Source: Psychroflexus torquis ATCC 700755 | GTDB taxonomy: Bacteria; Bacteroidota; Bacteroidia; Flavobacteriales; Flavobacteriaceae | NCBI RefSeq assembly: GCF_000153485.2 | Contig: NC_018721.1 | Location: 372,001-436,000, forward strand | Reading direction: 5' to 3' | DNA: 64,000 nucleotides | Shown here: positions 1-64,000 of the stretch, piece by piece | Position numbering within the stretch: position 1 is the first letter of the stretch | Layout of the letters: each line of letters opens with the position of its first letter | Notes under the pieces: generated by a model | What the model was told of the DNA's origin: nothing | Database searches by the model: none | The model's input: the letters and a program-made list of their open reading frames with translations, nothing else | Position numbers and translations under genes: made by a program

Positions 1-868
1 TTTTGGTGAGATTTTCTATCGTCCAACTTAAAAGGACTGGATTCAGTTTACAAGTGAGTTCCTTATCTGGTAGCTCAACTGAAAATTCAATCAATTTAGA
101 ACTTCTATCTCTTAGGTAATTAAAAGAATGTTCCACCACTGTATTAAGGCTAGCCTTTTCTAAGGTGAGCTTTGAGCCTACTTTAGAAAAACGCTCCGTA
201 ATTGTTCTTAGGCGATCTATATCTTTTTCAATTTCCTTAATATAGTCTGGATTGACATTTTCTGATCTTAAAATTTCCATCCAACCCACAAGTGAAGATA
301 GTGGTGTGCCTATTTGGTGTGCAGTTTCTTTAGCCATCCCTGCCCAAAGTTTATTCTTCTCACTATTTTTTGCAGTGATATAATACAGGTAAATTAACCC
401 TAGCAAAAGAAAAATAATAAGCAAAAGGATGAAGGGATAATATTTAATTTTAGTGAGCACAGCAGAATCACTATAATATAAATATTGCTTACCAACCTTA
501 TCTAAGTCAATGACTATAGGTTGATTTTGGGCTTTAACAGATTCAAAATATCGCCTGAGTTTTGTAGAGTCTTTTGAAATGCTTTCTGGAATATTATTAA
601 CTTCCTTAAATTGATTGGACTCATCAACAATAAACATAGGAATATCATTATTGGCATTCAATATCTCCAGTTCGAGATTCAAATCTTGCTCTTCTCCTGC
701 TTTATTTATCGATTCTTGGGCGTAAGACCATATCCTCATTTTTTCTCGCTCTTCCTGTTTCACACCCTCATAAAACACAGAAATATTCCAGACAACAACC
801 CCAATAACAACAAAAGAAGTAATTAGAATAAAAAGTCTAGCGTAGACGGTGTTTTCAAAAAATTTCAT
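1..868 (-). CDS. Membrane sensor histidine kinase (partial, N-terminal 289 codons)
   Basis: A two-component sensor kinase cut by the left edge of the window. It starts at an ATG at 868. A first hydrophobic segment lies near residues 10-29, followed by an extracytoplasmic stretch of about 110 residues and a second segment near 144-164. The dimerisation domain then shows the H-box AKETAHQIGTPLSSL, with His184 as the predicted phosphorylated residue. The visible part ends in ENLTK, which looks like the beginning of the N-box, so the ATPase domain lies outside. No HAMP domain is evident. The HQIGTPLSSL form of the H-box is common in flavobacterial kinases. The partner regulator and signal cannot be judged. 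It is divergent from purK across a 117-bp gap. Confidence 0.88.
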   Translation of the reverse strand, partial: MKFFENTVYARLFILITSFVVIGVVVWNISVFYEGVKQEEREKMRIWSYAQESINKAGEEQDLNLELEILNANNDIPMFIVDESNQFKEVNNIPESISKDSTKLRRYFESVKAQNQPIVIDLDKVGKQYLYYSDSAVLTKIKYYPFILLLIIFLLLGLIYLYYITAKNSEKNKLWAGMAKETAHQIGTPLSSLVGWMEILRSENVNPDYIKEIEKDIDRLRTITERFSKVGSKLTLEKASLNTVVEHSFNYLRDRSSKLIEFSVELPDKELTCKLNPVLLSWTIENLTK

Positions 869-973
869 GGATTTATTATTTACACAATAATAACGAAAAG
901 CGATATGATGTAGTATACTTCTTTTAAAAATGAAATTTTTTGGAAAAGCACTCACCACAGTAAGTAATTCTCT

Positions 974-992
974 TATTTTTGTGTCATGACAC
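974..992 (+). promoter_or_regulatory. Candidate -7 element and palindrome at the purK start
   Basis: TATTTTTG (974-981) fits the Bacteroidota sigma-A -7 consensus TAnnTTTG and ends only four bases before the purK ATG at 986. A perfect palindrome GTGTCATGACAC (981-992) covers the start codon. If the box is used, the transcript would be nearly leaderless. No convincing -33 element was found at normal spacing. Confidence 0.3.
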
Positions 993-2146
993 ATTACTTC
1001 TCATCCGACTTTAAACTTGGTATTTTAGGTGGAGGACAGCTAGGTAAAATGATGCTGTACGACACTAGAAAACTTGATATCCAAACCTATGTTATGGATC
1101 CAAACCCAGAGGCACCCTCAAAAATTGCTTGTAACCATTTTGAGACTGGTGATCTTATGGATTACGACCGTGTCATGGAATTTGGAAAACAAGTTGACGT
1201 ACTGACTTTTGAAATTGAATTTGTAAATGTCAAAGCCTTAGAAGACCTAGAGGCTTCCGGGGTAAAAGTATACCCCTCTGCTGCTACTCTAAATAAAATT
1301 CAAAACAAATCTGTACAAAAGGAATTTTATAAAGCCAACCAAATACCTACAGCAGATTTTACGACTTATCCATCTCTAGAGGCTTTGAAAAAAGATGTTT
1401 CTGAGGGAAAAGTCAAATTCCCCTTTGTTTGGAAAAGCAGTACAGGAGGTTATGATGGAAAAGGAGTAAGTGTTATTAAATCTGAAAAAAATCTAGAGGC
1501 TTTGCCCAATGGTGAATGTCTTACTGAAGAGTTGGTAGATTTCAAAACTGAAATCGCTATTATAGTAGCAAGAAATGTCTCTGGAAATATCAAAACTTAT
1601 CCGGTGGTGGAGATGGAGTTTAACCCCGATACCAACCAAGTGGAATATGTGCTTTGCCCAGCAAGAATAGAGCCTTCTATTGCTGAGAAAGCAAGAAATT
1701 TAGCACAATTAGTATCCAATAGATTTGAACATGTAGGCTTGTTGGCCATAGAAATGTTTCTAACTCAAGACGATGATATCATTGTTAACGAAGTTGCTCC
1801 AAGACCACACAATAGTGGTCATTTTAGCATTGAAGGCAGTTATACAAATCAATTTGAACAACACTTAAGAGCAATCCTCGATTTACCTTTAGGAGAGACT
1901 TCCAGTAAAACCAACTCGGTTATGGTCAATTTAGTTGGTGAAGAAAACCACACTGGAGATGTGGTTTACCAAGGCATCCAAACCATTATGGATATGCCAG
2001 GGGTAATTCCTCATATTTATGGTAAAAAACAGACACGCCCTTTCCGAAAAATGGGACATGTCAACATTATCCATAGCGATATAAAAGAAGCTCGAAAAAT
2101 TGCCGAACACGTCAAATCCACAATTAAAGTTATTTCTAAACACTAA
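986..2146 (+). CDS. purK: N5-carboxyaminoimidazole ribonucleotide synthase PurK
   Basis: An ATP-grasp enzyme of de novo purine synthesis. It carboxylates AIR to N5-CAIR using ATP and bicarbonate, in the cytoplasm. The N-terminal nucleotide-fold motif [14 protein letters not shown] starts at residue 11. The ATP-grasp loop GGYDGKG lies at about 154-160, and the metal/ATP motif [11 protein letters not shown] near 268-278. The length (386 aa) is normal for the family. purE follows after 4 bp, so the two consecutive steps are co-transcribed. The ATG at 986 gives the expected N-terminus just before the glycine-rich loop. Confidence 0.97.
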
Positions 2147-2150
2147 AGCT

Positions 2151-2630
2151 ATGGGTAAAGTTGCTATTATCATGGGAAGTAAAAGTGATCTTCCTGTTAT
2201 GCAGGGGGCTATTGATATTTTAAAAGACTTTAAGATTGAAATAGAAGTCGATATCATATCCGCTCACCGAACACCTGAACTTATGATGGAATTTGGAAAA
2301 CAAGCTCACCATAGAGGAATAGATGTTATTATTGCCGGGGCCGGTGGCGCTGCTCATTTACCAGGCATGGTAGCTTCTTTAACGCCGCTTCCCGTAATAG
2401 GTGTGCCTGTAAAATCGAGCAACTCCATAGATGGGTGGGACTCTATTCTTTCCATTCTGCAAATGCCTAATGGCGTTCCAGTGGCTACAGTCGCACTTAA
2501 TGGGGCAAAAAATGCAGGTATATTAGCCGCTCAAATCCTAGGAGTGAAGGATCAAAGTATCCAAGAAAAAATATTAAATTATATGAATCAACTCACAGTA
2601 AAGGTTCAGGAAATGAGAGATGATCTTTAG
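2151..2630 (+). CDS. purE: N5-CAIR mutase PurE (class I)
   Basis: Converts N5-CAIR to CAIR, the step after PurK. The protein has 159 residues from the ATG at 2151. This start is chosen over an upstream in-frame ATG at 2100 because [15 protein letters not shown] is the canonical N-terminus and the upstream codons overlap the end of purK. Visible motifs are GSKSDLP (residues 8-14), SAHRTPE (about 38-44) and the glycine-rich [12 protein letters not shown], which together form the nucleotide site of class I PurE. It sits 4 bp behind purK. Confidence 0.97.
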
Positions 2631-2684
2631 TATTAAGGTAAAAAAGAAGTCGGTTAACAAACAAAAAACTAAATATTTAAAAAC

Positions 2685-3203
2685 ATGAGAGTCAGCTTTA
2701 GCCTATTATTAATTATCCTTTTAATGATTTCATGTAACGCACCAAAGGTATTTACCGACTATGCCGCAGAAACCAATTTTGAAGAATACAAAAATTTTAA
2801 TTTTTATGCTATAGAAAATTCTGGCCTATCGCCTTTAGATGAAGACCGGGTTTACGTCACTCTAGTAGATAGTCTAGTTGGTAAAGGTTTTGAAGAAAAG
2901 CTTATTCCAGACTTCAAAATCAATTTCTTCGCTGAGGTATTTAATCAAACTTCAAATAGCAATTTTGGAATAGGCATTGGAGGTTATGCTGGTGGAATAG
3001 GAACTACGGTCTCTCCACAAAACTCTAAACGAACCATTGCTCTGACTGTAGAATTTGCAGATGGATTAACCAATAGTTTATTTTGGCAAGGAGTCGTAGA
3101 AGCACGCTTTAAGGAAAATTTAAAAGGTAAAGCTAGGGAGAAATTTATTCAAAGCCTTGTTAGCGAAATACTTCAAAAGTATCCACCAGAATCAGAAAAA
3201 TAA
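2685..3203 (+). CDS. DUF4136-type lipoprotein
   Basis: A predicted lipoprotein of 172 aa. A hydrophobic signal peptide ends in the lipobox LMISC, so Cys17 is the likely lipidated residue. The mature part begins with the F/Y-rich pattern (NFEEYKNFNFY) of DUF4136, a family of secreted lipoproteins without a known biochemical role. A glycine-rich central stretch (IGIGGYAGGIGT) is also characteristic. It follows purE by 54 bp on the same strand and may share its transcript, but nothing links it to purine synthesis. Function unknown; the family assignment comes from pattern recognition. Confidence 0.75.
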   Translation: MRVSFSLLLIILLMISCNAPKVFTDYAAETNFEEYKNFNFYAIENSGLSPLDEDRVYVTLVDSLVGKGFEEKLIPDFKINFFAEVFNQTSNSNFGIGIGGYAGGIGTTVSPQNSKRTIALTVEFADGLTNSLFWQGVVEARFKENLKGKAREKFIQSLVSEILQKYPPESEK

Positions 3204-3352
3204 TTTATCAACTTATAGAGATTTAAGTAAACCCTATAAGGACCCCGCTGGTTTTTTAAATCAGCCTTATACCAACCTATCCTTCAAATGTTGCATTTTA
3301 TCTTTTGCTTTTTCTTCAAAAGCCTAAGAACTCATTTTTCAAAACAATAGGC

Positions 3353-4246
3353 TTAAGACTTTGAGTTGTTATACAGAGATTTTATAATTCCATCGACAAG
3401 ACCAATCTTAGGCACATGTACAGATTTCGATCTACTCCATTTCATTGCTGATAAATAAATCTTTGTCGCAGGTATGATCACATCTGCTCGATCTTCGTTT
3501 AAGCTCAACTCCGAAATTCGCTCTTCATAGGTCAAAGAGTTTAAAAGTTGGTAGTAAGAACTTAAGTAGAGATAGGACAAGGGGTTTCCTAGCTTTTTAT
3601 TGCTGGATTTAAAAATGTTATTGATATTTCCACCAGATCCCACCATTTCAATTCTAGAATACGGTTTGGTAATAAACCTTACCCAAGCCTCCGCTTCCTC
3701 CCAGACATCATCATTTATAGTATTGTTTAGAATACGAACTGTCCCTAGTTTAAATGACCTAGAATCGATGATTTTCCCGTGAGAAAACAAAGTAAATTCT
3801 GTACTTCCTCCACCCACATCAACATACAGATAAGTTTTATTGTTACCGACTAAAGTATGCAAGTCTGAGGCCGCAATAATAAAGGCTTCATCACTTCCAT
3901 CAATTATTTCAATATCGATGTTGGCCTCTTTAGAGATTAAGTTTACCATAGCTTCACCATTTTTCGCATCTCTCATTGCAGAAGTTGCGCAAGCCCTATA
4001 GTCTTCAATTTTATGAGATTTCATCAATAAACCAAAAGCTTTCATGGTATCTACTACCCGTTGGCTGTTTTCATCTGAGATATAGGCTTTTGTAAACACA
4101 TCTTGACCAAGCCTTATAGGCACTCTGACTAATGATGTTTTTTTGAAAGTTACTGGTTTATTATCTGGTTCAGTGATGGTAGAAATTAAAAGCCTAACGG
4201 CATTAGATCCAATGTCGATGGCTGCAAATTTTTTTATCGAAAGCAT
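3353..4246 (-). CDS. Ppx/GppA-family phosphatase
   Basis: An exopolyphosphatase or pppGpp phosphatase of the ASKHA fold. The phosphate-1 loop AAIDIGSNAVRLL lies at residues 8-20, and the second glycine-rich loop YVDVGGGSTEF appears mid-protein. At 297 aa it is the short, single-module bacterial form without the C-terminal HD-like extension of E. coli Ppx. It lies 9 bp downstream of ppk, so the polymerase and a probable hydrolase of polyphosphate are made together. Whether it prefers polyphosphate or pppGpp cannot be read from sequence. It is the last gene of the minus-strand run from pyrR. Confidence 0.9.
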   Translation of the reverse strand: MLSIKKFAAIDIGSNAVRLLISTITEPDNKPVTFKKTSLVRVPIRLGQDVFTKAYISDENSQRVVDTMKAFGLLMKSHKIEDYRACATSAMRDAKNGEAMVNLISKEANIDIEIIDGSDEAFIIAASDLHTLVGNNKTYLYVDVGGGSTEFTLFSHGKIIDSRSFKLGTVRILNNTINDDVWEEAEAWVRFITKPYSRIEMVGSGGNINNIFKSSNKKLGNPLSYLYLSSYYQLLNSLTYEERISELSLNEDRADVIIPATKIYLSAMKWSRSKSVHVPKIGLVDGIIKSLYNNSKS

Positions 4247-4255
4247 ATACGATTA

Positions 4256-6325
4256 CTATTTAGTTTCTGCGGCTTGCAGTTTATTTTTATAATACGAGTA
4301 AGTTTCAAATTGACTTCTAAAATCTGGTCCAGACTTTGGCCTATAAGCGTTTTCTCTATTAGAAGAGAAATCCCTTGCTTTTACATTATCCTTCCAAGAA
4401 ATATTAAAGGTCTCTATCAGTTCTTGTTTAATGTCATTATCGTAAATAGGGCAAGTCACCTCGACTCTATGGTCTATGTTTCTAGTCATCCAGTCTGCAG
4501 AAGAGATGAATACCACTGGGTTATTATCATTCTCAAAAATATAAAGTCTAGGATGCTCCAAAAATTTATCAACGATACTTATAGATTCAATGTTATCGCT
4601 CATACCTGACACTTGAGGGATAAGGCAGTTTATTCCTCTTATAATCAATTTGATTTTTACACCAGCTCTACTAGCCTCATAAAGTTTATCGATCATTCCG
4701 TAATCTGATAAACTATTCATTTTAATAGAAATCCCAGATTTTTTTCCTTCTTGTTGATTTTGAATTTCTTGATCAATCAAAATTGAAAATTCTGTCCTCG
4801 TGTAGTGAGGCGAAACAATAAGGTGCTTGTATTTTTTAATTTTATAATTCACTTCAAAGAAATCGAAAACCTTGATGATATCTTTTAGAATCCCTTGGTG
4901 TGCAGTAAACAAAGTATAATCTGTATAAACCTTTGCTGTTTTCTCATTAAAATTCCCCGTACTTATAAAACCATAATATTTTATTTTCCGATTTTCTAAG
5001 CGTTCAATAATACAGGTTTTGCAATGTACTTTAAGACCCGTTACCCCAAAAATGAGCTTAACGCCTTCTCTTTCCATTTTCTCTGCATACTTTATGTTAT
5101 TGGCTTCATCAAAACGGGCTTGAAGCTCGATAGAAACGGTAACTCGTTTTCCATTTTTAACCGCATTTATCAAGGAACTCGCTATATGAGAAACAGATGC
5201 CAATCGATAAATTGTAATCTTTATTGACTTTACTTTAGGATCTAGTGCGGCCTCTCTTAAAAATTTGACGGTATAAGAAAAAGTTTGATAAGGAGTGTAT
5301 TGCAAGAAATCCTTTTTAGAAATTTTTTCCAATAAACTCCCCTGGATTTCAAGTCCAGGAATTGGAAGAGGTACTATTCTATCGTACAATAAATGGGTAG
5401 CACCAAGGTCTGGAAAATTCATGTAATCTCTTCGATTATGGTACTTTCCTCCAGGAATTAGACTATCGGTAGTCTCAATTTCCATTTTATTCAATAAAAA
5501 GTCCAAAGTATCTTGTTCAATTTCTTTATCATACAAAAATCGAACTGGGTCGCCCTCTAGCCTATCCTTTACACTATCCATAAGCTTTTCTATATAGCTT
5601 TTGCTCAAATCCCCTTCAAGATCCAACTCAGCATCCCTTGTAATTTTAATCATATGCGCAGAGATACTGGTATAATCGAAAATATTGAAAATGACATTGA
5701 GGTTAAATCGAATTAAATCATCCAAAAGAATAACATACTTCTTTCCGTCGTCAGAAGGAATTACAACAAAGCGTTCTACACTCGACGGAATCTCTATTAA
5801 AATATATCTATTTGACAACCTGTCTTTTTGAAACTGAACCATTTTCACAGCTAAATAAGCTTTTAAATCTGTCAAATTTGGAACTTTGTCAATATCATTC
5901 AACATTATTGTGACTAGGGCTGGACTCACTTTTTCTAAGAAAAATTCTTTTAAAAATTCAGCTTGATCCAGTGTGACTTCTGTTTCGTCGATGATAAAGA
6001 TATCATGGTCCTTAAGTTGATGCTGGATAGAGGCCAAAATATCTAAGCTTTCTGCTTGATTTTTGATCACAATTTGTGTGATTTCTTTTAGCAGTCTACC
6101 AGCATTAAAGCCGCCCAAAACTTTCTTACCTGATTTACCAGCTAGATCTATTCGCTTTACAGTGGCATAGCGTACTTTAAAAAATTCATCTAGATTATTA
6201 GAGAAAATCCCAAGAAATCGGAGTCGTTCAATTAAGGGAACGGATGGGTCTGCTGCTTCTTGTAACACTCGCTGATTGAATTTCAACCAACTTAATTCTC
6301 TATTATCGTATCTATTGTGATGCAT
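4256..6325 (-). CDS. ppk: Polyphosphate kinase 1
   Basis: Makes polyphosphate reversibly from ATP through a phosphohistidine. The start is taken at 6325 (MHHNRYDNRELSWLKFN), giving 689 aa, the usual Ppk1 length. A longer in-frame reading from 6385 adds residues overlapping sixA that do not resemble the family. The N-terminal domain has the typical LRFLGIFSNNLDEFF motif. The catalytic core contains KVHCKTCII with His434 as the likely phosphorylated histidine, followed by STGNFNEKTA and YTDYTLF. The ATG shares one base with the sixA stop (TAATG), which implies translational coupling. Confidence 0.96.
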   Translation of the reverse strand: MHHNRYDNRELSWLKFNQRVLQEAADPSVPLIERLRFLGIFSNNLDEFFKVRYATVKRIDLAGKSGKKVLGGFNAGRLLKEITQIVIKNQAESLDILASIQHQLKDHDIFIIDETEVTLDQAEFLKEFFLEKVSPALVTIMLNDIDKVPNLTDLKAYLAVKMVQFQKDRLSNRYILIEIPSSVERFVVIPSDDGKKYVILLDDLIRFNLNVIFNIFDYTSISAHMIKITRDAELDLEGDLSKSYIEKLMDSVKDRLEGDPVRFLYDKEIEQDTLDFLLNKMEIETTDSLIPGGKYHNRRDYMNFPDLGATHLLYDRIVPLPIPGLEIQGSLLEKISKKDFLQYTPYQTFSYTVKFLREAALDPKVKSIKITIYRLASVSHIASSLINAVKNGKRVTVSIELQARFDEANNIKYAEKMEREGVKLIFGVTGLKVHCKTCIIERLENRKIKYYGFISTGNFNEKTAKVYTDYTLFTAHQGILKDIIKVFDFFEVNYKIKKYKHLIVSPHYTRTEFSILIDQEIQNQQEGKKSGISIKMNSLSDYGMIDKLYEASRAGVKIKLIIRGINCLIPQVSGMSDNIESISIVDKFLEHPRLYIFENDNNPVVFISSADWMTRNIDHRVEVTCPIYDNDIKQELIETFNISWKDNVKARDFSSNRENAYRPKSGPDFRSQFETYSYYKNKLQAAETK

Positions 6326-6810
6326 TATCTCAAATGTTTTGGAAATAAGTATAAATTGGTTTGCCCTGACTGGACTTTCTTCCATGAATCAATTTCAAAA
6401 AGGATACTTACAAGACCCGTTGTAGGCAAGTTTTGTATAGGTAAACTTCCCAAAGTATTAACAAGCTCAGTATAGGCTGGATTATGGCCGAAGAGCATTA
6501 TAGTTTCAACTTCATCACTTCTCTTACTTATAAACTTTAAAACATCGTTTGCATTGAAAGTATAGAGCTCGGGTTTGATATGAAAGTGATTCTCTGTTAT
6601 GTGTAACTCTTTTTTGAAGAGTTCCGCAGTAGTTAATGCTCTTTTAGCATCACTCGTAAAGACCTCGACAGGAAAATCTTTATAACTTTTAAAAGCAGAA
6701 ATAACATGTTCTGCATCTTTAAATGCACGGCTTGATAAAGGCCTTTGCCTATCTTCTACAGGAGAATCCCAAGATGATTTTCCGTGCCTTACAAAAATTA
6801 TTCTTTTCAT
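6325..6810 (-). CDS. sixA: SixA-type phosphohistidine phosphatase
   Basis: A small histidine-phosphatase-superfamily enzyme (161 aa). The catalytic RHG motif is at residues 8-10, and the second histidine is in LFGHNPAY. SixA of E. coli removes phosphate from phosphohistidine in signalling proteins; the same short architecture is seen here. Its stop codon overlaps the ppk start by one base and its start lies next to the pdxH stop, so it belongs to the same operon. Its target is unknown. Because Ppk also passes through a phosphohistidine, a link is conceivable but is only inference. Confidence 0.85.
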   Translation of the reverse strand: MKRIIFVRHGKSSWDSPVEDRQRPLSSRAFKDAEHVISAFKSYKDFPVEVFTSDAKRALTTAELFKKELHITENHFHIKPELYTFNANDVLKFISKRSDEVETIMLFGHNPAYTELVNTLGSLPIQNLPTTGLVSILFEIDSWKKVQSGQTNLYLFPKHLR

Positions 6811-6811
6811 A

Positions 6812-7459
6812 TTACGGAGCTAAACGTTCAATCTTCCAATCTAAATCATCAATTAGAGTAAACCTGAATCTGTCGTGAAGTCGATTAGGTCGACCTTGCC
6901 AAAATTCCATACTCTGTGGTCTCACTAAAAAGCCTCCCCAACTTTTTGGTCTTGGGACTTCTTTATTTTGGTATTTGTCTTCAAGGGATTTTAGTTCATT
7001 TTCCAAAACTTCTCTATTTTCGATTATCTCACTTTGATTGGATACCAGAGCACCAAGTTGACTCCCTTTAGGTCTTGATGCAAAGTAATTGTCTGAAACA
7101 ATGTCTGGAAGCTTTTCCGCCAAACCTTTTATAATGACTTGTCGTTCCATATTTGGCCAAAAAAAAGATAAGCAAGTCTTAGGATTATCAATCAAGGCTT
7201 TGCCCTTTTCACTCTCGTAATTGGTATAGAATACAAAGCCATTTTCATCGTAATACTTTAAAAGTACGATTCGGCTTTTCGGAAAATCGTCTGCTCCAAT
7301 TGTAGAAACAGTCATAGCATTTGTCTCATCTGAACCGCCTGATTTTTCAACATCGTTGAACCATGATCTAAACTGCTGTAGTGGATTTTGATTTAAATTT
7401 CCTCTATCCAAACTCGATTTTTCGTAAGATTTTCTGTAATCGTGTAAATTGTTGTCCAT
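6812..7459 (-). CDS. pdxH: Pyridoxamine 5'-phosphate oxidase
   Basis: An FMN-dependent oxidase that makes pyridoxal 5'-phosphate from PNP or PMP. The length of 215 aa matches the family. Visible motifs are SRIVLLKYYDENGFVFYTNY in the FMN-binding barrel, FFWPNMERQVIIKG, the SQLGALVSNQS region, and the C-terminal WGGFLVRPQSMEFWQGRPNR followed by HDRF, which binds FMN and substrate. The gene is one base away from sixA and 57 bp after rnz. All catalytic regions appear intact. Confidence 0.97.
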   Translation of the reverse strand: MDNNLHDYRKSYEKSSLDRGNLNQNPLQQFRSWFNDVEKSGGSDETNAMTVSTIGADDFPKSRIVLLKYYDENGFVFYTNYESEKGKALIDNPKTCLSFFWPNMERQVIIKGLAEKLPDIVSDNYFASRPKGSQLGALVSNQSEIIENREVLENELKSLEDKYQNKEVPRPKSWGGFLVRPQSMEFWQGRPNRLHDRFRFTLIDDLDWKIERLAP

Positions 7460-7516
7460 GCTAGCAAATTAAAAAATTAATGGATGAGAAACAATGTAAT
7501 TCATAAAAGATTCCTG

Positions 7517-8428
7517 CTAATCGTACCTGAATATTTTTCCGGTTTCCGCGTTTTCAGCATTATCAAAAACCACTTTAGCCTCTTTTTCAAAGAGAGATAA
7601 ATCTTTATAACGCGCCGAAAAATGACCTAAAATTAATTTGTGAACTTGTGCTTTTTGTGCAATAATCCCCGCCTGTTTTGCAGTGGAGTGTTTGGTCTTG
7701 TTGCACAAGTGTTCCTGCTCCTCAAGAAAAGTAGATTCATGATATAGCAAGCTCACACCTGTAATTTGAGGAACTATATTTGGTTTAAAAGCCGTATCGC
7801 TGCAAAAGGCATAGCTAAGCACAGGTTTGGGATCTTCAGTTATATCTTTATTGTTTATCAACTCTCCATCTTTGGTTTCGACATCTTTACCCTTGACGAT
7901 ACTTTTATAATAAGCCTTATCGATATTTAGATCAAGAACTTTGTCGATGAGAAGTTTACGGTCGCCAACTTTAGCCTTAAATAGAAATCCATTGGTATAA
8001 ATTCTATGGTCTAATGGAATGGTTTCTACTGTCAATTTCTCATTATCCAAAATCATTTCAGACTTTGAAGACGATAGAGTATGGAAAATTAAGGGGTAAG
8101 ACATATAAGAATGACTGGCTTTAAACTGTAACTTTAGAATCTCCTCCAAACCTTTGGGAGCATGAATATGAAGTTCTGCAGTTCTACTTAATAAACTGAA
8201 GGTAGATAGAAGTCCTATGAGACCGAAATAATGATCTCCATGTAAATGAGAGATAAAAATATGGCTCAAGCGAGAAAATTTTACTTTTTGCTTACGGAGT
8301 TGAACTTGTGTTCCTTCCCCACAATCAATGAGCATAAGCTCCCCATTTATATCAAGAATTTGAGCTGTGGGATGAGCATTTGCTCTAGGGGTAGCAGAAT
8401 GGCAACCTAAAATGGTGAGTTGCATCAT
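7517..8428 (-). CDS. rnz: Ribonuclease Z
   Basis: A metallo-beta-lactamase-fold endonuclease that removes 3' trailers from tRNA precursors. The zinc motif HLHGDH is at residues 61-66. Later metal ligands are visible in CSDTAF and in LILGHFSARY near the C-terminus. The length of 303 aa is that of the short bacterial RNase Z. Two adjacent ATG codons occur (8428 and 8425); either could be used. The upstream 110-aa gene ends 2 bp away, so the genes are co-transcribed with pyrB. Confidence 0.95.
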   Translation of the reverse strand: MMQLTILGCHSATPRANAHPTAQILDINGELMLIDCGEGTQVQLRKQKVKFSRLSHIFISHLHGDHYFGLIGLLSTFSLLSRTAELHIHAPKGLEEILKLQFKASHSYMSYPLIFHTLSSSKSEMILDNEKLTVETIPLDHRIYTNGFLFKAKVGDRKLLIDKVLDLNIDKAYYKSIVKGKDVETKDGELINNKDITEDPKPVLSYAFCSDTAFKPNIVPQITGVSLLYHESTFLEEQEHLCNKTKHSTAKQAGIIAQKAQVHKLILGHFSARYKDLSLFEKEAKVVFDNAENAETGKIFRYD

Positions 8429-8429
8429 C

Positions 8430-8762
8430 TTAAAAGCCTAAATCTCTTTCGAGCTCTTCTAAACCAATGAGGTCCTCGGCTTCTTGCAGAGTTGGAACGA
8501 CATGTATCTCCTCTGGAACTAAATCTATGTTGATAGTATCATTAACAATCACAAAGGATTTTTTTCCTTTTCGATGAGTAATCGATAATTTTAAAAACAT
8601 AAGAAGCTCTTCTAAAGTGAGCTCTCCATACTTGGTGATGTCCGTAACGATGTTTTTATCTTTGAACCGATCTTGTATTTCAGTTAAGAACTCAGCAAAG
8701 TCATTGACATCCTCTTTTTCATCTCTAAGTATGGTATAATTATCTTTTTCTTCAGTTTTCAT
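8430..8762 (-). CDS. Conserved hypothetical, possibly STAS-like (110 aa)
   Basis: A small acidic cytoplasmic protein without signal peptide or membrane segments. It begins with a charged stretch, then shows alternating hydrophobic segments (NIVTDITKYGELTLEELLMFL, KKSFVIVNDTINIDLVP) that could form a small alpha/beta fold such as a STAS domain; that is a guess from pattern, not a firm assignment. It overlaps the end of pyrB by 11 bp and abuts rnz, so it is probably translated with both. I recall similar small proteins beside rnz in other Flavobacteriia but know of no demonstrated function. Confidence 0.7.
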   Translation of the reverse strand: MKTEEKDNYTILRDEKEDVNDFAEFLTEIQDRFKDKNIVTDITKYGELTLEELLMFLKLSITHRKGKKSFVIVNDTINIDLVPEEIHVVPTLQEAEDLIGLEELERDLGF

Positions 8763-9690
8763 ATTGCTTAATTTTTGAAGCTAATAGATACATGACTGCC
8801 ATCCGAATAGCGACACCGTTTTCTACTTGATTAAGGATTATGGAATGTTCAGAATCGGCTACATCACTAGTAATCTCAACGCCTCTATTAATAGGGCCAG
8901 GATGCATAATCGTGATAGGTTTGCTAAGAGTATCGAGAAGAGCTTTGTTAACTCCATATTGCTGAACATATTCTCTGGTACTAGGAAAATAAGAATGTTC
9001 CATTCGTTCATGCTGTACTCTAAGCATATTAGCAATTTCACACCACTCTAGAGCAGCTGCAAGGTTGTATTCAACCTCAACCCCTAAGCTTTCAATATGC
9101 TTTGGAATAAGCGAATTAGGACCGCAAACTTTTACTTTAGCCCCCAATTTTTTTAAAGCAAATATATTGCTCAAGGCGACTCGAGAATGCATGATATCTC
9201 CAATAATCACGATTTTCTTTCCTTTTACATCACCGTATTTTTCTCGAATTGAATAGACATCTAAAAGAGCTTGTGTAGGATGCTCATGAGCTCCATCACC
9301 TGCATTGATAATACTCGCCCCAATATGCTTTGAAAGGAAAACTCCAGCTCCAGGGTTAGGATGACGCATGACGACCATATCTACCTTCATAGCCAAAATA
9401 TTATTGACTGTATCCACCAAGGTTTCCCCTTTTGTTACTGAGGAAGAGGAGGCAGAAAAGTTAATAATGTCTGCACTCAATCGCTTTTCTGCCAATTCAA
9501 AAGACAAACGCGTACGGGTACTATTTTCAAAAAATAGATTAGCAATTGTGATATCTCTTAAACTCGGAACTTTTTTAATCGGTCTATTGATGATTTCTTT
9601 AAACTGATCCGCAGTTTCAAAAATAAGGTGAAGATCTTCAGTGGTAAGATATTTTATTCCTAGTAAATTTGAAACACTAAGTTCTTTCAT
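8752..9690 (-). CDS. pyrB: Aspartate carbamoyltransferase catalytic subunit
   Basis: Catalyses carbamoyl phosphate plus aspartate to N-carbamoylaspartate, the committed step of pyrimidine synthesis. The carbamoyl-phosphate loop STRTR is at residues 57-61. The family motifs HPTQALLD and MHPGPINRGVE (the aspartate-binding region) are present. The length of 312 aa is standard. No regulatory pyrI gene is nearby, whereas pyrR sits 8 bp upstream, suggesting transcriptional rather than allosteric control. The N-terminal MKELSVSNLLGIKYL is the expected start. Confidence 0.97.
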   Translation of the reverse strand: MKELSVSNLLGIKYLTTEDLHLIFETADQFKEIINRPIKKVPSLRDITIANLFFENSTRTRLSFELAEKRLSADIINFSASSSSVTKGETLVDTVNNILAMKVDMVVMRHPNPGAGVFLSKHIGASIINAGDGAHEHPTQALLDVYSIREKYGDVKGKKIVIIGDIMHSRVALSNIFALKKLGAKVKVCGPNSLIPKHIESLGVEVEYNLAAALEWCEIANMLRVQHERMEHSYFPSTREYVQQYGVNKALLDTLSKPITIMHPGPINRGVEITSDVADSEHSIILNQVENGVAIRMAVMYLLASKIKQYEN

Positions 9691-9698
9691 AATTGGCT

Positions 9699-10238
9699 TT
9701 AGTTATTCATAAGATAAATGGCATCTTCTCCGTCATTTTCTTTCCAACACACTTTCACATGTTCATCATTAATGGCGTCTACCTTTCTGCCATTATAATC
9801 TGGCTGAATGGGAAGGTGCCGGCTAAATCGTCTATCGATAAGAGTAAGCAATTCAATTTTTGAAGGTCTACCAAAAGATTGTAGTGCAGTTAAAGCGGAG
9901 CGAATACTTCGTCCTGTAAAAAGAACATCATCTATCAAGACGACATTTTTATTTTCGACAATAAAATCAATTTCAGTTTCATTAGCTTTTAGCATCTTAT
10001 CGCCTCTTCTAAAATCGTCTCTATAAAAGGTAATATCGAGTTTACCGAATTTTAAGGCATTCAATCCATAATCTTTGTCTAGGATATGATATAATCTCTG
10101 TGCTAAGAAACTTCCTCTAGGCTGAATGCCTATGAGGGCTGAATTTTGAAAATCTTTGTGGTTTTCGACTAACTGACAAGCTAAGCGTTGAAGAATAATG
10201 TTGATTTCTTTTCCGCTAAGAAGCAATTTTTGACTCAT
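9699..10238 (-). CDS. pyrR: PyrR: pyrimidine operon regulator / uracil phosphoribosyltransferase
   Basis: A phosphoribosyltransferase-fold regulator that in other bacteria binds pyr mRNA leaders when UMP is plentiful. The PRPP-binding loop VVLIDDVLFTGRSIRSAL spans residues 99-116, and IGIQPRGSFLAQRL forms the base/phosphate site. The 179 aa match the family. It heads the minus-strand run and is followed by pyrB 8 bp later. I could not recognise an anti-terminator/terminator pair in the short leader (10239-10270), so control may be by another route, or the protein may act mainly as an enzyme. Confidence 0.95.
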   Translation of the reverse strand: MSQKLLLSGKEINIILQRLACQLVENHKDFQNSALIGIQPRGSFLAQRLYHILDKDYGLNALKFGKLDITFYRDDFRRGDKMLKANETEIDFIVENKNVVLIDDVLFTGRSIRSALTALQSFGRPSKIELLTLIDRRFSRHLPIQPDYNGRKVDAINDEHVKVCWKENDGEDAIYLMNN

Positions 10239-10258
10239 CCCGATTTTGTTTAGTGACG

Positions 10259-10266
10259 CAAAAGTA
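10259..10266 (-). promoter_or_regulatory. Candidate -7 element for pyrR operon
   Basis: On the minus strand TACTTTTG matches TAnnTTTG and ends 20 bases before the pyrR ATG at 10238. That leaves a short leader, which argues against a long attenuator. No clear -33 element is visible. Confidence 0.35.
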
Positions 10267-10375
10267 ATTAAAATAAGCTGTAATGATAAAAAGTAATTTC
10301 ACTTTATGATTTAACTAATGAAATTGTGACATTTTGAAAAAATAGTAATAAGATTGTCAAAATTTAGAACTCCAT

Positions 10376-11611
10376 TTGAAAGCTCTACTTAAATACATCG
10401 GACCAGGTTTTTTATTGGCAGGCGCAGCTATCGGGGTTTCACATTTGGTTCAAGCTACAAGAGCAGGTGCTGATTATGGCGTAGTTTTAATTTTTGCAAT
10501 TTTGATTGCTTGTCTTACCAAATATCCTTTTTTGGAATTTGGATCAAGATATGTCTCCTCCACTGGAAAAAATTTAATAGAGGGCTACAGAACTCTTGGG
10601 CGATCTTACGTCGTTGTTTTTGCGTTAATCACCATTTTCACTATGTTTATTATCCAAGCCGCTGTAACAATTGTTTCTGCTGGTTTAGCTGAATATTTGT
10701 TTGGTTTTGGTTGGTCAAATTTTACTTGGTGTCTAGTATTGTTGATATTCTGCATTCTGATTCTACTTATAGGAAAGTATAAAAGATTGGATTTATTGAT
10801 GAAAATTGTCATAAGTCTTTTAACCATTTCAACGCTTTTTTCTGTTATCATTGCTGGCTTTCAAGTTGATTTTTCAACCATCAGTTTCAATAAATCTTCC
10901 GAATTATGGACCCTTAGTGGTATTGGTTTCATCATTGCATTGATGGGATGGATGCCAATTCCTATAGATGCAGCGGTGTGGCATTCCTTATGGGCAAGAG
11001 AAAAAACCCTTCAAACCAAATACCAGCCAAATTCTAGAGAAGCAAGTTTAGATTTTAATATTGGTTATATGTCAGCAACTTTTCTAGGTGTCTTATTCTT
11101 TCTGATGGGACTTTTGTTAATGAATAGCAGCGACATAAAATTTGCATCTGCTAGTGTGACTTTTTCTGCACAATTAATAGAAATGTACACTCAAACTCTA
11201 GGAGAATGGAGTAGAATTTTAATTGCATTTATTGCTTTTATCACGATGTTCAGTACCACCTTAACGGTAACCGATGCCTTTCCAAGAGTGATGTCAAAAT
11301 TGGTACAAAGCGAAAAACAAACTCAGAAAAAATTCAATGCTTACCATGTCTTTATATTCATCATACCGATGATAGCGCTTATAATTCTTTATTTTTTGAA
11401 TAGCACTTTTACAGTTTTGGTAGATTTTGCGGCCGGATTATCATTTTTAGCATCTCCAGTTTTAGCTTGGTTTAATTTGAAATTGATTATTCAGAATAAA
11501 AACAAAAATCTTATTAAAATTAGCCCTAACTATATACTGTTTTCTAGAATTTGTTTGTTCTTTTTAGTTTGTTTTGGCTTAGGATATCTAGTTTTTAAAT
11601 TTTTATCATAA
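10376..11611 (+). CDS. Nramp-like transporter lacking the canonical TM1 metal motif
   Basis: A membrane transporter of the Nramp/LeuT-fold family, 411 aa with about eleven hydrophobic segments. The start is a TTG at 10376; no ATG gives the conserved opening KALLKYIGPGFLLAGAAIG. True Nramp proteins carry DPGN in TM1 and an (A)MPH motif in TM6 for Mn/Fe binding. Here the TM1 position reads AAIGVSHLVQATRAGADYG, and TM6 reads LMGWMPIPIDAAVWHSLW, keeping M-P but not the histidine. This matches a divergent Nramp-related clade in Bacteroidota whose substrate I do not know. A bidirectional terminator follows directly. Family membership is fairly sure; ion specificity is open. Confidence 0.85.
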   Translation: MKALLKYIGPGFLLAGAAIGVSHLVQATRAGADYGVVLIFAILIACLTKYPFLEFGSRYVSSTGKNLIEGYRTLGRSYVVVFALITIFTMFIIQAAVTIVSAGLAEYLFGFGWSNFTWCLVLLIFCILILLIGKYKRLDLLMKIVISLLTISTLFSVIIAGFQVDFSTISFNKSSELWTLSGIGFIIALMGWMPIPIDAAVWHSLWAREKTLQTKYQPNSREASLDFNIGYMSATFLGVLFFLMGLLLMNSSDIKFASASVTFSAQLIEMYTQTLGEWSRILIAFIAFITMFSTTLTVTDAFPRVMSKLVQSEKQTQKKFNAYHVFIFIIPMIALIILYFLNSTFTVLVDFAAGLSFLASPVLAWFNLKLIIQNKNKNLIKISPNYILFSRICLFFLVCFGLGYLVFKFLS

Positions 11612-11612
11612 A

Positions 11613-11638
11613 AAAACCGCTCAAAATTGAGCGGTTTT
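11613..11638. terminator. Bidirectional terminator between Nramp-like gene and dnaK
   Basis: A perfect inverted repeat AAAACCGCTCAA / TTGAGCGGTTTT with A- and T-rich arms. It lies 1 bp after the Nramp-like stop and 23 bp after the dnaK stop on the other strand, so it can serve both convergent genes. Confidence 0.85.
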
Positions 11639-11661
11639 AGTACCATTAATGTGAATCTATT

Positions 11662-13572
11662 TTATTTCACTTCTTCGAAATCTACATCTTCAACATCGCT
11701 GTCTTCGGCTTTTTTGTCATCACCAGCATCTTTATCTGGTTGTTGAGCTCCTCCACCTTTTTGAGAATCAGCTTGTGCTTTATACATTTCTTCGGAAGCT
11801 GTTTTCCAAGCTTCATTTAATTTATCTAAAGCTGGAGTAATTGTCTCTAGTTCTTTAGTTTCGTATGCTGCTTTTAGCTCTTCTAAAGCATCTTCAACAG
11901 GCTTTTTATTATCGGCTGAAATTTTATCTCCAAATTCACTCATTTGGCTTTCAGTTTGGAAAATCATAGCATCAGCTTCATTGAGCTTATCTACTTTTTC
12001 TTTAGTCTTCTTATCTGCTTCAGCATTAACTTCTGCTTCTTGCTTCATCTTTTTGATTTCCTCTTCAGTCAATCCAGAAGACGCTTCAATTCTGATGTCT
12101 TGAGACTTACCAGTTGCTTTATCTGTAGCGCTTACTTTAATAATACCATTGGCATCAATGTCAAAAGTAACTTCAATTTGAGGAGTTCCACGTTTTGCTG
12201 GTGGTATACCGTCTAAGTGAAATCTACCAATAGTATTATTGTCTTGTGCCATTGGACGCTCACCCTGTAGAGCATGTATTTCTACACTTGGTTGATTGTC
12301 TTGAGCGGTAGAAAAAACCTGAGATTTTTTAGAAGGAATCGTTGTATTAGATTCAATTAACTTGGTCATCACACCACCCATAGTTTCAATACCTAAAGAT
12401 AATGGAGTCACATCCAATAGCAATACATCTTTTACATCTCCTGTTAACACACCACCTTGGATACCTGCACCTATAGCAACAACCTCATCTGGATTTACAC
12501 CTTTACTTGGTTTCTTACCAAAAAAGTCTTCAACAGCTTTTTGAACAGCAGGAATACGAGTAGAACCACCAACTAAGATGATTTCGTCAATATCGCTTTT
12601 GTTTAAACCTGCAGCTTTAAGCGCTTTTTCACATGGAGTAATGGTTCTTTTAACCAAACCAGAAATCAATTGCTCAAATTTTGATCTAGAAAAAGTTCTT
12701 ACCAAGTGTTTTGGTCCGCTTTGAGTAGCAGTGACATAAGGAAGATTAATTTCAGTTGAACTAGAAGAAGATAATTCAATTTTAGCTTTCTCAGCAGCTT
12801 CTTTCAATCTCTGTAAAGCCATAGCATCATTTCTAAGATCTATGTTTTCATCTTTGATAAATTCTTCAGCTAACCAATCAATAATCACTTCATCTACATC
12901 ATCACCACCTAAATGCGTGTCACCATCTGTTGCTAATACTTCAAATACGCCATCACCTAATTCAAGGACAGAAACATCATGTGTACCTCCACCAAAGTCA
13001 AATACTGCAATTTTTTGATCTTTATCCTTTTTATCCAAACCGTAAGCCAAAGCTGCAGCTGTAGGCTCGTTTATAATTCTGCTTACTTTTAACCCAGCAA
13101 TCTCTCCAGCTTCTTTAGTCGCTTGTCTTTGAGAATCGTTGAAATAAGCAGGCACTGTAATGACAGCTTCGGTAACCTCATGACCTAAATAGTCTTCAGC
13201 AGTTTTCTTCATTTTTTGAAGTATCATTGCCGAAAGCTCCTGAGGTGTATACATTCTACCGTCGATATCTACACGAGCAGTATCATTTTCACCCTTCACC
13301 ACTTTGTAAGGGACTCTTTTTATTTCTTTTGTAGATTCTGAGAATTTGTTTCCCATAAATCTTTTGATAGAAGCTATCGTTTTTTCTGGGTTAGTGACTG
13401 CCTGTCGTTTTGCAGGATCACCAACTTTAATTTCACCATCTTCTACGAAAGCAATTACAGATGGAGTTGTTCTTTTACCTTCAGCATTAGGAATAACAGT
13501 TGGCTCATTACCTTCCATTACGGAAACACATGAATTGGTTGTTCCTAAATCTATTCCTATAATCTTACTCAT
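11662..13572 (-). CDS. dnaK: Chaperone DnaK (Hsp70)
   Basis: An ATP-dependent chaperone, 636 aa. The phosphate-1 loop [13 protein letters not shown] begins at residue 5. The ATPase domain motifs [29 protein letters not shown] and [16 protein letters not shown] (phosphate 2) follow, then the linker [15 protein letters not shown] and the substrate-binding domain with its helical lid. The tail is acidic and ends EEVK. One small oddity is HDVSV in the loop that reads FDVSI or YDVSV in many homologues. No grpE or dnaJ is adjacent. A 7-3-7 inverted repeat lies about 75 bp upstream and may mark stress control. Confidence 0.98.
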
Positions 13573-13644
13573 AATTAAATATTTTAATATTCTTAAAAAT
13601 TGATTTCATTTACAAAAAGTCAATCATTATGCCATCAAAACACC

Positions 13645-13661
13645 TATGACATACTGTCATA
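13645..13661. promoter_or_regulatory. Inverted repeat upstream of dnaK (candidate operator)
   Basis: TATGACA-TAC-TGTCATA, a perfect 7-3-7 inverted repeat, sits 73 bp upstream of the dnaK start in the dnaK/sdaA divergent gap. It lacks a T-run, so it is not a terminator, and it does not resemble the CIRCE element. It is a plausible binding site for a dimeric regulator; which gene it controls is unknown. Confidence 0.35.
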
Positions 13662-13761
13662 TTCAATAATGGCTTTTCTTTCTACACATTTTGAAGAATT
13701 ATGAATTTAATCTCGAAAAAAACTTGAATATTTGTAGATCGATAAACAAAGCTTAAAAGAA

Positions 13762-15201
13762 ATGAAGAAAATTGAATGTATTAGCGTTTTTGATATGTTG
13801 AAAATAGGCATTGGGCCCTCGAGTTCTCATACACTTGGACCGTGGCGTGCCTCTCAACGATGGATAGATGAATTGAAAAAGGATGGACTTATAGATGAAA
13901 TTGAGAAAATAGAAATTCACTTATATGGTTCTCTGTCCTTAACTGGCAAGGGCCATGCTACAGATATTGCTGCCACACTTGGCCTTTGTGGTCATGATCC
14001 TGTAACTATGGATATCAACCTGATAGACGTTGAAATTGACAGGATAAAGAAGGATGGAAATTTAAATTTTAACAAAACACGCTTTATCAACTTCGATTTC
14101 AATAACGATATAGTGTTCTTAAAATCATTTAAAGAATTTCATCCTAATGGAATTACATACCTAGGAACTTTAAAAAATGGTAAAACTGTTGAATCCACGT
14201 TTTATTCTATTGGTGGAGGCTTTGTTGTAAAGGAAGATAGAGAAAATGCAAAGCAAAAGAACGAAGAACTTAAAAATTTCCCCTTCCAAATAGACTCCGC
14301 TTTAAAGCTGATGGAACACTGCAAGGCTGAGAAAAAAATCATTTCTGAAATTGTTCTAGAAAATGAAAAGTCTTTGAGAAGTGAACTCGAAATAGACTCT
14401 GGTCTTCAGAAGATATGGGAAACCATGTTGGAATCGATGTACATAGGTTGTCATACAGAAGGCACTTTGCCTGGAGGACTAAATGTAAATAGAAGAGCTG
14501 CTAAGATGAACAAGAATTTACTAGCAGATAAGTTTGAAACTTACAGCACACCACAAGAATGGTTAGAGACTATTCGAACTAAAGAAGTCAAATTTAGGCA
14601 AATCCTGCAGTGGGTAAGTTGCTTCGCCATTTCTGTAAACGAAGTTAATGCTTCTTTGGGAAGAGTTGTGACAGCACCAACCAACGGCAGTTCTGGAACT
14701 ATGCCTGCCGTTATGATGTATTATATGGTTATCGAAAACCACGATGCTACTTTTGAAGACCTTAAACGCTTTATGCTTGTTGCAGGCGAAATAGGAAGTT
14801 TATTTAAAAAAGGAGCCACTATTTCTGCGGCTATGGGTGGTTGTCAAGCAGAAATTGGTGTGTCTTCCTCTATGGCAGCTGGAGCCCTTACAGAATTGAT
14901 GGGCGGATCTCCAGAACAAGTTCTAATGGCCAGTGAAATAGCTATGGAGCACCACTTGGGTCTTACCTGCGATCCTATTGCTGGACTTGTTCAAATCCCA
15001 TGTATTGAGCGCAACGCAATGGGAGCTATAAAAGCGATCAACGCTGCAGAAATCGCAATGGAATCTGACGCTTCAAAGGCTAAAGTTCCTATGGACAAAG
15101 TCATTGCAACCATGTGGGAGACGGCTCAAGATATGACCTCCAAATACAAAGAAACCTCCGAAGGTGGATTGGCTATACAAGTAAATATGAGTGACTGCTA
15201 A
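13762..15201 (+). CDS. sdaA: L-serine ammonia-lyase (single-chain, iron-sulfur type)
   Basis: Deaminates L-serine to pyruvate and ammonia using a [4Fe-4S] cluster. The N-terminal beta domain opens with SVFDMLKIGIGPSSSHTLGP, diagnostic of the family. The C-terminal alpha domain holds the conserved cysteines in GGCQAEIG, LTCDPIAG and QIPCIERNAMG, plus a final SDC tail seen in related enzymes that insert the terminal cysteine into the cluster. At 479 aa it is the fused single-chain form, unlike the alpha/beta split of Firmicutes. A strong terminator follows. It is divergent from dnaK. Confidence 0.96.
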   Translation: MKKIECISVFDMLKIGIGPSSSHTLGPWRASQRWIDELKKDGLIDEIEKIEIHLYGSLSLTGKGHATDIAATLGLCGHDPVTMDINLIDVEIDRIKKDGNLNFNKTRFINFDFNNDIVFLKSFKEFHPNGITYLGTLKNGKTVESTFYSIGGGFVVKEDRENAKQKNEELKNFPFQIDSALKLMEHCKAEKKIISEIVLENEKSLRSELEIDSGLQKIWETMLESMYIGCHTEGTLPGGLNVNRRAAKMNKNLLADKFETYSTPQEWLETIRTKEVKFRQILQWVSCFAISVNEVNASLGRVVTAPTNGSSGTMPAVMMYYMVIENHDATFEDLKRFMLVAGEIGSLFKKGATISAAMGGCQAEIGVSSSMAAGALTELMGGSPEQVLMASEIAMEHHLGLTCDPIAGLVQIPCIERNAMGAIKAINAAEIAMESDASKAKVPMDKVIATMWETAQDMTSKYKETSEGGLAIQVNMSDC

Positions 15202-15203
15202 TT

Positions 15204-15241
15204 AAAAACCCCTTTTGAATCTCAATTCAAAAGGGGTTTTT
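15204..15241 (+). terminator. Terminator after sdaA (bidirectional)
   Basis: A 17-bp perfect stem (left arm 15204-15220 rich in A then CCCCTTTTGAAT, right arm 15225-15241) with a 4-nt loop and a T-run, 2 bp after the sdaA stop. The A-rich left arm gives a T-run on the other strand too, so it also serves the convergent immunophilin gene. Confidence 0.9.
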
Positions 15242-15260
15242 AGTTTATAAGTATCTCTTA

Positions 15261-16196
15261 TTAAGATTTAACCTTCATCAATTCCAAGTCAAAAATCAAG
15301 ATAGAATTAGCCGGAATAACTCCCCCTACTTCCTGGTCACCGTAGGCTAGGTTTGGTGGGATTACGAATTGAGCTTTCGTCCCTTCTTTCAGCAACAATA
15401 AACCTTCATCCCATCCTTCAATAACATGCCCCGCTCCTACTGGAAACTCAATTGGCTCTTTTCTCTTATAAGAAGAATCAAACACATTACCATTGACCAA
15501 GCTTCCTTTATAATGAACACTTATGTTTTGACCTTTTTTAGGGTGTGGGCCACTTCCTTCATTAATAATTTGGTAACGCAAACCGCTTTTAGTCTTTTGA
15601 AATCCCTTTGAAATAGTTTCTAATTGTTCTTCATGCTCAGCGTTTTGCTTAGCTTCTTTTACATTTTTTGAATCCTTAAAATCTTCAAAACTTTCCAAAG
15701 CGTCAAAAGCTTTGGCTTCATCACCAACGCGTTCTATCTCTACAGAGTTTAAAGCATCCTTCATCTCTATGCTATCCACGACATCTTGCCCCTCTAACAC
15801 ATAGCCAAAAACTGTATGCTTACCATCTAACCAACCCGTAGGACCATGAGTGATAAAAAACTGACTCCCATTGGTTCCAGGACCTGCGTTTGCCATGGAC
15901 AAAACTCCAGCTCGGTCGTGTTTTAATTCGGGATGAATTTCATCATCAAATTGATAACCTGGACCTCCAGTACCGTTGCCCCTAGGATCTCCACCTTGTA
16001 CCATAAAGTTCTCTATGACTCTATGAAACTTCAAATCATTATAATAAGGGGTTCCTAAGTCTTTTGCTGTATTTTTTATCTTTCCTTCTGCTAATCCTAT
16101 AAAATTCCCGACGGTGCCGGGAGTTTTTTCAAAGGTCAACTGAACTATAATTTTACCTTTGCTCGTATTAAAATGAGCATATATTCCATTTTCCAT
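15261..16196 (-). CDS. Cyclophilin-FKBP fusion peptidyl-prolyl isomerase
   Basis: A dual-family immunophilin of 311 aa. Residues 1-165 are a cyclophilin domain with [15 protein letters not shown], the [12 protein letters not shown] loop and [20 protein letters not shown] charged helical linker (about 166-200) leads to an FKBP domain at about 205-311 with [32 protein letters not shown] and [13 protein letters not shown]. No signal peptide is visible, so it should be cytoplasmic. Fusions of this order have been described in Flavobacterium. Both active sites look intact. It probably helps proline-limited folding; clients are unknown. Confidence 0.93.
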
Positions 16197-16521
16197 AACT
16201 TACTTTTTTTGCAAATTTAAGATTAAATCTTATTTAGATGTGGCTATTGTCAAATTAAGTAGTAATTCAGTATTAGAAATAAATAGCTTCAGATAAAATA
16301 TAATTTAGAATACTGGTTAAATAAATGTAGAATTTGGTATCTATTTTATTTTTAAAATGTGAATTTTTATGAGGTATGTACAAAATATGTAATAAACATT
16401 TCAGATAAAATTTAAATTTTTAAAAAAAAATTAATTAAAAGTGAATATTGTTTTAATTTTATATCTAAGAATTATTCTTAATGTATTGATTGTGAATAAA
16501 ATTTACTTTATTTTTATTTTG
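16197..16521. other. AT-rich gap without a recognisable gene
   Basis: About 325 bp of very AT-rich DNA upstream of the immunophilin gene and before a decayed secreted-protein gene. I see no reading frame, RNA gene or repeat in it. It must hold the promoter of the immunophilin gene on the minus strand. Confidence 0.4.
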
Positions 16522-16942
16522 AATAAACATAATTTATGCTCAAGTTGATTATTGTGGTACAGATGATAATCCTGCATTGAACTTAAATGACAATAATAAT
16601 TCCTGTAGTATTCATAATCTTTCAAATTATTTAGGTTTTAACGTCAATACTCATTTATTAACTGAAAATAGCTCTAATACCAAATTATATTTATAATGCC
16701 GTATGAATAAATTGAATTATTTTTTGATTGATTGAAATCAAAAATAACTAGCATAGCCTTAGCTACGGTAATTATTTTAGATGAAAAGCAGGCGAAAAAG
16801 AAAAGATTTATTGCGTCATTATAGGTCTAATTTGGTATAATATCAAAATTAGCACAAAGGGTATGGTAAATGGAGTTTATATCATTTCTTTAATATACAT
16901 GGAGGTAAAATTATAGATTCTAAACAACTTATTAAAAAATAA
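16522..16942 (+). pseudogene. Decayed T9SS-secreted protein, split by a MITE
   Basis: Remnant of a secreted protein. A hydrophobic stretch ending in IIYAQ resembles a signal peptide but is broken by a stop and lacks a usable start. It is followed in frame by VDYCGTDDNPALNL. At 16677 a 160-bp MITE-like element interrupts the frame. If it and one TAA repeat are removed, the frame continues as NIKISTKGMVNGVYIISL, the style of a T9SS sorting domain. A one-base deletion then shifts the frame, after which IHGGKIIDSKQLIKK ends at a TAA (16940-16942). The middle of the ancestral protein seems to be deleted. Family of the lost catalytic part unknown. Confidence 0.65.
16678..16837. mobile_element. MITE-like element, copy 1 (160 bp)
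   Basis: A small non-coding element with terminal inverted repeats TACCAAATTA / TAATTTGGTA, flanked by a 3-bp direct repeat TAA (16675-16677 and 16838-16840). Subterminal arms (TATAATGCCGTATGAATAAA and TTTATTGCGTCATTATA) are also nearly inverted. The centre contains AGCATAGCCTTAGCTACGGT, shared with the copies at 24936 and 59523. It encodes no protein. Removing it plus one TAA restores the surrounding reading frame. A 3-bp TNA target fits the IS1031 subgroup of the IS5 family as the possible source of transposase, by inference. Confidence 0.8.
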
Positions 16943-16947
16943 AAAAT

Positions 16948-17865
16948 ATGTATTACAGTAAATTAATTATTATGTTCGGAATTATCTTTATTTGTATACA
17001 TTTTGGATATTCACAAACAACAAAAATTCCTGATGAAAATTTTGAACAAGCACTTATTGATCTCGGTATTGATAGCGACGGCATAGTCAATGGTCAAGTT
17101 TTGACCGCTGATATTGTGAATGTAACAGAATTAGATCTATCCGTTGATTCATTTAATGACCCTGATTATTCTGATTTAGATATTACTGGAATTTCAGATT
17201 TTACAGCATTAGAAATTCTAAATTTAGGAGAACAACCAATTAATTGGAATATAGACGATGAAAATATACTAAATTCAAATCTTAACTTGAGGGAAATCTA
17301 TATTAACAAGGAATCTATAGATGTCGGCTACACTATAGCTATTGAAAGTTTAAATCTGGGTAATCTCCAAGATTTAGAATATGTTGACTTGGGAAATGTT
17401 TATATCAATTCCATAATTCTAGATAATCCCAATTTTGATTATGAAAATTTGACATTGAATTTATTTACAGACTATGATTTGACCCATAATTTTTGCATTC
17501 AAGTTAATGATCCAGTTGCAGCAAATAATAATAATAATCCTCCTTACGATACTTGGACAATAAATTTTAATGATTTCTATACTTCATACAGTTTCACTTC
17601 AAATTGCACGTTAAGTACGGATGATTTTGAGAGCTTCTATTCAATTTCACTGTTTCCAAACCCAGTACAGGAACGTTTGTATTTTGAAAATCCGAAGCAG
17701 ATTACAATAAACGAAGTCGAAATCTTTAATATGGAAGGTAAGTTAGTAAAAACATTTTCTGAAATTAAAAATGGAATCAACTTAGTAAACTTAGGTCGAG
17801 GTGTTTATTTTGTAAAAGTGAAAAATCAAAAAACAACAGAAACATTTAAAATTTTGAAACAATAA
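16948..17865 (+). CDS. T9SS-secreted protein with C-terminal sorting domain
   Basis: A secreted protein of 305 aa. Residues 1-23 are a signal peptide ending GYSQ. The first mature part (IPDENFEQALIDLGIDSDG) and the repeated leucine/asparagine pattern that follows resemble the leucine-rich-repeat secreted proteins common in Flavobacteriia. From about residue 230 comes a type A T9SS sorting domain with SLFPNPVQERLYF, EIFNMEGKLVKTF and GVYFVKVKNQ, ending TFKILKQ. Its role outside the cell is unknown, perhaps adhesion. The last 517 bp lie inside the left 1.58-kb direct repeat; the truncated twin is at 27656-28169. It starts 5 bp after the decayed T9SS gene. Confidence 0.85.
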   Translation: MYYSKLIIMFGIIFICIHFGYSQTTKIPDENFEQALIDLGIDSDGIVNGQVLTADIVNVTELDLSVDSFNDPDYSDLDITGISDFTALEILNLGEQPINWNIDDENILNSNLNLREIYINKESIDVGYTIAIESLNLGNLQDLEYVDLGNVYINSIILDNPNFDYENLTLNLFTDYDLTHNFCIQVNDPVAANNNNNPPYDTWTINFNDFYTSYSFTSNCTLSTDDFESFYSISLFPNPVQERLYFENPKQITINEVEIFNMEGKLVKTFSEIKNGINLVNLGRGVYFVKVKNQKTTETFKILKQ

Positions 17866-17871
17866 AAATCT

Positions 17872-18489
17872 TTAATTCAGGTTAAATAGCATGTTTTTAT
17901 TCAGTAATATCCTTTTATTTATTGAATGTGTTTTGAACTCTTCTCGATTATCGTAAATATAGATCTCAGTAGCTCCTAAACCGTATTTTTGGTAATCTGC
18001 ATCGTAAAATTCAACCTGGTCATACCGTCTAAAAAGAGTGTGTAATTCTGCTTTTAGAACACCTTGCCCAACGCCATGAATAAAAACAATGCGTTTTATT
18101 CTCTTTTCGAGAGCAAATTCGATTTTCTTTCGAGTGTGTTCTAGTTGAATATTTAGCATTTCAAAATTAGAAAGGTGTCCAGATCTATCGACCAAGTTAT
18201 GAATATGAAGATCTACTTCCATCGCTGGCTGTTGTCTTTTAGGTTTTTGAGAGGGTTTCTTTGGTTTTCGGTTGAGATCAGCATTCAGTTTTTGAATTAA
18301 ACTATCGTCTCCCATATCAATATCCAAGTCACCTTCAATCTTTATCACTAACGAAAATGGAACTTTCATTTCGAAGCCATCAGAGGTTTCAAAAGTAACT
18401 TCATGGCCTTCTACTTTTATAACAATACCAGACACGTTATCGTCGAGAAGTTCTACACTATCTCCTATCCTAAAATTTCTATTGCTCAT
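17872..18489 (-). CDS. Smr-domain protein, left copy (C-terminally extended)
   Basis: A small protein with an N-terminal KOW/SH3-like segment (FRIGDSVELLDDNVSGIVIK) and a C-terminal Smr (MutS2-related) domain with EVDLHIHNL, FIHGVGQGVLKAEL and GATEIYIYDN. Smr domains act as endonucleases on DNA or RNA in several proteins; the role of this family in Bacteroidota is not known to me. The start is ATG 18489 (MSNRNFRIGD), matching the right copy. This copy has 205 aa because the codon read as TGA in the right copy is CGA here, adding 25 residues after YIYDN. It overlaps the upstream small membrane protein gene by 11 bp. Confidence 0.85.
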   Translation of the reverse strand: MSNRNFRIGDSVELLDDNVSGIVIKVEGHEVTFETSDGFEMKVPFSLVIKIEGDLDIDMGDDSLIQKLNADLNRKPKKPSQKPKRQQPAMEVDLHIHNLVDRSGHLSNFEMLNIQLEHTRKKIEFALEKRIKRIVFIHGVGQGVLKAELHTLFRRYDQVEFYDADYQKYGLGATEIYIYDNREEFKTHSINKRILLNKNMLFNLN

Positions 18490-18688
18490 CTTCAGAAGAT
18501 TCTTCGTTATCTTTAGGGTTGTCTCTTGTCCACTGCTTGGTCGAATTATATAAACCCACCATGAGAATAACCAAGCCTCCAATTTTTATAAATACATTAT
18601 CATCCGTATCGATAAGATCGAAGATAAGAAGACCTGCTCCAATAATAATAAAAGCTGTATAAATAGCTTGTCTTTTAGTATTGATCAT
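18479..18688 (-). CDS. Small two-helix membrane protein, left copy
   Basis: A 69-aa protein with two hydrophobic segments (about residues 9-25 and 32-48) separated by DLIDTDDN, and a hydrophilic acidic tail ending SSEDEQ. It overlaps the Smr gene start by 11 bp, which suggests coupled translation. The right copy at 28783 differs by one residue (T to A in KQWTRDN). No known function; the pair with the Smr gene is conserved in both repeats. Confidence 0.8.
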   Translation of the reverse strand: MINTKRQAIYTAFIIIGAGLLIFDLIDTDDNVFIKIGGLVILMVGLYNSTKQWTRDNPKDNEESSEDEQ

Positions 18689-18719
18689 GTTTAAAGATTT
18701 TTAAAAATCAAAGATAAGT

Positions 18720-18927
18720 TCAATTTCTGTTTAGAGACAACAATTCCTCTAGGTATTGCCGATCATTGGATAATCTCGGAATTTTATGCTGGCCTCCCAA
18801 TTTATTATTTTGCTTTAACCAATGCTGAAATAGCTTAGGTCTAGCTTCATGAAGCGTCAATAGATCTAGAGTCATATTATTATAACGCTTAGCTTCATAG
18901 TCACTGTTGATGTCTTGTAAATTTTGA
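18720..18927 (-). pseudogene. GH3 gene C-terminal fragment (left repeat)
   Basis: The last 69 codons of a GH3-family gene, nearly identical to the end of the complete gene at 29024. It is cut at 18927, where the left repeat ends, and its frame then runs into the serine hydrolase remnant. It cannot yield a functional GH3 protein. Confidence 0.9.
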
Positions 18928-19189
18928 ATAAAGCATTAGGATTGGCAGGGATTTTATGTTCTCGGTTATGCCAACCCGCTGTATAAAATGCTGGTGGCTT
19001 GCCTGCTTCGTCAACATAAACAATGACACCATCAAAACCATAACTTAATGACTTATCCACTTGCTCTTGAACCGTATCTGGTAAAGGTAATATCCATGCT
19101 TTTACTAAAATCCAGGGTACGAAATATAATGAGGCTAGGCTTGCCATAATAAATACTATTCTGAGTATTTGCTGTGTTTGTTTCTTCAT
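18928..19189 (-). pseudogene. Serine hydrolase (beta-lactamase-like), N-terminal fragment
   Basis: About 87 residues of a membrane-anchored serine hydrolase. An N-terminal hydrophobic segment (residues 9-32) is followed by FDGVIVYVDEAGKPPAFYTAGW and IPANPNALFKI, the stretch just before the SxxK catalytic motif of class C beta-lactamase-like proteins. The gene is cut at the junction with the left repeat, so the SxxK motif and all that follows are absent; the open frame continues 18 codons into GH3-derived sequence as an accidental tail. It is the last gene of the minus-strand group with the DUF6090 and acyltransferase genes. Confidence 0.8.
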
Positions 19190-19217
19190 AATCTTATAAT
19201 TTTTCTGGCAGTTGTTT

Positions 19218-19925
19218 CTAATTATTGTTACCTATTATGGTTAATGTGTTTTTAAATTTCTTTAAGGATTTAATTGAATTGGCATAAGCATCTTGATTTT
19301 GTTTTATTGTAACCAATCTCGATAAAACCATGTTTTCAAAATATACCTCCTTCCCATAATTTTCTGAAGACATGCCCATAAACCTAAATCTTACATTTGG
19401 CATCAAAAAATTTTCATAAAATGCTGCGATTCCTTGATGATCCAAAGATTCAAACCTTTCTATAGGGTGGAATGTTTCGTATGTTTCAGATATAGAATTA
19501 CGTAAGTTTAAATCGTCAAACAATTTTAGGTCGCCAGAAAACTTTAAATTTTCATAGGTGATCATTATTGGGTAAAATTTATTAGAGGCAAGGAGTACGA
19601 ATGATTTTAATGATAATTTAGGATTATCGTATTCTTTGTTTTCTAATAATTGAAACAACGTGTCTAGCTCTTTAAGCATTTTAATTGCTTCATTTTCATA
19701 CTCGGTTAATTGTTTAATGTTGCGATCTGCTTCATCATTTAACTGAATAATATATACATCTCGTAACGCTAAATTGTTTTTATTTTTCGATTGCTCATTA
19801 ATTGCTAACGCAATAAGGATTCCAATAATTACAAGAATTATTTCTCCAATGGCATAGGCTAGATACTTTCCAAACTTGTTCTCCACTATGAGGTCTTTTC
19901 TTATAGTTCTAAAAATTTTTTTCAT
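19218..19925 (-). CDS. DUF6090 family membrane protein
   Basis: 235 aa. The diagnostic N-terminus has a short basic stretch (IRKDLIVENKFGKY) followed by one membrane segment AIGEIILVIIGILIALAIN and then a mostly helical extracytoplasmic domain. This arrangement is typical of DUF6090, a family widespread and often multi-copy in Flavobacteriia with no known function. It overlaps the upstream acyltransferase gene by 17 bp and precedes the serine hydrolase fragment by 28 bp, so the three were one operon. Confidence 0.85.
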   Translation of the reverse strand: MKKIFRTIRKDLIVENKFGKYLAYAIGEIILVIIGILIALAINEQSKNKNNLALRDVYIIQLNDEADRNIKQLTEYENEAIKMLKELDTLFQLLENKEYDNPKLSLKSFVLLASNKFYPIMITYENLKFSGDLKLFDDLNLRNSISETYETFHPIERFESLDHQGIAAFYENFLMPNVRFRFMGMSSENYGKEVYFENMVLSRLVTIKQNQDAYANSIKSLKKFKNTLTIIGNNN

Positions 19926-21039
19926 AATCCAATGGCTTTTTTATGTTCAACACCTCTTTTTTAGAGGTGCTATTATATTCTAATTTGTTGAATTCCCATT
20001 TCAGACCAAATAAAGGTCTTAAGAAACCAATCCTTCTAATGATGAATTCGTAAATGAGGTAGCAGGCTAAACCAGTAAAAGTTACGATAGCTATAAATTT
20101 TAGCATAATAGGCAGATCCAACGGTAATATAAACAGGGCAACGGTATAGAGTACAAACATGTGAATAATGTACACCGGATAGGCTGCTTGGCTTAAGTAG
20201 CTTAAAGTTTTACTGGGTTTGTTTAAGTACTTATAACCAAAACCGAAAACTCCAAATATCCAACAATTAGACTCAATAGCCATGAGGTACCCAGGCGCTT
20301 CAAATTCAAATAATCCTAATCTAATCCCATACATAATAATCGCTAAGCTAGTATTCAACCATCTCCATTTTAAAACGGTTTGCCAAAACGGTTTACCACT
20401 ATACACTACAAGAAAACCGAAAAAGAAAGCCAAAAACCCATTAAAAAAGCCATGCCAAGTCTGGGCATACAATGCAAACAGCTGCGGCTTTACCAGCAAA
20501 ACTTCAAGGACAAAAAATAAGGATATCAACATAGGTCCGCTAGGATGGCTCATTACAACCGATAGTACTCTTTTGATTTTACCGTTCTCATGCTTTTTCA
20601 GATAATAATAGAGTGGTAAAAGTAAGAGTACATACACAAAGATGTTTCCTAAGAACCATAAATGACCTTGATGTGGATAATATCCCAAGGGCATATGATA
20701 GTATTTCTGAAAAATAAATAGATGCAATGGGGTAATGGCTATTATACCAAAAGTAAAGGGCAATAAGATTCGTTTTGTCCGTTCCAAAAGCAATTGTTTC
20801 CAGTTTCGTTTTCGCATGGCGAAATAAAGCCCCATTCCTGATACGAAGAATAAAAGTGGAATTCGCCAAACGTTTAACATGGTCATGGGTGTCCATAAAG
20901 CGACTACTGGTTCGTCACTCTTTATAAAGCCAATAAACATGGCCCAAGGTTGAAAAATGATGGCGATGTGGTAGATTAATAATAAACCAATGGCAATCAC
21001 TCGCAACCAATCGATATCGTGTCTTCTTTCTGATGTCAT
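19909..21039 (-). CDS. Acyltransferase 3 / OpgC-like membrane protein
   Basis: An integral membrane acyltransferase of 376 aa with about ten hydrophobic segments. The N-terminal HDIDWLRVIAIGLLLIYH carries the family's catalytic-type histidine and the DWLRV signature shared with OpgC (glucan succinyltransferase). RIPLLFFVSGMGLYFAMRKR and HLWFLGN are further family motifs. The substrate is unknown; such enzymes acylate surface glycans or lipids. It lies 53 bp after the ankyrin lipoprotein gene and overlaps the DUF6090 gene, forming one transcription unit within the DNA bracketed by the direct repeats. Confidence 0.88.
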   Translation of the reverse strand: MTSERRHDIDWLRVIAIGLLLIYHIAIIFQPWAMFIGFIKSDEPVVALWTPMTMLNVWRIPLLFFVSGMGLYFAMRKRNWKQLLLERTKRILLPFTFGIIAITPLHLFIFQKYYHMPLGYYPHQGHLWFLGNIFVYVLLLLPLYYYLKKHENGKIKRVLSVVMSHPSGPMLISLFFVLEVLLVKPQLFALYAQTWHGFFNGFLAFFFGFLVVYSGKPFWQTVLKWRWLNTSLAIIMYGIRLGLFEFEAPGYLMAIESNCWIFGVFGFGYKYLNKPSKTLSYLSQAAYPVYIIHMFVLYTVALFILPLDLPIMLKFIAIVTFTGLACYLIYEFIIRRIGFLRPLFGLKWEFNKLEYNSTSKKEVLNIKKPLDYEKNF

Positions 21040-21092
21040 TTTAGTACTGTTTTTTAAAATAATTAAAGTCTGTATATAAAATCAATTTTTAA

Positions 21093-21692
21093 CTATTGTA
21101 GCATCATAGCTATCACAGGACGCGTTTTTTCTATCTCGTTTAAATCAAATTCCAAACCAAATGGTCCCAATTGTTGTTGAAGCATTTCATAGAAAGGTTT
21201 TATCTCTGCGAATGGACCCATCACACTTTCCCTTGGTGTCATACCAAAATTGTTTTTTAGGGTCTTATCTGCTTTGGCAGCAATAAGCAGTTGTACGATT
21301 TCGACGTGACAAAAGAATGCAGCAACGTGCAAGGCTGTTGCGCCATCGTTATTTTTAAAGGACAAATCTGTTTTAGCAGCAATTAATACTTTAACAATAC
21401 TAGTTTTGCCAAAGGTCACAGCCGAGATCAGAGGTGTCGCCCCACTCATTTGATCTTTCTTATTAATATCAGTTCCCGCTTTTATATGTTGTTTAACCAT
21501 TTTGAGGTTGTTGGACATAATTGCTGTTTGGAGGTCAATTTTTGGTACAGCTACTATTGTTTTGGCTTTAGCATTATTTTCCGTGGGAGTCTTATCATTC
21601 TTGCCTGATTCAGCGCAAGAACTCAATAATAAAAAGATACCTAAAGAGAGAGTTAATCCTGTTTTAAAGGAATTAATTTTGTGTGTTTTCAT
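21093..21692 (-). CDS. Ankyrin-repeat lipoprotein
   Basis: 199 aa. A signal peptide ends in lipobox LLSSC (Cys27), so the protein is lipid-anchored. After a spacer come about three ankyrin repeats (around residues 53-150), visible in DGATALHVAAFFCHVEIVQ and the preceding SGATPLISAVTFGKTSIVK. The C-terminal part is not repeat-like. Ankyrin repeats mediate protein contacts. It is the first gene of the minus-strand group and is divergent from the AraC/TPR regulator across 235 bp, an arrangement that suggests regulation by it. Confidence 0.85.
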   Translation of the reverse strand: MKTHKINSFKTGLTLSLGIFLLLSSCAESGKNDKTPTENNAKAKTIVAVPKIDLQTAIMSNNLKMVKQHIKAGTDINKKDQMSGATPLISAVTFGKTSIVKVLIAAKTDLSFKNNDGATALHVAAFFCHVEIVQLLIAAKADKTLKNNFGMTPRESVMGPFAEIKPFYEMLQQQLGPFGLEFDLNEIEKTRPVIAMMLQ

Positions 21693-21927
21693 GATTTTTG
21701 TTTTTAATATTTAATATTATTTTTTTTTGTTGTGCAAAGATGGGGGAAGTGTGGAGACCTTACCTATGAGCTATGTAGCAACAGGTATCAAGTTTGAGGT
21801 CGAGATAAAAACTATGGCGCAAGGATATAAATTATGATGCAAAAATTGTCTTTTTAAATAATTATGCCTGTAATCTTATAACCCGTATCTGAATAATTTT
21901 GTCTAATTTAGACTAATCAAAAACTGC

Positions 21928-23979
21928 ATGTCAAGCACATCAATCACTGAATCAGACTTTATTAATCAGGCAAATACCATTGTTCTGGAGAATATCTCCA
22001 ATGAGCAATTCGGAGTTTCTGGATTGGCAGAAATGATGAATATGAGTCGTTCTAATCTGCTCAGAAAAATTAAAAAGGAAACACAACTTTCTCCGAGTCA
22101 ATTTATTAATAAAGTGCGCCTTATAAAAAGTATGGAAATGTTGGAGCAGCACAAATGGACTATTTCTGAGATTTCATACCAAGTAGGTTTTGGAAGTACA
22201 TCCTATTTTATTAAATGCTTTCGAGAGTATTATGGACATCCGCCAGGAGAGGTAGGAAAAGGAATCTTGGTTGATGAAAATAGCGCTATTGAGGTCAATG
22301 TTTTGAGCAGATACAAGTGGCAGATGCTTACAGCGTTGTCTTTAATCGTAATTCTTATATCCGTTTTGCTACTTCATAAGGAAAGTACAGTTACTAATGA
22401 AATTGAAAAATCTATTGCGGTGTTGCCTTTTAAAAATGAAAGCAGCGATTCTTTGAACCTATATTTCGTTAATGGGCTCATGGAGTCTGCTTTGAACAAG
22501 TTACAGAAAATTGGTGACTTACGCGTTATTAGTAGAACCTCGGTAGAGAAATATAGACATTCGAATAAGGATATTCAAGAAATAGCTAAGGAGCTCAATG
22601 TAAATTACTTGGTAGAAGGCAGTGGCCAGCGCGTCGGAGATCAAGTGTTGCTCAATATCCAATTAATTGACGCGTCAAATGATCGACCGATTTGGGTGGA
22701 ACAATATAGTCGTGAAGTGAGAGATGTATTTGCGCTTCAGAATGAAGTGGCTAAGAAAATAGCATCTGCTATTGAGGCCACTGTGACGCCAGCTGAATTG
22801 GAACAAATCGAGAAAAAACCAACCGAAAACCTGATCGCTTATGACTACTATTTACAGGCACTTGACCCATTTCTAATGCGAACAGATAAAGGCCTTGAAA
22901 AGGCCATTGGATTATTTGAAAAAGCGATTGAACAAGACCCTGAGTTCGCACTGGCTTTTGCCAATATCGCTATCTCATACTATCTTCTTGAAATGGACCA
23001 TATCGAAAAACAGTATACCGATAAGATTAATAGTTATGCCGATAAGGCCTTACTTTATGATTCAAAATCCGACGCAAGTCTGATCGCCAAGGCTTTTTAT
23101 TACATACAAATAAAAGAGTACCAATTAGCCTTGCCACATCTTGAGAAGGCCTTGAACTATAATCCAAATTCATCTCTAGCAGTGCAAATGCTTGCGGATT
23201 TCTATTTTCGTTTGATTCCCAATACGAACAAGTACCTAGAGTATGCCCTAAAAGGAGTGCAGCTTAATGTTGCTAATGATTCTGTCACACAGAGCTATAT
23301 TTATTTGGGTCTTGGTAATGCACTCATCGAAAACGGTTTTGTAAATGAGGCGATGACATACATCAATAAATCTCTAACCTACGATCCTAAGAATTACTAT
23401 GCTCCGTATTTAAAAACGCTGATCTTATTTGCTAAGGACAGTAATATCGAAACCGCTACAAAGTTATTAGAGCGAGAGTGGCAAAATGATACTACCCGCT
23501 TGGATATCTTACAGGACGTCGCTAATTTTCATTATTACCAAGAGAATTATAACAGGGCCTTTTTTTACTTTGAGAAATTTATTAAAGCAAAAGAAACCTA
23601 CGGATTAGATATTTATCCCCACGAAGACATAAAAATCGGTATGGTTTATAAAAAGATGGGCTTGGACACACAAGCTGCCAAATTTTTTAGTGCATACGCT
23701 GAATTTTGCGAAACAGATCAATCCATCTACAAGAGTGCTAGTCTGGTTACAAAGTACGTCCAAGAGGGTGAAAATGACCAAGCAATAGATCAGCTCAAGG
23801 TATTCGCAACACAAGATAATTACAAGTACTGGTTTTTGGTCTTCATGGAAATTGACCCGTTAATTAAACCTTTGAAAAACCATCCAGAGTTTGAGCAAGT
23901 CATGCAAAAGATCAAAGACCGCTTTTGGGAAAATCAGTTGAACTTGAGAAAGTCGCTTGAAGTGAAAGGACTGATTTAA
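21928..23979 (+). CDS. Transmembrane AraC / TolB-like / TPR regulator
   Basis: A one-chain regulator of 683 aa. An AraC-type double helix-turn-helix at residues 10-105 (GVSGLAEMMNMSRSNLLRKI, ISEISYQVGFGSTSYFIKCF) lies at the N-terminus, not the usual C-terminus. One membrane helix follows (about 132-150). Next is a TolB N-terminal-like domain (SIAVLPFKNES, then LNVNYLVEGSGQRVGDQVLL) at about 155-290, and then TPR repeats to the C-terminus, predicted to lie outside the membrane. This is the CadC/ToxR idea built from AraC parts. It likely senses an envelope signal and controls the divergent acyltransferase operon; that target is inferred from position only. Confidence 0.9.
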   Translation: MSSTSITESDFINQANTIVLENISNEQFGVSGLAEMMNMSRSNLLRKIKKETQLSPSQFINKVRLIKSMEMLEQHKWTISEISYQVGFGSTSYFIKCFREYYGHPPGEVGKGILVDENSAIEVNVLSRYKWQMLTALSLIVILISVLLLHKESTVTNEIEKSIAVLPFKNESSDSLNLYFVNGLMESALNKLQKIGDLRVISRTSVEKYRHSNKDIQEIAKELNVNYLVEGSGQRVGDQVLLNIQLIDASNDRPIWVEQYSREVRDVFALQNEVAKKIASAIEATVTPAELEQIEKKPTENLIAYDYYLQALDPFLMRTDKGLEKAIGLFEKAIEQDPEFALAFANIAISYYLLEMDHIEKQYTDKINSYADKALLYDSKSDASLIAKAFYYIQIKEYQLALPHLEKALNYNPNSSLAVQMLADFYFRLIPNTNKYLEYALKGVQLNVANDSVTQSYIYLGLGNALIENGFVNEAMTYINKSLTYDPKNYYAPYLKTLILFAKDSNIETATKLLEREWQNDTTRLDILQDVANFHYYQENYNRAFFYFEKFIKAKETYGLDIYPHEDIKIGMVYKKMGLDTQAAKFFSAYAEFCETDQSIYKSASLVTKYVQEGENDQAIDQLKVFATQDNYKYWFLVFMEIDPLIKPLKNHPEFEQVMQKIKDRFWENQLNLRKSLEVKGLI

Positions 23980-24051
23980 TCAAGTAAACGATAAATATTC
24001 CACTAAACTTTTATTTGATTAGCCATCCAAAGCACAGCACTTCTGCCTGTT

Positions 24052-24300
24052 TTATTTAATAATAAAGTCGTGCATCTTATTCTTCGATTTCCATTGCTCT
24101 CCTATTTTAGCTTCATAAAAAGAGTGTTTACCCTGAACCTTTTTTATTTTATAAATAGGTGCTTGTGAACCCAGAATAAGTTTGGCTAGCGTATAATCTC
24201 TTTCTTCGGTTTCATTAATATCGTGAAGAAACTGTAGGATAAATTTTTTTAATAAACTGTAGAATAACTTTCGCTTTTTTCCAAATCGAGAAAAGAAGAT
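24052..24300 (-). pseudogene. Unrecognised coding remnant without start
   Basis: An 82-codon open stretch on the minus strand that starts directly after a stop (24303-24301) and has no start codon. Its composition looks protein-like, with segments such as INETEERDYTLAKLILGSQ and SFYEAKIGEQWKSKNKMH, ending DFIIK at TAA. I do not recognise a family. It lies in a 670-bp gap after the AraC/TPR gene and is probably the end of a lost gene. Confidence 0.35.
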
Positions 24301-24438
24301 TCATGAACTCCATGCTATAAAATATAAATCTTGTGAGCAAGGCTCAAGTTACATAAGACAATAATTTAATAGTACATTTTTAATTATGGATGATTATGAG
24401 GGTGGAGCTATTTATAAACAAATGATGTGCTGTATAAA

Positions 24439-24585
24439 TTATAAAATCATATTTATCATTCTGATGCTAAAACCGAGTAAACTATAAATGGTCTCTAAAT
24501 GCCTTTCGTTAGTACTGATTAAAAAATCAACTCCTTCCCTCCTATTGTCCTAGAAATAATCGCTTAAAAAATTAGTGATTTTATC
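24439..24585 (-). pseudogene. Short unrecognised coding remnant with internal stop
   Basis: A minus-strand stretch reading KITNFLSDYF, a stop, then DNRREGVDFLISTNERHLET and a short tail. It looks like eroded protein-coding DNA but is too short to identify. The remaining gap up to 24650 shows nothing else apart from the promoter region of the following AraC-like gene. Confidence 0.2.
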
Positions 24586-24650
24586 CTAATTTTCTGCATC
24601 AAATTTTACTTTTACACTACGAATGTTTAAGTGTTTTTCCAGTATTAAGT

Positions 24651-25898
24651 GTGATTTTTGGACTGGTCTTAATGGTTTTTATTCTTTTTAATAAATTTGG
24701 ACTTGGAAAGAACAAAAAGATACGTTATGTTTCACCTTCCTTACTATTTATTTATGTAGTTAAGGCATTAGACTATCATCTTTCGATTACTAACCAAGTA
24801 ACTGCTACCTATTCGGGAGTTACCTACTTTTTCTATCATTTTACAGGATTATTATTTTACTATTTCATCGCACTTTATACCAAATCTGAAATAAATATTA
24901 AAAAATGGGGGCCAGTAGTTATTGGGTATACCTTATACCAATTTAGTTTTTAAATGTGGCATTAAAAATTTGAATTATTTTTTACTTAATTGAGGAAAAA
25001 ATATAAGCATAGCAATAGTTACGGTTCTATTTTATGACGATTAGTAAGTGAAAAAGAAACTGATTTTATACGACATTTGAATGCTAAATTGGTATTACTC
25101 CGTATTATAGTATTTTTTCCTTTTGATCACAATCAAAATCTACAAGATTTTGTAGCAGCATTAGAGACTTCAAACTACGGAATATTCGTCTTAGTGGAAT
25201 ATATCTTGGTGAGTTCTATCAATATTGCGCTTATGTTTCTTGCCTATAAGAAATTGAAAAATGCTCCACTACAAATTGAACTAAATGAAAGTCAAAAAAA
25301 CCTTTACAAGTGGATTAAGATTATCATAATCGCAATTGTACTCCTTCAAATTCTAGTTTTTGTGACCACAATTCTAGGTAGCTTAGATATTGGTCATTTT
25401 AACCTCTATCTAAAATTTGAAACTTTTATCTATTCGATATTCTTCTTCATATTCGCGTTTTCTATACTGCATTTTCATGTATTTGCGTATTCTGGAAATT
25501 TCGAAGATTTACCCACGGCTACTATCGAGAAATATGCAAAGTCATCCTTATCTGATTCTTCAGCTCTTTTTAAGAAAATAAAAGCTATCGTAAATGAGGA
25601 AAAGATGTACTTGGACTTCGATTTAAAATTGAATACCGTCGCTGAAAAATTAAATCACTCCATTCATCATATATCACAGGCTATCAACCAAAATGCAAAA
25701 AAGAGTTTCCCCGATTTTATTAGCAGCTTCAGAATTGAAGAGGCTAAAAAGAAACTTATGGAGCCTAAACCAGATACCATATTTACTATTTCTTTAGATG
25801 TAAGCTTTAATAGCAAAGCTGCTTTTTACACTGCTTTCAAAAAACATACACAACTGACTCCTACCGAATTTAAAAAACTTTACAAATCTACAGATTGA
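24651..25898 (+). pseudogene. AraC-family regulator with membrane N-terminus, split by a MITE
   Basis: A membrane-linked AraC regulator in two pieces: 24651-24935 (several hydrophobic segments, for example LVLMVFILFNKFGL) and 25098-25898 (further membrane segments, then an AraC DNA-binding domain from about SFPDFISSFRIEEAKKKLME to HTQLTPTEFKKLY). A 159-bp MITE-like element with a TTA duplication lies between them. Deleting the element and one TTA gives ...GYTL-LRIIVFF... in one uninterrupted frame of about 361 residues. The true start is uncertain: a GTG at 24651 is the first candidate in frame, and coding-like codons continue above it. As it stands no full protein can be made. Confidence 0.88.
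24936..25094. mobile_element. MITE-like element, copy 2 (159 bp), inside an AraC gene
   Basis: Terminal inverted repeats TACCAATTTAG / CTAAATTGGTA, flanked by TTA on both sides (24933-24935 and 25095-25097). The interior aligns with copies 1 and 3 through TTGAATTATTTTTT, AGCATAGC and GTTACGGT. It has no coding capacity; its stop codons end the left half of the AraC gene and its ATG at 25077 gives the right half an accidental start. Confidence 0.88.
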
Positions 25899-26012
25899 TA
25901 TAAGGTGTTGATTGTATTATTTTTAAATACATAAAGAGCATCTTAACGATAAACGAAGACACTTTTTTTGTTTGGTATTATAAGGAGAAACACTATTGTG
26001 ATTCTTCTAAAA

Positions 26013-26020
26013 TATATTTG
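26013..26020 (+). promoter_or_regulatory. Candidate -7 element before the barrel pseudogene
   Basis: TATATTTG matches TAnnTTTG and lies 25 bases before the ATG at 26046, a normal spacing for a short leader. It is probably the relic promoter of the decayed outer-membrane protein gene. Confidence 0.3.
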
Positions 26021-26045
26021 CATCTTAATTTAAAATATATCAATT

Positions 26046-26331
26046 ATGATAAAATTAGGTATAGTATCAACTATTGTTATTTTCGGAATATCAAATGTAA
26101 TCAATACTCTAAATATTGATTTTAGATTTAAAACAGATATTAACATATCAAATTTATCAGGAGGTGCAACAGGTACAAGTATCTTAGGTTGTTTTTTACT
26201 TTGGTGAACATGCCGAATGTAAGATAAATGAAAAAAAATCACTTCAACCGGAACTATTGTTTTCTAGACAAGGTTCGAAAATCGAAAAAAGAAACATTTT
26301 TAATTTTGCTGTAGTTGCGACCAGACACTAA
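26046..26331 (+). pseudogene. Outer-membrane beta-barrel protein, frameshifted N-terminal remnant
   Basis: Begins like a secreted porin-family protein: a hydrophobic leader (IVSTIVIFGISNV) and then FKTDINISNLSGGATGTSIL. The frame stops at 26205-26207. In another frame the reading continues as YFGEHAECKINEKKSLQPEL and LFSRQGSKIE, the first hairpin pattern of PorT-like outer-membrane barrels (KISEKFSLQPELL...RQG is usual). The rest of the barrel is absent; the frame closes at 26331. So the gene is frameshifted and truncated. Confidence 0.55.
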
Positions 26332-26440
26332 TTGCATCACTAAAATTAAAACATTCATAAAATGAGTTTCACACGATTAGTATCTTTATTTGAAGGGTCT
26401 CAAATAATGACCTTCATTGCCTAATTTTGTATTTTCAAAA

Positions 26441-26743
26441 TTAGCCTAATTGTCCTACCCAATTTCCAAATTGATGACCTGCATAGCACATAGCATATGG
26501 ATTTGGTAGAACTACTGCTCCTGATAAAACGTGTAAGAAATTTTTTGTTTTACCATCTTCTTCTAAAAGTCCAACATGCGCTAACATCTTTGGCAATGTA
26601 CGCAGTAAAGACAGATTGTTAGGGGTTTTAGCTCTTACATAAGAAAAGCGAGCTTCTTCAACCTGTCTTCTAGAATTTTCTAAAATTGAATCTGCTGGCA
26701 GCTTTTTATTGAACGTGTCTTTTATATTGAATTTTACTGCCAT
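26441..26743 (-). pseudogene. SelO (YdiU) protein adenylyltransferase, N-terminal fragment
   Basis: The first 100 residues of SelO, a pseudokinase-fold enzyme that AMPylates proteins. The start MAVKFNIKDTF and the motif YAMCYAGHQFGNWVGQLG are clear, but a stop follows immediately where homologues continue with DGRA and about 400 further residues. The nucleotide-binding and catalytic parts are therefore lost. A longer in-frame ATG at 26776 exists but gives no family-like residues. Confidence 0.8.
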
Positions 26744-26776
26744 ACTAATTTTCTCTCCTATTTGCAAAGTTAACAC

Positions 26777-26994
26777 ACAAGTCCTTTTGTACTACATTTT
26801 TATGGTATCCTAGTATTCCAATGCTTACTACTTGTTGCTATAGCTTTTATGTGTGCACAGACCGTAACTGCTTAATAATTTAAATTATATGTTACTCGAA
26901 GGTTTTTTTACCCATACCTTTAGTTTGCATAAAGACATGAAAAAACCTCCCTTTTTGTAGAACGGTTTATACCTTTTTTATGATTGAAGAAATA
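26777..26994. other. Gap with a signal-peptide-like remnant
   Basis: No intact gene. On the plus strand near 26825-26875 a short stretch reads LLLVAIAFMCAQTVTA and then a stop, which looks like the leader of a lost secreted protein. Nothing else is recognisable. Confidence 0.2.
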
Positions 26995-27655
26995 TTAATG
27001 AACAATAATTGTATCAGAATTATTATCTGGATCATTATTTACAGTTCCATCAGAACTCGCATTACCCAATAGTAAAACTCCTGCTGCGTGAGGCGCAGCC
27101 ATTGAAGTACGGTTTTGTATAACATACCCCCCGTTTTTATAAGTAGATAAAACAGAAGACACTGGATCACAATAATCTACTGGAGGATTTCCAAAGTTTG
27201 AAAAGCTTGACCAGTTATCACCCTCAGACATGGAAGAGATTGTGTAAATATTATCTCCATTAGCTCTTGCTGGTGAATTATTGTTTGCATCTCCAGAATC
27301 ATTACCAGCAGCTAATATAAAACGAACTCCGGTTTGAGCTGCTGCAGCGACAGCCGCATCTAGTAACGTATAGTTAGAAACTGCTCCCAAACTCATATTT
27401 GCGACATCTCCGTCATTTCCGTTTGCTGCCACGTAATCTACACCGGCAATAACACCAAACCAAGTTCCATCACCTTCAGAATTTAAAACCTTTACAGGTA
27501 TAACACTTACTCCTGCTGCCACTCCTATGACTCAAAATCCATTATCTAAGGCTCCAATAGTTCCCGCTACGTGAGATCCATGTCCCATAAGATCATCAAA
27601 TGACAGTCCATCTATTCCAGATGTAAAAGCATTGAAACCACTCGATGCGTCTACA
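26995..27655 (-). pseudogene. Subtilisin-like protease (S8), truncated with nonsense codon
   Basis: The C-terminal two thirds of a subtilase. The catalytic histidine lies in MGHGSHVAGTIGA, the oxyanion asparagine in FILAAGNDSGD and the catalytic serine in RTSMAAPHAAGVLLLG; the natural C-terminus DTIIVH is kept. The N-terminal part with the catalytic aspartate is lost where the right direct repeat begins. A TGA (27530-27532) stands where homologues read G in GFGVIGVAAG. Either lesion alone would inactivate the gene. Confidence 0.88.
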
Positions 27656-28169
27656 TTTAAATCTGGGTAATCTCCAAGATTTAGAATATGTTGACTTAGG
27701 AAATGTTTATATCAATTCCATAATTCTAGATAATCCCAATTTTGATTATGAAAATTTGACATTGAATTTATTTACAGACTATGATTTGACCCATAATTTT
27801 TGCATTCAAGTTAATGATCCAGTTGCAGCAAATAATAATAATCCTCCTTACGATACTTGGACAATAAATTTTAATGATTTCTATACTTCATACAGTTTCA
27901 CTTCAAATTGCACGTTAAGTACGGATGATTTTGAGAGCTTCTATTCAATTTCACTGTTTCCAAACCCAGTACAGGAACGTTTGTATTTTGAAAATCCGAA
28001 GCAGATTACAATAAACGAAGTCGAAATCTTTAATATGGAAGGTAAATTAGTAAAAACATTTTCTGAAATTAAAAATGGAATCAACTTAGTAAACTTAGGT
28101 CGAGGTGTTTATTTTGTAAAAGTGAAAAATCAAAAAACAACAGAAACGTTTAAAATTTTGAAACAATAA
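27656..28169 (+). pseudogene. T9SS protein C-terminal fragment (right repeat)
   Basis: The last 171 codons of the T9SS-secreted protein at 16948, without signal peptide. It begins at the junction with the subtilase remnant; an ATG in that remnant (27645) happens to be in frame, giving an open reading frame of 174 codons, but the product would lack export signals. One asparagine codon is missing in the AAT run compared with the full gene. Confidence 0.88.
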
Positions 28170-28247
28170 AAATCTTTAATTCAGGTTAAATAGCATGTTT
28201 TTATTCAGTAATATCCTTTTATTTATTGAATGTGTTTTGAACTCTTC

Positions 28248-28793
28248 TCAATTATCGTAAATATAGATCTCAGTAGCTCCTAAACCGTATTTTTGGTAAT
28301 CTGCATCGTAAAATTCAACCTGGTCATACCGTCTAAAAAGAGTGTGTAATTCTGCTTTTAGAACACCTTGCCCAACGCCATGAATAAAAACAATGCGTTT
28401 AATTCTCTTTTCAATAGCAAATTCGATTTTCTTTCGAGTGTGTTCTAGTTGAATATTTAGCATTTCAAAATTAGAAAGGTGTCCAGATTTGTCGACCAAG
28501 TTATGAATATGAAGATCTACTTCCATCGCTGGCTGTTGTCTTTTAGGCTTTTGAGAGGGTTGTTTGGGTTTTCGGTTGAGATCAGCATTCAGTTTTTGAA
28601 TTAAACTATCGTCTCCCATATCAATATCCAAGTCACCTTCAATCTTTATAACTAACGAAAATGGAACTTTCATTTCGAAGCCATCAGAGGTTTCAAAAGT
28701 AACTTCATGATCCTCTACTTTTATAACAATACCAGACACGTTATCGTCGAGAAGTTCTACACTATCTCCTATCCTAAAATTTCTATTGCTCAT
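28248..28793 (-). CDS. Smr-domain protein, right copy
   Basis: 181 aa, the same domain order as the left copy: KOW/SH3-like N-terminus, a basic proline/lysine linker (RKPKQPSQKPKRQQP) and a C-terminal Smr domain with EVDLHIHNL and FIHGVGQGVLKAEL. It ends at YIYDN with TGA, which I think is the ancestral end because this is where Smr domains normally stop; the left copy reads through. A handful of conservative substitutions (for example G to D, R to K) distinguish the proteins. It overlaps the small membrane gene by 11 bp. Confidence 0.88.
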   Translation of the reverse strand: MSNRNFRIGDSVELLDDNVSGIVIKVEDHEVTFETSDGFEMKVPFSLVIKIEGDLDIDMGDDSLIQKLNADLNRKPKQPSQKPKRQQPAMEVDLHIHNLVDKSGHLSNFEMLNIQLEHTRKKIEFAIEKRIKRIVFIHGVGQGVLKAELHTLFRRYDQVEFYDADYQKYGLGATEIYIYDN

Positions 28794-28992
28794 CTTCAGA
28801 AGATTCTTCGTTATCTTTAGGGTTGTCTCTTGCCCACTGCTTGGTCGAATTATATAAACCCACCATGAGAATAACCAAGCCTCCTATTTTTATAAATACA
28901 TTATCATCCGTATCGATAAGATCGAAAATAAGAAGACCAGCTCCAATAATAATAAAAGCTGTGTAAATAGCCTGCCTTTTAGTATTAATCAT
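28783..28992 (-). CDS. Small two-helix membrane protein, right copy
   Basis: 69 aa, almost identical to the left copy at 18479. Two hydrophobic helices (about 9-25 and 32-48) and an acidic tail. It lies 31 bp downstream of the GH3 gene and overlaps the Smr gene, so GH3, this protein and Smr form the ancestral operon order. Confidence 0.8.
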   Translation of the reverse strand: MINTKRQAIYTAFIIIGAGLLIFDLIDTDDNVFIKIGGLVILMVGLYNSTKQWARDNPKDNEESSEDEQ

Positions 28993-29023
28993 ATTTAAAG
29001 GTTTTTAAAAATCAAAGATAAGT

Positions 29024-30541
29024 TCAATTTCTGTTTAGAGACAACAATTCCTCTAGGTATTGCCGATCGTTGGATAATCTCGGAATTTTATGCTGGCCTC
29101 CCAATTTATTATTTTGCTTTAACCAATGCTGAAATAACTTAGGTCTAGCTTCATGAAGCGTCAATAGATCTAGAGTCATATTATTATAACGCTTAGCTTC
29201 ATAGTCACTGTTGATGTCTTGTAAATTTTGATCTAAACATCTTCTGAAATCGTTTAAGCAGCAAGGGGGCGTCCTAAATTCAATAATCCATTCATGCGCG
29301 CCTTTCTTTTTACCTTCCATAAATATAGGAGCCGCTGTATATTCAATAACCTCGCAATCAAATTCGCAAGAGGTTTTCTTAATGGCAGCTTCTGCATTTT
29401 CAATAATTAGCTCTTCACCAAAGACATTAATGTGGTGTTTAGTCCTCCCTGTGACTCTTATTCTAAATGGATCCAAACACGTAAACCGGATTGTATCTCC
29501 AATTTTATAACGCCATAATCCCGCATTGGTTGTAATCACCAATGCATAATTTTCATTCACTTCCACTTCACTCAAGGGAATTACTTTTTCATAAGGAGTG
29601 CCGTGAGTAGACATGGGGATGAATTCAAAGAAAATCCCATAATCCAACATCAAAAGCAAGTCATTGGAATCATTTAAGTCTTGAGCGGCAAAAAAACCTT
29701 CCGAAGCATTGTAGATTTCATAATACTTCATTTTAGAGCTTTTAATAAGTTTGTCATATTGATTTCTATAGGGTTCAAAACTTACACCTCCATGAAAATA
29801 AACTTCTAGATCTGGCCACACTTCATCAATAGATGATTTCCCAGTTGTTTTGAGCACATCGTTCATTAGCACTAACATCCAAGAGGGTACACCAGCAAGA
29901 CTTGTCACTCGCTCTTTTATAGTTTCGTCCACTATAGCTTGCATTTTTGTTTCCCAATCGCTCATCAAAGAAACGCCACTACCTGGAGTACTGCTGAAAC
30001 TTGCCCAAAAAGGCATATTATAAATAAGCAAAGCAGAAAGATCTCCATAGGAGGTTCCATTGCTTTGGTAAATTTCTTTACTTCCACCAAGCCTAAGGCT
30101 TTTACCTGTAAATAGTTTGGAATCGGGATTATTATTGAGATAAATACAAAGCAGGTCTTTGCTTGCGGCATAATGGCAGTCTTCGAGAGACTCTTGGCTC
30201 ACAGGTATAAATTTGCTTTTGGCACTAGTGGTCCCACTAGATTTGGCAAACATTGTAATAGGTGTAGGCCAAATAAGATTACTTTCACCACGTCTGCTAC
30301 GCTCAAAAGTAGGCTCTAAGTCTTCATAAACTTGAATAGGAAGCCTCTCTTTAAAAGTATCATAATTTTTTATGCCATGAAACCTATATTTTTTTCCAAA
30401 TTCCGTATTTTGGGCTTTATAAACCAAATCCATAAGTAATTCGTTTTGGACTTCATTAGGATGTTTTTTAAACAATTCCATATGATGAATGCGCTTCTTC
30501 AAAATCCAAGAAGCTATAGAATTTACAATCGGTATGGCCAT
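29024..30541 (-). CDS. GH3-family acyl-acid-amido synthetase homologue
   Basis: 505 aa, a bacterial member of the GH3 family of the adenylating superfamily. In plants these enzymes adenylate hormones such as auxin and join them to amino acids. The nucleotide-binding SSGTTSAKSKFIPVS lies at 101-115; WRYKIGDTIRFT and VTGRTKHHINVFGEELIIEN are the following ATP-binding motifs. No signal peptide. The bacterial substrate is not known to me; fatty or keto acids are possible. The gene is complete here, whereas only its end is present in the left repeat at 18720. Confidence 0.9.
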   Translation of the reverse strand: MAIPIVNSIASWILKKRIHHMELFKKHPNEVQNELLMDLVYKAQNTEFGKKYRFHGIKNYDTFKERLPIQVYEDLEPTFERSRRGESNLIWPTPITMFAKSSGTTSAKSKFIPVSQESLEDCHYAASKDLLCIYLNNNPDSKLFTGKSLRLGGSKEIYQSNGTSYGDLSALLIYNMPFWASFSSTPGSGVSLMSDWETKMQAIVDETIKERVTSLAGVPSWMLVLMNDVLKTTGKSSIDEVWPDLEVYFHGGVSFEPYRNQYDKLIKSSKMKYYEIYNASEGFFAAQDLNDSNDLLLMLDYGIFFEFIPMSTHGTPYEKVIPLSEVEVNENYALVITTNAGLWRYKIGDTIRFTCLDPFRIRVTGRTKHHINVFGEELIIENAEAAIKKTSCEFDCEVIEYTAAPIFMEGKKKGAHEWIIEFRTPPCCLNDFRRCLDQNLQDINSDYEAKRYNNMTLDLLTLHEARPKLFQHWLKQNNKLGGQHKIPRLSNDRQYLEELLSLNRN

Positions 30542-30612
30542 ACAATCAATATATTTAAATTCTGAATTCTTAACTTAGTTTACTGTTAACAATTCATCAA
30601 ACTTAATAAAAA

Positions 30613-31410
30613 ATGCAATATAGAGGAGTCTTAAGAAAAATGAAAACTGAGAATAATGAAGAAGTCGATTATTTTCTAGAATTTGAAAATGATATTGTTC
30701 ACATCAATCAATTACTAGATAGAGAATTAGCGATTTATTTTGTAGAATATCAGTGTTTAAACTGCGGAAAAAATAAAAAAATATTCAGACAAGGGTTTTG
30801 TTACGACTGTTTTCAAGAAATTCCTAGTGCAGGAGATTGGATTATGCGTCCAGAATTAAGCAAAGCTCATCTAGGGGAAGAGGATAGAGATTTGGACTAC
30901 GAGAAAAAAGTACAATTGAAACCTCATATTGTTTATCTAGCTAATTCCAGTAACGTAAAGGTAGGAGTAACTCGAAAAAGTCAAATTCCGACGCGTTGGA
31001 TAGATCAAGGCGCTCATAAAGCGATTGTTATCCTTGAAACTCCAAATCGATATCTAGCCGGCATAACTGAGGTAGCCCTAAAAAAACATGTCGCCGATAA
31101 AACCAATTGGCGAACCATGTTAAAAAATGAAATCGAGGACAAAAATTTAGCAGAAGAACGCGATAAGCTCAAAGAATTTATACCCGATGAAACCAAAGAG
31201 TTTTATCTTAAAGACGCACAAGAATTTTCTATGAATTTCCCCGTCATTGAATATCCAAAAAAACTAAAAAGCTTAAACTTAGAAAAGGATAACTCCTTTA
31301 AAGGAAAACTGAAAGGAATAAAAGGCCAGTATTTGATTTTTGAAAACGATGTAGTCTTCAATGTTCGGAATAGTGAAGGTTATGTTGTGGATTTTGAAAT
31401 AGTATCCTAA
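30613..31410 (+). CDS. DUF2797 protein with zinc-finger motif
   Basis: 265 aa, cytoplasmic. A four-cysteine cluster (CLNCGKNKKIFRQGFCYDC, about residues 49-67) suggests a bound zinc ion. It is followed by the conserved HIVYLANSSNVKVGVTRKSQ and TRWIDQGA, which recall a GIY-YIG-like fold. DUF2797 occurs in many bacteria and archaea with no known role. It is divergent from the GH3 gene and followed by a good terminator. Confidence 0.85.
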   Translation: MQYRGVLRKMKTENNEEVDYFLEFENDIVHINQLLDRELAIYFVEYQCLNCGKNKKIFRQGFCYDCFQEIPSAGDWIMRPELSKAHLGEEDRDLDYEKKVQLKPHIVYLANSSNVKVGVTRKSQIPTRWIDQGAHKAIVILETPNRYLAGITEVALKKHVADKTNWRTMLKNEIEDKNLAEERDKLKEFIPDETKEFYLKDAQEFSMNFPVIEYPKKLKSLNLEKDNSFKGKLKGIKGQYLIFENDVVFNVRNSEGYVVDFEIVS

Positions 31411-31418
31411 ACAAGAAT

Positions 31419-31443
31419 ACCCTGTGATTATAAATCACAGGGT
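31419..31443 (+). terminator. Terminator after DUF2797 gene
   Basis: An 11-bp perfect stem ACCCTGTGATT / AATCACAGGGT with a 3-nt loop, 8 bp after the stop codon and followed by TTTATATAT. It stands between the convergent DUF2797 and rpsU genes and may serve both. Confidence 0.75.
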
Positions 31444-31465
31444 TTATATATCCATGTAAAAAATA

Positions 31466-31660
31466 CTACATATTATCCTTCTCTCTCAGAGTTTGGATAT
31501 ATTGAGCTTTTTTCATATTTTGTCTTTTTTCAACAGATTTTTTCGTGAATTGTTTCTTATCACGTAGAGTTTGAAGAACTTTAGTATCTCTAAACTTTCG
31601 CTTAAGACGCTTTAATGCTCTTTCAATTTTCTCACCATCTTTTACTTTTACTACTAACAT
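31466..31660 (-). CDS. rpsU: 30S ribosomal protein S21
   Basis: 64 aa, very basic. The N-terminus MLVVKVKDGEKIERALKRLK and the following KRKFRDTKVLQTLRDKKQF are classic S21, a small-subunit protein involved in translation initiation; in Bacteroidota it has been linked to sequestering the anti-Shine-Dalgarno end of 16S rRNA. It is transcribed alone toward the terminator at 31419. Confidence 0.97.
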   Translation of the reverse strand: MLVVKVKDGEKIERALKRLKRKFRDTKVLQTLRDKKQFTKKSVEKRQNMKKAQYIQTLREKDNM

Positions 31661-31750
31661 ATAATGATTAATTATTTACGGTTGACATAAATTTTCGAAT
31701 TGCAAATATATATAATTCAAACTTTCCAACCTTCTATAAATTAATAATTT

Positions 31751-32482
31751 TTAATATTTAATTTGAATTTCTTTTATATCAAAAGAATCTATTCTATCCT
31801 CCTCAAATTCAACAATCAACCGACCGTAATTATCTACACCCCTAAGTAATCCTTGTATAAGACTCCCGTCTGGATATTGATACATACCAACTTTATTATA
31901 TTTGAAAAGATGAGAATAATACAACTCCAATACATCATGATAACTAAAAGTATTGAACTTTAAAGGGATGTTTTCAATTTCAAAGAGCAAATCTTTCAGG
32001 AGGATCTCCAAATCGAAAGTGCTTCGGGTTATAGATTTCAAAGAAGACGCTTTAGGCAGTCCTGGGAACTCATCTTGATTAACATTGAGACCGATACCAA
32101 TTATGCTAGCTCCAGCTCGGTTTTGGTTAAACATATTTTCTATCAATATCCCTCCTATTTTAAACTGACGTGACAGTATGTCGTTAGGCCATTTTATTGA
32201 TAACTTAGGAGTAAAATACTTTTCTAGAGTCTTTATAAGCGCTAAAGCAACCAATGCACTGAGCTTAAAAGTTTGTTTGTGTATATCCTCTAAACCAGGA
32301 AGATAGACACTGAAAGTTAAGTTCTTCCCCGCCTGACTTTGCCAAGCTGTTCCACGTTGTCCTCTACCAGAAATTTGGTTGTCTGCCACCAAACAACATG
32401 GTACTTTTATAGAATTCAATTTTACATAGTCCTTTAAATAACTATTTGTTGAACTTGTGGCATCAACTTTGACTAGTTTCAT
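31751..32482 (-). CDS. birA: Biotin-[acetyl-CoA carboxylase] ligase
   Basis: Attaches biotin to the biotin carboxyl carrier protein through biotinyl-AMP. The ATP/biotin loop GRGQRGTAWQSQAGKNLTFS and the KWPNDIL motif are clear. No N-terminal helix-turn-helix is present, so it is the monofunctional class I type without repressor activity. The start is placed at ATG 32482 (MKLVKVDATSSTNSYL, 243 aa); an in-frame ATG at 32524 adds 14 residues without family resemblance. It is divergent from rsfS. Confidence 0.93.
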   Translation of the reverse strand: MKLVKVDATSSTNSYLKDYVKLNSIKVPCCLVADNQISGRGQRGTAWQSQAGKNLTFSVYLPGLEDIHKQTFKLSALVALALIKTLEKYFTPKLSIKWPNDILSRQFKIGGILIENMFNQNRAGASIIGIGLNVNQDEFPGLPKASSLKSITRSTFDLEILLKDLLFEIENIPLKFNTFSYHDVLELYYSHLFKYNKVGMYQYPDGSLIQGLLRGVDNYGRLIVEFEEDRIDSFDIKEIQIKY

Positions 32483-32542
32483 AGAGAGCTTATATATCGA
32501 ATAATCTTTTGTTAACTGTGGCAAAAAAAGGGATTAAAAACC

Positions 32543-32550
32543 TATTTTTG
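32543..32550 (+). promoter_or_regulatory. Candidate -7 element for rsfS-ftsH
   Basis: TATTTTTG matches TAnnTTTG, 22 bases before the rsfS ATG at 32573, in the gap to the divergent birA. A TTTTG lies upstream but farther than the usual -33 spacing. Confidence 0.35.
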
Positions 32551-32572
32551 CGTTAAAAATCAAGGAATTTTA

Positions 32573-32944
32573 ATGGGTACGAAAAAAGAAAACTTAGACC
32601 AACTTATTACACATATTATACAAGGTATAGAAGAAGTTAAAGGAGATGATATACAAATTATAGATTTGAGAGAACTTGAAAATACGGTTTGTGATTATTT
32701 CATAGTTTGCTCTGGTAACTCCAACACACAAGTGAATGCTATTGAAAGTTCTGTAAGAAAAGCGGTGAGCAAAGCACTACACGACAAGCCATGGCACGTT
32801 GAAGGACTCGAAAATTCCCAGTGGGTATTGATGGATTATGTGAATGTCGTTGTTCATGTTTTCCAGAAGCAAATTAGAGAATATTACGACATAGAAAGCT
32901 TATGGGGAGATGCGAAAATAACATCTGTACAATCTAATTACTAA
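32573..32944 (+). CDS. rsfS: Ribosome silencing factor RsfS
   Basis: 123 aa. It binds ribosomal protein uL14 and keeps the ribosomal subunits apart when nutrients are scarce. The conserved DYFIVCSGNSNTQVNAI, GLENSQWVLMDYVNVVVHVF and the terminal YYDIESLWGDAK are the family signature. It is followed by ftsH after 16 bp; this rsfS-ftsH pairing is common in Bacteroidota. Confidence 0.95.
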   Translation: MGTKKENLDQLITHIIQGIEEVKGDDIQIIDLRELENTVCDYFIVCSGNSNTQVNAIESSVRKAVSKALHDKPWHVEGLENSQWVLMDYVNVVVHVFQKQIREYYDIESLWGDAKITSVQSNY

Positions 32945-32960
32945 ATAAGAGAGCGAGAAA

Positions 32961-35060
32961 ATGGCTAAAAAAGCAACACAAAAGAAATCAACAAATAAAG
33001 AATCGAAGAAACCAAAATTCAATTCATATTGGATTTATATCGGCATTATAGTCATTTTCTTGGGAGTTCAATTTTTTGGAGGAAGCGGTTTTAGTGAACC
33101 CGATAAAACTAGTTTAGCTCAATTCGAGAGTTTTCTTAGAGATGGCGATGTTGAAAAAGTAAATATTGTCAAAAATTCTAGAATTGCAGAAGTCTTTTTA
33201 ACCACAGAAGCAAAAGCTAAACCCAAACATAAAGGAACTGGTGAAGACCCAGTTTTCGCCTCTTCTGGCAATCCTGATTATAATTTTGAATTTGGTGATT
33301 TACAAAACTTTGAAAATTCCATTGAAAAAATTAAAAAGGATGAAAATATAAACACCAGTGTTTATTATGAAACACGTTCTAACTATTTCAGTGAAATCCT
33401 TATAGGTTTACTTCCTATTATTTTAATAGTCGGTATTTGGATTTTTATCATGAAACGCATGAGCAAAGGTGGCGGAGGTGGCCCTGGTGGTCAAATATTT
33501 AATATTGGTAAATCCAAGGCGAAACTTTTCGATGAAAAGAAAGATGTAAAAACATCTTTTAAGGACGTCGCTGGACTAGAAGGTGCTAAAGATGAAGTAC
33601 AAGAAATTGTAGATTTTCTAAAACACCCTGATAAATACACTAATCTTGGTGGTAAAATACCTAAAGGAGCCTTATTGGTAGGTCCTCCTGGAACTGGTAA
33701 AACACTTCTTGCTAAAGCTGTTGCAGGTGAAGCAGGTGTTCCATTTTTCTCTTTATCAGGATCAGATTTTGTCGAAATGTTCGTTGGTGTTGGAGCCTCA
33801 AGAGTAAGAGATCTTTTCAAACAAGCTAAAGAAAAATCGCCTTCTATTATTTTTATAGACGAAATCGATGCCATTGGTCGCTCTAGAGGTAAAGGAGGTA
33901 TGTCAGGTTCAAATGATGAACGTGAAAACACCTTGAATCAACTCTTAACTGAAATGGATGGGTTTGGTACCAATACAAATGTTATTGTCATTGCAGCCAC
34001 AAACCGTGCAGATGTTTTAGATAAAGCATTAATGAGAGCAGGTCGTTTTGATAGACAGATTTATGTAGACCTTCCAGATGTTAAAGAGAGAGAAGAAATA
34101 TTTGAAGTGCATTTAAAACCACTCAAAAAGGCAGAAAATGAGCTTGACACTATGTTTTTAGCAAAGCAAACTCCTGGATTTTCTGGAGCCGATATAGCTA
34201 ACTTATGTAATGAAGCCGCATTAATTGCCGCAAGAAATAACAGTAAAGCTGTTGGAAAACAAGATTTCCTTGATGCTGTAGATAGAATTGTGGGCGGACT
34301 GGAAAAGAAAAATAAAATTATGTCCAAAGATGAAAAGAAAGCCATTGCTTTTCATGAAGCTGGACATGCCACGGTAAGTTGGATGTTGGAATACGCGTCC
34401 CCTTTGGTGAAAGTTACTATTGTACCACGTGGTCGATCTCTTGGTGCAGCTTGGTATCTTCCAGAAGAAAGACAAATTGTACGTACAGAGCAAATATTGG
34501 ATGAAATGTGTGCTACAATGGGTGGTCGTGCCGCTGAAAAAGTGATTTTTAATAAAATATCGACTGGAGCTTTAAGTGATTTAGAAAAAGTGACGAAGCA
34601 GGCTAAAGCGATGGTAACTGTTTATGGTCTGAGTGAAAAGATAGGAAATTTAACCTATTACGATTCTTCAGAACAATCGGATTACAATTTCACAAAGCCT
34701 TATAGTGATAAAACTTCAGAATTAATTGATGAAGAAATTTCTAGAATTATTGAAGAACAATATCTAAGAGCAATTGGTATTTTAGAGAAACACAAAGATC
34801 AATTGACCCAACTTGCAGATTTATTATTAGAAAAAGAGGTTATATTTAAAGACGATTTAGTAAAAATCTTTGGGGAAAGACCTTTTGTCAAGCCAGAAAT
34901 GATTGATAATACCGAAAGACAAAAAAAGAAATCGGACGATAGAGAAGCAGATCAAAAGGCTTCAGAAGAAAAAGCTAAGCAAGAAAAAGAATCAGAAGAT
35001 AAAACAGACGAAGACAATAACGATGATTCTAAAAAGGATGACAAAGTGGAAAGCAATTAA
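32961..35060 (+). CDS. ftsH: ATP-dependent zinc metalloprotease FtsH
   Basis: A membrane AAA+ protease of 699 aa that removes damaged membrane proteins and regulators. Two membrane helices (about residues 22-40 and 141-160) enclose a periplasmic domain. Walker A GPPGTGKT starts at 241, Walker [12 protein letters not shown] follows, and the zinc site HEAGH is at 465-469. The C-terminal 50 residues are almost entirely K, E and D, a longer charged tail than in E. coli. It lies 16 bp after rsfS and ends at a strong terminator. Confidence 0.97.
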
Positions 35061-35090
35061 ATAGACACTTAAGACCCTTTATAAACTTAT

Positions 35091-35133
35091 AAAAAAAGCC
35101 TGATTTGGACTTTGTCAAAATCAGGCTTTTTTT
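35091..35133 (+). terminator. Terminator after ftsH
   Basis: A 16-bp perfect stem with GC core AGCCTGATTT / AAATCAGGCT, an 11-nt loop and a T-run, 30 bp after the ftsH stop. Confidence 0.9.
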
Positions 35134-35162
35134 ACATTAATTAAAATGTACATTTAAATAAA

Positions 35163-35780
35163 ATTTGCGCAATTTTTAAACACTTCATAAAACGCCTTTT
35201 AGGCCTCGAGACAAAAAAAGATACCGACGAGTATGGAAATGAGATAGGTAAATTTATGCCTAAACCTGAAATACCCGTTGATGAGGAGTTTATGATAAAT
35301 TTTAAAAAAAATGGTGGTAAGTTTTTGTACTGTGAAGACGAAAATGAATTGAGACTCAATTTTTTTGAAATCTTAAAAGAAAATCAGTGGGAAAAATGTG
35401 AAGCTTATTGTAGCAATTTAGAAATTCCGAAAATTTTTAAACACACAAAATTAAAATTCAACAAAAACTTAAGTGCTTGTGTATTCTTGTCTGATTGTGA
35501 ATTTTTAATTTCAAATACAGGAGCAATTCTAGTTAGTTCTTGCCAAATGGGAGATAAAAGATTAGCAGATCTTCCTCTTAATTTTATCATAATTGCTAAA
35601 ACTAGTCAGATGATTAAAACCATAGGCGAAGGACTCCAAAAAATTAATAAAAAACACAATAGAATACTACCTACTAACATCACAACTATTAAAACTTTTG
35701 AAGAAAAGAAAGATTCTGATTTTATGACCTATGGAAGTACTCCAAAAAATTTATATTTGCTCCTTTTAGAAGATCTATAG
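35163..35780 (+). CDS. LUD-domain (LutC/YkgG-like) protein with non-standard start
   Basis: A LUD-domain protein related to LutC of lactate utilisation. GAILVSSCQMGDKRLADLP, and the lysine/asparagine-rich tail, fit the family as found in Bacteroidota. The first ATG is at 35256 (174 aa), but the same frame is open upstream to 35145 and encodes family-like residues (FKHFIKRLLGLETKKDTDEY). No ATG, GTG or TTG lies in that stretch. ATT codons at 35163 or 35172 are the possible starts, so I give the extent from 35163 with doubt. Without lutA or lutB nearby its role is unclear; cdsA follows after 3 bp. Confidence 0.7.
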   Translation: MCAIFKHFIKRLLGLETKKDTDEYGNEIGKFMPKPEIPVDEEFMINFKKNGGKFLYCEDENELRLNFFEILKENQWEKCEAYCSNLEIPKIFKHTKLKFNKNLSACVFLSDCEFLISNTGAILVSSCQMGDKRLADLPLNFIIIAKTSQMIKTIGEGLQKINKKHNRILPTNITTIKTFEEKKDSDFMTYGSTPKNLYLLLLEDL

Positions 35781-35783
35781 CAA

Positions 35784-36584
35784 ATGTCTGAAATTCTCAA
35801 AAGAAGCATCACTGGTGCTTTGTATATTATCATAATTGTATCTACTGCCTTTTTAAGTCACTATCTACTTCTTGTATTTTTTACAGTAGTGGGTCTTATT
35901 TGTTTAAGAGAATTTCAAACCCTCTTGCAATTTAAAAATATAATGTCGTACTTTTCTCTAGTAGTTCTTTTGTATTACTTCAATTTTACAGAAACCTACT
36001 TACCGGTTCTAATTGCCTATTTGGCCATGACCTTGGTTGTAAAACTATTCCTTTTAAAAGATTTGTATACCTTAAACGACATTCCTATTTTTGATGGGAA
36101 AAAGCATTTGCTTACTTTATTTTATATCGTCCCCTCCATTATTTTTTTAACAATGATTCCCGTTTATAAGGAAAATTATGAATATGTCCTTATAGGAACT
36201 TTTGTACTGATATGGACGAACGATTCTTTCGCCTATCTTGTGGGTAAGAACTTTGGAAAACATAAGTTATTCGAAAGAATTTCACCAAAGAAAACAATTG
36301 AAGGTTTTATTGGAGGAGCAGTTTTCACAGTCGCTATGAGCTACTTAATATTTACTTATATAGACATGTTGCCTTGGTGGGCTTGGATTATTTTAGCGCT
36401 AATTGTAAGTGTTTTTGGAACACTTGGAGATTTGGTTCAATCCAAATTTAAAAGAAAAGCTGATGTTAAGGATAGTGGAAAAATAATGCCGGGTCACGGT
36501 GGTATATTTGATAGGATGGATAGCATGCTTTTTTCGAGTACTTTTGTTTTTATTTTTATTTTATTCGTTGATTATGTTTCATAG
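35784..36584 (+). CDS. cdsA: Phosphatidate cytidylyltransferase
   Basis: Makes CDP-diacylglycerol from phosphatidic acid and CTP at the inner membrane. 266 aa with about seven hydrophobic segments. The C-terminal signature is complete: GTLGDLVQSKFKRKADVKDS, then KIMPGHGGIFDRMDS. The next gene, psd, begins inside its last codons (11-bp overlap), and an acyl-CoA-binding protein gene follows, so this is a phospholipid-synthesis operon. Confidence 0.96.
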   Translation: MSEILKRSITGALYIIIIVSTAFLSHYLLLVFFTVVGLICLREFQTLLQFKNIMSYFSLVVLLYYFNFTETYLPVLIAYLAMTLVVKLFLLKDLYTLNDIPIFDGKKHLLTLFYIVPSIIFLTMIPVYKENYEYVLIGTFVLIWTNDSFAYLVGKNFGKHKLFERISPKKTIEGFIGGAVFTVAMSYLIFTYIDMLPWWAWIILALIVSVFGTLGDLVQSKFKRKADVKDSGKIMPGHGGIFDRMDSMLFSSTFVFIFILFVDYVS

Positions 36585-37227
36585 AGAAGGTTATAAAATT
36601 TTAGTTTCGAGTTTGATTGGATTAATTGTTATTAATCTTCTGTCAAACCTGCTTATAAATAAACAGTGGATTGTGACCACAATTTTCTTGGCCACACTTG
36701 TCATGTTTATTCTTGTTGCACAGTTTTTCAGAAACCCAAAGCGGCATGTGAAAAAGAATAAAAAAAATATCTTATCGCCAGTCGATGGCAAAGTTGTCGC
36801 TATAGAAAAAGTATTTGAGCCAGAATTTGTAAACGAAGAGCGCTTACAGGTATCTATATTTATGTCTCCATTAAATGTCCACGTAACCAGATATCCCATT
36901 GGTGGTAAAATTTTATATACAAAATATCACCCTGGTAAATTTTTTGTCGCTTGGCATCCAAAGTCTAGTGAAGAAAACGAGAGGACCACGGTTGTTGTTG
37001 AGACACAAAATTTTGGAAATATTTTATTTAGACAAATAGCAGGTGCTGTAGCAAGACGAATTGTAAACTATGCTAAGGAAGACAAAATAGCAGTTCAGGG
37101 AGAGGATTCTGGATTTATAAAATTTGGATCAAGAGTTGATTTATTTCTACCTGTGGATTCAGAAATTTCTGTATCTATCAACGATAATGTGAAAGGTGGG
37201 GAATCTATCATTTTAAAAGCCAAGTAA
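36574..37227 (+). CDS. psd: Phosphatidylserine decarboxylase proenzyme (short form)
   Basis: Converts phosphatidylserine to phosphatidylethanolamine using a self-made pyruvoyl group. The start is ATG 36574 (MFHREGYKILV), 217 aa, overlapping cdsA by 11 bp; a longer in-frame reading from 36499 lies within cdsA and is not family-like. After a membrane segment near the N-terminus come FRNPKR, ILSPVDGKVVAIE, FMSPLNVHVTRYP and the processing site in FIKFGSRVDLFLP, where the serine of GS becomes the pyruvoyl. The short form is usual in Bacteroidota. Confidence 0.95.
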   Translation: MFHREGYKILVSSLIGLIVINLLSNLLINKQWIVTTIFLATLVMFILVAQFFRNPKRHVKKNKKNILSPVDGKVVAIEKVFEPEFVNEERLQVSIFMSPLNVHVTRYPIGGKILYTKYHPGKFFVAWHPKSSEENERTTVVVETQNFGNILFRQIAGAVARRIVNYAKEDKIAVQGEDSGFIKFGSRVDLFLPVDSEISVSINDNVKGGESIILKAK

Positions 37228-37228
37228 A

Positions 37229-37534
37229 ATGGATCTAGAAAAGCTTACGGAACAGGAGGTTGAAAAGCTTTTTGAACATGCTTATCAAAGGGTAAGTGAA
37301 ACTGATAAAAAATTCCCTCAAGATGTTCTTTTGTACTTTTATGCCTATTATAAACATGCTAAAAACGAATCCGATTTAAAAGTCACTCAAAGCCCAATTA
37401 ATGGGGAAGAACTAGTCAATGCTTTTAAAGCGAATGCTATGTTTCAAGTGAAAACATTTTCTCAACAAGAATCCAAATTAAAGTATATCCGACTTGCTCA
37501 ACTTCAGCTCGGAGACGAATTTGATCCTGAATAA
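37229..37534 (+). CDS. Acyl-CoA-binding protein
   Basis: 101 aa, an all-helical cytoplasmic protein of the ACBP family. The second helix VLLYFYAYYKHAK carries the tyrosine/lysine residues that contact acyl-CoA. It starts 1 bp after psd stops, in an operon for phospholipid synthesis, where a carrier of long-chain acyl-CoA fits well. ACBPs are rarer in bacteria than in eukaryotes, but this location in Flavobacteriia appears regular to me. Confidence 0.85.
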   Translation: MDLEKLTEQEVEKLFEHAYQRVSETDKKFPQDVLLYFYAYYKHAKNESDLKVTQSPINGEELVNAFKANAMFQVKTFSQQESKLKYIRLAQLQLGDEFDPE

Positions 37535-37569
37535 AAAAGGTCAATTTTTCATTAAAATTGACCTTTTTT
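37533..37569. terminator. Terminator between ACBP gene and valS
   Basis: A perfect 16-bp stem AAAAAAGGTCAATTTT / AAAATTGACCTTTTTT with a 5-nt loop, placed at the stop of the ACBP gene and 23 bp after the end of the convergent valS. T-runs on both strands make it bidirectional. Confidence 0.9.
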
Positions 37570-37591
37570 AGTATATCATTCTACTTAAAAA

Positions 37592-40219
37592 TTATAAACT
37601 TTCTAAGCTCGCTGTAATCGTTTGAATTTGAGCTAGAGCATCCGCTTTCTTTTGCTTCTCGAGATTAACCACTTGTTCCGGAGCATTGTTAACAAACCTC
37701 TCGTTGGCTAACTTTTTATCCACAGATATCAAGAAACCTTTGTAATACAGAAGTTCCTCTTTTAACTTTGCTATCTCTGCTTCTATATCAATAGCCCCTT
37801 CTACAGGAATAAAGTACTCGTTAGATTTGACTCTAAAGGTTAGACTCCCTTCAATTGCTGAATCTACGTAAGTAAGGTTTTGGAGATTACCCATTTTTGT
37901 AATAACAGAATCGAAGGCCTTTGATGCTGACTCGTTATTGATAATCAAAAAGTCAATTTCATTTTTGAAAGCTATATTTTTTTCTTTACGTATAGTTCTT
38001 ATCCCTGAAATCACTTCAGCAGTAAAAGCAAATTCAGAAATAATAGACGAATTATATTTCCTTTGCTCTGGCCATAAAGATACAGTCAAGGCCTCTGAGG
38101 GTTCTCTTTTAGTAATTTGATGCCATATTTCTTCTGTTATAAATGGCATAAAGGGATGTAATATTTTGAGATTATCTTCAAATAAGGCAATAGCAGATTC
38201 TAGTGTTTTTTGATCAACAGGCTGTTCGTAACCTGGCTTTATGATTTCTAAAAACCAAGAACAGAAATCATCCCAAACCAGTTTATAACTAGTCATTAAG
38301 GCATTAGAAATTCTATATTTTGAATAATGATCTTCTAGCTCACGTAATTTATCTTGAAATACAGCTTCATACCATTGTATTGCAATTTTAGAAGATTCTG
38401 GCTGCTCTATAGTTTCACTTACTTCCCAAGAAGTAATCAATTTAAAAGCATTCCAAATTTTATTGCTAAAGCCTTTACCCTGTTGGCATAAGGCTTCATC
38501 AAACAAAAGATCATTCCCAGCAGCATTACTCAATAGCAGGCCTACTCTTACGCCATCTGCGCTATAATTCTCAATCAGTTTTAAAGCATCTGGAGAATTC
38601 CCTAAAGATTTAGACATTTTTTTCCTTTGCTTATCTCTTACTAAGCCTGTGAGATAGACATTTTCAAAAGGCTTCTGACCTGTATACTCATATCCTGCCA
38701 TAATCATACGGGCTACCCAGAAAAATAAAATATCTGGACCAGTCACCAAATCGTTGGTTGGATAATAGTATTGGAATTCTTTATTTTCTGGATTTCTTAT
38801 CCCATCGAATACGCTTATAGGCCATAACCAAGAAGAAAACCAAGTATCCAGAACATCACTATCTTGAGTTAAATCTGATAGTGATAATGATTTTCCTGAC
38901 TTTTCTTTTGCTAAGTGTAAAGCGTCTTCTTTTGTCTTTGCAACTACGTAGTCATTTTCACCATCCCCAAAATAATAAGCTGGAATTTGATGTCCCCACC
39001 AAAGCTGTCTCGAAATATTCCAATCACGGATATTTTCCATCCAGTGTCGGTATGTGTTTTCAAACTTCTTGGGGTGAAGATGAATTTCATCTGACTCCAA
39101 TACAGCAGTAATCGCAGGTTTTGCAAGATCTTTCATCTTCAAAAACCACTGATCTGATAACCTTGGCTCTATCACTGCTTTTGTTCTTTCCGAGGTCCCC
39201 ACTTTGTTGGTATAATTTTCGGTTTTAAGCAAAGATCCCTGTTTTTCTAGTGCTTTAACAAAGTTTGTCCTTGCTACAAAGCGATCTTGACCTTCATAAT
39301 CTAGTCCGAAACTATTTAAGGTAGCATCCTCATTGAAAATATCGTAGACCTCTAGGTTGTGTTTTTCCCCTAATACTTTGTCATTTTCGTCATGTGCCGG
39401 AGTCACTTTAAGACAACCCGTTCCAAACTCGATATCCACGTAGTCGTCCTCAATAATTGGAATATGTCTTCCCACGATTGGAACAATGGCCTTTTTACCT
39501 TTAAGATGAGAAAATCTAGTATCATTGGGATTAACACAAATAGCAGAATCTCCGAAAATAGTTTCTGGCCTTGTGGTTGCTATGGTCAATTTTTCTTCAG
39601 AATCTACTAGTTGATAAGACACGAAGTAGAGTTTACCTTGTTTTTCTTCATAAATCACTTCTTCATCAGACAAGGTGGTCTTAGCTTCTGGATCCCAATT
39701 TACCATGCGGTAGCCCCGATAGACCAAGCCTTTATTATGAAGGTCTATAAAGGACTGCACAACCGACTCGTACATGTTATCGTCCAATGTAAATTTAGTA
39801 CGTTCCCAATCACAAGAGGCTCCTAGCTTTTTTAGTTGATTCAAAATTCTACCGCCGTAGTCATCGGTCCATTCCCAAGCGTGTTTTAAAAAATCCTCTC
39901 GACTCAGGTCCGCTTTAGAAATTCCGTCTGCTTTAAGCTTAGCAACCACTTTAGCTTCAGTAGCAATAGAAGCATGATCCGTTCCTGGCACCCAACAGGC
40001 ATTTTTACCCAATAATCTAGCTCTTCTTACCAGAACATCTTGGATAGTAATATTAAGCATGTGGCCCATGTGTAAAACTCCTGTCACATTTGGTGGAGGA
40101 ATAACTATGGAATAAGGTTCTCTCTCATCCACCTCAGAGTGAAAAAAATTATGCTTTTCCCAATAGGAATACCATTTTTGCTCTGCTTCTTTAGAATTAT
40201 ACTTAAGTGTACTTGACAT
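37592..40219 (-). CDS. valS: Valine--tRNA ligase
   Basis: A class I aminoacyl-tRNA synthetase, 875 aa. The HIGH-like motif is HMGH at residues 50-53 within PPPNVTGVLHMGHML; the KMSKS motif is at about 534-538. The editing domain between them has TTRPETIFGDSA. The C-terminus is the coiled-coil arm that binds tRNA (EIAKLKEELLYYKGFLISVD), ending without extra domains. It is transcribed alone toward the shared terminator at 37533. Confidence 0.98.
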   Translation of the reverse strand: MSSTLKYNSKEAEQKWYSYWEKHNFFHSEVDEREPYSIVIPPPNVTGVLHMGHMLNITIQDVLVRRARLLGKNACWVPGTDHASIATEAKVVAKLKADGISKADLSREDFLKHAWEWTDDYGGRILNQLKKLGASCDWERTKFTLDDNMYESVVQSFIDLHNKGLVYRGYRMVNWDPEAKTTLSDEEVIYEEKQGKLYFVSYQLVDSEEKLTIATTRPETIFGDSAICVNPNDTRFSHLKGKKAIVPIVGRHIPIIEDDYVDIEFGTGCLKVTPAHDENDKVLGEKHNLEVYDIFNEDATLNSFGLDYEGQDRFVARTNFVKALEKQGSLLKTENYTNKVGTSERTKAVIEPRLSDQWFLKMKDLAKPAITAVLESDEIHLHPKKFENTYRHWMENIRDWNISRQLWWGHQIPAYYFGDGENDYVVAKTKEDALHLAKEKSGKSLSLSDLTQDSDVLDTWFSSWLWPISVFDGIRNPENKEFQYYYPTNDLVTGPDILFFWVARMIMAGYEYTGQKPFENVYLTGLVRDKQRKKMSKSLGNSPDALKLIENYSADGVRVGLLLSNAAGNDLLFDEALCQQGKGFSNKIWNAFKLITSWEVSETIEQPESSKIAIQWYEAVFQDKLRELEDHYSKYRISNALMTSYKLVWDDFCSWFLEIIKPGYEQPVDQKTLESAIALFEDNLKILHPFMPFITEEIWHQITKREPSEALTVSLWPEQRKYNSSIISEFAFTAEVISGIRTIRKEKNIAFKNEIDFLIINNESASKAFDSVITKMGNLQNLTYVDSAIEGSLTFRVKSNEYFIPVEGAIDIEAEIAKLKEELLYYKGFLISVDKKLANERFVNNAPEQVVNLEKQKKADALAQIQTITASLESL

Positions 40220-40333
40220 GTTGACTGAATATTTGAAATCGTAAAATTACTGATAAGTCCACAAACTAAAAGAATTAAGATTTAAATTATCCGAAGAATT
40301 TTAAGTTTTAAAATTCTTGACTATATTTACTTT

Positions 40334-40705
40334 ATGAAAAACTTTACATTCCTCTGTTTTCTATGGTTTCATTTTATAACGTTTGGACAAAACCCTGAAG
40401 GTTTGAGCTTCGAAACATCAACTTATGATTTTGGAATTATAGATTCACAAACCAAGGCAAAAGCAGTATTTAAGTTTAAGAATAGCTCAAATTCTACTAT
40501 TGAAATTTTAAAAATACACGGCAAAAGCCATTGTATAAAAATCGACTCTTCTAGTTTAAGAACTTATGCCCCAAAAGAGGGAGGTGAAATTTTAATTTCT
40601 TACAATACTAGTTGCAAGGGTCCTATCCGAAGAACGGTAAGTGTATTTACATCTCAAAAAGAACATACGATTACTTTAAAACTTATTGGAAAAGTCTCTG
40701 AGTAA
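40334..40705 (+). CDS. DUF1573 secreted protein
   Basis: 123 aa with a signal peptide ending FITFGQ. The rest is one immunoglobulin-like DUF1573 domain: FETSTYDFGIIDSQTKAKAV, FKFKNSS and ISYNTSCKGP are the family pattern. DUF1573 proteins are exported and abundant in Bacteroidota, of unknown function. It is convergent with the aspartyl protease gene, only 7 bp from it. Confidence 0.82.
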   Translation: MKNFTFLCFLWFHFITFGQNPEGLSFETSTYDFGIIDSQTKAKAVFKFKNSSNSTIEILKIHGKSHCIKIDSSSLRTYAPKEGGEILISYNTSCKGPIRRTVSVFTSQKEHTITLKLIGKVSE

Positions 40706-40712
40706 AATCTAT

Positions 40713-42047
40713 TCAATTGAGCTGGGATCTCAAAATGATAGTTCTTTTTAACGTCACATCTCCCCTTTTCAAGATTAACTTAACTCGGTCTCCCTCGTCA
40801 CCACTAAGTAACTGATTAATTTTATCAAGACCTAAAGAAGTGATTGATCTGCCGTTCATCTTCAAAATCCTATCCCCTATTTGAATATCAATTTCTGAAG
40901 ATGAAGAGTTGGGTCTTATATTAGCTACGTTTAGAATTTTAGAAATTTGTAATCTAATACTAAATTGTTCTGGTGAAGTTGTTTTGGCATAAACTGACTT
41001 TTCTTTATCATATATCTTAACTCGAATAGGCGTTTTGATGGTATTAATTTCTTCTCCTATATATTGTAGGAATAATCCACTCCTATCATAATTAAAATTA
41101 TCGTTGAAACTCCTATTGGACTTTAAATATAAATTTTGATTTTTATAGTCAAAAAAAATTACAAATCGTCTTAAAACTTCAGCACCCAAAATACCATCTT
41201 TATACCGATCTGCGGTAAACAATTCAGCTGAGACAGAGTCTACATAGGCTGTCCTAGGTTCTTTTAATTTGTAGTCTCCTAATTGAACTGACTTAGCTTT
41301 AGACCTCATCCCTTCAATCACACTTTCTAAACCATAGCCTATGTAATCAAAAAATGAATTCTTAGGAGCAACCACGTCTTTATTTTCAAAAATCCAAAAA
41401 GCATCACTAGAACCAGCATCAATTAAGAAAACTAATTCTTTTACTGTACCATCTTTAAATTCTATTGGAATTTTAATGTGAGGCTTTTTTCTTATAAACC
41501 GAAAATCAATTTTATCAAAATCATTAAGTTTTCTATTGAATTTATCGTGTTGATACAGACGAAGTTTATTTCGGTTATAATTTAACCTTAGAATAAAATC
41601 TTTTAGAAATTCATACCCTATGATACCTTGAACATTTATACCCAGTTTACTAGAAAGATCAAATCTAGGGTCAGTAATAAAGTAAACTTCCTGTTTTTCT
41701 CCGCGTATGGGTCCAAAATCTATGATATTATTTGTCGTTCTAAAAGCTTTTACTGGCTCTGAACTTCCTAAGCTCCTTAACGAAATATATTCTGCCTCTA
41801 CTAAAGATAAAGAATCCTTGACTTGACCAAATACCTTGGTCTTATTGACACCCGTATCGAGTAAAAAATTAACTAATTCTCCATTAAGCAAGGCTGATAA
41901 AATGATAAGATTGTTAACTGATCTGAACTTTAAATTCACAGCTCTATCGCCTTCATCTTTAAATTTGAATTGATTTTGAGTAAAGCAATAGTGATGATAA
42001 AATAAACTACAGAAAACAAGACTCCAAAACCAAGTATTTTTCTTCAT
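40713..42047 (-). CDS. Secreted retropepsin-like aspartyl protease with PDZ domain
   Basis: About 444 aa from the ATG at 42047 (MKKNTWFW), with a signal peptide ending CFTQ; an in-frame ATG at 42062 adds five residues. Two aspartyl-protease half-sites occur, VNFLLDTGVNK near the N-terminus and VFLIDAGSSDAFW mid-protein, consistent with a single-chain duplicated retropepsin fold. The C-terminal part is a PDZ domain with IQIGDRILKMNGRSI. Such DTG-PDZ proteins are common in Bacteroidota; their targets are unknown. The second site has DAG rather than DTG, which is allowed in many members. Confidence 0.85.
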   Translation of the reverse strand: MKKNTWFWSLVFCSLFYHHYCFTQNQFKFKDEGDRAVNLKFRSVNNLIILSALLNGELVNFLLDTGVNKTKVFGQVKDSLSLVEAEYISLRSLGSSEPVKAFRTTNNIIDFGPIRGEKQEVYFITDPRFDLSSKLGINVQGIIGYEFLKDFILRLNYNRNKLRLYQHDKFNRKLNDFDKIDFRFIRKKPHIKIPIEFKDGTVKELVFLIDAGSSDAFWIFENKDVVAPKNSFFDYIGYGLESVIEGMRSKAKSVQLGDYKLKEPRTAYVDSVSAELFTADRYKDGILGAEVLRRFVIFFDYKNQNLYLKSNRSFNDNFNYDRSGLFLQYIGEEINTIKTPIRVKIYDKEKSVYAKTTSPEQFSIRLQISKILNVANIRPNSSSSEIDIQIGDRILKMNGRSITSLGLDKINQLLSGDEGDRVKLILKRGDVTLKRTIILRSQLN

Positions 42048-42190
42048 AAATTTAAAATACAAAACATTTAAAATTCAGTAAAATATAAACTTTAATTTTA
42101 ATTAGTATTTAAGACTTTTCACATGGATTTGAAGATTGTGAATCTTGCAATTACTAATTAAAATTACGACATTTACACAAAAATTACACT

Positions 42191-43384
42191 ATGCCTAAAA
42201 TATCTTCTAAGGGGCTTAACATGCCTCAATCTCCAATACGTAAGTTAGCTCCTTTTGCAGATAGAGCAATAGAGGAAGGAAAAAAAATATTTTTCCTAAA
42301 TATTGGACAACCAGACATTTCAACTCCAAAAGCAGCCTTGGATGCTGTCAAGAATAATAATCTTGATATTTTATCTTACAGCCCCTCATCGGGATTTGAT
42401 TCTTACAAAAAGAAGTTGGCCAAGTATTATGTAGAAAATGGTATTGATATTGAAGCCGATGACCTTATCGTCACTACAGGAGGATCTGAAGCACTTCTTT
42501 TTACTATGGGAAGCATCACAGACCCCGGAGATGAAGTTATAATACCTGAGCCTTTTTATGCAAATTATAATGGCTTTGCAGTAGCCTCTGGTGTTGTTGT
42601 AAAACCAGTAGAGTCCAAATTTGAAGATAATTTTGCCTTACCTTCAATAAGCGAATTTGAAAAGCAGATTACAGAAAAAACAAAAGCTATAATTATTTGT
42701 AATCCAGGAAATCCTACAGGATATTTATATACAAAAGATGAGATTCAAAAGCTTGCAGATCTTGCTATAAAACATGATCTTTTTATTGTAGCCGACGAAG
42801 TTTACAGAGAGTTTGTCTACGATGGTGAAGAACACCATTCTATTATGAGTTTGCCAGAGTTAAAGAATCATGCAATTATGGTGGATTCTGTCTCTAAGCG
42901 TTATAGTATGTGTGGAGCTAGAATAGGATGTATGGTTTCTAAAAATAAAGAGTTAATAGCTACAGCTCTAAAGTTTGCTCAGGCCAGACTAAGTCCTCCT
43001 ACCTTTGCTCAAATTGCCAGTGAAGCCGCCCTGGATACCAAGAAAGATTACTTCATTGAAGTCAATGAAGAATATAAGAGCAGAAGAGATACCCTTATCG
43101 AAGCTCTTGAGGATATTAAAGGTGTAAAAGTCGCTAAACCTAAAGGGGCCTTTTACTGTGTTGCAGAATTACCCGTAGAAGATAGCGAAGATTTTGCTAA
43201 GTGGATGTTGTCTGAGTTTGATTTAAATGGTGAAACCGTTATGGTAGCTCCAGCAGCTGGCTTCTACTCTACTCCCCACACGGGAATGAATCAAATTAGA
43301 ATTGCTTATGTTATTGAAAAACAAAACTTACTTAAAGCAGTAGCCATTTTGAAAATGGCCTTACAAGCCTACACAAAAAGATAA
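42191..43384 (+). CDS. Class I/II aminotransferase (aspartate aminotransferase-like)
   Basis: A PLP-dependent aminotransferase of 397 aa. The PLP lysine is in MVDSVSKRYSMCGARIG; other fold-type I motifs are NIGQPDISTP, TTGGSEAL, NPGNPTGYLY and IVADEVYREF. It resembles the bacterial I-gamma aspartate aminotransferases but the exact substrate cannot be fixed by eye. murB starts directly after its stop codon (no gap), so the two are co-translated. Confidence 0.93.
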   Translation: MPKISSKGLNMPQSPIRKLAPFADRAIEEGKKIFFLNIGQPDISTPKAALDAVKNNNLDILSYSPSSGFDSYKKKLAKYYVENGIDIEADDLIVTTGGSEALLFTMGSITDPGDEVIIPEPFYANYNGFAVASGVVVKPVESKFEDNFALPSISEFEKQITEKTKAIIICNPGNPTGYLYTKDEIQKLADLAIKHDLFIVADEVYREFVYDGEEHHSIMSLPELKNHAIMVDSVSKRYSMCGARIGCMVSKNKELIATALKFAQARLSPPTFAQIASEAALDTKKDYFIEVNEEYKSRRDTLIEALEDIKGVKVAKPKGAFYCVAELPVEDSEDFAKWMLSEFDLNGETVMVAPAAGFYSTPHTGMNQIRIAYVIEKQNLLKAVAILKMALQAYTKR

Positions 43385-44401
43385 ATGAAATTGAAAAAAA
43401 ATATTTCTTTAAAGTCTTATAATTCCTTCGGAATAGATGTAAAGGCTCATCAATTCATCTCCGTAAAACGCGAGGATGAATTGATTGGAATATTGAAACG
43501 ATTTTATGCTTCAGAATTGTTTGTCTTAGGCGGCGGAAGTAACATGCTACTAACCAAAGATATTAAAGATACTGTTCTCCATATTAATTTAAAAGGTATT
43601 GAAGTTATTGAGGAAACAGACTCTCATGTTTTAGTAAAAGCGGCAGCAGGTGAAGACTGGCATGACTTTGTCACCTATTGTCTTGAAAAAGACTATGGTG
43701 GTCTTGAAAACCTATCGCTTATCCCTGGAAATGTTGGGACTTCTCCTGTTCAAAACATCGGAGCTTATGGAGTCGAACTAAAAGATGTAATGTCTTATTG
43801 TGAAGCTGTAAACAGACAGACTTTAGCTAAAAAAAGATTCAACACAGAAGACTGTAAGTTTGACTATAGGAATTCCATATTCAAAACAAAGCTTAAAAAT
43901 CAGTTTATCATCACGAGTGTAATTTTTAAATTAACCAAAAACAACCATCATCTTAAATTAGATTATAGTTCATTAAAAACCGAGCTTGAGTCTCAAAATA
44001 TTACTCAGCCAAGCATAAAAGATGTTTCTAAAGCTGTTGTCTCCATTCGCCAATCGAAGTTACCAGATCCAAAAGAGATAGGAAATAGCGGGAGTTTCTT
44101 TAAAAACCCCATTGTAAACGAAAAAGCTTTCAATAAAATTCAGAGTGAATTTCCAAATTTACCTCATTATAAAATAGATGCTAAATCTATTAAAATCCCT
44201 GCAGGTTGGCTTATAGAAAATGTTGGCCTTAAAGGTTACCGAAAAGGAGATGCTGGAGTTCATAAAAAACAAGCCTTAGTCTTAGTAAATTACGGGGAAG
44301 CAAGTGGAAAAGATATTCATGCAGTTTCTAAACTGGTTCAAAAAGAAGTAGAAAACAAATTTAATATCCATCTTGAGAGTGAAGTCAATATTTACAAGTA
44401 G
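43385..44401 (+). CDS. murB: UDP-N-acetylenolpyruvoylglucosamine reductase
   Basis: The flavoenzyme that completes UDP-N-acetylmuramic acid for peptidoglycan. 338 aa, the longer type I form as in E. coli. FVLGGGSNMLLTKD is the FAD-binding segment; GLENLSLIPGNVGTSPVQNI, the catalytic serine in EIGNSGSFFKNP and the final glutamate in NIHLESEVNIY are visible. It abuts the aminotransferase gene. Confidence 0.97.
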   Translation: MKLKKNISLKSYNSFGIDVKAHQFISVKREDELIGILKRFYASELFVLGGGSNMLLTKDIKDTVLHINLKGIEVIEETDSHVLVKAAAGEDWHDFVTYCLEKDYGGLENLSLIPGNVGTSPVQNIGAYGVELKDVMSYCEAVNRQTLAKKRFNTEDCKFDYRNSIFKTKLKNQFIITSVIFKLTKNNHHLKLDYSSLKTELESQNITQPSIKDVSKAVVSIRQSKLPDPKEIGNSGSFFKNPIVNEKAFNKIQSEFPNLPHYKIDAKSIKIPAGWLIENVGLKGYRKGDAGVHKKQALVLVNYGEASGKDIHAVSKLVQKEVENKFNIHLESEVNIYK

Positions 44402-44480
44402 GAAATAAAGGGTTTGTTAAAAATTAGAGATAAATTTCTATTTCCTTAAAGATGATCTCAACTTTCATTAAATTTGATTT

Positions 44481-44687
44481 ATGAAATTATTATTGATTAC
44501 AATTATACTTTTAGGATTAGCAGTTGCAGGAATTGCTATAAAAATTTGGGGAAAGAAAGAAGGTAAATTCGCTGGCACCTGTGCAAGCCAAAGTCCTTTT
44601 TTAAACAAAAGTGGGGATGCTTGTAATTTCTGTGGTAAAATGCCAGATGAACAAACCGATTGTAACGGTTCAGAGAAAAGCAAGTAA
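44481..44687 (+). CDS. Small membrane protein with CxxC motif, NqrM-like
   Basis: 68 aa. One N-terminal membrane helix (residues 3-22) is followed by FAGTCASQSPF and CNFCGKMPDEQTDC. The layout, a helix and then a cytoplasmic-side cysteine cluster, recalls NqrM (DUF539), which helps insert iron into the Na+-pumping NADH:quinone reductase. Resemblance is in pattern only, and no nqr gene is in the window. It may start the transcription unit that leads to the ECF sigma factor. Confidence 0.6.
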   Translation: MKLLLITIILLGLAVAGIAIKIWGKKEGKFAGTCASQSPFLNKSGDACNFCGKMPDEQTDCNGSEKSK

Positions 44688-44705
44688 CCGTCTTGGTACT
44701 TAAGG

Positions 44706-44879
44706 TTGAAATTTATACGATTCCAATTTATAATATCAGCTCCGATTTCTATAGTCTTACAGTTCAACTATTCTAAACGAATTTTAAATTGGAATAAAAC
44801 TCCCTTTAAACACTATCAAGATACACTTCCTGTTAGAGTAACTGTTTGTGCTGAAAACGTAAAACTCTTCAAACAGTAA
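44706..44879 (+). CDS. Possible 57-aa protein (TTG start)
   Basis: A short frame in the same phase as the preceding gene, opening with TTG 44706 (KFIRFQFIISAPISIVLQFN) and ending 7 bp before the next ATG. It has a hydrophobic start and a basic middle. No family recognised. It fills what is otherwise a 199-bp gap, but may be chance. Confidence 0.25.
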   Translation: MKFIRFQFIISAPISIVLQFNYSKRILNWNKTPFKHYQDTLPVRVTVCAENVKLFKQ

Positions 44880-44886
44880 TTTTTTC

Positions 44887-45366
44887 ATGTATCCAGATTT
44901 GTCTCATAAGGCTTATAATTCGATTGGTAGAACTGTGATGTATCAGAAATCAACTTTTTTAGAAAGTGAAAATTTTAAAAATAAAATAAACCTTACTTCA
45001 GATGACGATAATTTACTAACTCAGAATATCAAAAACAAGTCTAAATTCAACTTGTCCCTAAATCCAGAAAGCTTTGTTTTAAGCCAACCAAAAACGACCT
45101 GTAAATTATGTTGTAAACAAATATACTACTCTACCTCAACGTTTTACAATAAATCAAGTCGGCTATTTCTTGGTGAACACTATTTTTCTCAATTTTTATT
45201 TTGGTCGATATTTTTTATACTTTGTTTGAGCAAAGAGTGGATCCCAGTCTTCCTTATATTTGGAATAGCAATTGGTACTAAATCCTTAATAGCAGTTCAA
45301 TTTCAAAAGGTTTTTAAAGTTCCAAAGTCTGTTTTATGGATATGGCCTAACTTTGGGGCGAGTTGA
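44887..45366 (+). CDS. Hypothetical membrane protein with CxxCC motif
   Basis: 159 aa. A hydrophilic N-terminal half is followed by TTCKLCCKQIYYSTSTFYNK, a likely metal-binding cysteine knot, and two membrane helices (about 105-120 and 121-140), ending VPKSVLWIWPNFGAS. Family not recognised. Its TGA overlaps the TTG start of the ECF sigma gene (TTGA), which hints at coupled translation and perhaps a role in controlling the sigma factor, although it does not look like a classic anti-sigma factor. Confidence 0.6.
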   Translation: MYPDLSHKAYNSIGRTVMYQKSTFLESENFKNKINLTSDDDNLLTQNIKNKSKFNLSLNPESFVLSQPKTTCKLCCKQIYYSTSTFYNKSSRLFLGEHYFSQFLFWSIFFILCLSKEWIPVFLIFGIAIGTKSLIAVQFQKVFKVPKSVLWIWPNFGAS

Positions 45367-45980
45367 CTCATTTTAAAAATGAGAATAGGAATAAGCAGAA
45401 TTTTTCAAAAACAAAAAACTTGGCAGTAAAACTAAATATTTCAAACCTTATCGAAAAAGCAAGGTATGGAAATCAAAATGCCTTTAGATCTTTATTGAAT
45501 CACTATTGGGAGGATGTCTATAGATTTCAACTCAAAAGAACTAAAAATGCTTATGAAGCCGAAGAAATTACAGTACAGACTTTTGCTAGGGCTTTCGACA
45601 GAATTGAAACTTATGAAAATGCTTTCAAATTTAAGACTTGGCTCATCACCATCTCTAAGAATATACATATTGACCTCACTAGAAAGCAAAAACTAAAAAC
45701 CTCTGAGATCGACACTAAAAGAGTTTCGCAAATCGCTGATCTTGAACCTACTGTTGAAGATAAAATTATAAAAGAACAAAATTTAAGCAATTTGCTAAGG
45801 CAAATAAAAGAACTTCAACCTCATTATCAAGAGGTTATTGAATTAAGGTTTTTTAAAGAAATGAGCTATAAAGAAATAGCGGAGAAAATAGATCAACCCA
45901 TCACAAACGTGAAAGTGAAATTGTTGAGAGCCAAAAAATTATTAGCTGAAATTATTAACCAAAAGTCAGACCATAGATGA
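45363..45980 (+). CDS. ECF-type RNA polymerase sigma factor
   Basis: A sigma-70 family factor of the ECF group. Region 2 includes YEAEEITVQTFARAFDRIET and FKTWLITISKNIHIDLTRKQ. Region 4 includes LPHYQEV-like LQPHYQEVIELRFFKEMSYK and the helix-turn-helix EIAEKIDQPITNVKVKLLRA. The given start is a TTG at 45363 overlapping the upstream stop (205 aa); another TTG at 45420 would give a more usual N-terminus beginning (M)AVKLNISNLIEKAR. The downstream DUF4174 gene overlaps its end by 4 bp. Confidence 0.92.
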   Translation: MTHFKNENRNKQNFSKTKNLAVKLNISNLIEKARYGNQNAFRSLLNHYWEDVYRFQLKRTKNAYEAEEITVQTFARAFDRIETYENAFKFKTWLITISKNIHIDLTRKQKLKTSEIDTKRVSQIADLEPTVEDKIIKEQNLSNLLRQIKELQPHYQEVIELRFFKEMSYKEIAEKIDQPITNVKVKLLRAKKLLAEIINQKSDHR

Positions 45981-46384
45981 AATTTTTAATAGGTTTTATA
46001 CTCTTTAATTTTATGATGTCATCGCAAGGATTTAACGACAAACGCATTCTAGTTTTAACCGCTAAAGAAATGACTTCTGAAGTGACAGAACAACTAGATA
46101 GATTACAAAAGAATTCTCTGGAAGTCGAAAAACGTAGGCTTGCAATTTTCACACTTATAAACGGAAAGGTAAAAGCTATTATCAATTCTAGCGATAGAAG
46201 CCTTGAGTTTGTTACTAAAAATAAAGATGACTTTACAGAAACCTCAACTCTAACCCTGTATTTGATAGGGTTAGATCAAGGTTTAAAAAACACCTTTAAA
46301 GGATTAGAAAATCCTCAACAGATTTTTAGACACATCGATAACATGCCGATGCGACAAGCCGAAATTAGAATAAACAGAGAGTAA
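45977..46384 (+). CDS. DUF4174 secreted protein
   Basis: 135 aa with a short signal peptide (residues 1-17). The remainder fits DUF4174, a thioredoxin-fold-like family: NDKRILVLTAKEM at the start and FRHIDNMPMRQAEIRINR at the end are diagnostic. No cysteines of a redox CxxC are present. Its ATG overlaps the sigma gene stop (ATGA), so it is co-translated. Function unknown; possibly part of the envelope response run by this sigma factor. Confidence 0.8.
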   Translation: MKFLIGFILFNFMMSSQGFNDKRILVLTAKEMTSEVTEQLDRLQKNSLEVEKRRLAIFTLINGKVKAIINSSDRSLEFVTKNKDDFTETSTLTLYLIGLDQGLKNTFKGLENPQQIFRHIDNMPMRQAEIRINRE

Positions 46385-47335
46385 TTACTTACTTAGGTGA
46401 GTTTTTATATTGGCTAATATTCTAGCTTCAATATCTTCAACTTTGGCTTTGCGAAAAGCTTTTCCTGTAATTTTCTCATACAGCTCAATATACCTCTCGC
46501 TAATAGAGTTAACAATTTGTGGTGTAAGTTCTGGTATCTTCTGACCTTCTTTTCCCTGAAATCCATTTTCCATCAACCATTCTCTCACGAATTCCTTAGA
46601 CAGTTGTTTTTGCTTTTCGCCTTTAGTTTGTCTTTCATTATAGCCTTCTTTATAGAAATATCTGGAGGAATCTGGAGTGTGAATTTCGTCTATCACTACA
46701 ATTTTACCATCAGGGGTTTTACCAAACTCATATTTGGTATCCACTAGAAGTAAACCTCGTTGATCAGCAAGTTGGGATCCACGTTCAAAAAGTTTTAAAG
46801 CGTAATCCTCCAAGACTTTATAGTCTGAATGGCTGACGATGCCTTGGGCTAAAATTTCTTCTTTTGAAATGTCTTGATCGTGATCACCTTGCTCTGCTTT
46901 GGTGGTAGGTGTAAGTATTGGAGAATCAAACTTGTCATTGACTTTCAAACCTTCTTTCAAATTTACTCCACAAAGCTTTCTATTGCCAGCAGTATATTCT
47001 CTAGCGGCATGACCTACAAGATAGTTTCTCACAACCATTTCTACTTTAAAAGTGTCACATTTCACTCCTATACTCACGTTAGGATCGGGAACAGCCTCTA
47101 GCCAATTGGGAACGATATCTTCCGTAGCCTTCAACATCTCTGAAGCTATTTCATTCAAAATCTGACCTTTATAAGGAATTCCTTGAGGTAAAACTACATC
47201 AAAGGCGCTAAGACGATCTGTAGCTACAATCACTATATTATGATCGGCAAGCGTATAGACTTCTCTCACTTTTCCCTTATAGTAATCGACTTGTCCTGGT
47301 AAATTGAATTGGGTTGATAGAAGAGTTGAGCTCAT
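46385..47335 (-). CDS. purC: SAICAR synthase PurC
   Basis: Joins CAIR and aspartate with ATP in purine synthesis, two steps after PurK. 316 aa, the longer form. Visible motifs: [14 protein letters not shown] (ATP site), [29 protein letters not shown] and the C-terminal [14 protein letters not shown]. It lies 3 bp after phoH and is convergent with the DUF4174 gene with no gap between the stops. It is separate from the purKE operon. Confidence 0.97.
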
Positions 47336-47338
47336 ATT

Positions 47339-48334
47339 TTAGTCTTGATTTTCAATAGCTTTGTAAGCGGAAATTACTTTTTTAACAAGTCGGTGGCGAA
47401 GAACATCTTTATCATCGAGATAAATCATTCCTACCCCTTTGACATCTTTTAAGACCAAAAGAGCCTCTTTAAGCCCAGAAATAGATCGTTTGGGGAGATC
47501 CACTTGCCCTGGATCACCTGTAATCATAAATTTAGCATTCTTACCCATTCGTGTCAGAAACATCTTCATCTGTGGATGGGTGGTGTTTTGAGCTTCGTCC
47601 AATATTACAAATGCATTATCTAAGGTTCGCCCTCTCATAAATGCCAAAGGTGCAATTTGAATAGTTCCCTTTTCAATATAGCTTTCCAACTTTTCTGGAG
47701 CAATCATGTCCCTTAATGCATCGTAAAGTGGTTGCATATATGGATCTAGTTTCTCCCTTAAATCCCCGGGTAAAAACCCTAACTTTTCACCAGCTTCAAC
47801 TGCTGGGCGAGTTAAAATAATTCTTCGAACTTGTTTATTCTTCAGTGCTTGAACCGCTAAAGCAACTCCCGTATAAGTTTTGCCAGTACCCGCTGGACCA
47901 ACGGCAAACACCATATCGTTGGTATTCATCAACTCTACCAGTTTTCTTTGATTGGCAGTTTGAGCTTTTATAAGACGACCACCAATACCATGGACAAGAA
48001 CAGCTCCAGAAGTTATAGGAGCATCATAATCTGCTTTAGACTGACTTGTCAAAATACTTTCGATAGCATTTTCATCTAAGGAATTAAATTTTGAAAAGTG
48101 ATCGATCAACATTTCAAAACGCTGTTCGAATTCTTCTAAACGCTCGTCTTCACCAAAGACTTTTATTTTATTACCTCGCGCTACAAATTTAAGCTGAGGA
48201 TAATATTTTTTAATCAGTTCAATATTCGAATTGTGGTGTCCAAAAAATTCTCTTGGATTAATTTCTGAGAGTTCTAAAATTAGTTCATTCAAAAGCGGTA
48301 ATTTTTGGTTAAAAATAATAGATTCGCATAGCAA
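47339..48334 (-). CDS. PhoH-like ATPase
   Basis: A PhoH-family protein with an N-terminal KH-like segment and a nucleotide-binding domain: Walker A is FAVGPAGTGKTYTGVAL, followed by RRIILTRPAVEAGEKLGFLP and FVILDEAQNTTHPQMKMFLT (Walker B). PhoH proteins associate with RNA metabolism. The 331-aa reading uses a TTG at 48334; a second TTG at 48292 (then NELILELSEINPREFFG) gives the N-terminus I recall for flavobacterial members, so the true start may be there. purC follows by 3 bp. Confidence 0.93.
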   Translation of the reverse strand: MLCESIIFNQKLPLLNELILELSEINPREFFGHHNSNIELIKKYYPQLKFVARGNKIKVFGEDERLEEFEQRFEMLIDHFSKFNSLDENAIESILTSQSKADYDAPITSGAVLVHGIGGRLIKAQTANQRKLVELMNTNDMVFAVGPAGTGKTYTGVALAVQALKNKQVRRIILTRPAVEAGEKLGFLPGDLREKLDPYMQPLYDALRDMIAPEKLESYIEKGTIQIAPLAFMRGRTLDNAFVILDEAQNTTHPQMKMFLTRMGKNAKFMITGDPGQVDLPKRSISGLKEALLVLKDVKGVGMIYLDDKDVLRHRLVKKVISAYKAIENQD

Positions 48335-48387
48335 ATTTACGCATTTTTTTGGCGAAATTTAGCTTCAAAATATTAACTGTGTATTAA

Positions 48388-49218
48388 ATGCCCATTATAA
48401 CTTTAACTACCGATTTTGGCTTAAAAGATCATTCAGTGGCTGCTGTAAAGGGTGCCTTGCTATGCAAATTGAAACAACCTCAAATCGTAGATATCTCTCA
48501 CGATATTTCTCCTTTTAATTATACCGAAGCAGCTTACATCATCAAAAATGCTTATCATAATTTTCCAGAAAACACCATCCATATCATCGGGGTAGATTCA
48601 GAATTAACTCCTGAGAATAAGCATCTCGCTATTTATTTAGATGGCCATTATTTTATTTGTGCTAATAACGGAATTCTATCCTTGATTTCTTCAGAAATTA
48701 AACCTGACAAGATTGTAGAGATTAATATTCATGATACCCTAGAAAAGAAATTTAGTGTTTTAGATGTTTTTGTAAGTGTTGCAGCTCATATTTGTAGAGG
48801 CGGAGATTTGGATGTGATTGGCAAACCTATCCTTAGTATGCAAGAACTCATTTATGTAAAGCCCTCTGTTAATCAACAAGAAAACCAAATCATAGGTCAT
48901 GTAATTTATATTGATAATTTCGGAAATGTAGTTTCTAACATAAGTCAAAAATTGTTCAATACCGTTGGCAAAGGAAGAGAGTTTATTATTTCTGCTAGGT
49001 CTACGAAATTTCATAAGGTATATAAGAATTACTCAAAGGCAATTAATTATGATATCCCTAAAGAAAAAAGAGAAATGGAAGGAAAAAAACTAGCCTTGTT
49101 CAATTCATCAGCCTTTCTAGAATTAGCGATTTATAAGAGTAACCCGTTAAGTGTGGGTTCTGCTGCAAGTTTATTTGGTTTGAAATATTTGGATACCCTC
49201 ACCGTTAAATTTTTATAA
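48388..49218 (+). CDS. S-adenosylmethionine hydrolase (DUF62 family)
   Basis: 276 aa, of the SAM hydroxide adenosyltransferase family related to fluorinase. The N-terminus ITLTTDFGLKDHSVAAVKG contains the conserved aspartate, with DISHDISPFN and ANNGILSLI following. The C-terminal domain has IYIDNFGNVVSNIS. Characterised members convert SAM and water to adenosine and methionine; the physiological reason is unclear. It begins a plus-strand run continuing with an ABM-domain protein and gldF-gldG, 1-2 bp apart. Confidence 0.92.
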   Translation: MPIITLTTDFGLKDHSVAAVKGALLCKLKQPQIVDISHDISPFNYTEAAYIIKNAYHNFPENTIHIIGVDSELTPENKHLAIYLDGHYFICANNGILSLISSEIKPDKIVEINIHDTLEKKFSVLDVFVSVAAHICRGGDLDVIGKPILSMQELIYVKPSVNQQENQIIGHVIYIDNFGNVVSNISQKLFNTVGKGREFIISARSTKFHKVYKNYSKAINYDIPKEKREMEGKKLALFNSSAFLELAIYKSNPLSVGSAASLFGLKYLDTLTVKFL

Positions 49219-49219
49219 C

Positions 49220-49516
49220 ATGCTCGTAAGAATTGTGAAGATGAAATTTAAGGAAGAAGCTGTTGAAAAATTTCAGGAGTTATTTCAAAATAGCAAAGAA
49301 AAAATCCGCCATTTTGAAGGTTGTCAACGGTTAGAGCTTTACCAAGATCAAAAAGACAGTTCTCAATTTTTTACCTATAGTTATTGGCTTTCCGAAGAGC
49401 ATCTAAATAACTACCGCAACTCCCCTTTGTTTGCTGAAGTATGGAAAGCGACCAAAGCAGGGTTTTCTGAAAAAGCACAAGCTTGGAGCTTGGATAAACT
49501 CGTAGAATTAGACTAA
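49220..49516 (+). CDS. Antibiotic biosynthesis monooxygenase (ABM) domain protein
   Basis: 98 aa, a small ferredoxin-like-fold ABM protein. MLVRIVKMKFKEEAVEKFQE and the central FEGCQRLELYQDQKD are the usual pattern, with FFTYSYWLSEEHLNNYRNSP after it. Members are quinol monooxygenases or heme-related enzymes, but many are of unknown role. It lies 1 bp after the SAM hydrolase and 1 bp before gldF. Confidence 0.85.
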   Translation: MLVRIVKMKFKEEAVEKFQELFQNSKEKIRHFEGCQRLELYQDQKDSSQFFTYSYWLSEEHLNNYRNSPLFAEVWKATKAGFSEKAQAWSLDKLVELD

Positions 49517-49517
49517 T

Positions 49518-50249
49518 ATGCTAGCCATTTTTCTTAAAGAATTCAATAGTTTTTTTTCCTCAGCTATAGGCTTTGTTGTCGCTGGGCTATTTCTGCTAGC
49601 GACAGGAGTTTTGGTATGGGTCTTGCCTGGAAGTTTTAATATTTTTGACCAAGGGTATGCTAATCTTACACCTTTTTTTGAAGTTTTACCTTGGATTTTC
49701 TGTGTATTGATTCCTGCGATTTGTATGCGGAGTTTTTCTGAAGAAAAAAAACAAGGCACTTTAGAGCTTTTGTTGACCAAACCTATTTCTATAAATCAAC
49801 TTATTGCTGGTAAATTTTTGGGTAGCTTTTCATTGAGTGTCATAGCTTTACTTCCTACTTTATTCTACATCATCAGCATTTCAGCATTATCAGCTGAGGG
49901 AGTACAGGTTGATTATGGAGTTATTTTTAGTTCTTATGTTGGAGTTTTTCTCCTCATGTCTTGTTTTACGTCCATAGGGACTTTTGCGTCTTGCCTCACC
50001 GATAACTCGTTGATTGCTTTTGTTATCGGTACATTTTTAAGCGTGTTGTTGTATTTCGGATCAGTGGGTGTTAGCTCAATTCCACTTTGGGACTCTCAAT
50101 TATATACATTGGAATATTTTAGTCTAAGCCATCATTTCCAAAGTATCTCAAGAGGCATTTTGGACAGTAGAAATCTTATTTATTTTATAAGTATTAGCCT
50201 TTTCTTCTTAGTGCTTACCCACTTACAACTAAAATCTAATTTGAAATGA
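49518..50249 (+). CDS. gldF: GldF: gliding-associated ABC transporter permease
   Basis: 243 aa with six membrane helices, of the ABC-2 permease type. MLAIFLKEFNSFFSSAIGFV is the usual opening, and RSFSEEKKQGTLELLLTKPI the cytoplasmic loop signature. In Flavobacterium johnsoniae GldF, GldG and the ATPase GldA form an ABC transporter associated with gliding. gldA is not in this window. The gene overlaps gldG by 4 bp (ATGA). Confidence 0.95.
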   Translation: MLAIFLKEFNSFFSSAIGFVVAGLFLLATGVLVWVLPGSFNIFDQGYANLTPFFEVLPWIFCVLIPAICMRSFSEEKKQGTLELLLTKPISINQLIAGKFLGSFSLSVIALLPTLFYIISISALSAEGVQVDYGVIFSSYVGVFLLMSCFTSIGTFASCLTDNSLIAFVIGTFLSVLLYFGSVGVSSIPLWDSQLYTLEYFSLSHHFQSISRGILDSRNLIYFISISLFFLVLTHLQLKSNLK

Positions 50250-51919
50250 AGTTAAACGCTAGCCACAAAAAAGCCTTAGGAATTATTGTTCTGCTTGTGT
50301 TTATCAATCTAGTAGCCACTCAATTTTTTAAGCGCGTAGATTTCACTTCAGATGGTCGCTATACCTTAACGGAATCTTCTCTTGATTTGGTTAAAACCAT
50401 AGATAAGCCTGTACTTATCAAAGTTTTTCTAACGGGTGATCTCCCTTCAGAATTTAAAAGACTCCAAACTGAAGCCCGCTATATTCTGGAGGAATTTAAA
50501 GCCTATAATAGCAATATAAAATTTGAATTTGTCGATCCGCTTGAAGGCGACCTAGATGCTATGGAGGTGGCTAATCAATTTTATGAGAATGGCATGTCGC
50601 CGGAGTCTCTCAATATTCGTGAAAATGGAACATTGACTGAACGCCTTATCTTTCCATGGGCAATGGCAGAGTATGGAGGTATGCAAATTCCCATACAACT
50701 CTTACAAAAAACACTCACGCAAAGCAATTCTGAAATGATCCAAAGGTCAGTTCAGAATTTAGAATACGCCTTTATCGATGGAATGACGAAGTTGAGTAGA
50801 GAGCGAACCAAAAAAATAGCGATCATTAAAGGTCAGGGTGAGCTTGCAGATAGATATCTAGCAGATTTTCTATCTACACTTAAAGACTATTATCTTATAG
50901 CACCATTCACTTTAGATTCTGTAAACACCTCCCCGCAAAAAACATTGGACGTTCTAAATACGTACGATTTAATTATTGATGCTAAGCCTACCAGAGCATT
51001 TACAGACGAGAAGAATTACCTCTTAGATCAATACCTCATGAATGGAGGGAAAGCTATATGGCTTACGGAACAGGTCATTGCAGAAAAAGATAGTCTCTAC
51101 AGAGCTTCCAAAAAAACAGTGGCTTTTCCTAGAAACTTAAACTTGTACAGCCTATTTTTTAGATATGGAGTACGCATCAATCCGCAATTGGTCAACGACC
51201 TTTACTCTGCTCCTATTGTTTTAGCCTCTGGCAGTGGTAACTCTACCCAACTGACAAGGTTTCCATGGTTTTATGACCCTTTAGGCAATCCTGCTGACAA
51301 CCATCCTATTACAGAGAATTTAAGTCCTGTAAAATTTGAATTTGCAAACCCAATAGACACTTTAGAGTCAAATCTCAATAAAACAATCTTACTGGAAAGT
51401 TCAAATCTATCACGAGTGATTGGAACTCCCTTTGAAGTTACTTTGGATGAGATTACAAAAGAACCTGACCCAAGATTATACACCACAGGTCATTTTCCAC
51501 TAGCAGTACTCGTAGAGGGTGAATTCAACTCTGCTTTTAAATCTAAACTAAAGCCTTTCACTCTTCAATCTCCTAAAGACAAAAGCCCACAGACTCAGCA
51601 AGTATTTATTTCTGATGGTGACCTTATTAAAAATCAGTTGGAATCTGGAAAACCTTTAGAATTGGGCTTCGACAGATACACTGGACTTACTTACGGAAAC
51701 AAAACCTTTCTACTGAATGTGGTTAATTATCTATTAGGAGATGAAAGTTTAGTAAAAACACGAAGTAAGTCTATACGCCTAGATGAAATGAATCACGAAG
51801 AAATAGAGTCTACTAAATTGAAATGGCAACTTTTTAATGTGATAGTCCCTATGTTAAGCATTATTGCTTTTGGACTGGTTGTAGTGTATTGGAGAAAAAA
51901 GAAATATAAAAGCTATTAA
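50246..51919 (+). CDS. gldG: GldG: gliding-associated ABC transporter component
   Basis: 557 aa. A membrane helix near residues 9-27, a long extracytoplasmic part and a C-terminal helix (about 528-548) followed by basic residues. The N-terminal FKRVDFTSDGRYTLTESSLD and VLIKVFLTGDLPSEFKRLQ are characteristic of GldG/DUF4350-like ABC auxiliary proteins. It overlaps gldF and completes this unit. Its stop overlaps the end of a minus-strand pseudogene. Confidence 0.95.
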   Translation: MKLNASHKKALGIIVLLVFINLVATQFFKRVDFTSDGRYTLTESSLDLVKTIDKPVLIKVFLTGDLPSEFKRLQTEARYILEEFKAYNSNIKFEFVDPLEGDLDAMEVANQFYENGMSPESLNIRENGTLTERLIFPWAMAEYGGMQIPIQLLQKTLTQSNSEMIQRSVQNLEYAFIDGMTKLSRERTKKIAIIKGQGELADRYLADFLSTLKDYYLIAPFTLDSVNTSPQKTLDVLNTYDLIIDAKPTRAFTDEKNYLLDQYLMNGGKAIWLTEQVIAEKDSLYRASKKTVAFPRNLNLYSLFFRYGVRINPQLVNDLYSAPIVLASGSGNSTQLTRFPWFYDPLGNPADNHPITENLSPVKFEFANPIDTLESNLNKTILLESSNLSRVIGTPFEVTLDEITKEPDPRLYTTGHFPLAVLVEGEFNSAFKSKLKPFTLQSPKDKSPQTQQVFISDGDLIKNQLESGKPLELGFDRYTGLTYGNKTFLLNVVNYLLGDESLVKTRSKSIRLDEMNHEEIESTKLKWQLFNVIVPMLSIIAFGLVVVYWRKKKYKSY

Positions 51920-52131
51920 TGTTTGAATTTATATTTGCTTCTGTTAAGCCTTAAATAAATTACTAATAGAGTTCTCAAAGAATTGACTAGGGCTAAGACA
52001 ATAAACCAACCGATTTGTTTTATTCTTAAAGGCTGTCATAAAGCAATGAGTTTTAATATGGCATCACCAACTGCGAAAAAAAGAACTAGTCCTAAAAAGA
52101 ATACATAATCGTCGAAGGAAGTTGTGTTCAT
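51916..52131 (-). pseudogene. DUF5652-like small membrane protein with internal TGA
   Basis: A 71-residue frame broken by one TGA at 52038-52036. Read through, it gives YVFFLGLVLFFAVGDAILKL, IAL, stop, QPLRIKQIGWFIVLALVNSL and a basic tail. DUF5652 proteins have two helices separated by W-(K/Q)A...GWF, and the TGA stands exactly at the expected tryptophan (TGG). The usual G-I-L-P after the asparagine is also lost, so the copy is decayed. It fills the 317-bp gap between gldG and folP. Confidence 0.65.
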
Positions 52132-52223
52132 GTTAATAGATTTTAAGGATCTAATTTTATATAAAACAAAAAATAATCTGCATTTATATTAAAAAAGTAA
52201 AACTAGGATGAGAATAAAATATT

Positions 52224-52231
52224 TAAATTTG
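52224..52231 (+). promoter_or_regulatory. Candidate -7 element for folP-cdaA
   Basis: TAAATTTG fits TAnnTTTG and ends five bases before the folP ATG at 52237. As at purK, use of this box would give an almost leaderless transcript. Confidence 0.25.
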
Positions 52232-52236
52232 TCGAT

Positions 52237-53064
52237 ATGACCATCAATTGCAAAGGACGTTTACTCGATTTATCTACCCCTAAAGTTATGGGTGTACTCA
52301 ATTTAACTCCCGATTCTTTTTATGACGGAGGCAAATTCAAAAATGACAAAGAAGCTTTAGAGCAAGTAGAAAAAAATATTCAAGACGGGATGGATATTTT
52401 AGACATTGGAGCTTATAGCTCAAGACCTGGAGCAGACCACATCAGTGAAGAAGAAGAATTAAAGAGGCAGAGTTCAGTTTTACAACAAATTACCAAAGAA
52501 TTTCCAGACCTTATTATTTCCATAGACACTTTCAGAAGCGAAGTTGCTAAAGCAAGTATAGACCAAGGTGCTCATATCATTAACGATATTTCTGCTGGAA
52601 ATCTAGATGCTAACATGATGGATTTCATAGCAGATTCTCAAGTTCCTTATATTATGATGCATATGAGAGGTACGCCGCAAACCATGAAAAGCATGACCTC
52701 TTATAAACATCTGGTCACCGACATAATTTCTTATTTTTCGAAAAAAGTTTTAGAAGCAAGAGCTAAAGGAATTAATGATCTTCTTATAGATCCAGGATTT
52801 GGTTTCGCAAAAACCATAGATCAAAACTTTGAGCTATTAAATCACCTTAAAGCCTTAAAGAGCTTGAACCTACCTATACTTTCTGGAATTTCTAGAAAAT
52901 CTACAATCTACAAAACATTGAATATCGATGCTAAAGAAGCCTTAAACGGAACAACTGCCCTCAACATGGTCGCTCTTATGAATGGAAGTTCTATCTTAAG
53001 GGTTCATGATGTGTTGGAAGCTAAGCAATGCATTACCTTGTACCAAAAATTAATCGAGAATTAA
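52237..53064 (+). CDS. folP: Dihydropteroate synthase
   Basis: Makes dihydropteroate from p-aminobenzoate and the pterin pyrophosphate in folate synthesis; target of sulfonamides. 275 aa. VMGVLNLTPDSFYDGGKF is signature 1, DILDIGAYSSRPGA signature 2, with SIDTFRSEVA, LIDPGFGFAKT and SGISRKSTI (loop 7) following. It is followed 6 bp later by the diadenylate cyclase gene, a pairing common in Bacteroidota. Confidence 0.97.
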   Translation: MTINCKGRLLDLSTPKVMGVLNLTPDSFYDGGKFKNDKEALEQVEKNIQDGMDILDIGAYSSRPGADHISEEEELKRQSSVLQQITKEFPDLIISIDTFRSEVAKASIDQGAHIINDISAGNLDANMMDFIADSQVPYIMMHMRGTPQTMKSMTSYKHLVTDIISYFSKKVLEARAKGINDLLIDPGFGFAKTIDQNFELLNHLKALKSLNLPILSGISRKSTIYKTLNIDAKEALNGTTALNMVALMNGSSILRVHDVLEAKQCITLYQKLIEN

Positions 53065-53070
53065 ATTTTT

Positions 53071-53847
53071 ATGGCCTTAGATTTTTTAGACTTTAGAGTT
53101 TTAGACATCCTAGATATTCTACTGGTAGCCGTTTTGCTATATTATATCTATAAGCTTGTAAAAGGCTCTGCAGCGATTAATATCTTTATAGGAATTGTTA
53201 TCATTTACTTGATCTGGAAACTAACTCAGCTCCTACAAATGGAGATGCTAAGTAGTGTTTTAGGAGAATTTATAGGGGTTGGGATGTTTGCCTTAATAGT
53301 GGTCTTTCAGCAGGAAATAAGAAAATTTTTATTGATGATTGGCTCAACCAACTTTAGCAGTAAAAACAACTGGTTTCAACTTAAATTCTCCAATCGAGAA
53401 AACAAAACGCTCAATTATGTAGACATTATTGTCGAAACTTGTAAAAAATTAGGAAGTACCCAAACTGGTGCCTTAATCGTCATTAAAAGGAATACAAAAC
53501 TAGATTTTGTAAAAAATACTGGAGATACTATGGACATCAAAGTAAACCGTCCTATTATCGAATCCATTTTTTATAAAAACAGCACATTGCATGATGGAGC
53601 TATTATAATCGAAGATGGAAGAATCACGGCAACACGTGTGATCTTACCAGTCTCCAACGACAGAGATATACCTCTAAGGTTTGGATTGCGTCACAGAGCC
53701 GCTGTAGGCATAAGTGAAAAAACTGATGCTGTTGCCTTGGTCGTAAGCGAAGAAACTGGACAGATTTCTTATTTAAAAAACGGAGAATTCAATATTTTCG
53801 ATGATTTTGAAAATCTGGCAGAACAAATTAAAATGGACTTGAGTTAA
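53071..53847 (+). CDS. cdaA: Diadenylate cyclase CdaA
   Basis: A membrane enzyme that makes the second messenger c-di-AMP. 258 aa; three N-terminal helices (about 14-85) and then a DisA_N catalytic domain with the DGA motif at 175-177 (STLHDGAIIIEDG) and RHR at 207-209 (GLRHRAAVGIS). The domain layout is that of CdaA rather than DisA. Regulators CdaR and phosphodiesterases are not adjacent. It ends overlapping the convergent ABC transporter gene by 4 bp. Confidence 0.95.
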   Translation: MALDFLDFRVLDILDILLVAVLLYYIYKLVKGSAAINIFIGIVIIYLIWKLTQLLQMEMLSSVLGEFIGVGMFALIVVFQQEIRKFLLMIGSTNFSSKNNWFQLKFSNRENKTLNYVDIIVETCKKLGSTQTGALIVIKRNTKLDFVKNTGDTMDIKVNRPIIESIFYKNSTLHDGAIIIEDGRITATRVILPVSNDRDIPLRFGLRHRAAVGISEKTDAVALVVSEETGQISYLKNGEFNIFDDFENLAEQIKMDLS

Positions 53848-55622
53848 TTCAACTCTTCTTCGTGTTTAAATTGTGCTTCATACAAATTTCTATAATACCC
53901 TTCTTCTCGTTGAAGTAACTCTGAATGGGTTCCTGTTTCTACAATTTTGCCTAAATCCATCACGATGATTTTATCTGCATTCTTAACGGTTGCCAGACGG
54001 TGTGCAATCACAATTGAAGTTCGCCCCTTGGTCAACTTCTCTGTGGCGTCTTGAATAAGCTGCTCGCTATAGCTATCGACTGAAGATGTAGCTTCATCTA
54101 GGACTAAGATACTAGGCTTAGTGACATAAGCTCTTAAAAATGCAATGAGTTGGCGTTGGCCAGAAGACAACATGACTCCTCTTTCTTTGACATTATAATG
54201 GTAAGTGTTGGGAAGTGAAGAGATGAAGTCATGAACCCCAATTTCCTTTGCAGCATCAATAACTTGTTTTTCAGTCACATCTTCTTTATTGAGCGTAATG
54301 TTATTGAGGATGGTATCTGCGAATAAGAAAACATCTTGAAGAACCACTGCAATATGTGTTCTTAAGGTCGCAAGCTCGTAAGTTTTAAGATCTTTGCCGT
54401 CCACTTCTATTTGACCGCTGTCTATTTCATAGAATCGACTTAGTAAATTGATTATTGTACTTTTACCCGCCCCAGTAGCTCCTACAATTGCGATAGTTTC
54501 TCCTGGCTTTACATCAAAAGAAATTCCTTTTATGATCTCTTCTTCGGGGATATAGCTAAATCTAACGTCTTTAAAAGAAATATGGCCACTTAACTTTTTG
54601 GAAACTAAAGTTCCATTATTCTCTATTTTAGAATCCGTATCTAGAATATTGAATACGCGATTGGCTGCAACCATTCCCATTTGTAGGGAATTGAATTTAT
54701 CTGCAATTTGCCTTAAAGGTCTAAACAGCATTTGTGATAACTCTATAAACATCACGATAATTCCAAGAGATAGAGCATCTGATTCCACGACTCGTAGACC
54801 TCCAAACCAAACGATTAATCCAATAGTAATAGAAGTGGACATTTCTGCAATAGGGAAGAATATGGCATTGTACCAAACAGTTTTAATCCAGCCCTGTCTA
54901 TGTTTTCTGTTGATATCTTTAAAACGTCTGTATTCTTCCTGTTCTCTATTAAAAATTTGAACAATTTTCATACCCGTGAGATGTTCCTGCACAAATGAAT
55001 TAAGATTAGACACCTGAGTTCTCACTTCTTCAAAAGCAATCTTCATTTTCTTTTGAAAGACACGCGTGGCATAAAGAATAAAAGGTAAAACAGTAACCAC
55101 TAGAAGAGTTAGCTGCCAGCTTTGCCAAAACATGAAACCCAAAACGACAATCATCTTCAATAAATCGCTAATAATCATGAATAAACCTTGGCTAAAAATA
55201 CTAGCGATGGTTTCAATATCACTTACAGCTCGAGTCACCAACCTACCTACAGATGAATTATCGAAGTATTGCTTTTTGAAATTCATCATGTGTTTAAAAA
55301 GCTTCACACGAATATCCCTAATCACTTCCTGTCCGAGCCAGTTGGCATAAAAAATAAAGCTGAATTGAAAAAGCACTTCAAAGATGAGGACAACTAGCAT
55401 TGAACTTACGTAGAAGATTAGGCTTTCAGAATCGCTTTCGATAATTCCCTTATCAATAGTTAGCCTGAGTAAATACGGTCTTAAAACTGCTAGAACAGAG
55501 AGCATTATGGCCGCAAAAACCACAAAATAAAACGTTTTCTGGTAAGGTGTTGTGTACTTTAAAAGACGCTTAAAAAGTTTTGTATCGAAGGCGTTACCGC
55601 TGTTATTTTTCATTTGTATCAC
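53844..55622 (-). CDS. ABC-type exporter (MsbA-like half transporter)
   Basis: 592 aa: an N-terminal six-helix membrane domain and a C-terminal ATPase. Walker A is VGATGAGKST, the signature LSSGQRQLIAF, Walker B ILVLDEATSSVD, and the switch histidine lies in VIAHRLATV. It resembles lipid or multidrug half transporters that act as dimers; the substrate is unknown. Starts at ATG 55622 or 55613 are both possible. It lies 12 bp after truA. Confidence 0.93.
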   Translation of the reverse strand: MIQMKNNSGNAFDTKLFKRLLKYTTPYQKTFYFVVFAAIMLSVLAVLRPYLLRLTIDKGIIESDSESLIFYVSSMLVVLIFEVLFQFSFIFYANWLGQEVIRDIRVKLFKHMMNFKKQYFDNSSVGRLVTRAVSDIETIASIFSQGLFMIISDLLKMIVVLGFMFWQSWQLTLLVVTVLPFILYATRVFQKKMKIAFEEVRTQVSNLNSFVQEHLTGMKIVQIFNREQEEYRRFKDINRKHRQGWIKTVWYNAIFFPIAEMSTSITIGLIVWFGGLRVVESDALSLGIIVMFIELSQMLFRPLRQIADKFNSLQMGMVAANRVFNILDTDSKIENNGTLVSKKLSGHISFKDVRFSYIPEEEIIKGISFDVKPGETIAIVGATGAGKSTIINLLSRFYEIDSGQIEVDGKDLKTYELATLRTHIAVVLQDVFLFADTILNNITLNKEDVTEKQVIDAAKEIGVHDFISSLPNTYHYNVKERGVMLSSGQRQLIAFLRAYVTKPSILVLDEATSSVDSYSEQLIQDATEKLTKGRTSIVIAHRLATVKNADKIIVMDLGKIVETGTHSELLQREEGYYRNLYEAQFKHEEELN

Positions 55623-55634
55623 TATATCTTTATC

Positions 55635-56369
55635 CTATACTGGATATTTTATGTTTGTTAAGACCAAAGCATGTGCTGGAACCGACTTACCAGCTTTACT
55701 TCTATCCTTAGCAAGGATAATGTCGTTAAATTCTTCAACTGATATTTTTTCCAACCCAACCTCAATAAGGGTTCCTACTATTGCTCTTACCATATTTCTT
55801 AAAAAGCGATTGGCAGTAATTTCAAAAAAAAGATGATGACCCTCTTTTTGCCACTCTACCTTTTCTATATGACAATCAAATGTATAAACATCAGTTTTAA
55901 CTTTTGAAAAAGATTTGAAATTTTTATGATTAAATAAGAGATTTGAAGCGTTTTGCATGACTTGCAAGTTAAGTTCGTTTTTTACTAAATAACTCCTTCC
56001 TACAGAAAACGGGTCTTTCGTTTGGATTATCGAATACCTATAAGTCCTAGAGATTGCATCGAAACGGGCATGAAAATCGTCTTTTACGCCAACCACACTT
56101 TGCACTGCTATATCTGGAGGTAATATACTATTCAACTTAAAGGCTAACATTTTAAAATCAAAGATTTTCTGGCTACTATCAAAATGGGCCACGTATCCCG
56201 AAGCATGTACTCCTGTATCTGTCCTCCCTGCCCCTACAACGTCAACAGTCTCTTGAAGGGCTGTTTTCAAGGCGAGATTCACTTGAGACTGAACACTAAT
56301 TTCATGCACTTGTTTCTGCCAGCCGTGATAACTAGTCCCTAAATAAGATAGTCTTATAAGATATCGCAA
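55635..56369 (-). CDS. truA: tRNA pseudouridine synthase A
   Basis: Makes pseudouridine at positions 38-40 of tRNA anticodon arms. 244 aa. The catalytic aspartate is Asp51 in GAGRTDTGVHASGYV; the N-terminal LSYLGTSYHGWQKQ and C-terminal NRFLRNMVRAIVGTLIEVG are conserved. It is divergent from the phosphoesterase gene and precedes the ABC exporter. Confidence 0.96.
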   Translation of the reverse strand: MRYLIRLSYLGTSYHGWQKQVHEISVQSQVNLALKTALQETVDVVGAGRTDTGVHASGYVAHFDSSQKIFDFKMLAFKLNSILPPDIAVQSVVGVKDDFHARFDAISRTYRYSIIQTKDPFSVGRSYLVKNELNLQVMQNASNLLFNHKNFKSFSKVKTDVYTFDCHIEKVEWQKEGHHLFFEITANRFLRNMVRAIVGTLIEVGLEKISVEEFNDIILAKDRSKAGKSVPAHALVLTNIKYPV

Positions 56370-56452
56370 ATCTCTAATTTTATAGCGTGCAAATATAAGA
56401 ATACAGCTACGACTTAAACCTTAAGCTTTACTTATATTGTACCAAAAAAAAT

Positions 56453-56968
56453 ATGTCAAAAGCTATCTTATTACTGAGTGATACTCATGGATATATAGAC
56501 GATAGAATTTTAGAATGGGCCTCCAAAGCTGATGAAGTGTGGCATGCTGGAGACATTGGAGATCAAAAAGTTACAGATGCTCTTCTAGCCGTAAAGCCTT
56601 TGCGAGCAGTATATGGTAATATTGATGGGCATTTATTAAGAAGTGAGTTTCCGCTTCATAACCGATTTACTCTTGAAGGTGTGGACGTTTGGATAACTCA
56701 TATTGGAGGTTACCCTCACAGATATAGTAAAGATATAAAAGAAGAGATCAAAAAAAATCCCCCGAAATTATTCATTAGTGGTCACTCTCATATTTTGAAG
56801 GTAATGAATGACAAACAACTAAAATTGCTACACATGAATCCTGGAGCTGTTGGTGTACAAGGGTTTCACCAAAAGAGAACAATGCTTAAATTTAATTTAG
56901 ACCAAGGAACCATTAAAGATTTAGAAGTTATCGATTTTGGTAAGCGGGGTGAAAAGACCTCCTCATAA
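56453..56968 (+). CDS. YfcE/MJ0936-type metallophosphoesterase
   Basis: 171 aa, a small calcineurin-like phosphoesterase. The metal-binding motifs are in order: LLSDTHGYID, HAGDIGD, YGNIDGH, THIGG and FISGHSH. Members hydrolyse phosphodiesters, but natural substrates are rarely known. It has no signal peptide and stands alone, convergent with the DUF4293 gene. Confidence 0.93.
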   Translation: MSKAILLLSDTHGYIDDRILEWASKADEVWHAGDIGDQKVTDALLAVKPLRAVYGNIDGHLLRSEFPLHNRFTLEGVDVWITHIGGYPHRYSKDIKEEIKKNPPKLFISGHSHILKVMNDKQLKLLHMNPGAVGVQGFHQKRTMLKFNLDQGTIKDLEVIDFGKRGEKTSS

Positions 56969-56977
56969 AAACAAAAA

Positions 56978-56997
56978 ACCCCGAATGGCTTCGGGGT
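56978..56997 (-). terminator. Terminator for DUF4293 gene
   Basis: An 8-bp GC-rich stem ACCCCGAA / TTCGGGGT with loop TGGC. Read on the minus strand it is followed by a T-run (TTTTTTGTTTTT), so it mainly ends the DUF4293 transcript; it may also help the plus-strand phosphoesterase gene. Confidence 0.8.
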
Positions 56998-57029
56998 CTC
57001 AATGCACTAACATTACTAAGATTTCAGGA

Positions 57030-57461
57030 TTATCGCAATCGATCCACAGATTTTACAAGATCTTCGTCCTTTTTGATAGCCTTATTGGCTAGAGCAATAA
57101 AAACGATAGAAATTATTGGAAGAAGCATCCCAATACCCTTCTCAGAAATTTCCATTTCTCCAGGTAAACTTAGCGTCCAATATGCAAAAACACCTACTAA
57201 AACAAAGTTCAATATGATATTAATTCGTCCTATGACAAATTGAAGTTTTCTTTTTTTGAATAAAAAAATTGTGATGAACGTAATAATAACTGATAAAAAA
57301 AACAAAGATATAGCTATGGGTTGAGATAGAGCATATATTTCTTGATTTTTTGAATTTATCCACAATGGCAAGTAAAAACTCAACACACCATTAAGGATAA
57401 TAACCATAAGCAAAAATAAACTTTGTACTCTTTGTATCATTTGTTGATTATTGAGAGACAA
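57030..57461 (-). CDS. DUF4293 membrane protein
   Basis: 143 aa with four membrane helices and a charged tail. The opening MIQRVQSLFLLMVIILNGVL is typical of DUF4293, a Bacteroidota family found almost always next to rho, as here (divergent, 150 bp apart). Function unknown. The first ATG (57461) gives SLNNQQMIQRVQ; the methionine at residue 8 could also serve. Confidence 0.85.
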   Translation of the reverse strand: MSLNNQQMIQRVQSLFLLMVIILNGVLSFYLPLWINSKNQEIYALSQPIAISLFFLSVIITFITIFLFKKRKLQFVIGRINIILNFVLVGVFAYWTLSLPGEMEISEKGIGMLLPIISIVFIALANKAIKKDEDLVKSVDRLR

Positions 57462-57532
57462 AAATAATAGAATATTTGGGAATTGATATTTATAAATAAA
57501 ATAAAGTTGTATAATTGCAATGTTTACGATCG

Positions 57533-57550
57533 ACTACTTGCTTAAGTAGT
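57533..57550 (+). promoter_or_regulatory. Small hairpin in the rho leader
   Basis: ACTACTT / AAGTAGT inverted repeat with a 4-nt loop about 60 bp before the rho ATG. A near-consensus TATAATTG lies 20 bases upstream. rho is autoregulated in other bacteria; whether this hairpin takes part is a guess. Confidence 0.2.
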
Positions 57551-57611
57551 TACAAATCATCAATTTAAATTCGATTCTCCTTCGAAACCATTTTAATTTC
57601 AAAAAATATCA

Positions 57612-59408
57612 ATGTTAGAAATTATTGAACTAAAGTCTAGAAAACTTTCAGATTTACAAGAAATTGCTAAAGAATTAAAAGTTCCAAAATTTAGAAGCCT
57701 TAAAAAGTTAGATCTTATCTATCAGGTTTTGGACTATCAAGCAGCTAATCCCGACAAAATGAAAGAGATTCTTAGTAAGGAAAATAACACTAAGACTTCA
57801 ACTCCATCACCGTCTAAGGAAGCCCCTCAACAAGATAGTAAGTCAAAGCAACCAGAAAAATCTGATTCTTCGGATACTTCAAAAAAGCCAAGAAAGCGAG
57901 TTAACAAAGGTGAGCCTAAAAAAGCACCTAAAAATCCTTTCAAAGATGATGACAGGTCTAAACGGGAACCACAAAAAAATCCTCCAGAGAAAAAAGAGGT
58001 AGAAGAGGTAACAGATGAAAATCCATCCCCTCCACTAGAGAAACAAAACACTCCAGAAACTCCGAAACCTCAACAAGAGAAAAAAGAACAGACGAAACCC
58101 ACTCCTCAAATAAAGGAGGTTAAACAGCCTGTTTCTAAGCCAACCAACAAGGAGGATTCACAAAAAAAATCTCCATCTCAAAAGCCTCAGAATCAAAAAA
58201 ATCAAAATCCTAAATCTAGGAATGATAATAGGTCTAATGACAAAAACGGAAATAGAGATAACCGAAATAAATACAAAGATCCAGATTTTGAATTTGATTC
58301 CATCATAGAGAGTGAAGGCGTCCTAGACCTTATGCAGGATGGATATGGATTTTTAAGATCTTCAGATTACAATTACTTGTCTTCTCCCGATGATATTTAT
58401 CTATCCCAGTCTCAAATTAGACTCTTTGGATTAAAGACTGGAGATACAGTATTAGGAGAAGTAAGACCTCCAAAAGAAGGCGAGAAGTACTTCCCCTTGA
58501 TTAAGATTAAAAAAATTAATGGCCTTGATCCAAAAATTGTAAGAGATAGAGTTTCTTTTGAACATTTAACTCCCCTTTTTCCACAGGAGAAATTTAGATT
58601 AGCTGAAAAACAAAGTACGCTTTCTACACGAATCATTGATTTGTTTTCACCGATTGGTAAAGGGCAAAGAGGCATGATTGTTTCTCAACCTAAAACGGGT
58701 AAAACGATGTTGCTAAAGGATATTGCAAACGCCATTGCAGCAAATCATCCAGAGGTCTACCAAATTGTTCTTCTCATCGACGAACGTCCAGAGGAAGTAA
58801 CAGACATGCAGCGTAATGTTAGGGGTGAAGTTGTGGCATCCACTTTTGATAAAGAAGCTCACGAACACGTTCGTGTCGCGAATTTAGTAATTGAAAAGGC
58901 TAAACGTTTGGTTGAATGTGGTCATGATGTAGTGATACTCCTAGACTCTATTACACGTTTAGCTAGAGCTTACAACACAGTACAACCTTCTAGTGGTAAA
59001 GTCTTGAGTGGTGGTGTAGATGCAAATGCCCTTCACAAACCAAAACGTTTCTTTGGAGCAGCAAGAAATATCGAAAATGGAGGTTCGCTTTCTATCATAG
59101 CTACAGCCTTAACCGACACTGGTTCTAAAATGGATGAGGTCATTTTTGAAGAATTTAAAGGGACTGGTAATATGGAACTACAGTTGGATAGAAAAATTGC
59201 TAACCGTAGAATCTTCCCTGCTATAGACCTAACTTCTTCAAGCACAAGAAGAGATGATCTTTTACTTGGTAATCATCAAATTCAAAAGATGTGGATCATG
59301 AGAAAATATCTAGCGGACATGAATCCTATTGAAGCTATTGAATTCTTAAATGCAAGAATTAAAGACACCAAATCAAATGAGGAATTTTTAATGTCGATGA
59401 ACGGCTAA
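57612..59408 (+). CDS. rho: Transcription termination factor Rho with long disordered insert
   Basis: 598 aa against about 420 in E. coli. Residues 1-48 are the Rho_N domain. Residues about 50-225 form a hydrophilic, low-complexity linker rich in K, P, Q, E, S and N. The RNA-binding cold-shock domain begins near 235 ([15 protein letters not shown]). Walker [10 protein letters not shown] lies at about 358, followed by [15 protein letters not shown] and [20 protein letters not shown]. Such inserts are usual in Bacteroidota, and the Bacteroides thetaiotaomicron Rho insert has been reported to drive phase separation. Confidence 0.97.
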
Positions 59409-59435
59409 AGTCCCTAAATTTATTGATAATAAAAA

Positions 59436-59467
59436 CTCCCCGTAAAATTAAATTTTACGGGGGGTTT
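59436..59467 (+). terminator. Terminator after rho
   Basis: Stem CCCCGTAAAATT / AATTTTACGGGG with a very short loop, followed by GGTTTCTATTT, 27 bp after the rho stop. Confidence 0.8.
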
Positions 59468-59522
59468 CTATTTAAATATATTACCTAATGCCGCCTATGA
59501 TTTAACTTTGATTGAAAAGTGA

Positions 59523-59705
59523 TACCAAATTAAATTAATAATGTCGCATAAATAAATTGAATTATACTAAGACGTAGCTCAGCACAGGTTTTTTGATTGA
59601 GATTAAAAAATAATTAGCATAGCCTTAGTTACAGTGATTATTCTTGATAAAAAGCAAGCAAAAGAAAACGATTTATTTCGACATTATAGGTGAGTATAAA
59701 TAGTA
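59523..59705. mobile_element. MITE-like element, copy 3 (degenerate)
   Basis: Starts with the same end TACCAAATTA and continues with ATAATGTCGCATAAATAAAT, TTGAATTATA, AGCATAGCCTTAGTTACAG and CGACATTATAGG, aligning along its length with copy 1. It carries about 22 extra bases (around CTAAGACGTAGCTCAGCACA) and its right end does not show TTTGGTA, so the right boundary is uncertain and no target duplication can be read. It lies between the rho terminator and the SulP gene, without disrupting a recognisable gene. Confidence 0.65.
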
Positions 59706-59710
59706 TAAAC

Positions 59711-61234
59711 TTAGTCTGAAACTACTTTATAGTTAGGATCTTCAATAATATTTACTTCTATAATTTCTTCAGCATTTTTCAATAGGCGCCTTGAATCTGG
59801 AGAGAGATGCTTTAAATGGATTACTTTACCATTTTTTTGGTAACGCTCAGTTATCTTATTTAAGGCTTCTATAGCAGACATATCTACAACTCTGCTTTCT
59901 TTAAAATCAATGACCACCTCATCTGGATCATTAGCAACATCAAACTTATCAGAAAAAATAGTTGTAGACCCAAAAAATAACGGTCCATAAATCTCGTAAT
60001 GTTTTACGCCGTCTTTATCAATACTTTTTCTAGCTCGTATTCTAATCGCATTATCCCAAGCGAATACCAATGCTGCAATAATGACTCCTACAAGAACTGC
60101 TAGAGCTAAATTATGAAGTATAACTGTGACTAAAGTAACAAGAACCATGACCAAAATATCGGACTTTGGCATGCGTTTCAGTGTTCTTAAGCTTGCCCAT
60201 TCAAAAGTACCTATGGCCACCATGATCATAAGTCCGGTTAGGGCTGCCATAGGAAGTTGCTCTATTATACTAGCTCCAAACATTATAAAGGCAAGTAAAG
60301 CGACTGCCGCAATAATTCCAGATAACCTTGCTCTTGCACCGTTGGAAATATTGATTAAACTTTGACCAAGCATTGCGCACCCCCCCATTCCAGAGAAAAA
60401 ACCAGATATAATGTTGGCACTACCTTGAGCAATAGCTTCGCGATTCCCATTACCACGGGTTTGTGTGATTTCGTCGACAATATTTAGCGTTAATAAGCTT
60501 TCAATAAGACCCACACCTGCAATGATAGCAGAATAAGGTAAAATTATTAATAAAGTCTCGAAAGAAAGAGGAACTTGTGGGATATGAAACGGAGGAAAAC
60601 CACCGCCAATAGAAGCTAAATCTCCAACGGTATTGGTCGAAATTTCTCCAAAATACACTATTCCAAAAACAACAAGTATGGCGACTAAAGAGGCAGGCAC
60701 GGCTCTAGTGAGCTTAGGTAATAGCCAAATAATAAGCATCGTTAATACAACAAGACCTAAAAGAATAAACAAGTTACTTCCGGTTAACCAGGCTCCAGAA
60801 GCATCCTTGAACTGGTCTAACTGTGACATAAATATTATAATTGCAAGGCCATTCACAAAACCAAAAATTACTGGATGAGGCACTAAACGCATCAACTTAC
60901 CTAGTTTTAATAATCCTGCAAGCGCTTGAATTATTCCTGCAAAAATAACAGCAGCAAAAATATATTCAACTCCGTAGTCCATAGATAGTGTTACTAGAAC
61001 AACGGCAATTGCACCAGTAGCACCAGAAATCATCCCTGGTCTACCTCCAAATATGGAAGTAACCAGTGCCATTACAAATGAGGCATACAAACCTGTAAGT
61101 GGAGATAAACCTGCGATTAAGGAAAAGGCAACAGACTCCGGAATAAGAGCCAAAGCAACCGTTAAACCAGACATAATTTCAATTTTGTAATCTACTTTTT
61201 GCCTAAAATCAAATAAATTTAATAACTTTTTCAT
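59711..61234 (-). CDS. SulP-family anion transporter with STAS domain
   Basis: 507 aa. About eleven to twelve membrane helices with the SulP pattern ALALIPESVAFSLIAGLSPL and GLYASFVMALVTSIFGGRPG, then QGSANIISGFFSGMGGCAM. A C-terminal STAS domain covers about residues 400-507 (VVIDFKESRVVDMSAIEALN). SulP proteins carry sulfate, bicarbonate or other anions; the short loop composition resembles bicarbonate/sulfate porters, but the substrate is undetermined. oxyR lies upstream on the same strand, 202 bp away. Confidence 0.92.
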   Translation of the reverse strand: MKKLLNLFDFRQKVDYKIEIMSGLTVALALIPESVAFSLIAGLSPLTGLYASFVMALVTSIFGGRPGMISGATGAIAVVLVTLSMDYGVEYIFAAVIFAGIIQALAGLLKLGKLMRLVPHPVIFGFVNGLAIIIFMSQLDQFKDASGAWLTGSNLFILLGLVVLTMLIIWLLPKLTRAVPASLVAILVVFGIVYFGEISTNTVGDLASIGGGFPPFHIPQVPLSFETLLIILPYSAIIAGVGLIESLLTLNIVDEITQTRGNGNREAIAQGSANIISGFFSGMGGCAMLGQSLINISNGARARLSGIIAAVALLAFIMFGASIIEQLPMAALTGLMIMVAIGTFEWASLRTLKRMPKSDILVMVLVTLVTVILHNLALAVLVGVIIAALVFAWDNAIRIRARKSIDKDGVKHYEIYGPLFFGSTTIFSDKFDVANDPDEVVIDFKESRVVDMSAIEALNKITERYQKNGKVIHLKHLSPDSRRLLKNAEEIIEVNIIEDPNYKVVSD

Positions 61235-61436
61235 CAGTGTTGCGTGCTTGAATTAAAATACTCCTAATTGATTACGAAATAAAGTTAGATAAAAGACAAA
61301 ATCTTCCATTGGAGCTAACGGTATTTACAGTCGTAAAAAGTTTGCAAATGTAGAATTAAAATTCCGACTGATGGAAAGGATCAGCTTTAATTCACATTCT
61401 AGAAAAAAAGGATTTAACACGCTGAATTACAGTAAT

Positions 61437-62390
61437 TTATTTTTGTTTAAATTGATTCAAGGGACTTATAATTTCGATATCCTGAAATTGAATAGCAGCT
61501 CTAACGATTGAGTTGATCGATTCTTGTAAAGCTTTTATAATATGTGATTTCAATTCATTTTTATGATGAACCAAACTTATCTCTCTAGAGGGATATGGTT
61601 TTTTAAAAAACTTCACATATTTTTGTTTTTCATCTTTCAAATCTAGGGTATGTAAATAAGGAAGCAATGTCATGCCAAGTCCTTCGTCTGATAGTTTTAT
61701 CAAGGTTTCAAAACTACCACTTTCAAGATAGAATCGTTTTTGATCCGGATGGTTTTGGACGCTCTTACAAAGGTTAAGAATATTATCTTTAAAACAATGT
61801 CCATCTTCTAGGAGCAAAACTTCATCTACATCTAAGTCATCTACAACTATTTCTTTTTGATTAAATAACCTATGCGACTCTGGTATATAAGCCATGAACG
61901 GCTCGTAATATATGGGTTTTTCGATAATTTTTTCATTGCCAAGTGGAGTTGCAGCAATCCCTGCATCTAGATGACCATCAATGAGTTTGTCCACGATCAC
62001 ATCCGTATGAAGTTCTTCAATTTTCAAATTGATTTTAGGATACTTTTTTACAAAATTATTGAGAAACATGGGTAACAACGTCGGCATAACTGTAGGGATA
62101 ATTCCTAGCTTAAATTCTCCACCCACAAAGCCCTTTTGTTGATCTACTATATCTTGTATCCTTACACTTTCATTGACGATATTTTTGGCCTGCTCAATAA
62201 TTTTCTCCCCAACAGGAGTTAGCTTTATGGGCTTTTTGGTTCTATCAAAAATTTTTACATTCAATTCTTCTTCTAGCTTTTGAACTTGCATACTTAAGGT
62301 AGGCTGAGTTACAAAAACCTTTTCTGAAGCTTTGGTGAAATTTTTATATTCCGCTACAGCGAGAACATACTTCAGTTGTGTAATTGTCAT
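61437..62390 (-). CDS. oxyR: Hydrogen peroxide sensor OxyR (LysR family)
   Basis: 317 aa. The N-terminal LysR helix-turn-helix (MTITQLKYVLAVAEYKNFTK, ASEKVFVTQPTLSMQVQKLE) covers residues 1-60. The regulatory domain has LLLEDGHCFKDN, with Cys199 and Cys208 at exactly the positions of the redox pair in E. coli OxyR, so peroxide sensing by disulfide formation is very likely. Targets such as catalase or Dps are not adjacent. It stands alone between SulP and priA. Confidence 0.94.
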   Translation of the reverse strand: MTITQLKYVLAVAEYKNFTKASEKVFVTQPTLSMQVQKLEEELNVKIFDRTKKPIKLTPVGEKIIEQAKNIVNESVRIQDIVDQQKGFVGGEFKLGIIPTVMPTLLPMFLNNFVKKYPKINLKIEELHTDVIVDKLIDGHLDAGIAATPLGNEKIIEKPIYYEPFMAYIPESHRLFNQKEIVVDDLDVDEVLLLEDGHCFKDNILNLCKSVQNHPDQKRFYLESGSFETLIKLSDEGLGMTLLPYLHTLDLKDEKQKYVKFFKKPYPSREISLVHHKNELKSHIIKALQESINSIVRAAIQFQDIEIISPLNQFKQK

Positions 62391-62476
62391 TAGTAAGTTG
62401 TTTTATGTAAAAATACAATTCTACTAGAAAATCTAATACATGTATAGGATTTGTTAATAAATAAATGTGAAAATTT

Positions 62477-64000
62477 CTAATAAGGGTCTACGTTAATAAC
62501 CACCTTAACTGATCGAAATTGAGCAATCACCTTAAACTTATCTACACCCGCTTCAATGTATTTTTTAGAGTTTTTCAAGGATTGGTTTTCTGGGATTTTT
62601 ATAATAAGGTTTTTATGATACTCATTTCTTATTCTTGCTATAGCTGGAAATTCTGGACCTAAAATATTGGTTTTAAAAATTTGCCTATAATACAAAGCTA
62701 GCCAATCTGAGGCTTCATTGAGTTTGTTGAAGTCCCTAGACTTAAATGTGATTTTAATCATCCTAAAAAGTGGTGGATACTTAAAATGCCTCCGCTCATC
62801 TAGCTGTTCTTTGAACATTTCTTCAAAATTGTTGGTGGTGACTTGTTGTAATATTTTATGATAAGGATTGTACGTTTGAATTAAAACTAAGCCTTGTTCT
62901 TGCGTTCTTCCAGCTCTGCCAGCAACTTGAACCAGTAACTGGAAACTTCGTTCGTGTGCTCTGAAATCTGGGAAATTCAGTAGGCTATCTGCATTCATAA
63001 CTCCAACGAGTTTTACATGCCTAAAATCCAATCCTTTTGTAAGCATCTGAGTCCCCACCAAAATATCGATCTCTCGGTTTTGAAAAGCGGAGATAATATG
63101 TTCATAAGCGTACTTTCCTCGAGTAGTATCCAAATCCATCCGCTTAATCACTTTATCCTCAAATAGAGAATTTAACTCCGTCTCTATCTGCTCTGTACCG
63201 AATCCTTTAGTACTCACATCTACAGAACCACAAGCCATACACTTGGTTTTCATTGCAGTATGATAACCACAATAATGACATCTTAGAGTGTTATTATGCT
63301 TATGGTAAGTTAGGCTTACATCACAATTAAGACATTGTGGAGCATCCCCGCAGGTATTACACTCCAAAATCGGAGAATACCCTCTTCGATTCTGAAATAT
63401 AATCACTTGCTGATCTTGGTCTAAAGTTTCCCTAATAGCCTTAAGTAGGGTTTCAGAAAAGTGACCTGTCATCTTTTTTTTACGTTGCTGATCTTTTAAA
63501 TCTACAAGCTCAACAGCTGGGGGTTTCACATTCCCAAACCGTCTGTTGAGTTGAACAAAAGCATACTTCCCCTCCCTTACATTATTGAAACTTTCTAAGC
63601 TAGGAGTGGCTGTTCCCAAGAGTGTTTGAGCTTGAAATACAGAGGCTAAAACAATCGCTGTATCTCTAGCATGGTATCTAGGTGCTGGATCAAATTGTTT
63701 GAAACTACTTTCATGAGCTTCATCTACAACGATGAGTCCGAGGTTTCTAAAAGGAAGAAAGATAGAAGAACGAACACCAATGACAATTTTTCCTTTGGTT
63801 TCATTCAAAACATGTCTATAAACTTCTACTCTTTCATTGACCGAGTATTTACTGTGATAAATAAGAACTTGATCCCCAAAATAAGCTTGTAAACGCTGGA
63901 TAAGTTGCGCTGTAAGTGCAATCTCAGGAAGCAAATAAAGGACTTGTTTACCTTCTTGAACGGCTTTATCGATTAACTTAATGTACACTTCAGTTTTCCC
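62477..64000 (-). CDS. priA: Primosomal helicase PriA (partial, C-terminal part)
   Basis: Replication-restart DNA helicase cut by the right edge of the window; about 508 C-terminal residues are visible. The frame enters through GKTEVYIKLI, the end of the Walker A region, so the DNA-binding N-terminus is outside. Further motifs: IVVDEAHESSFKQ, the zinc-binding cysteines in CNTCGDAPQCLNCDVSL and CHYCGYHTAMKTKCMACGS, and VGTQMLTKGLDF with VAGRAGRTQEQG. It lies 86 bp upstream of oxyR on the same strand. Confidence 0.96.
   Translation of the reverse strand, partial: GKTEVYIKLIDKAVQEGKQVLYLLPEIALTAQLIQRLQAYFGDQVLIYHSKYSVNERVEVYRHVLNETKGKIVIGVRSSIFLPFRNLGLIVVDEAHESSFKQFDPAPRYHARDTAIVLASVFQAQTLLGTATPSLESFNNVREGKYAFVQLNRRFGNVKPPAVELVDLKDQQRKKKMTGHFSETLLKAIRETLDQDQQVIIFQNRRGYSPILECNTCGDAPQCLNCDVSLTYHKHNNTLRCHYCGYHTAMKTKCMACGSVDVSTKGFGTEQIETELNSLFEDKVIKRMDLDTTRGKYAYEHIISAFQNREIDILVGTQMLTKGLDFRHVKLVGVMNADSLLNFPDFRAHERSFQLLVQVAGRAGRTQEQGLVLIQTYNPYHKILQQVTTNNFEEMFKEQLDERRHFKYPPLFRMIKITFKSRDFNKLNEASDWLALYYRQIFKTNILGPEFPAIARIRNEYHKNLIIKIPENQSLKNSKKYIEAGVDKFKVIAQFRSVKVVINVDPY

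Follow-up and report, generated by a model that had tools for sequence, protein, structure and literature searches.

We showed that 8.7 kb of patchwork foreign DNA in the genome of the sea-ice bacterium Psychroflexus torquis ATCC 700755 is enclosed by two nearly identical partial copies of a resident locus. The window, that is, the whole stretch of DNA analysed, comprises 64,000 nucleotides (contig NC_018721.1, positions 372,001 to 436,000), and the positions below are counted from its first letter. The arrangement is real, and the mechanism behind it is probably an ordinary one, since the kind of event is already known and its scar is well preserved. We give about an even chance to the reading that incoming DNA, bearing the copy of this locus from another strain, underwent a single homologous exchange here and left the region as its scar. 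The two copies and the genes of the duplicated locus are as follows.

16948..17865, + strand: gene for a T9SS-sorted secreted protein, complete, 305 aa (PF18962, Por_Secre_tail, E 6.8e-13)
17349..18927: left repeat copy, with the T9SS 3' part, the Smr gene, a small ORF and the GH3 3' fragment
17944..18489, - strand: left Smr-domain gene (Pfam), 182 codons compared
18720..18927, - strand: left GH3 gene fragment, 3' end only
27656..29231: right repeat copy, with the T9SS 3' fragment, the Smr gene, a small ORF and the GH3 3' part
27656..28169, + strand: 3' fragment of the T9SS gene, truncated at its 5' side and retaining the sorting domain
28248..28793, - strand: right Smr-domain gene (Pfam), 181 aa
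29024..30541, - strand: GH3-family gene, complete, OlsH-like (PF03321, 209.5 bits)

Alignment of both copies showed that the left block reappears as a direct repeat, and the 1.58-kb repeats claimed in the preliminary description were confirmed at exactly these positions. The copies are identical in 1547 of 1579 columns and differ by 29 substitutions and one 3-bp gap (about 2% divergence); the longest stretch without a difference measures 215 bp. A search of the own genome (4.32 Mb, one contig) gave these two as the only full copies, together with a 67% partial relative. The truncations are complementary, as had been described: the T9SS gene, of which the 3' part falls within the left repeat, is whole on the left and cut on the right, while the GH3 gene is cut on the left and whole on the right. 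The best NCBIfam match of the complete GH3 protein was OlsH (NF052613, 416.6 bits), under the 620-bit cut-off of that model.

The 8.7 kb between the copies contains the following features.

18928..19189, - strand: serine hydrolase 5' fragment, recognized by DNA alignment to longer relatives
19218..19925, - strand: DUF6090-like protein (PF19578, 22.1 bits, just under the 23.5-bit cut-off)
19909..21039, - strand: acyltransferase-3 family protein (PF01757, E 2.3e-26)
21093..21692, - strand: ankyrin-repeat protein (PF12796, E 3.2e-18)
21928..23979, + strand: AraC/TPR regulator (Pfam), the end of a block kept in order in other Flavobacteriaceae
24605..25992, + strand: second gene for an AraC-type regulator, interrupted at about 24932-25095 by a dispersed repeat
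26441..26776, - strand: SelO 5' fragment
26995..27655, - strand: subtilase (S8) 3' fragment, cut at the right joint

Neither Pfam nor NCBIfam gave a match for the serine-hydrolase fragment itself, which was named from its DNA alignment, as one longer relative is annotated serine hydrolase; nine relatives matched it at 74-85% DNA identity over 212-271 bp. The block that ends with the AraC/TPR regulator has collinear DNA matches in four genomes (G286, G301, G174 and G404), with the DUF6090 stretch unaligned at the DNA level; the DUF6090-like protein has 66% amino-acid identity in L156. The second AraC-type gene has an 84% paralogue lacking the dispersed repeat at G000:C1:4034207-4035434. Aligned with a single intact SelO (L181), the SelO fragment loses similarity at 26445; apart from the own genome, 26 genomes of the genus were searched for SelO, and one has it. 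The subtilase fragment contains an in-frame TGA at 27532-27534. SelO and the split AraC-type gene are cut genes beyond those seen in the preliminary description, which also lacks this in-frame stop and the divergence of the two repeat copies.

The uninterrupted T9SS-Smr-GH3 locus that the preliminary description had proposed looking for in related genomes was found in G022, the closest genome searched, as a single locus without the insert. Positions 5339-7433 of its L051 align to window 16838-18937 at 96.0%, and positions 5847-16001 align to window 27656-37810 at 92.1%. The two copies and their flanks thus cover the G022 locus without gap, indicating that the target was duplicated and that recipient DNA was not deleted. 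The complete T9SS protein is 98.4% identical to that of G022 in amino acids (of 305 codons, 5 differ synonymously and 4 nonsynonymously). Two full-length copies occur in 1 of the 27 genomes of the genus searched, the own genome included and the only one to have them. No second Smr or GH3 copy was detected in the 80 named loci around GH3 within the stretch compared, and the T9SS gene had no match at E 1e-6 in these loci. To judge from another species (G022) and the genus search, a single uninterrupted target locus would have existed before the event.

Both inner joints fall within genes, and short identities could be deduced from part of the intact relatives.

18920..18927: left joint, GH3 / serine hydrolase, 8-bp identity AATTTTGA
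27656..27666: right joint, subtilase / T9SS, 11-bp identity TTTAAATCTGG

Among the nine serine-hydrolase relatives, all 8 bases of AATTTTGA are present in four, 7 bases in three and fewer in two; among the four subtilase relatives, all 11 bases of TTTAAATCTGG are present in two, 8 bases in one, and one has no match. The chance of an exact match at random position pairs in the window is 3e-4 for at least 8 bp and 1.3e-5 for at least 11 bp. The claim that a serine hydrolase and a subtilase gene are cut at the inner edges with short matching sequence was therefore upheld, while the full identity is missing in some relatives, which counts against capture of incoming DNA.

The divergence between the copies is uneven. 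With the break set from the G022 comparison, 4 substitutions fall in the 703 bp of the T9SS tract and 25 in the 873 bp beyond it (Fisher p 5e-4), an approximately fivefold change at a break inside Smr, and the tract of low copy divergence is the one nearly identical to G022. Slow T9SS evolution was rejected as the cause of this near identity: the identities to G021 are 57% for T9SS, 72% for Smr and 82% for GH3, so that T9SS evolves faster than the other two proteins and constraint fails to explain the conserved tract. The segments expected to be non-functional after the event contain 1 new change in 722 bp, with no right-specific change in the 514 bp of the right T9SS fragment and one change in the 208 bp of the left GH3 fragment (Poisson P 0.004 under a uniform rate, in a test that overlaps the low-divergence T9SS tract). 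The uneven divergence and the nearly unmutated non-functional segments together speak for an allelic segment that came from outside rather than for an old duplication in situ.

A duplication in situ, in which the locus was duplicated in tandem in this lineage, foreign DNA came between the copies, deletions at short identities trimmed the inner genes and the copies diverged in place, is nevertheless a possible course, though a less probable one. Deletions between short identities are a common process, the left- and right-specific changes are alike in number (15 substitutions and the 3-bp insertion versus 12 substitutions), and the cut genes and in-frame stop in the insert show decay. The left Smr gene also looks redundant: it has lost its stop codon (CGA, with TGA in the right copy and G022) and has four further left-specific amino-acid changes. 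Counting the stop loss, the left Smr gene thus has 5 nonsynonymous specific changes beside 3 synonymous ones, versus 0 and 6 in the right gene, where the changes are synonymous only (Fisher p 0.03), which suggests that the left gene evolved for some time as if redundant, under relaxed evolution. However, a tandem duplication in situ is expected to leave even divergence along the copies, and neither the shift at the Smr breakpoint nor the scarcity of new changes in the two fragments agrees with it unless later conversion or exchange is added to the history. The origin of one copy from another strain also has points against it, namely the excess of amino-acid changes in left Smr, as expected if it was redundant for a while, and the low-divergence T9SS tract, which ends at the same breakpoint in both copies. 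Since this shared breakpoint is not predicted by a simple two-strain history, further exchange or copy-to-copy conversion would be needed here too.

In the favoured explanation, homologous capture, a closely related strain would have supplied a 1.58-kb T9SS-Smr-GH3 fragment, and on the incoming molecule short identities would have linked this fragment to assorted foreign genes. Homologous pairing over the 1.58 kb would then have brought in the molecule entire and left the fragment in two copies. This donor molecule may have been a circle, e.g. a linear piece whose ends had been joined and which then integrated by a single crossover, or it may have been linear, with one end homologous to the chromosome and the other attached through microhomology. 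Foreign DNA between direct copies of the target segment with complementary truncations, as expected of Campbell-type integration, is what was observed. Of the single crossover with circular DNA proposed in the preliminary description, the crossover agrees with the geometry, the cut genes, the short identities and the uninterrupted relative, but a circle is not distinguishable from a linear donor. In an E. coli cross with a non-replicative plasmid, direct duplications of 109-950 bp in the 14 clones sequenced and duplication-positive PCR in 56 of 60 were explained by a single crossover with linear DNA re-closed by end joining (PMC3240628). The present region likewise has foreign DNA beside a direct duplication of the homologous segment; unlike the laboratory cross described there, it is a natural 8.7-kb mosaic with 1.58-kb copies 2% diverged and a putative donor. 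In homology-facilitated illegitimate recombination, one end is joined by homology and the other by an illegitimate joint, mostly with 3-10 bp identity, although homology was absent from 3 of the 4 joints of this type described for the E. coli clones (PMC3240628). The left joint (8 bp) lies within that range and the right one (11 bp) just above it, whereas the process as described there generally deletes recipient DNA and here a duplication was found. The long identical runs leave a substrate for recombination between the copies. Such recombination could conceivably excise 10.3 kb and restore one locus, so that the region may plausibly be reversible.

Several origins of the insert were rejected. 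A Pfam scan of 16 ORFs of the region gave neither transposase, integrase, replication nor mobilisation genes, the 64-kb window contains no tRNA gene, and 12000-33000 gave no Rfam match; with joints of 8-11 bp identity only, transposon, integrase or tRNA-targeted insertion was discarded. The lack of replication and mobilisation genes among these ORFs is also a point against homologous capture. For 7973 of the 8728 insert bases, searches gave no phage-record match and one plasmid match, a 187-bp serine-hydrolase stretch at 70%. The own genome was also discarded as the source; of 252 candidates there, 40 were scored, and the matches listed are the dispersed repeat, the 84% AraC paralogue and a serine-hydrolase relative at 74%. 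A search of 397 genomes sampled evenly across the family, with the own genome among them, revealed no close donor. Some part of the insert is matched in 285 of them, and the best of the other matches reach 68-72% (about 3.5-4 kb), 81% (1.1 kb) and 84% (0.2 kb). Ku-dependent end joining was rejected, as the own genome had no Ku match (B. subtilis alone matched among 14 control genomes). ComEC- and DprA-family genes are present, which is unspecific because each also matched in 10 of the 14 controls. A more elaborate form of capture, which we consider rather unlikely, is that several unrelated scraps of DNA from other bacteria (at least the serine-hydrolase/AraC-TPR block, the AraC locus and the SelO and subtilase fragments) were stitched by microhomology to a sister-strain locus fragment before one crossover captured the composite. 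If true, the stitched scraps would be a natural record of environmental DNA assembly before integration in a genome without detectable Ku.

Interchromatid (double) illegitimate recombination, in which the ends of a foreign fragment would be joined at microhomologies to two sister copies of the locus and 1.58 kb thereby duplicated, agrees with the short identities at both joints, and transformation-induced duplication via sister-chromatid pairing is documented in Streptococcus pneumoniae (PMC3784515). We regard it as improbable: the copies are predicted to be identical at the start, giving the same dating problem as duplication in situ, and the documented case needs homology on both sides and duplicates about 100 to 900 kb (PMC3784515). 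The merodiploids described there resemble the present region in that partly homologous incoming DNA makes direct duplications, but they arise at pre-existing chromosomal repeats and are described without a foreign mosaic at the junction (PMC3784515). An assembly artefact or mixed culture is hardly credible, for although 1.58-kb repeats can mislead assemblers, the substitutions and gap separate the copies, unique sequence adjoins the joints and the genome forms a single contig.

Under homologous capture, the region would be an unusually legible natural case in which a short homologous segment brings in unrelated, partly broken foreign DNA additively, and such additive capture leaves the target locus usable. 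If the copies are alleles of different strains, the event would be dated and directed, and single-crossover capture would be shown to contribute to gene gain in an environmental species.

The recurrence of 17349-18927 at 27656-29231, as noted in the preliminary description, was borne out by gapped alignment (1547 of 1579 columns identical, with 29 substitutions and one 3-bp gap), and the scar is real and had been well described. An uninterrupted T9SS-Smr-GH3 locus was searched for in related genomes and was present in G022, the closest genome found (3.3 Mb, which we guess may be P. gondwanensis). A single stretch of G022 matches the left copy together with the flank upstream of it at 96.0%, then runs unbroken into the sequence 3' of the right copy (92.1% over 10 kb). 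By this alignment, the insert is not in G022 and no target sequence was lost here. In G022, some 2 kb lying upstream of its T9SS gene (L051 3208-5284) and carrying two more ORFs (414 and 200 aa) did not align to the window. The features of the region are as follows.

17349-18927: left copy, with the 3' part of the complete T9SS-type gene (16948-17865), Smr and cut GH3 gene
18920-18927: left joint, where the GH3 gene runs into a serine hydrolase gene
First 5 kb of the insert: one block of serine hydrolase fragment, DUF6090-like protein, acyltransferase, ankyrin protein and AraC/TPR regulator
After the 5-kb block: locus of an AraC-type regulator (84% paralogue at another place in the genome)
After the AraC-type locus: SelO 5' fragment, whose likeness to an intact SelO ends at 26445
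After the SelO fragment: subtilase 3' fragment, interrupted by an in-frame stop
27656-27666: right joint, where the subtilase runs into the T9SS gene
27656-29231: right copy, with cut T9SS gene, Smr and the 3' part of the complete GH3 gene (29024-30541)

The order of most of the first 5-kb block is kept in other Flavobacteriaceae. SelO was detected in 1 of 26 other genus genomes and in P. torquis itself only as this fragment, using a family search that was positive in 4 of 14 control genomes. No mobility gene was found among the 16 ORFs of the region scanned with Pfam. The insert may owe its patchwork to repeated joining or to deletions that came later, either of which would leave the same picture.

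At 16685-16837, 24932-25095 and 59522-59691 lie dispersed elements, about 150-185 bp long and ending in imperfect inverted repeats; they belong to related types that are some 70% alike. Elsewhere in the genome, the 24932 type occurs at about 40 places (43 distinct starts among the matches listed), and its copy here interrupts the AraC-type gene, while the paralogue is without it. The element at 16685 is not in G022, where the site is continuous with an apparent short target repeat. These look like miniature transposable elements active after the species split.

The window is bases 372001-436000 of the single 4,321,832-bp contig of P. torquis, in which the own-genome search returned these two copies and, near 2.376 Mb, a partial relative at 67%. 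Some repeat match was present in 25 of 27 genus genomes (own included), the two without being G006 (80% complete) and G018 (79% complete). Two full-length copies occurred only in P. torquis among these 27, and G022 has one (96%). Among named relatives, Psychroflexus species match best at the GH3 gene, and no second GH3 or Smr copy was found in the stretches covered of 80 named loci around this gene. At E 1e-6, T9SS adjoined GH3 in 0/80 loci and Smr in 7/80, namely 7 of the 8 Psychroflexus loci; the T9SS gene therefore looks like an accessory gene next to an older Smr-GH3 pair. The GH3-family gene scored 416.6 bits to the lyso-ornithine lipid synthetase OlsH, below the cut-off of 620 bits. Another relative, G021, holds a T9SS-Smr-GH3 locus at 67% (G021:C1:69722-71704) and three further T9SS-like matches on other contigs (C7:2-852, C57:112-1036 and C23:431-562).

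Short matching sequence had been proposed at the joints, and full identity held in part of the relatives, being partial or absent in the rest. At the left joint, AATTTTGA was complete, as in the GH3 gene, in 4 of 9 serine hydrolase relatives (L176, L185, L186 and L187), with seven bases in L175, L059 and L178 and fewer in L053 and L177. At the right joint, TTTAAATCTGG was complete in 2 of 4 subtilases (L056 and L179), with eight bases in L057 and no match in L180. Random position pairs within the window share at least 8 identical bases at 3e-4 and at least 11 at 1.3e-5. We infer the lengths of identity at both joints with these relatives standing in for the parental sequences.

The T9SS tract (16838-18050 and 27656-28355) is about 99% identical to G022, whereas the flanks are 92-94%. 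In 100-bp windows compared with G022, the left copy with its upstream part showed 15/1194 differences up to 18037 and 59/890 beyond, and the right copy showed 2/700 up to 28355 and then flank level, mostly 4-14 per 100 through 37810. Isolated low windows occur elsewhere, e.g. 0/100 at 30456 and 2/200 at 14431, none matching the tract length. Slow evolution was ruled out by protein identities to G021 (T9SS 57%, Smr 72%, GH3 82%) and synonymous codon differences from G022 (T9SS 5/305, GH3 80/506). Since it fails to account for the near-identity, the most likely origin of the tract is an exchange between the two lineages once they had split.

Copy-specific changes were polarised with G022 as outgroup, giving 15 substitutions and the 3-bp insertion for the left copy, 12 substitutions for the right and 2 ambiguous; 49 columns set both copies apart from G022. 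Inside the tract, 4 substitutions in 703 bp (plus the 3-bp gap) separate the copies, against 25 in the 873 bp beyond it (p 5e-4). New changes in the parts made non-functional numbered 0/514 in the right T9SS fragment and 1/208 in the left GH3 fragment (P 0.004 under a uniform rate, a test that overlaps the tract effect and whose GH3 part is hardly informative by itself). Both the uneven divergence and the few changes in these fragments suggest that much of the copy divergence would be older than the duplication, i.e. that the copies came from two strains, and both speak against tandem duplication in situ with later arrival of foreign DNA. The left Smr lost its stop codon and has four other amino-acid changes vs three synonymous, whereas all six of the changes in the right Smr are synonymous (p 0.03; codon 27, with a shared amino-acid change and an ambiguous third base, was left out). 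The left Smr thus looks like a redundant copy some time in place, a pattern that would favour duplication in situ and count against the two-strain reading. Weighing these, we give capture of an incoming allelic segment through a homologous crossover an even chance, and regard duplication in situ as possible but somewhat doubtful. Under any of these models, one more exchange or a conversion from copy to copy is required to explain why both copies share the tract breakpoint.

In an E. coli study, linear non-replicating DNA homologous at one end mostly integrated by single crossover of a re-closed circle, with duplications PCR-positive in 56 of 60 clones and 109-950 bp long in 14 sequenced (PMC3240628); the geometry is the same as here. 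The same text describes homology-facilitated illegitimate recombination as generally deleting recipient DNA, with no homology at the illegitimate joints in 3 of 4 such E. coli clones and 3-10 bp in most cases elsewhere (PMC3240628). That process agrees with the joints but disagrees with the duplication. Transformation-induced duplications in S. pneumoniae are described as formed at pre-existing repeats and are far larger than this one (PMC3784515). ComEC- and DprA-family genes are present in P. torquis, each also in 10 of 14 control genomes, and the genome search found no Ku. In the family, natural competence is reported for Riemerella species, and identical conditions gave no competence in Flavobacterium johnsoniae (PMC7965970).

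In conclusion, the scar is a known kind of event and is of interest mainly for its legibility, and the near-identical tract probably reflects a recent exchange, between species, of an accessory gene for a secreted protein.
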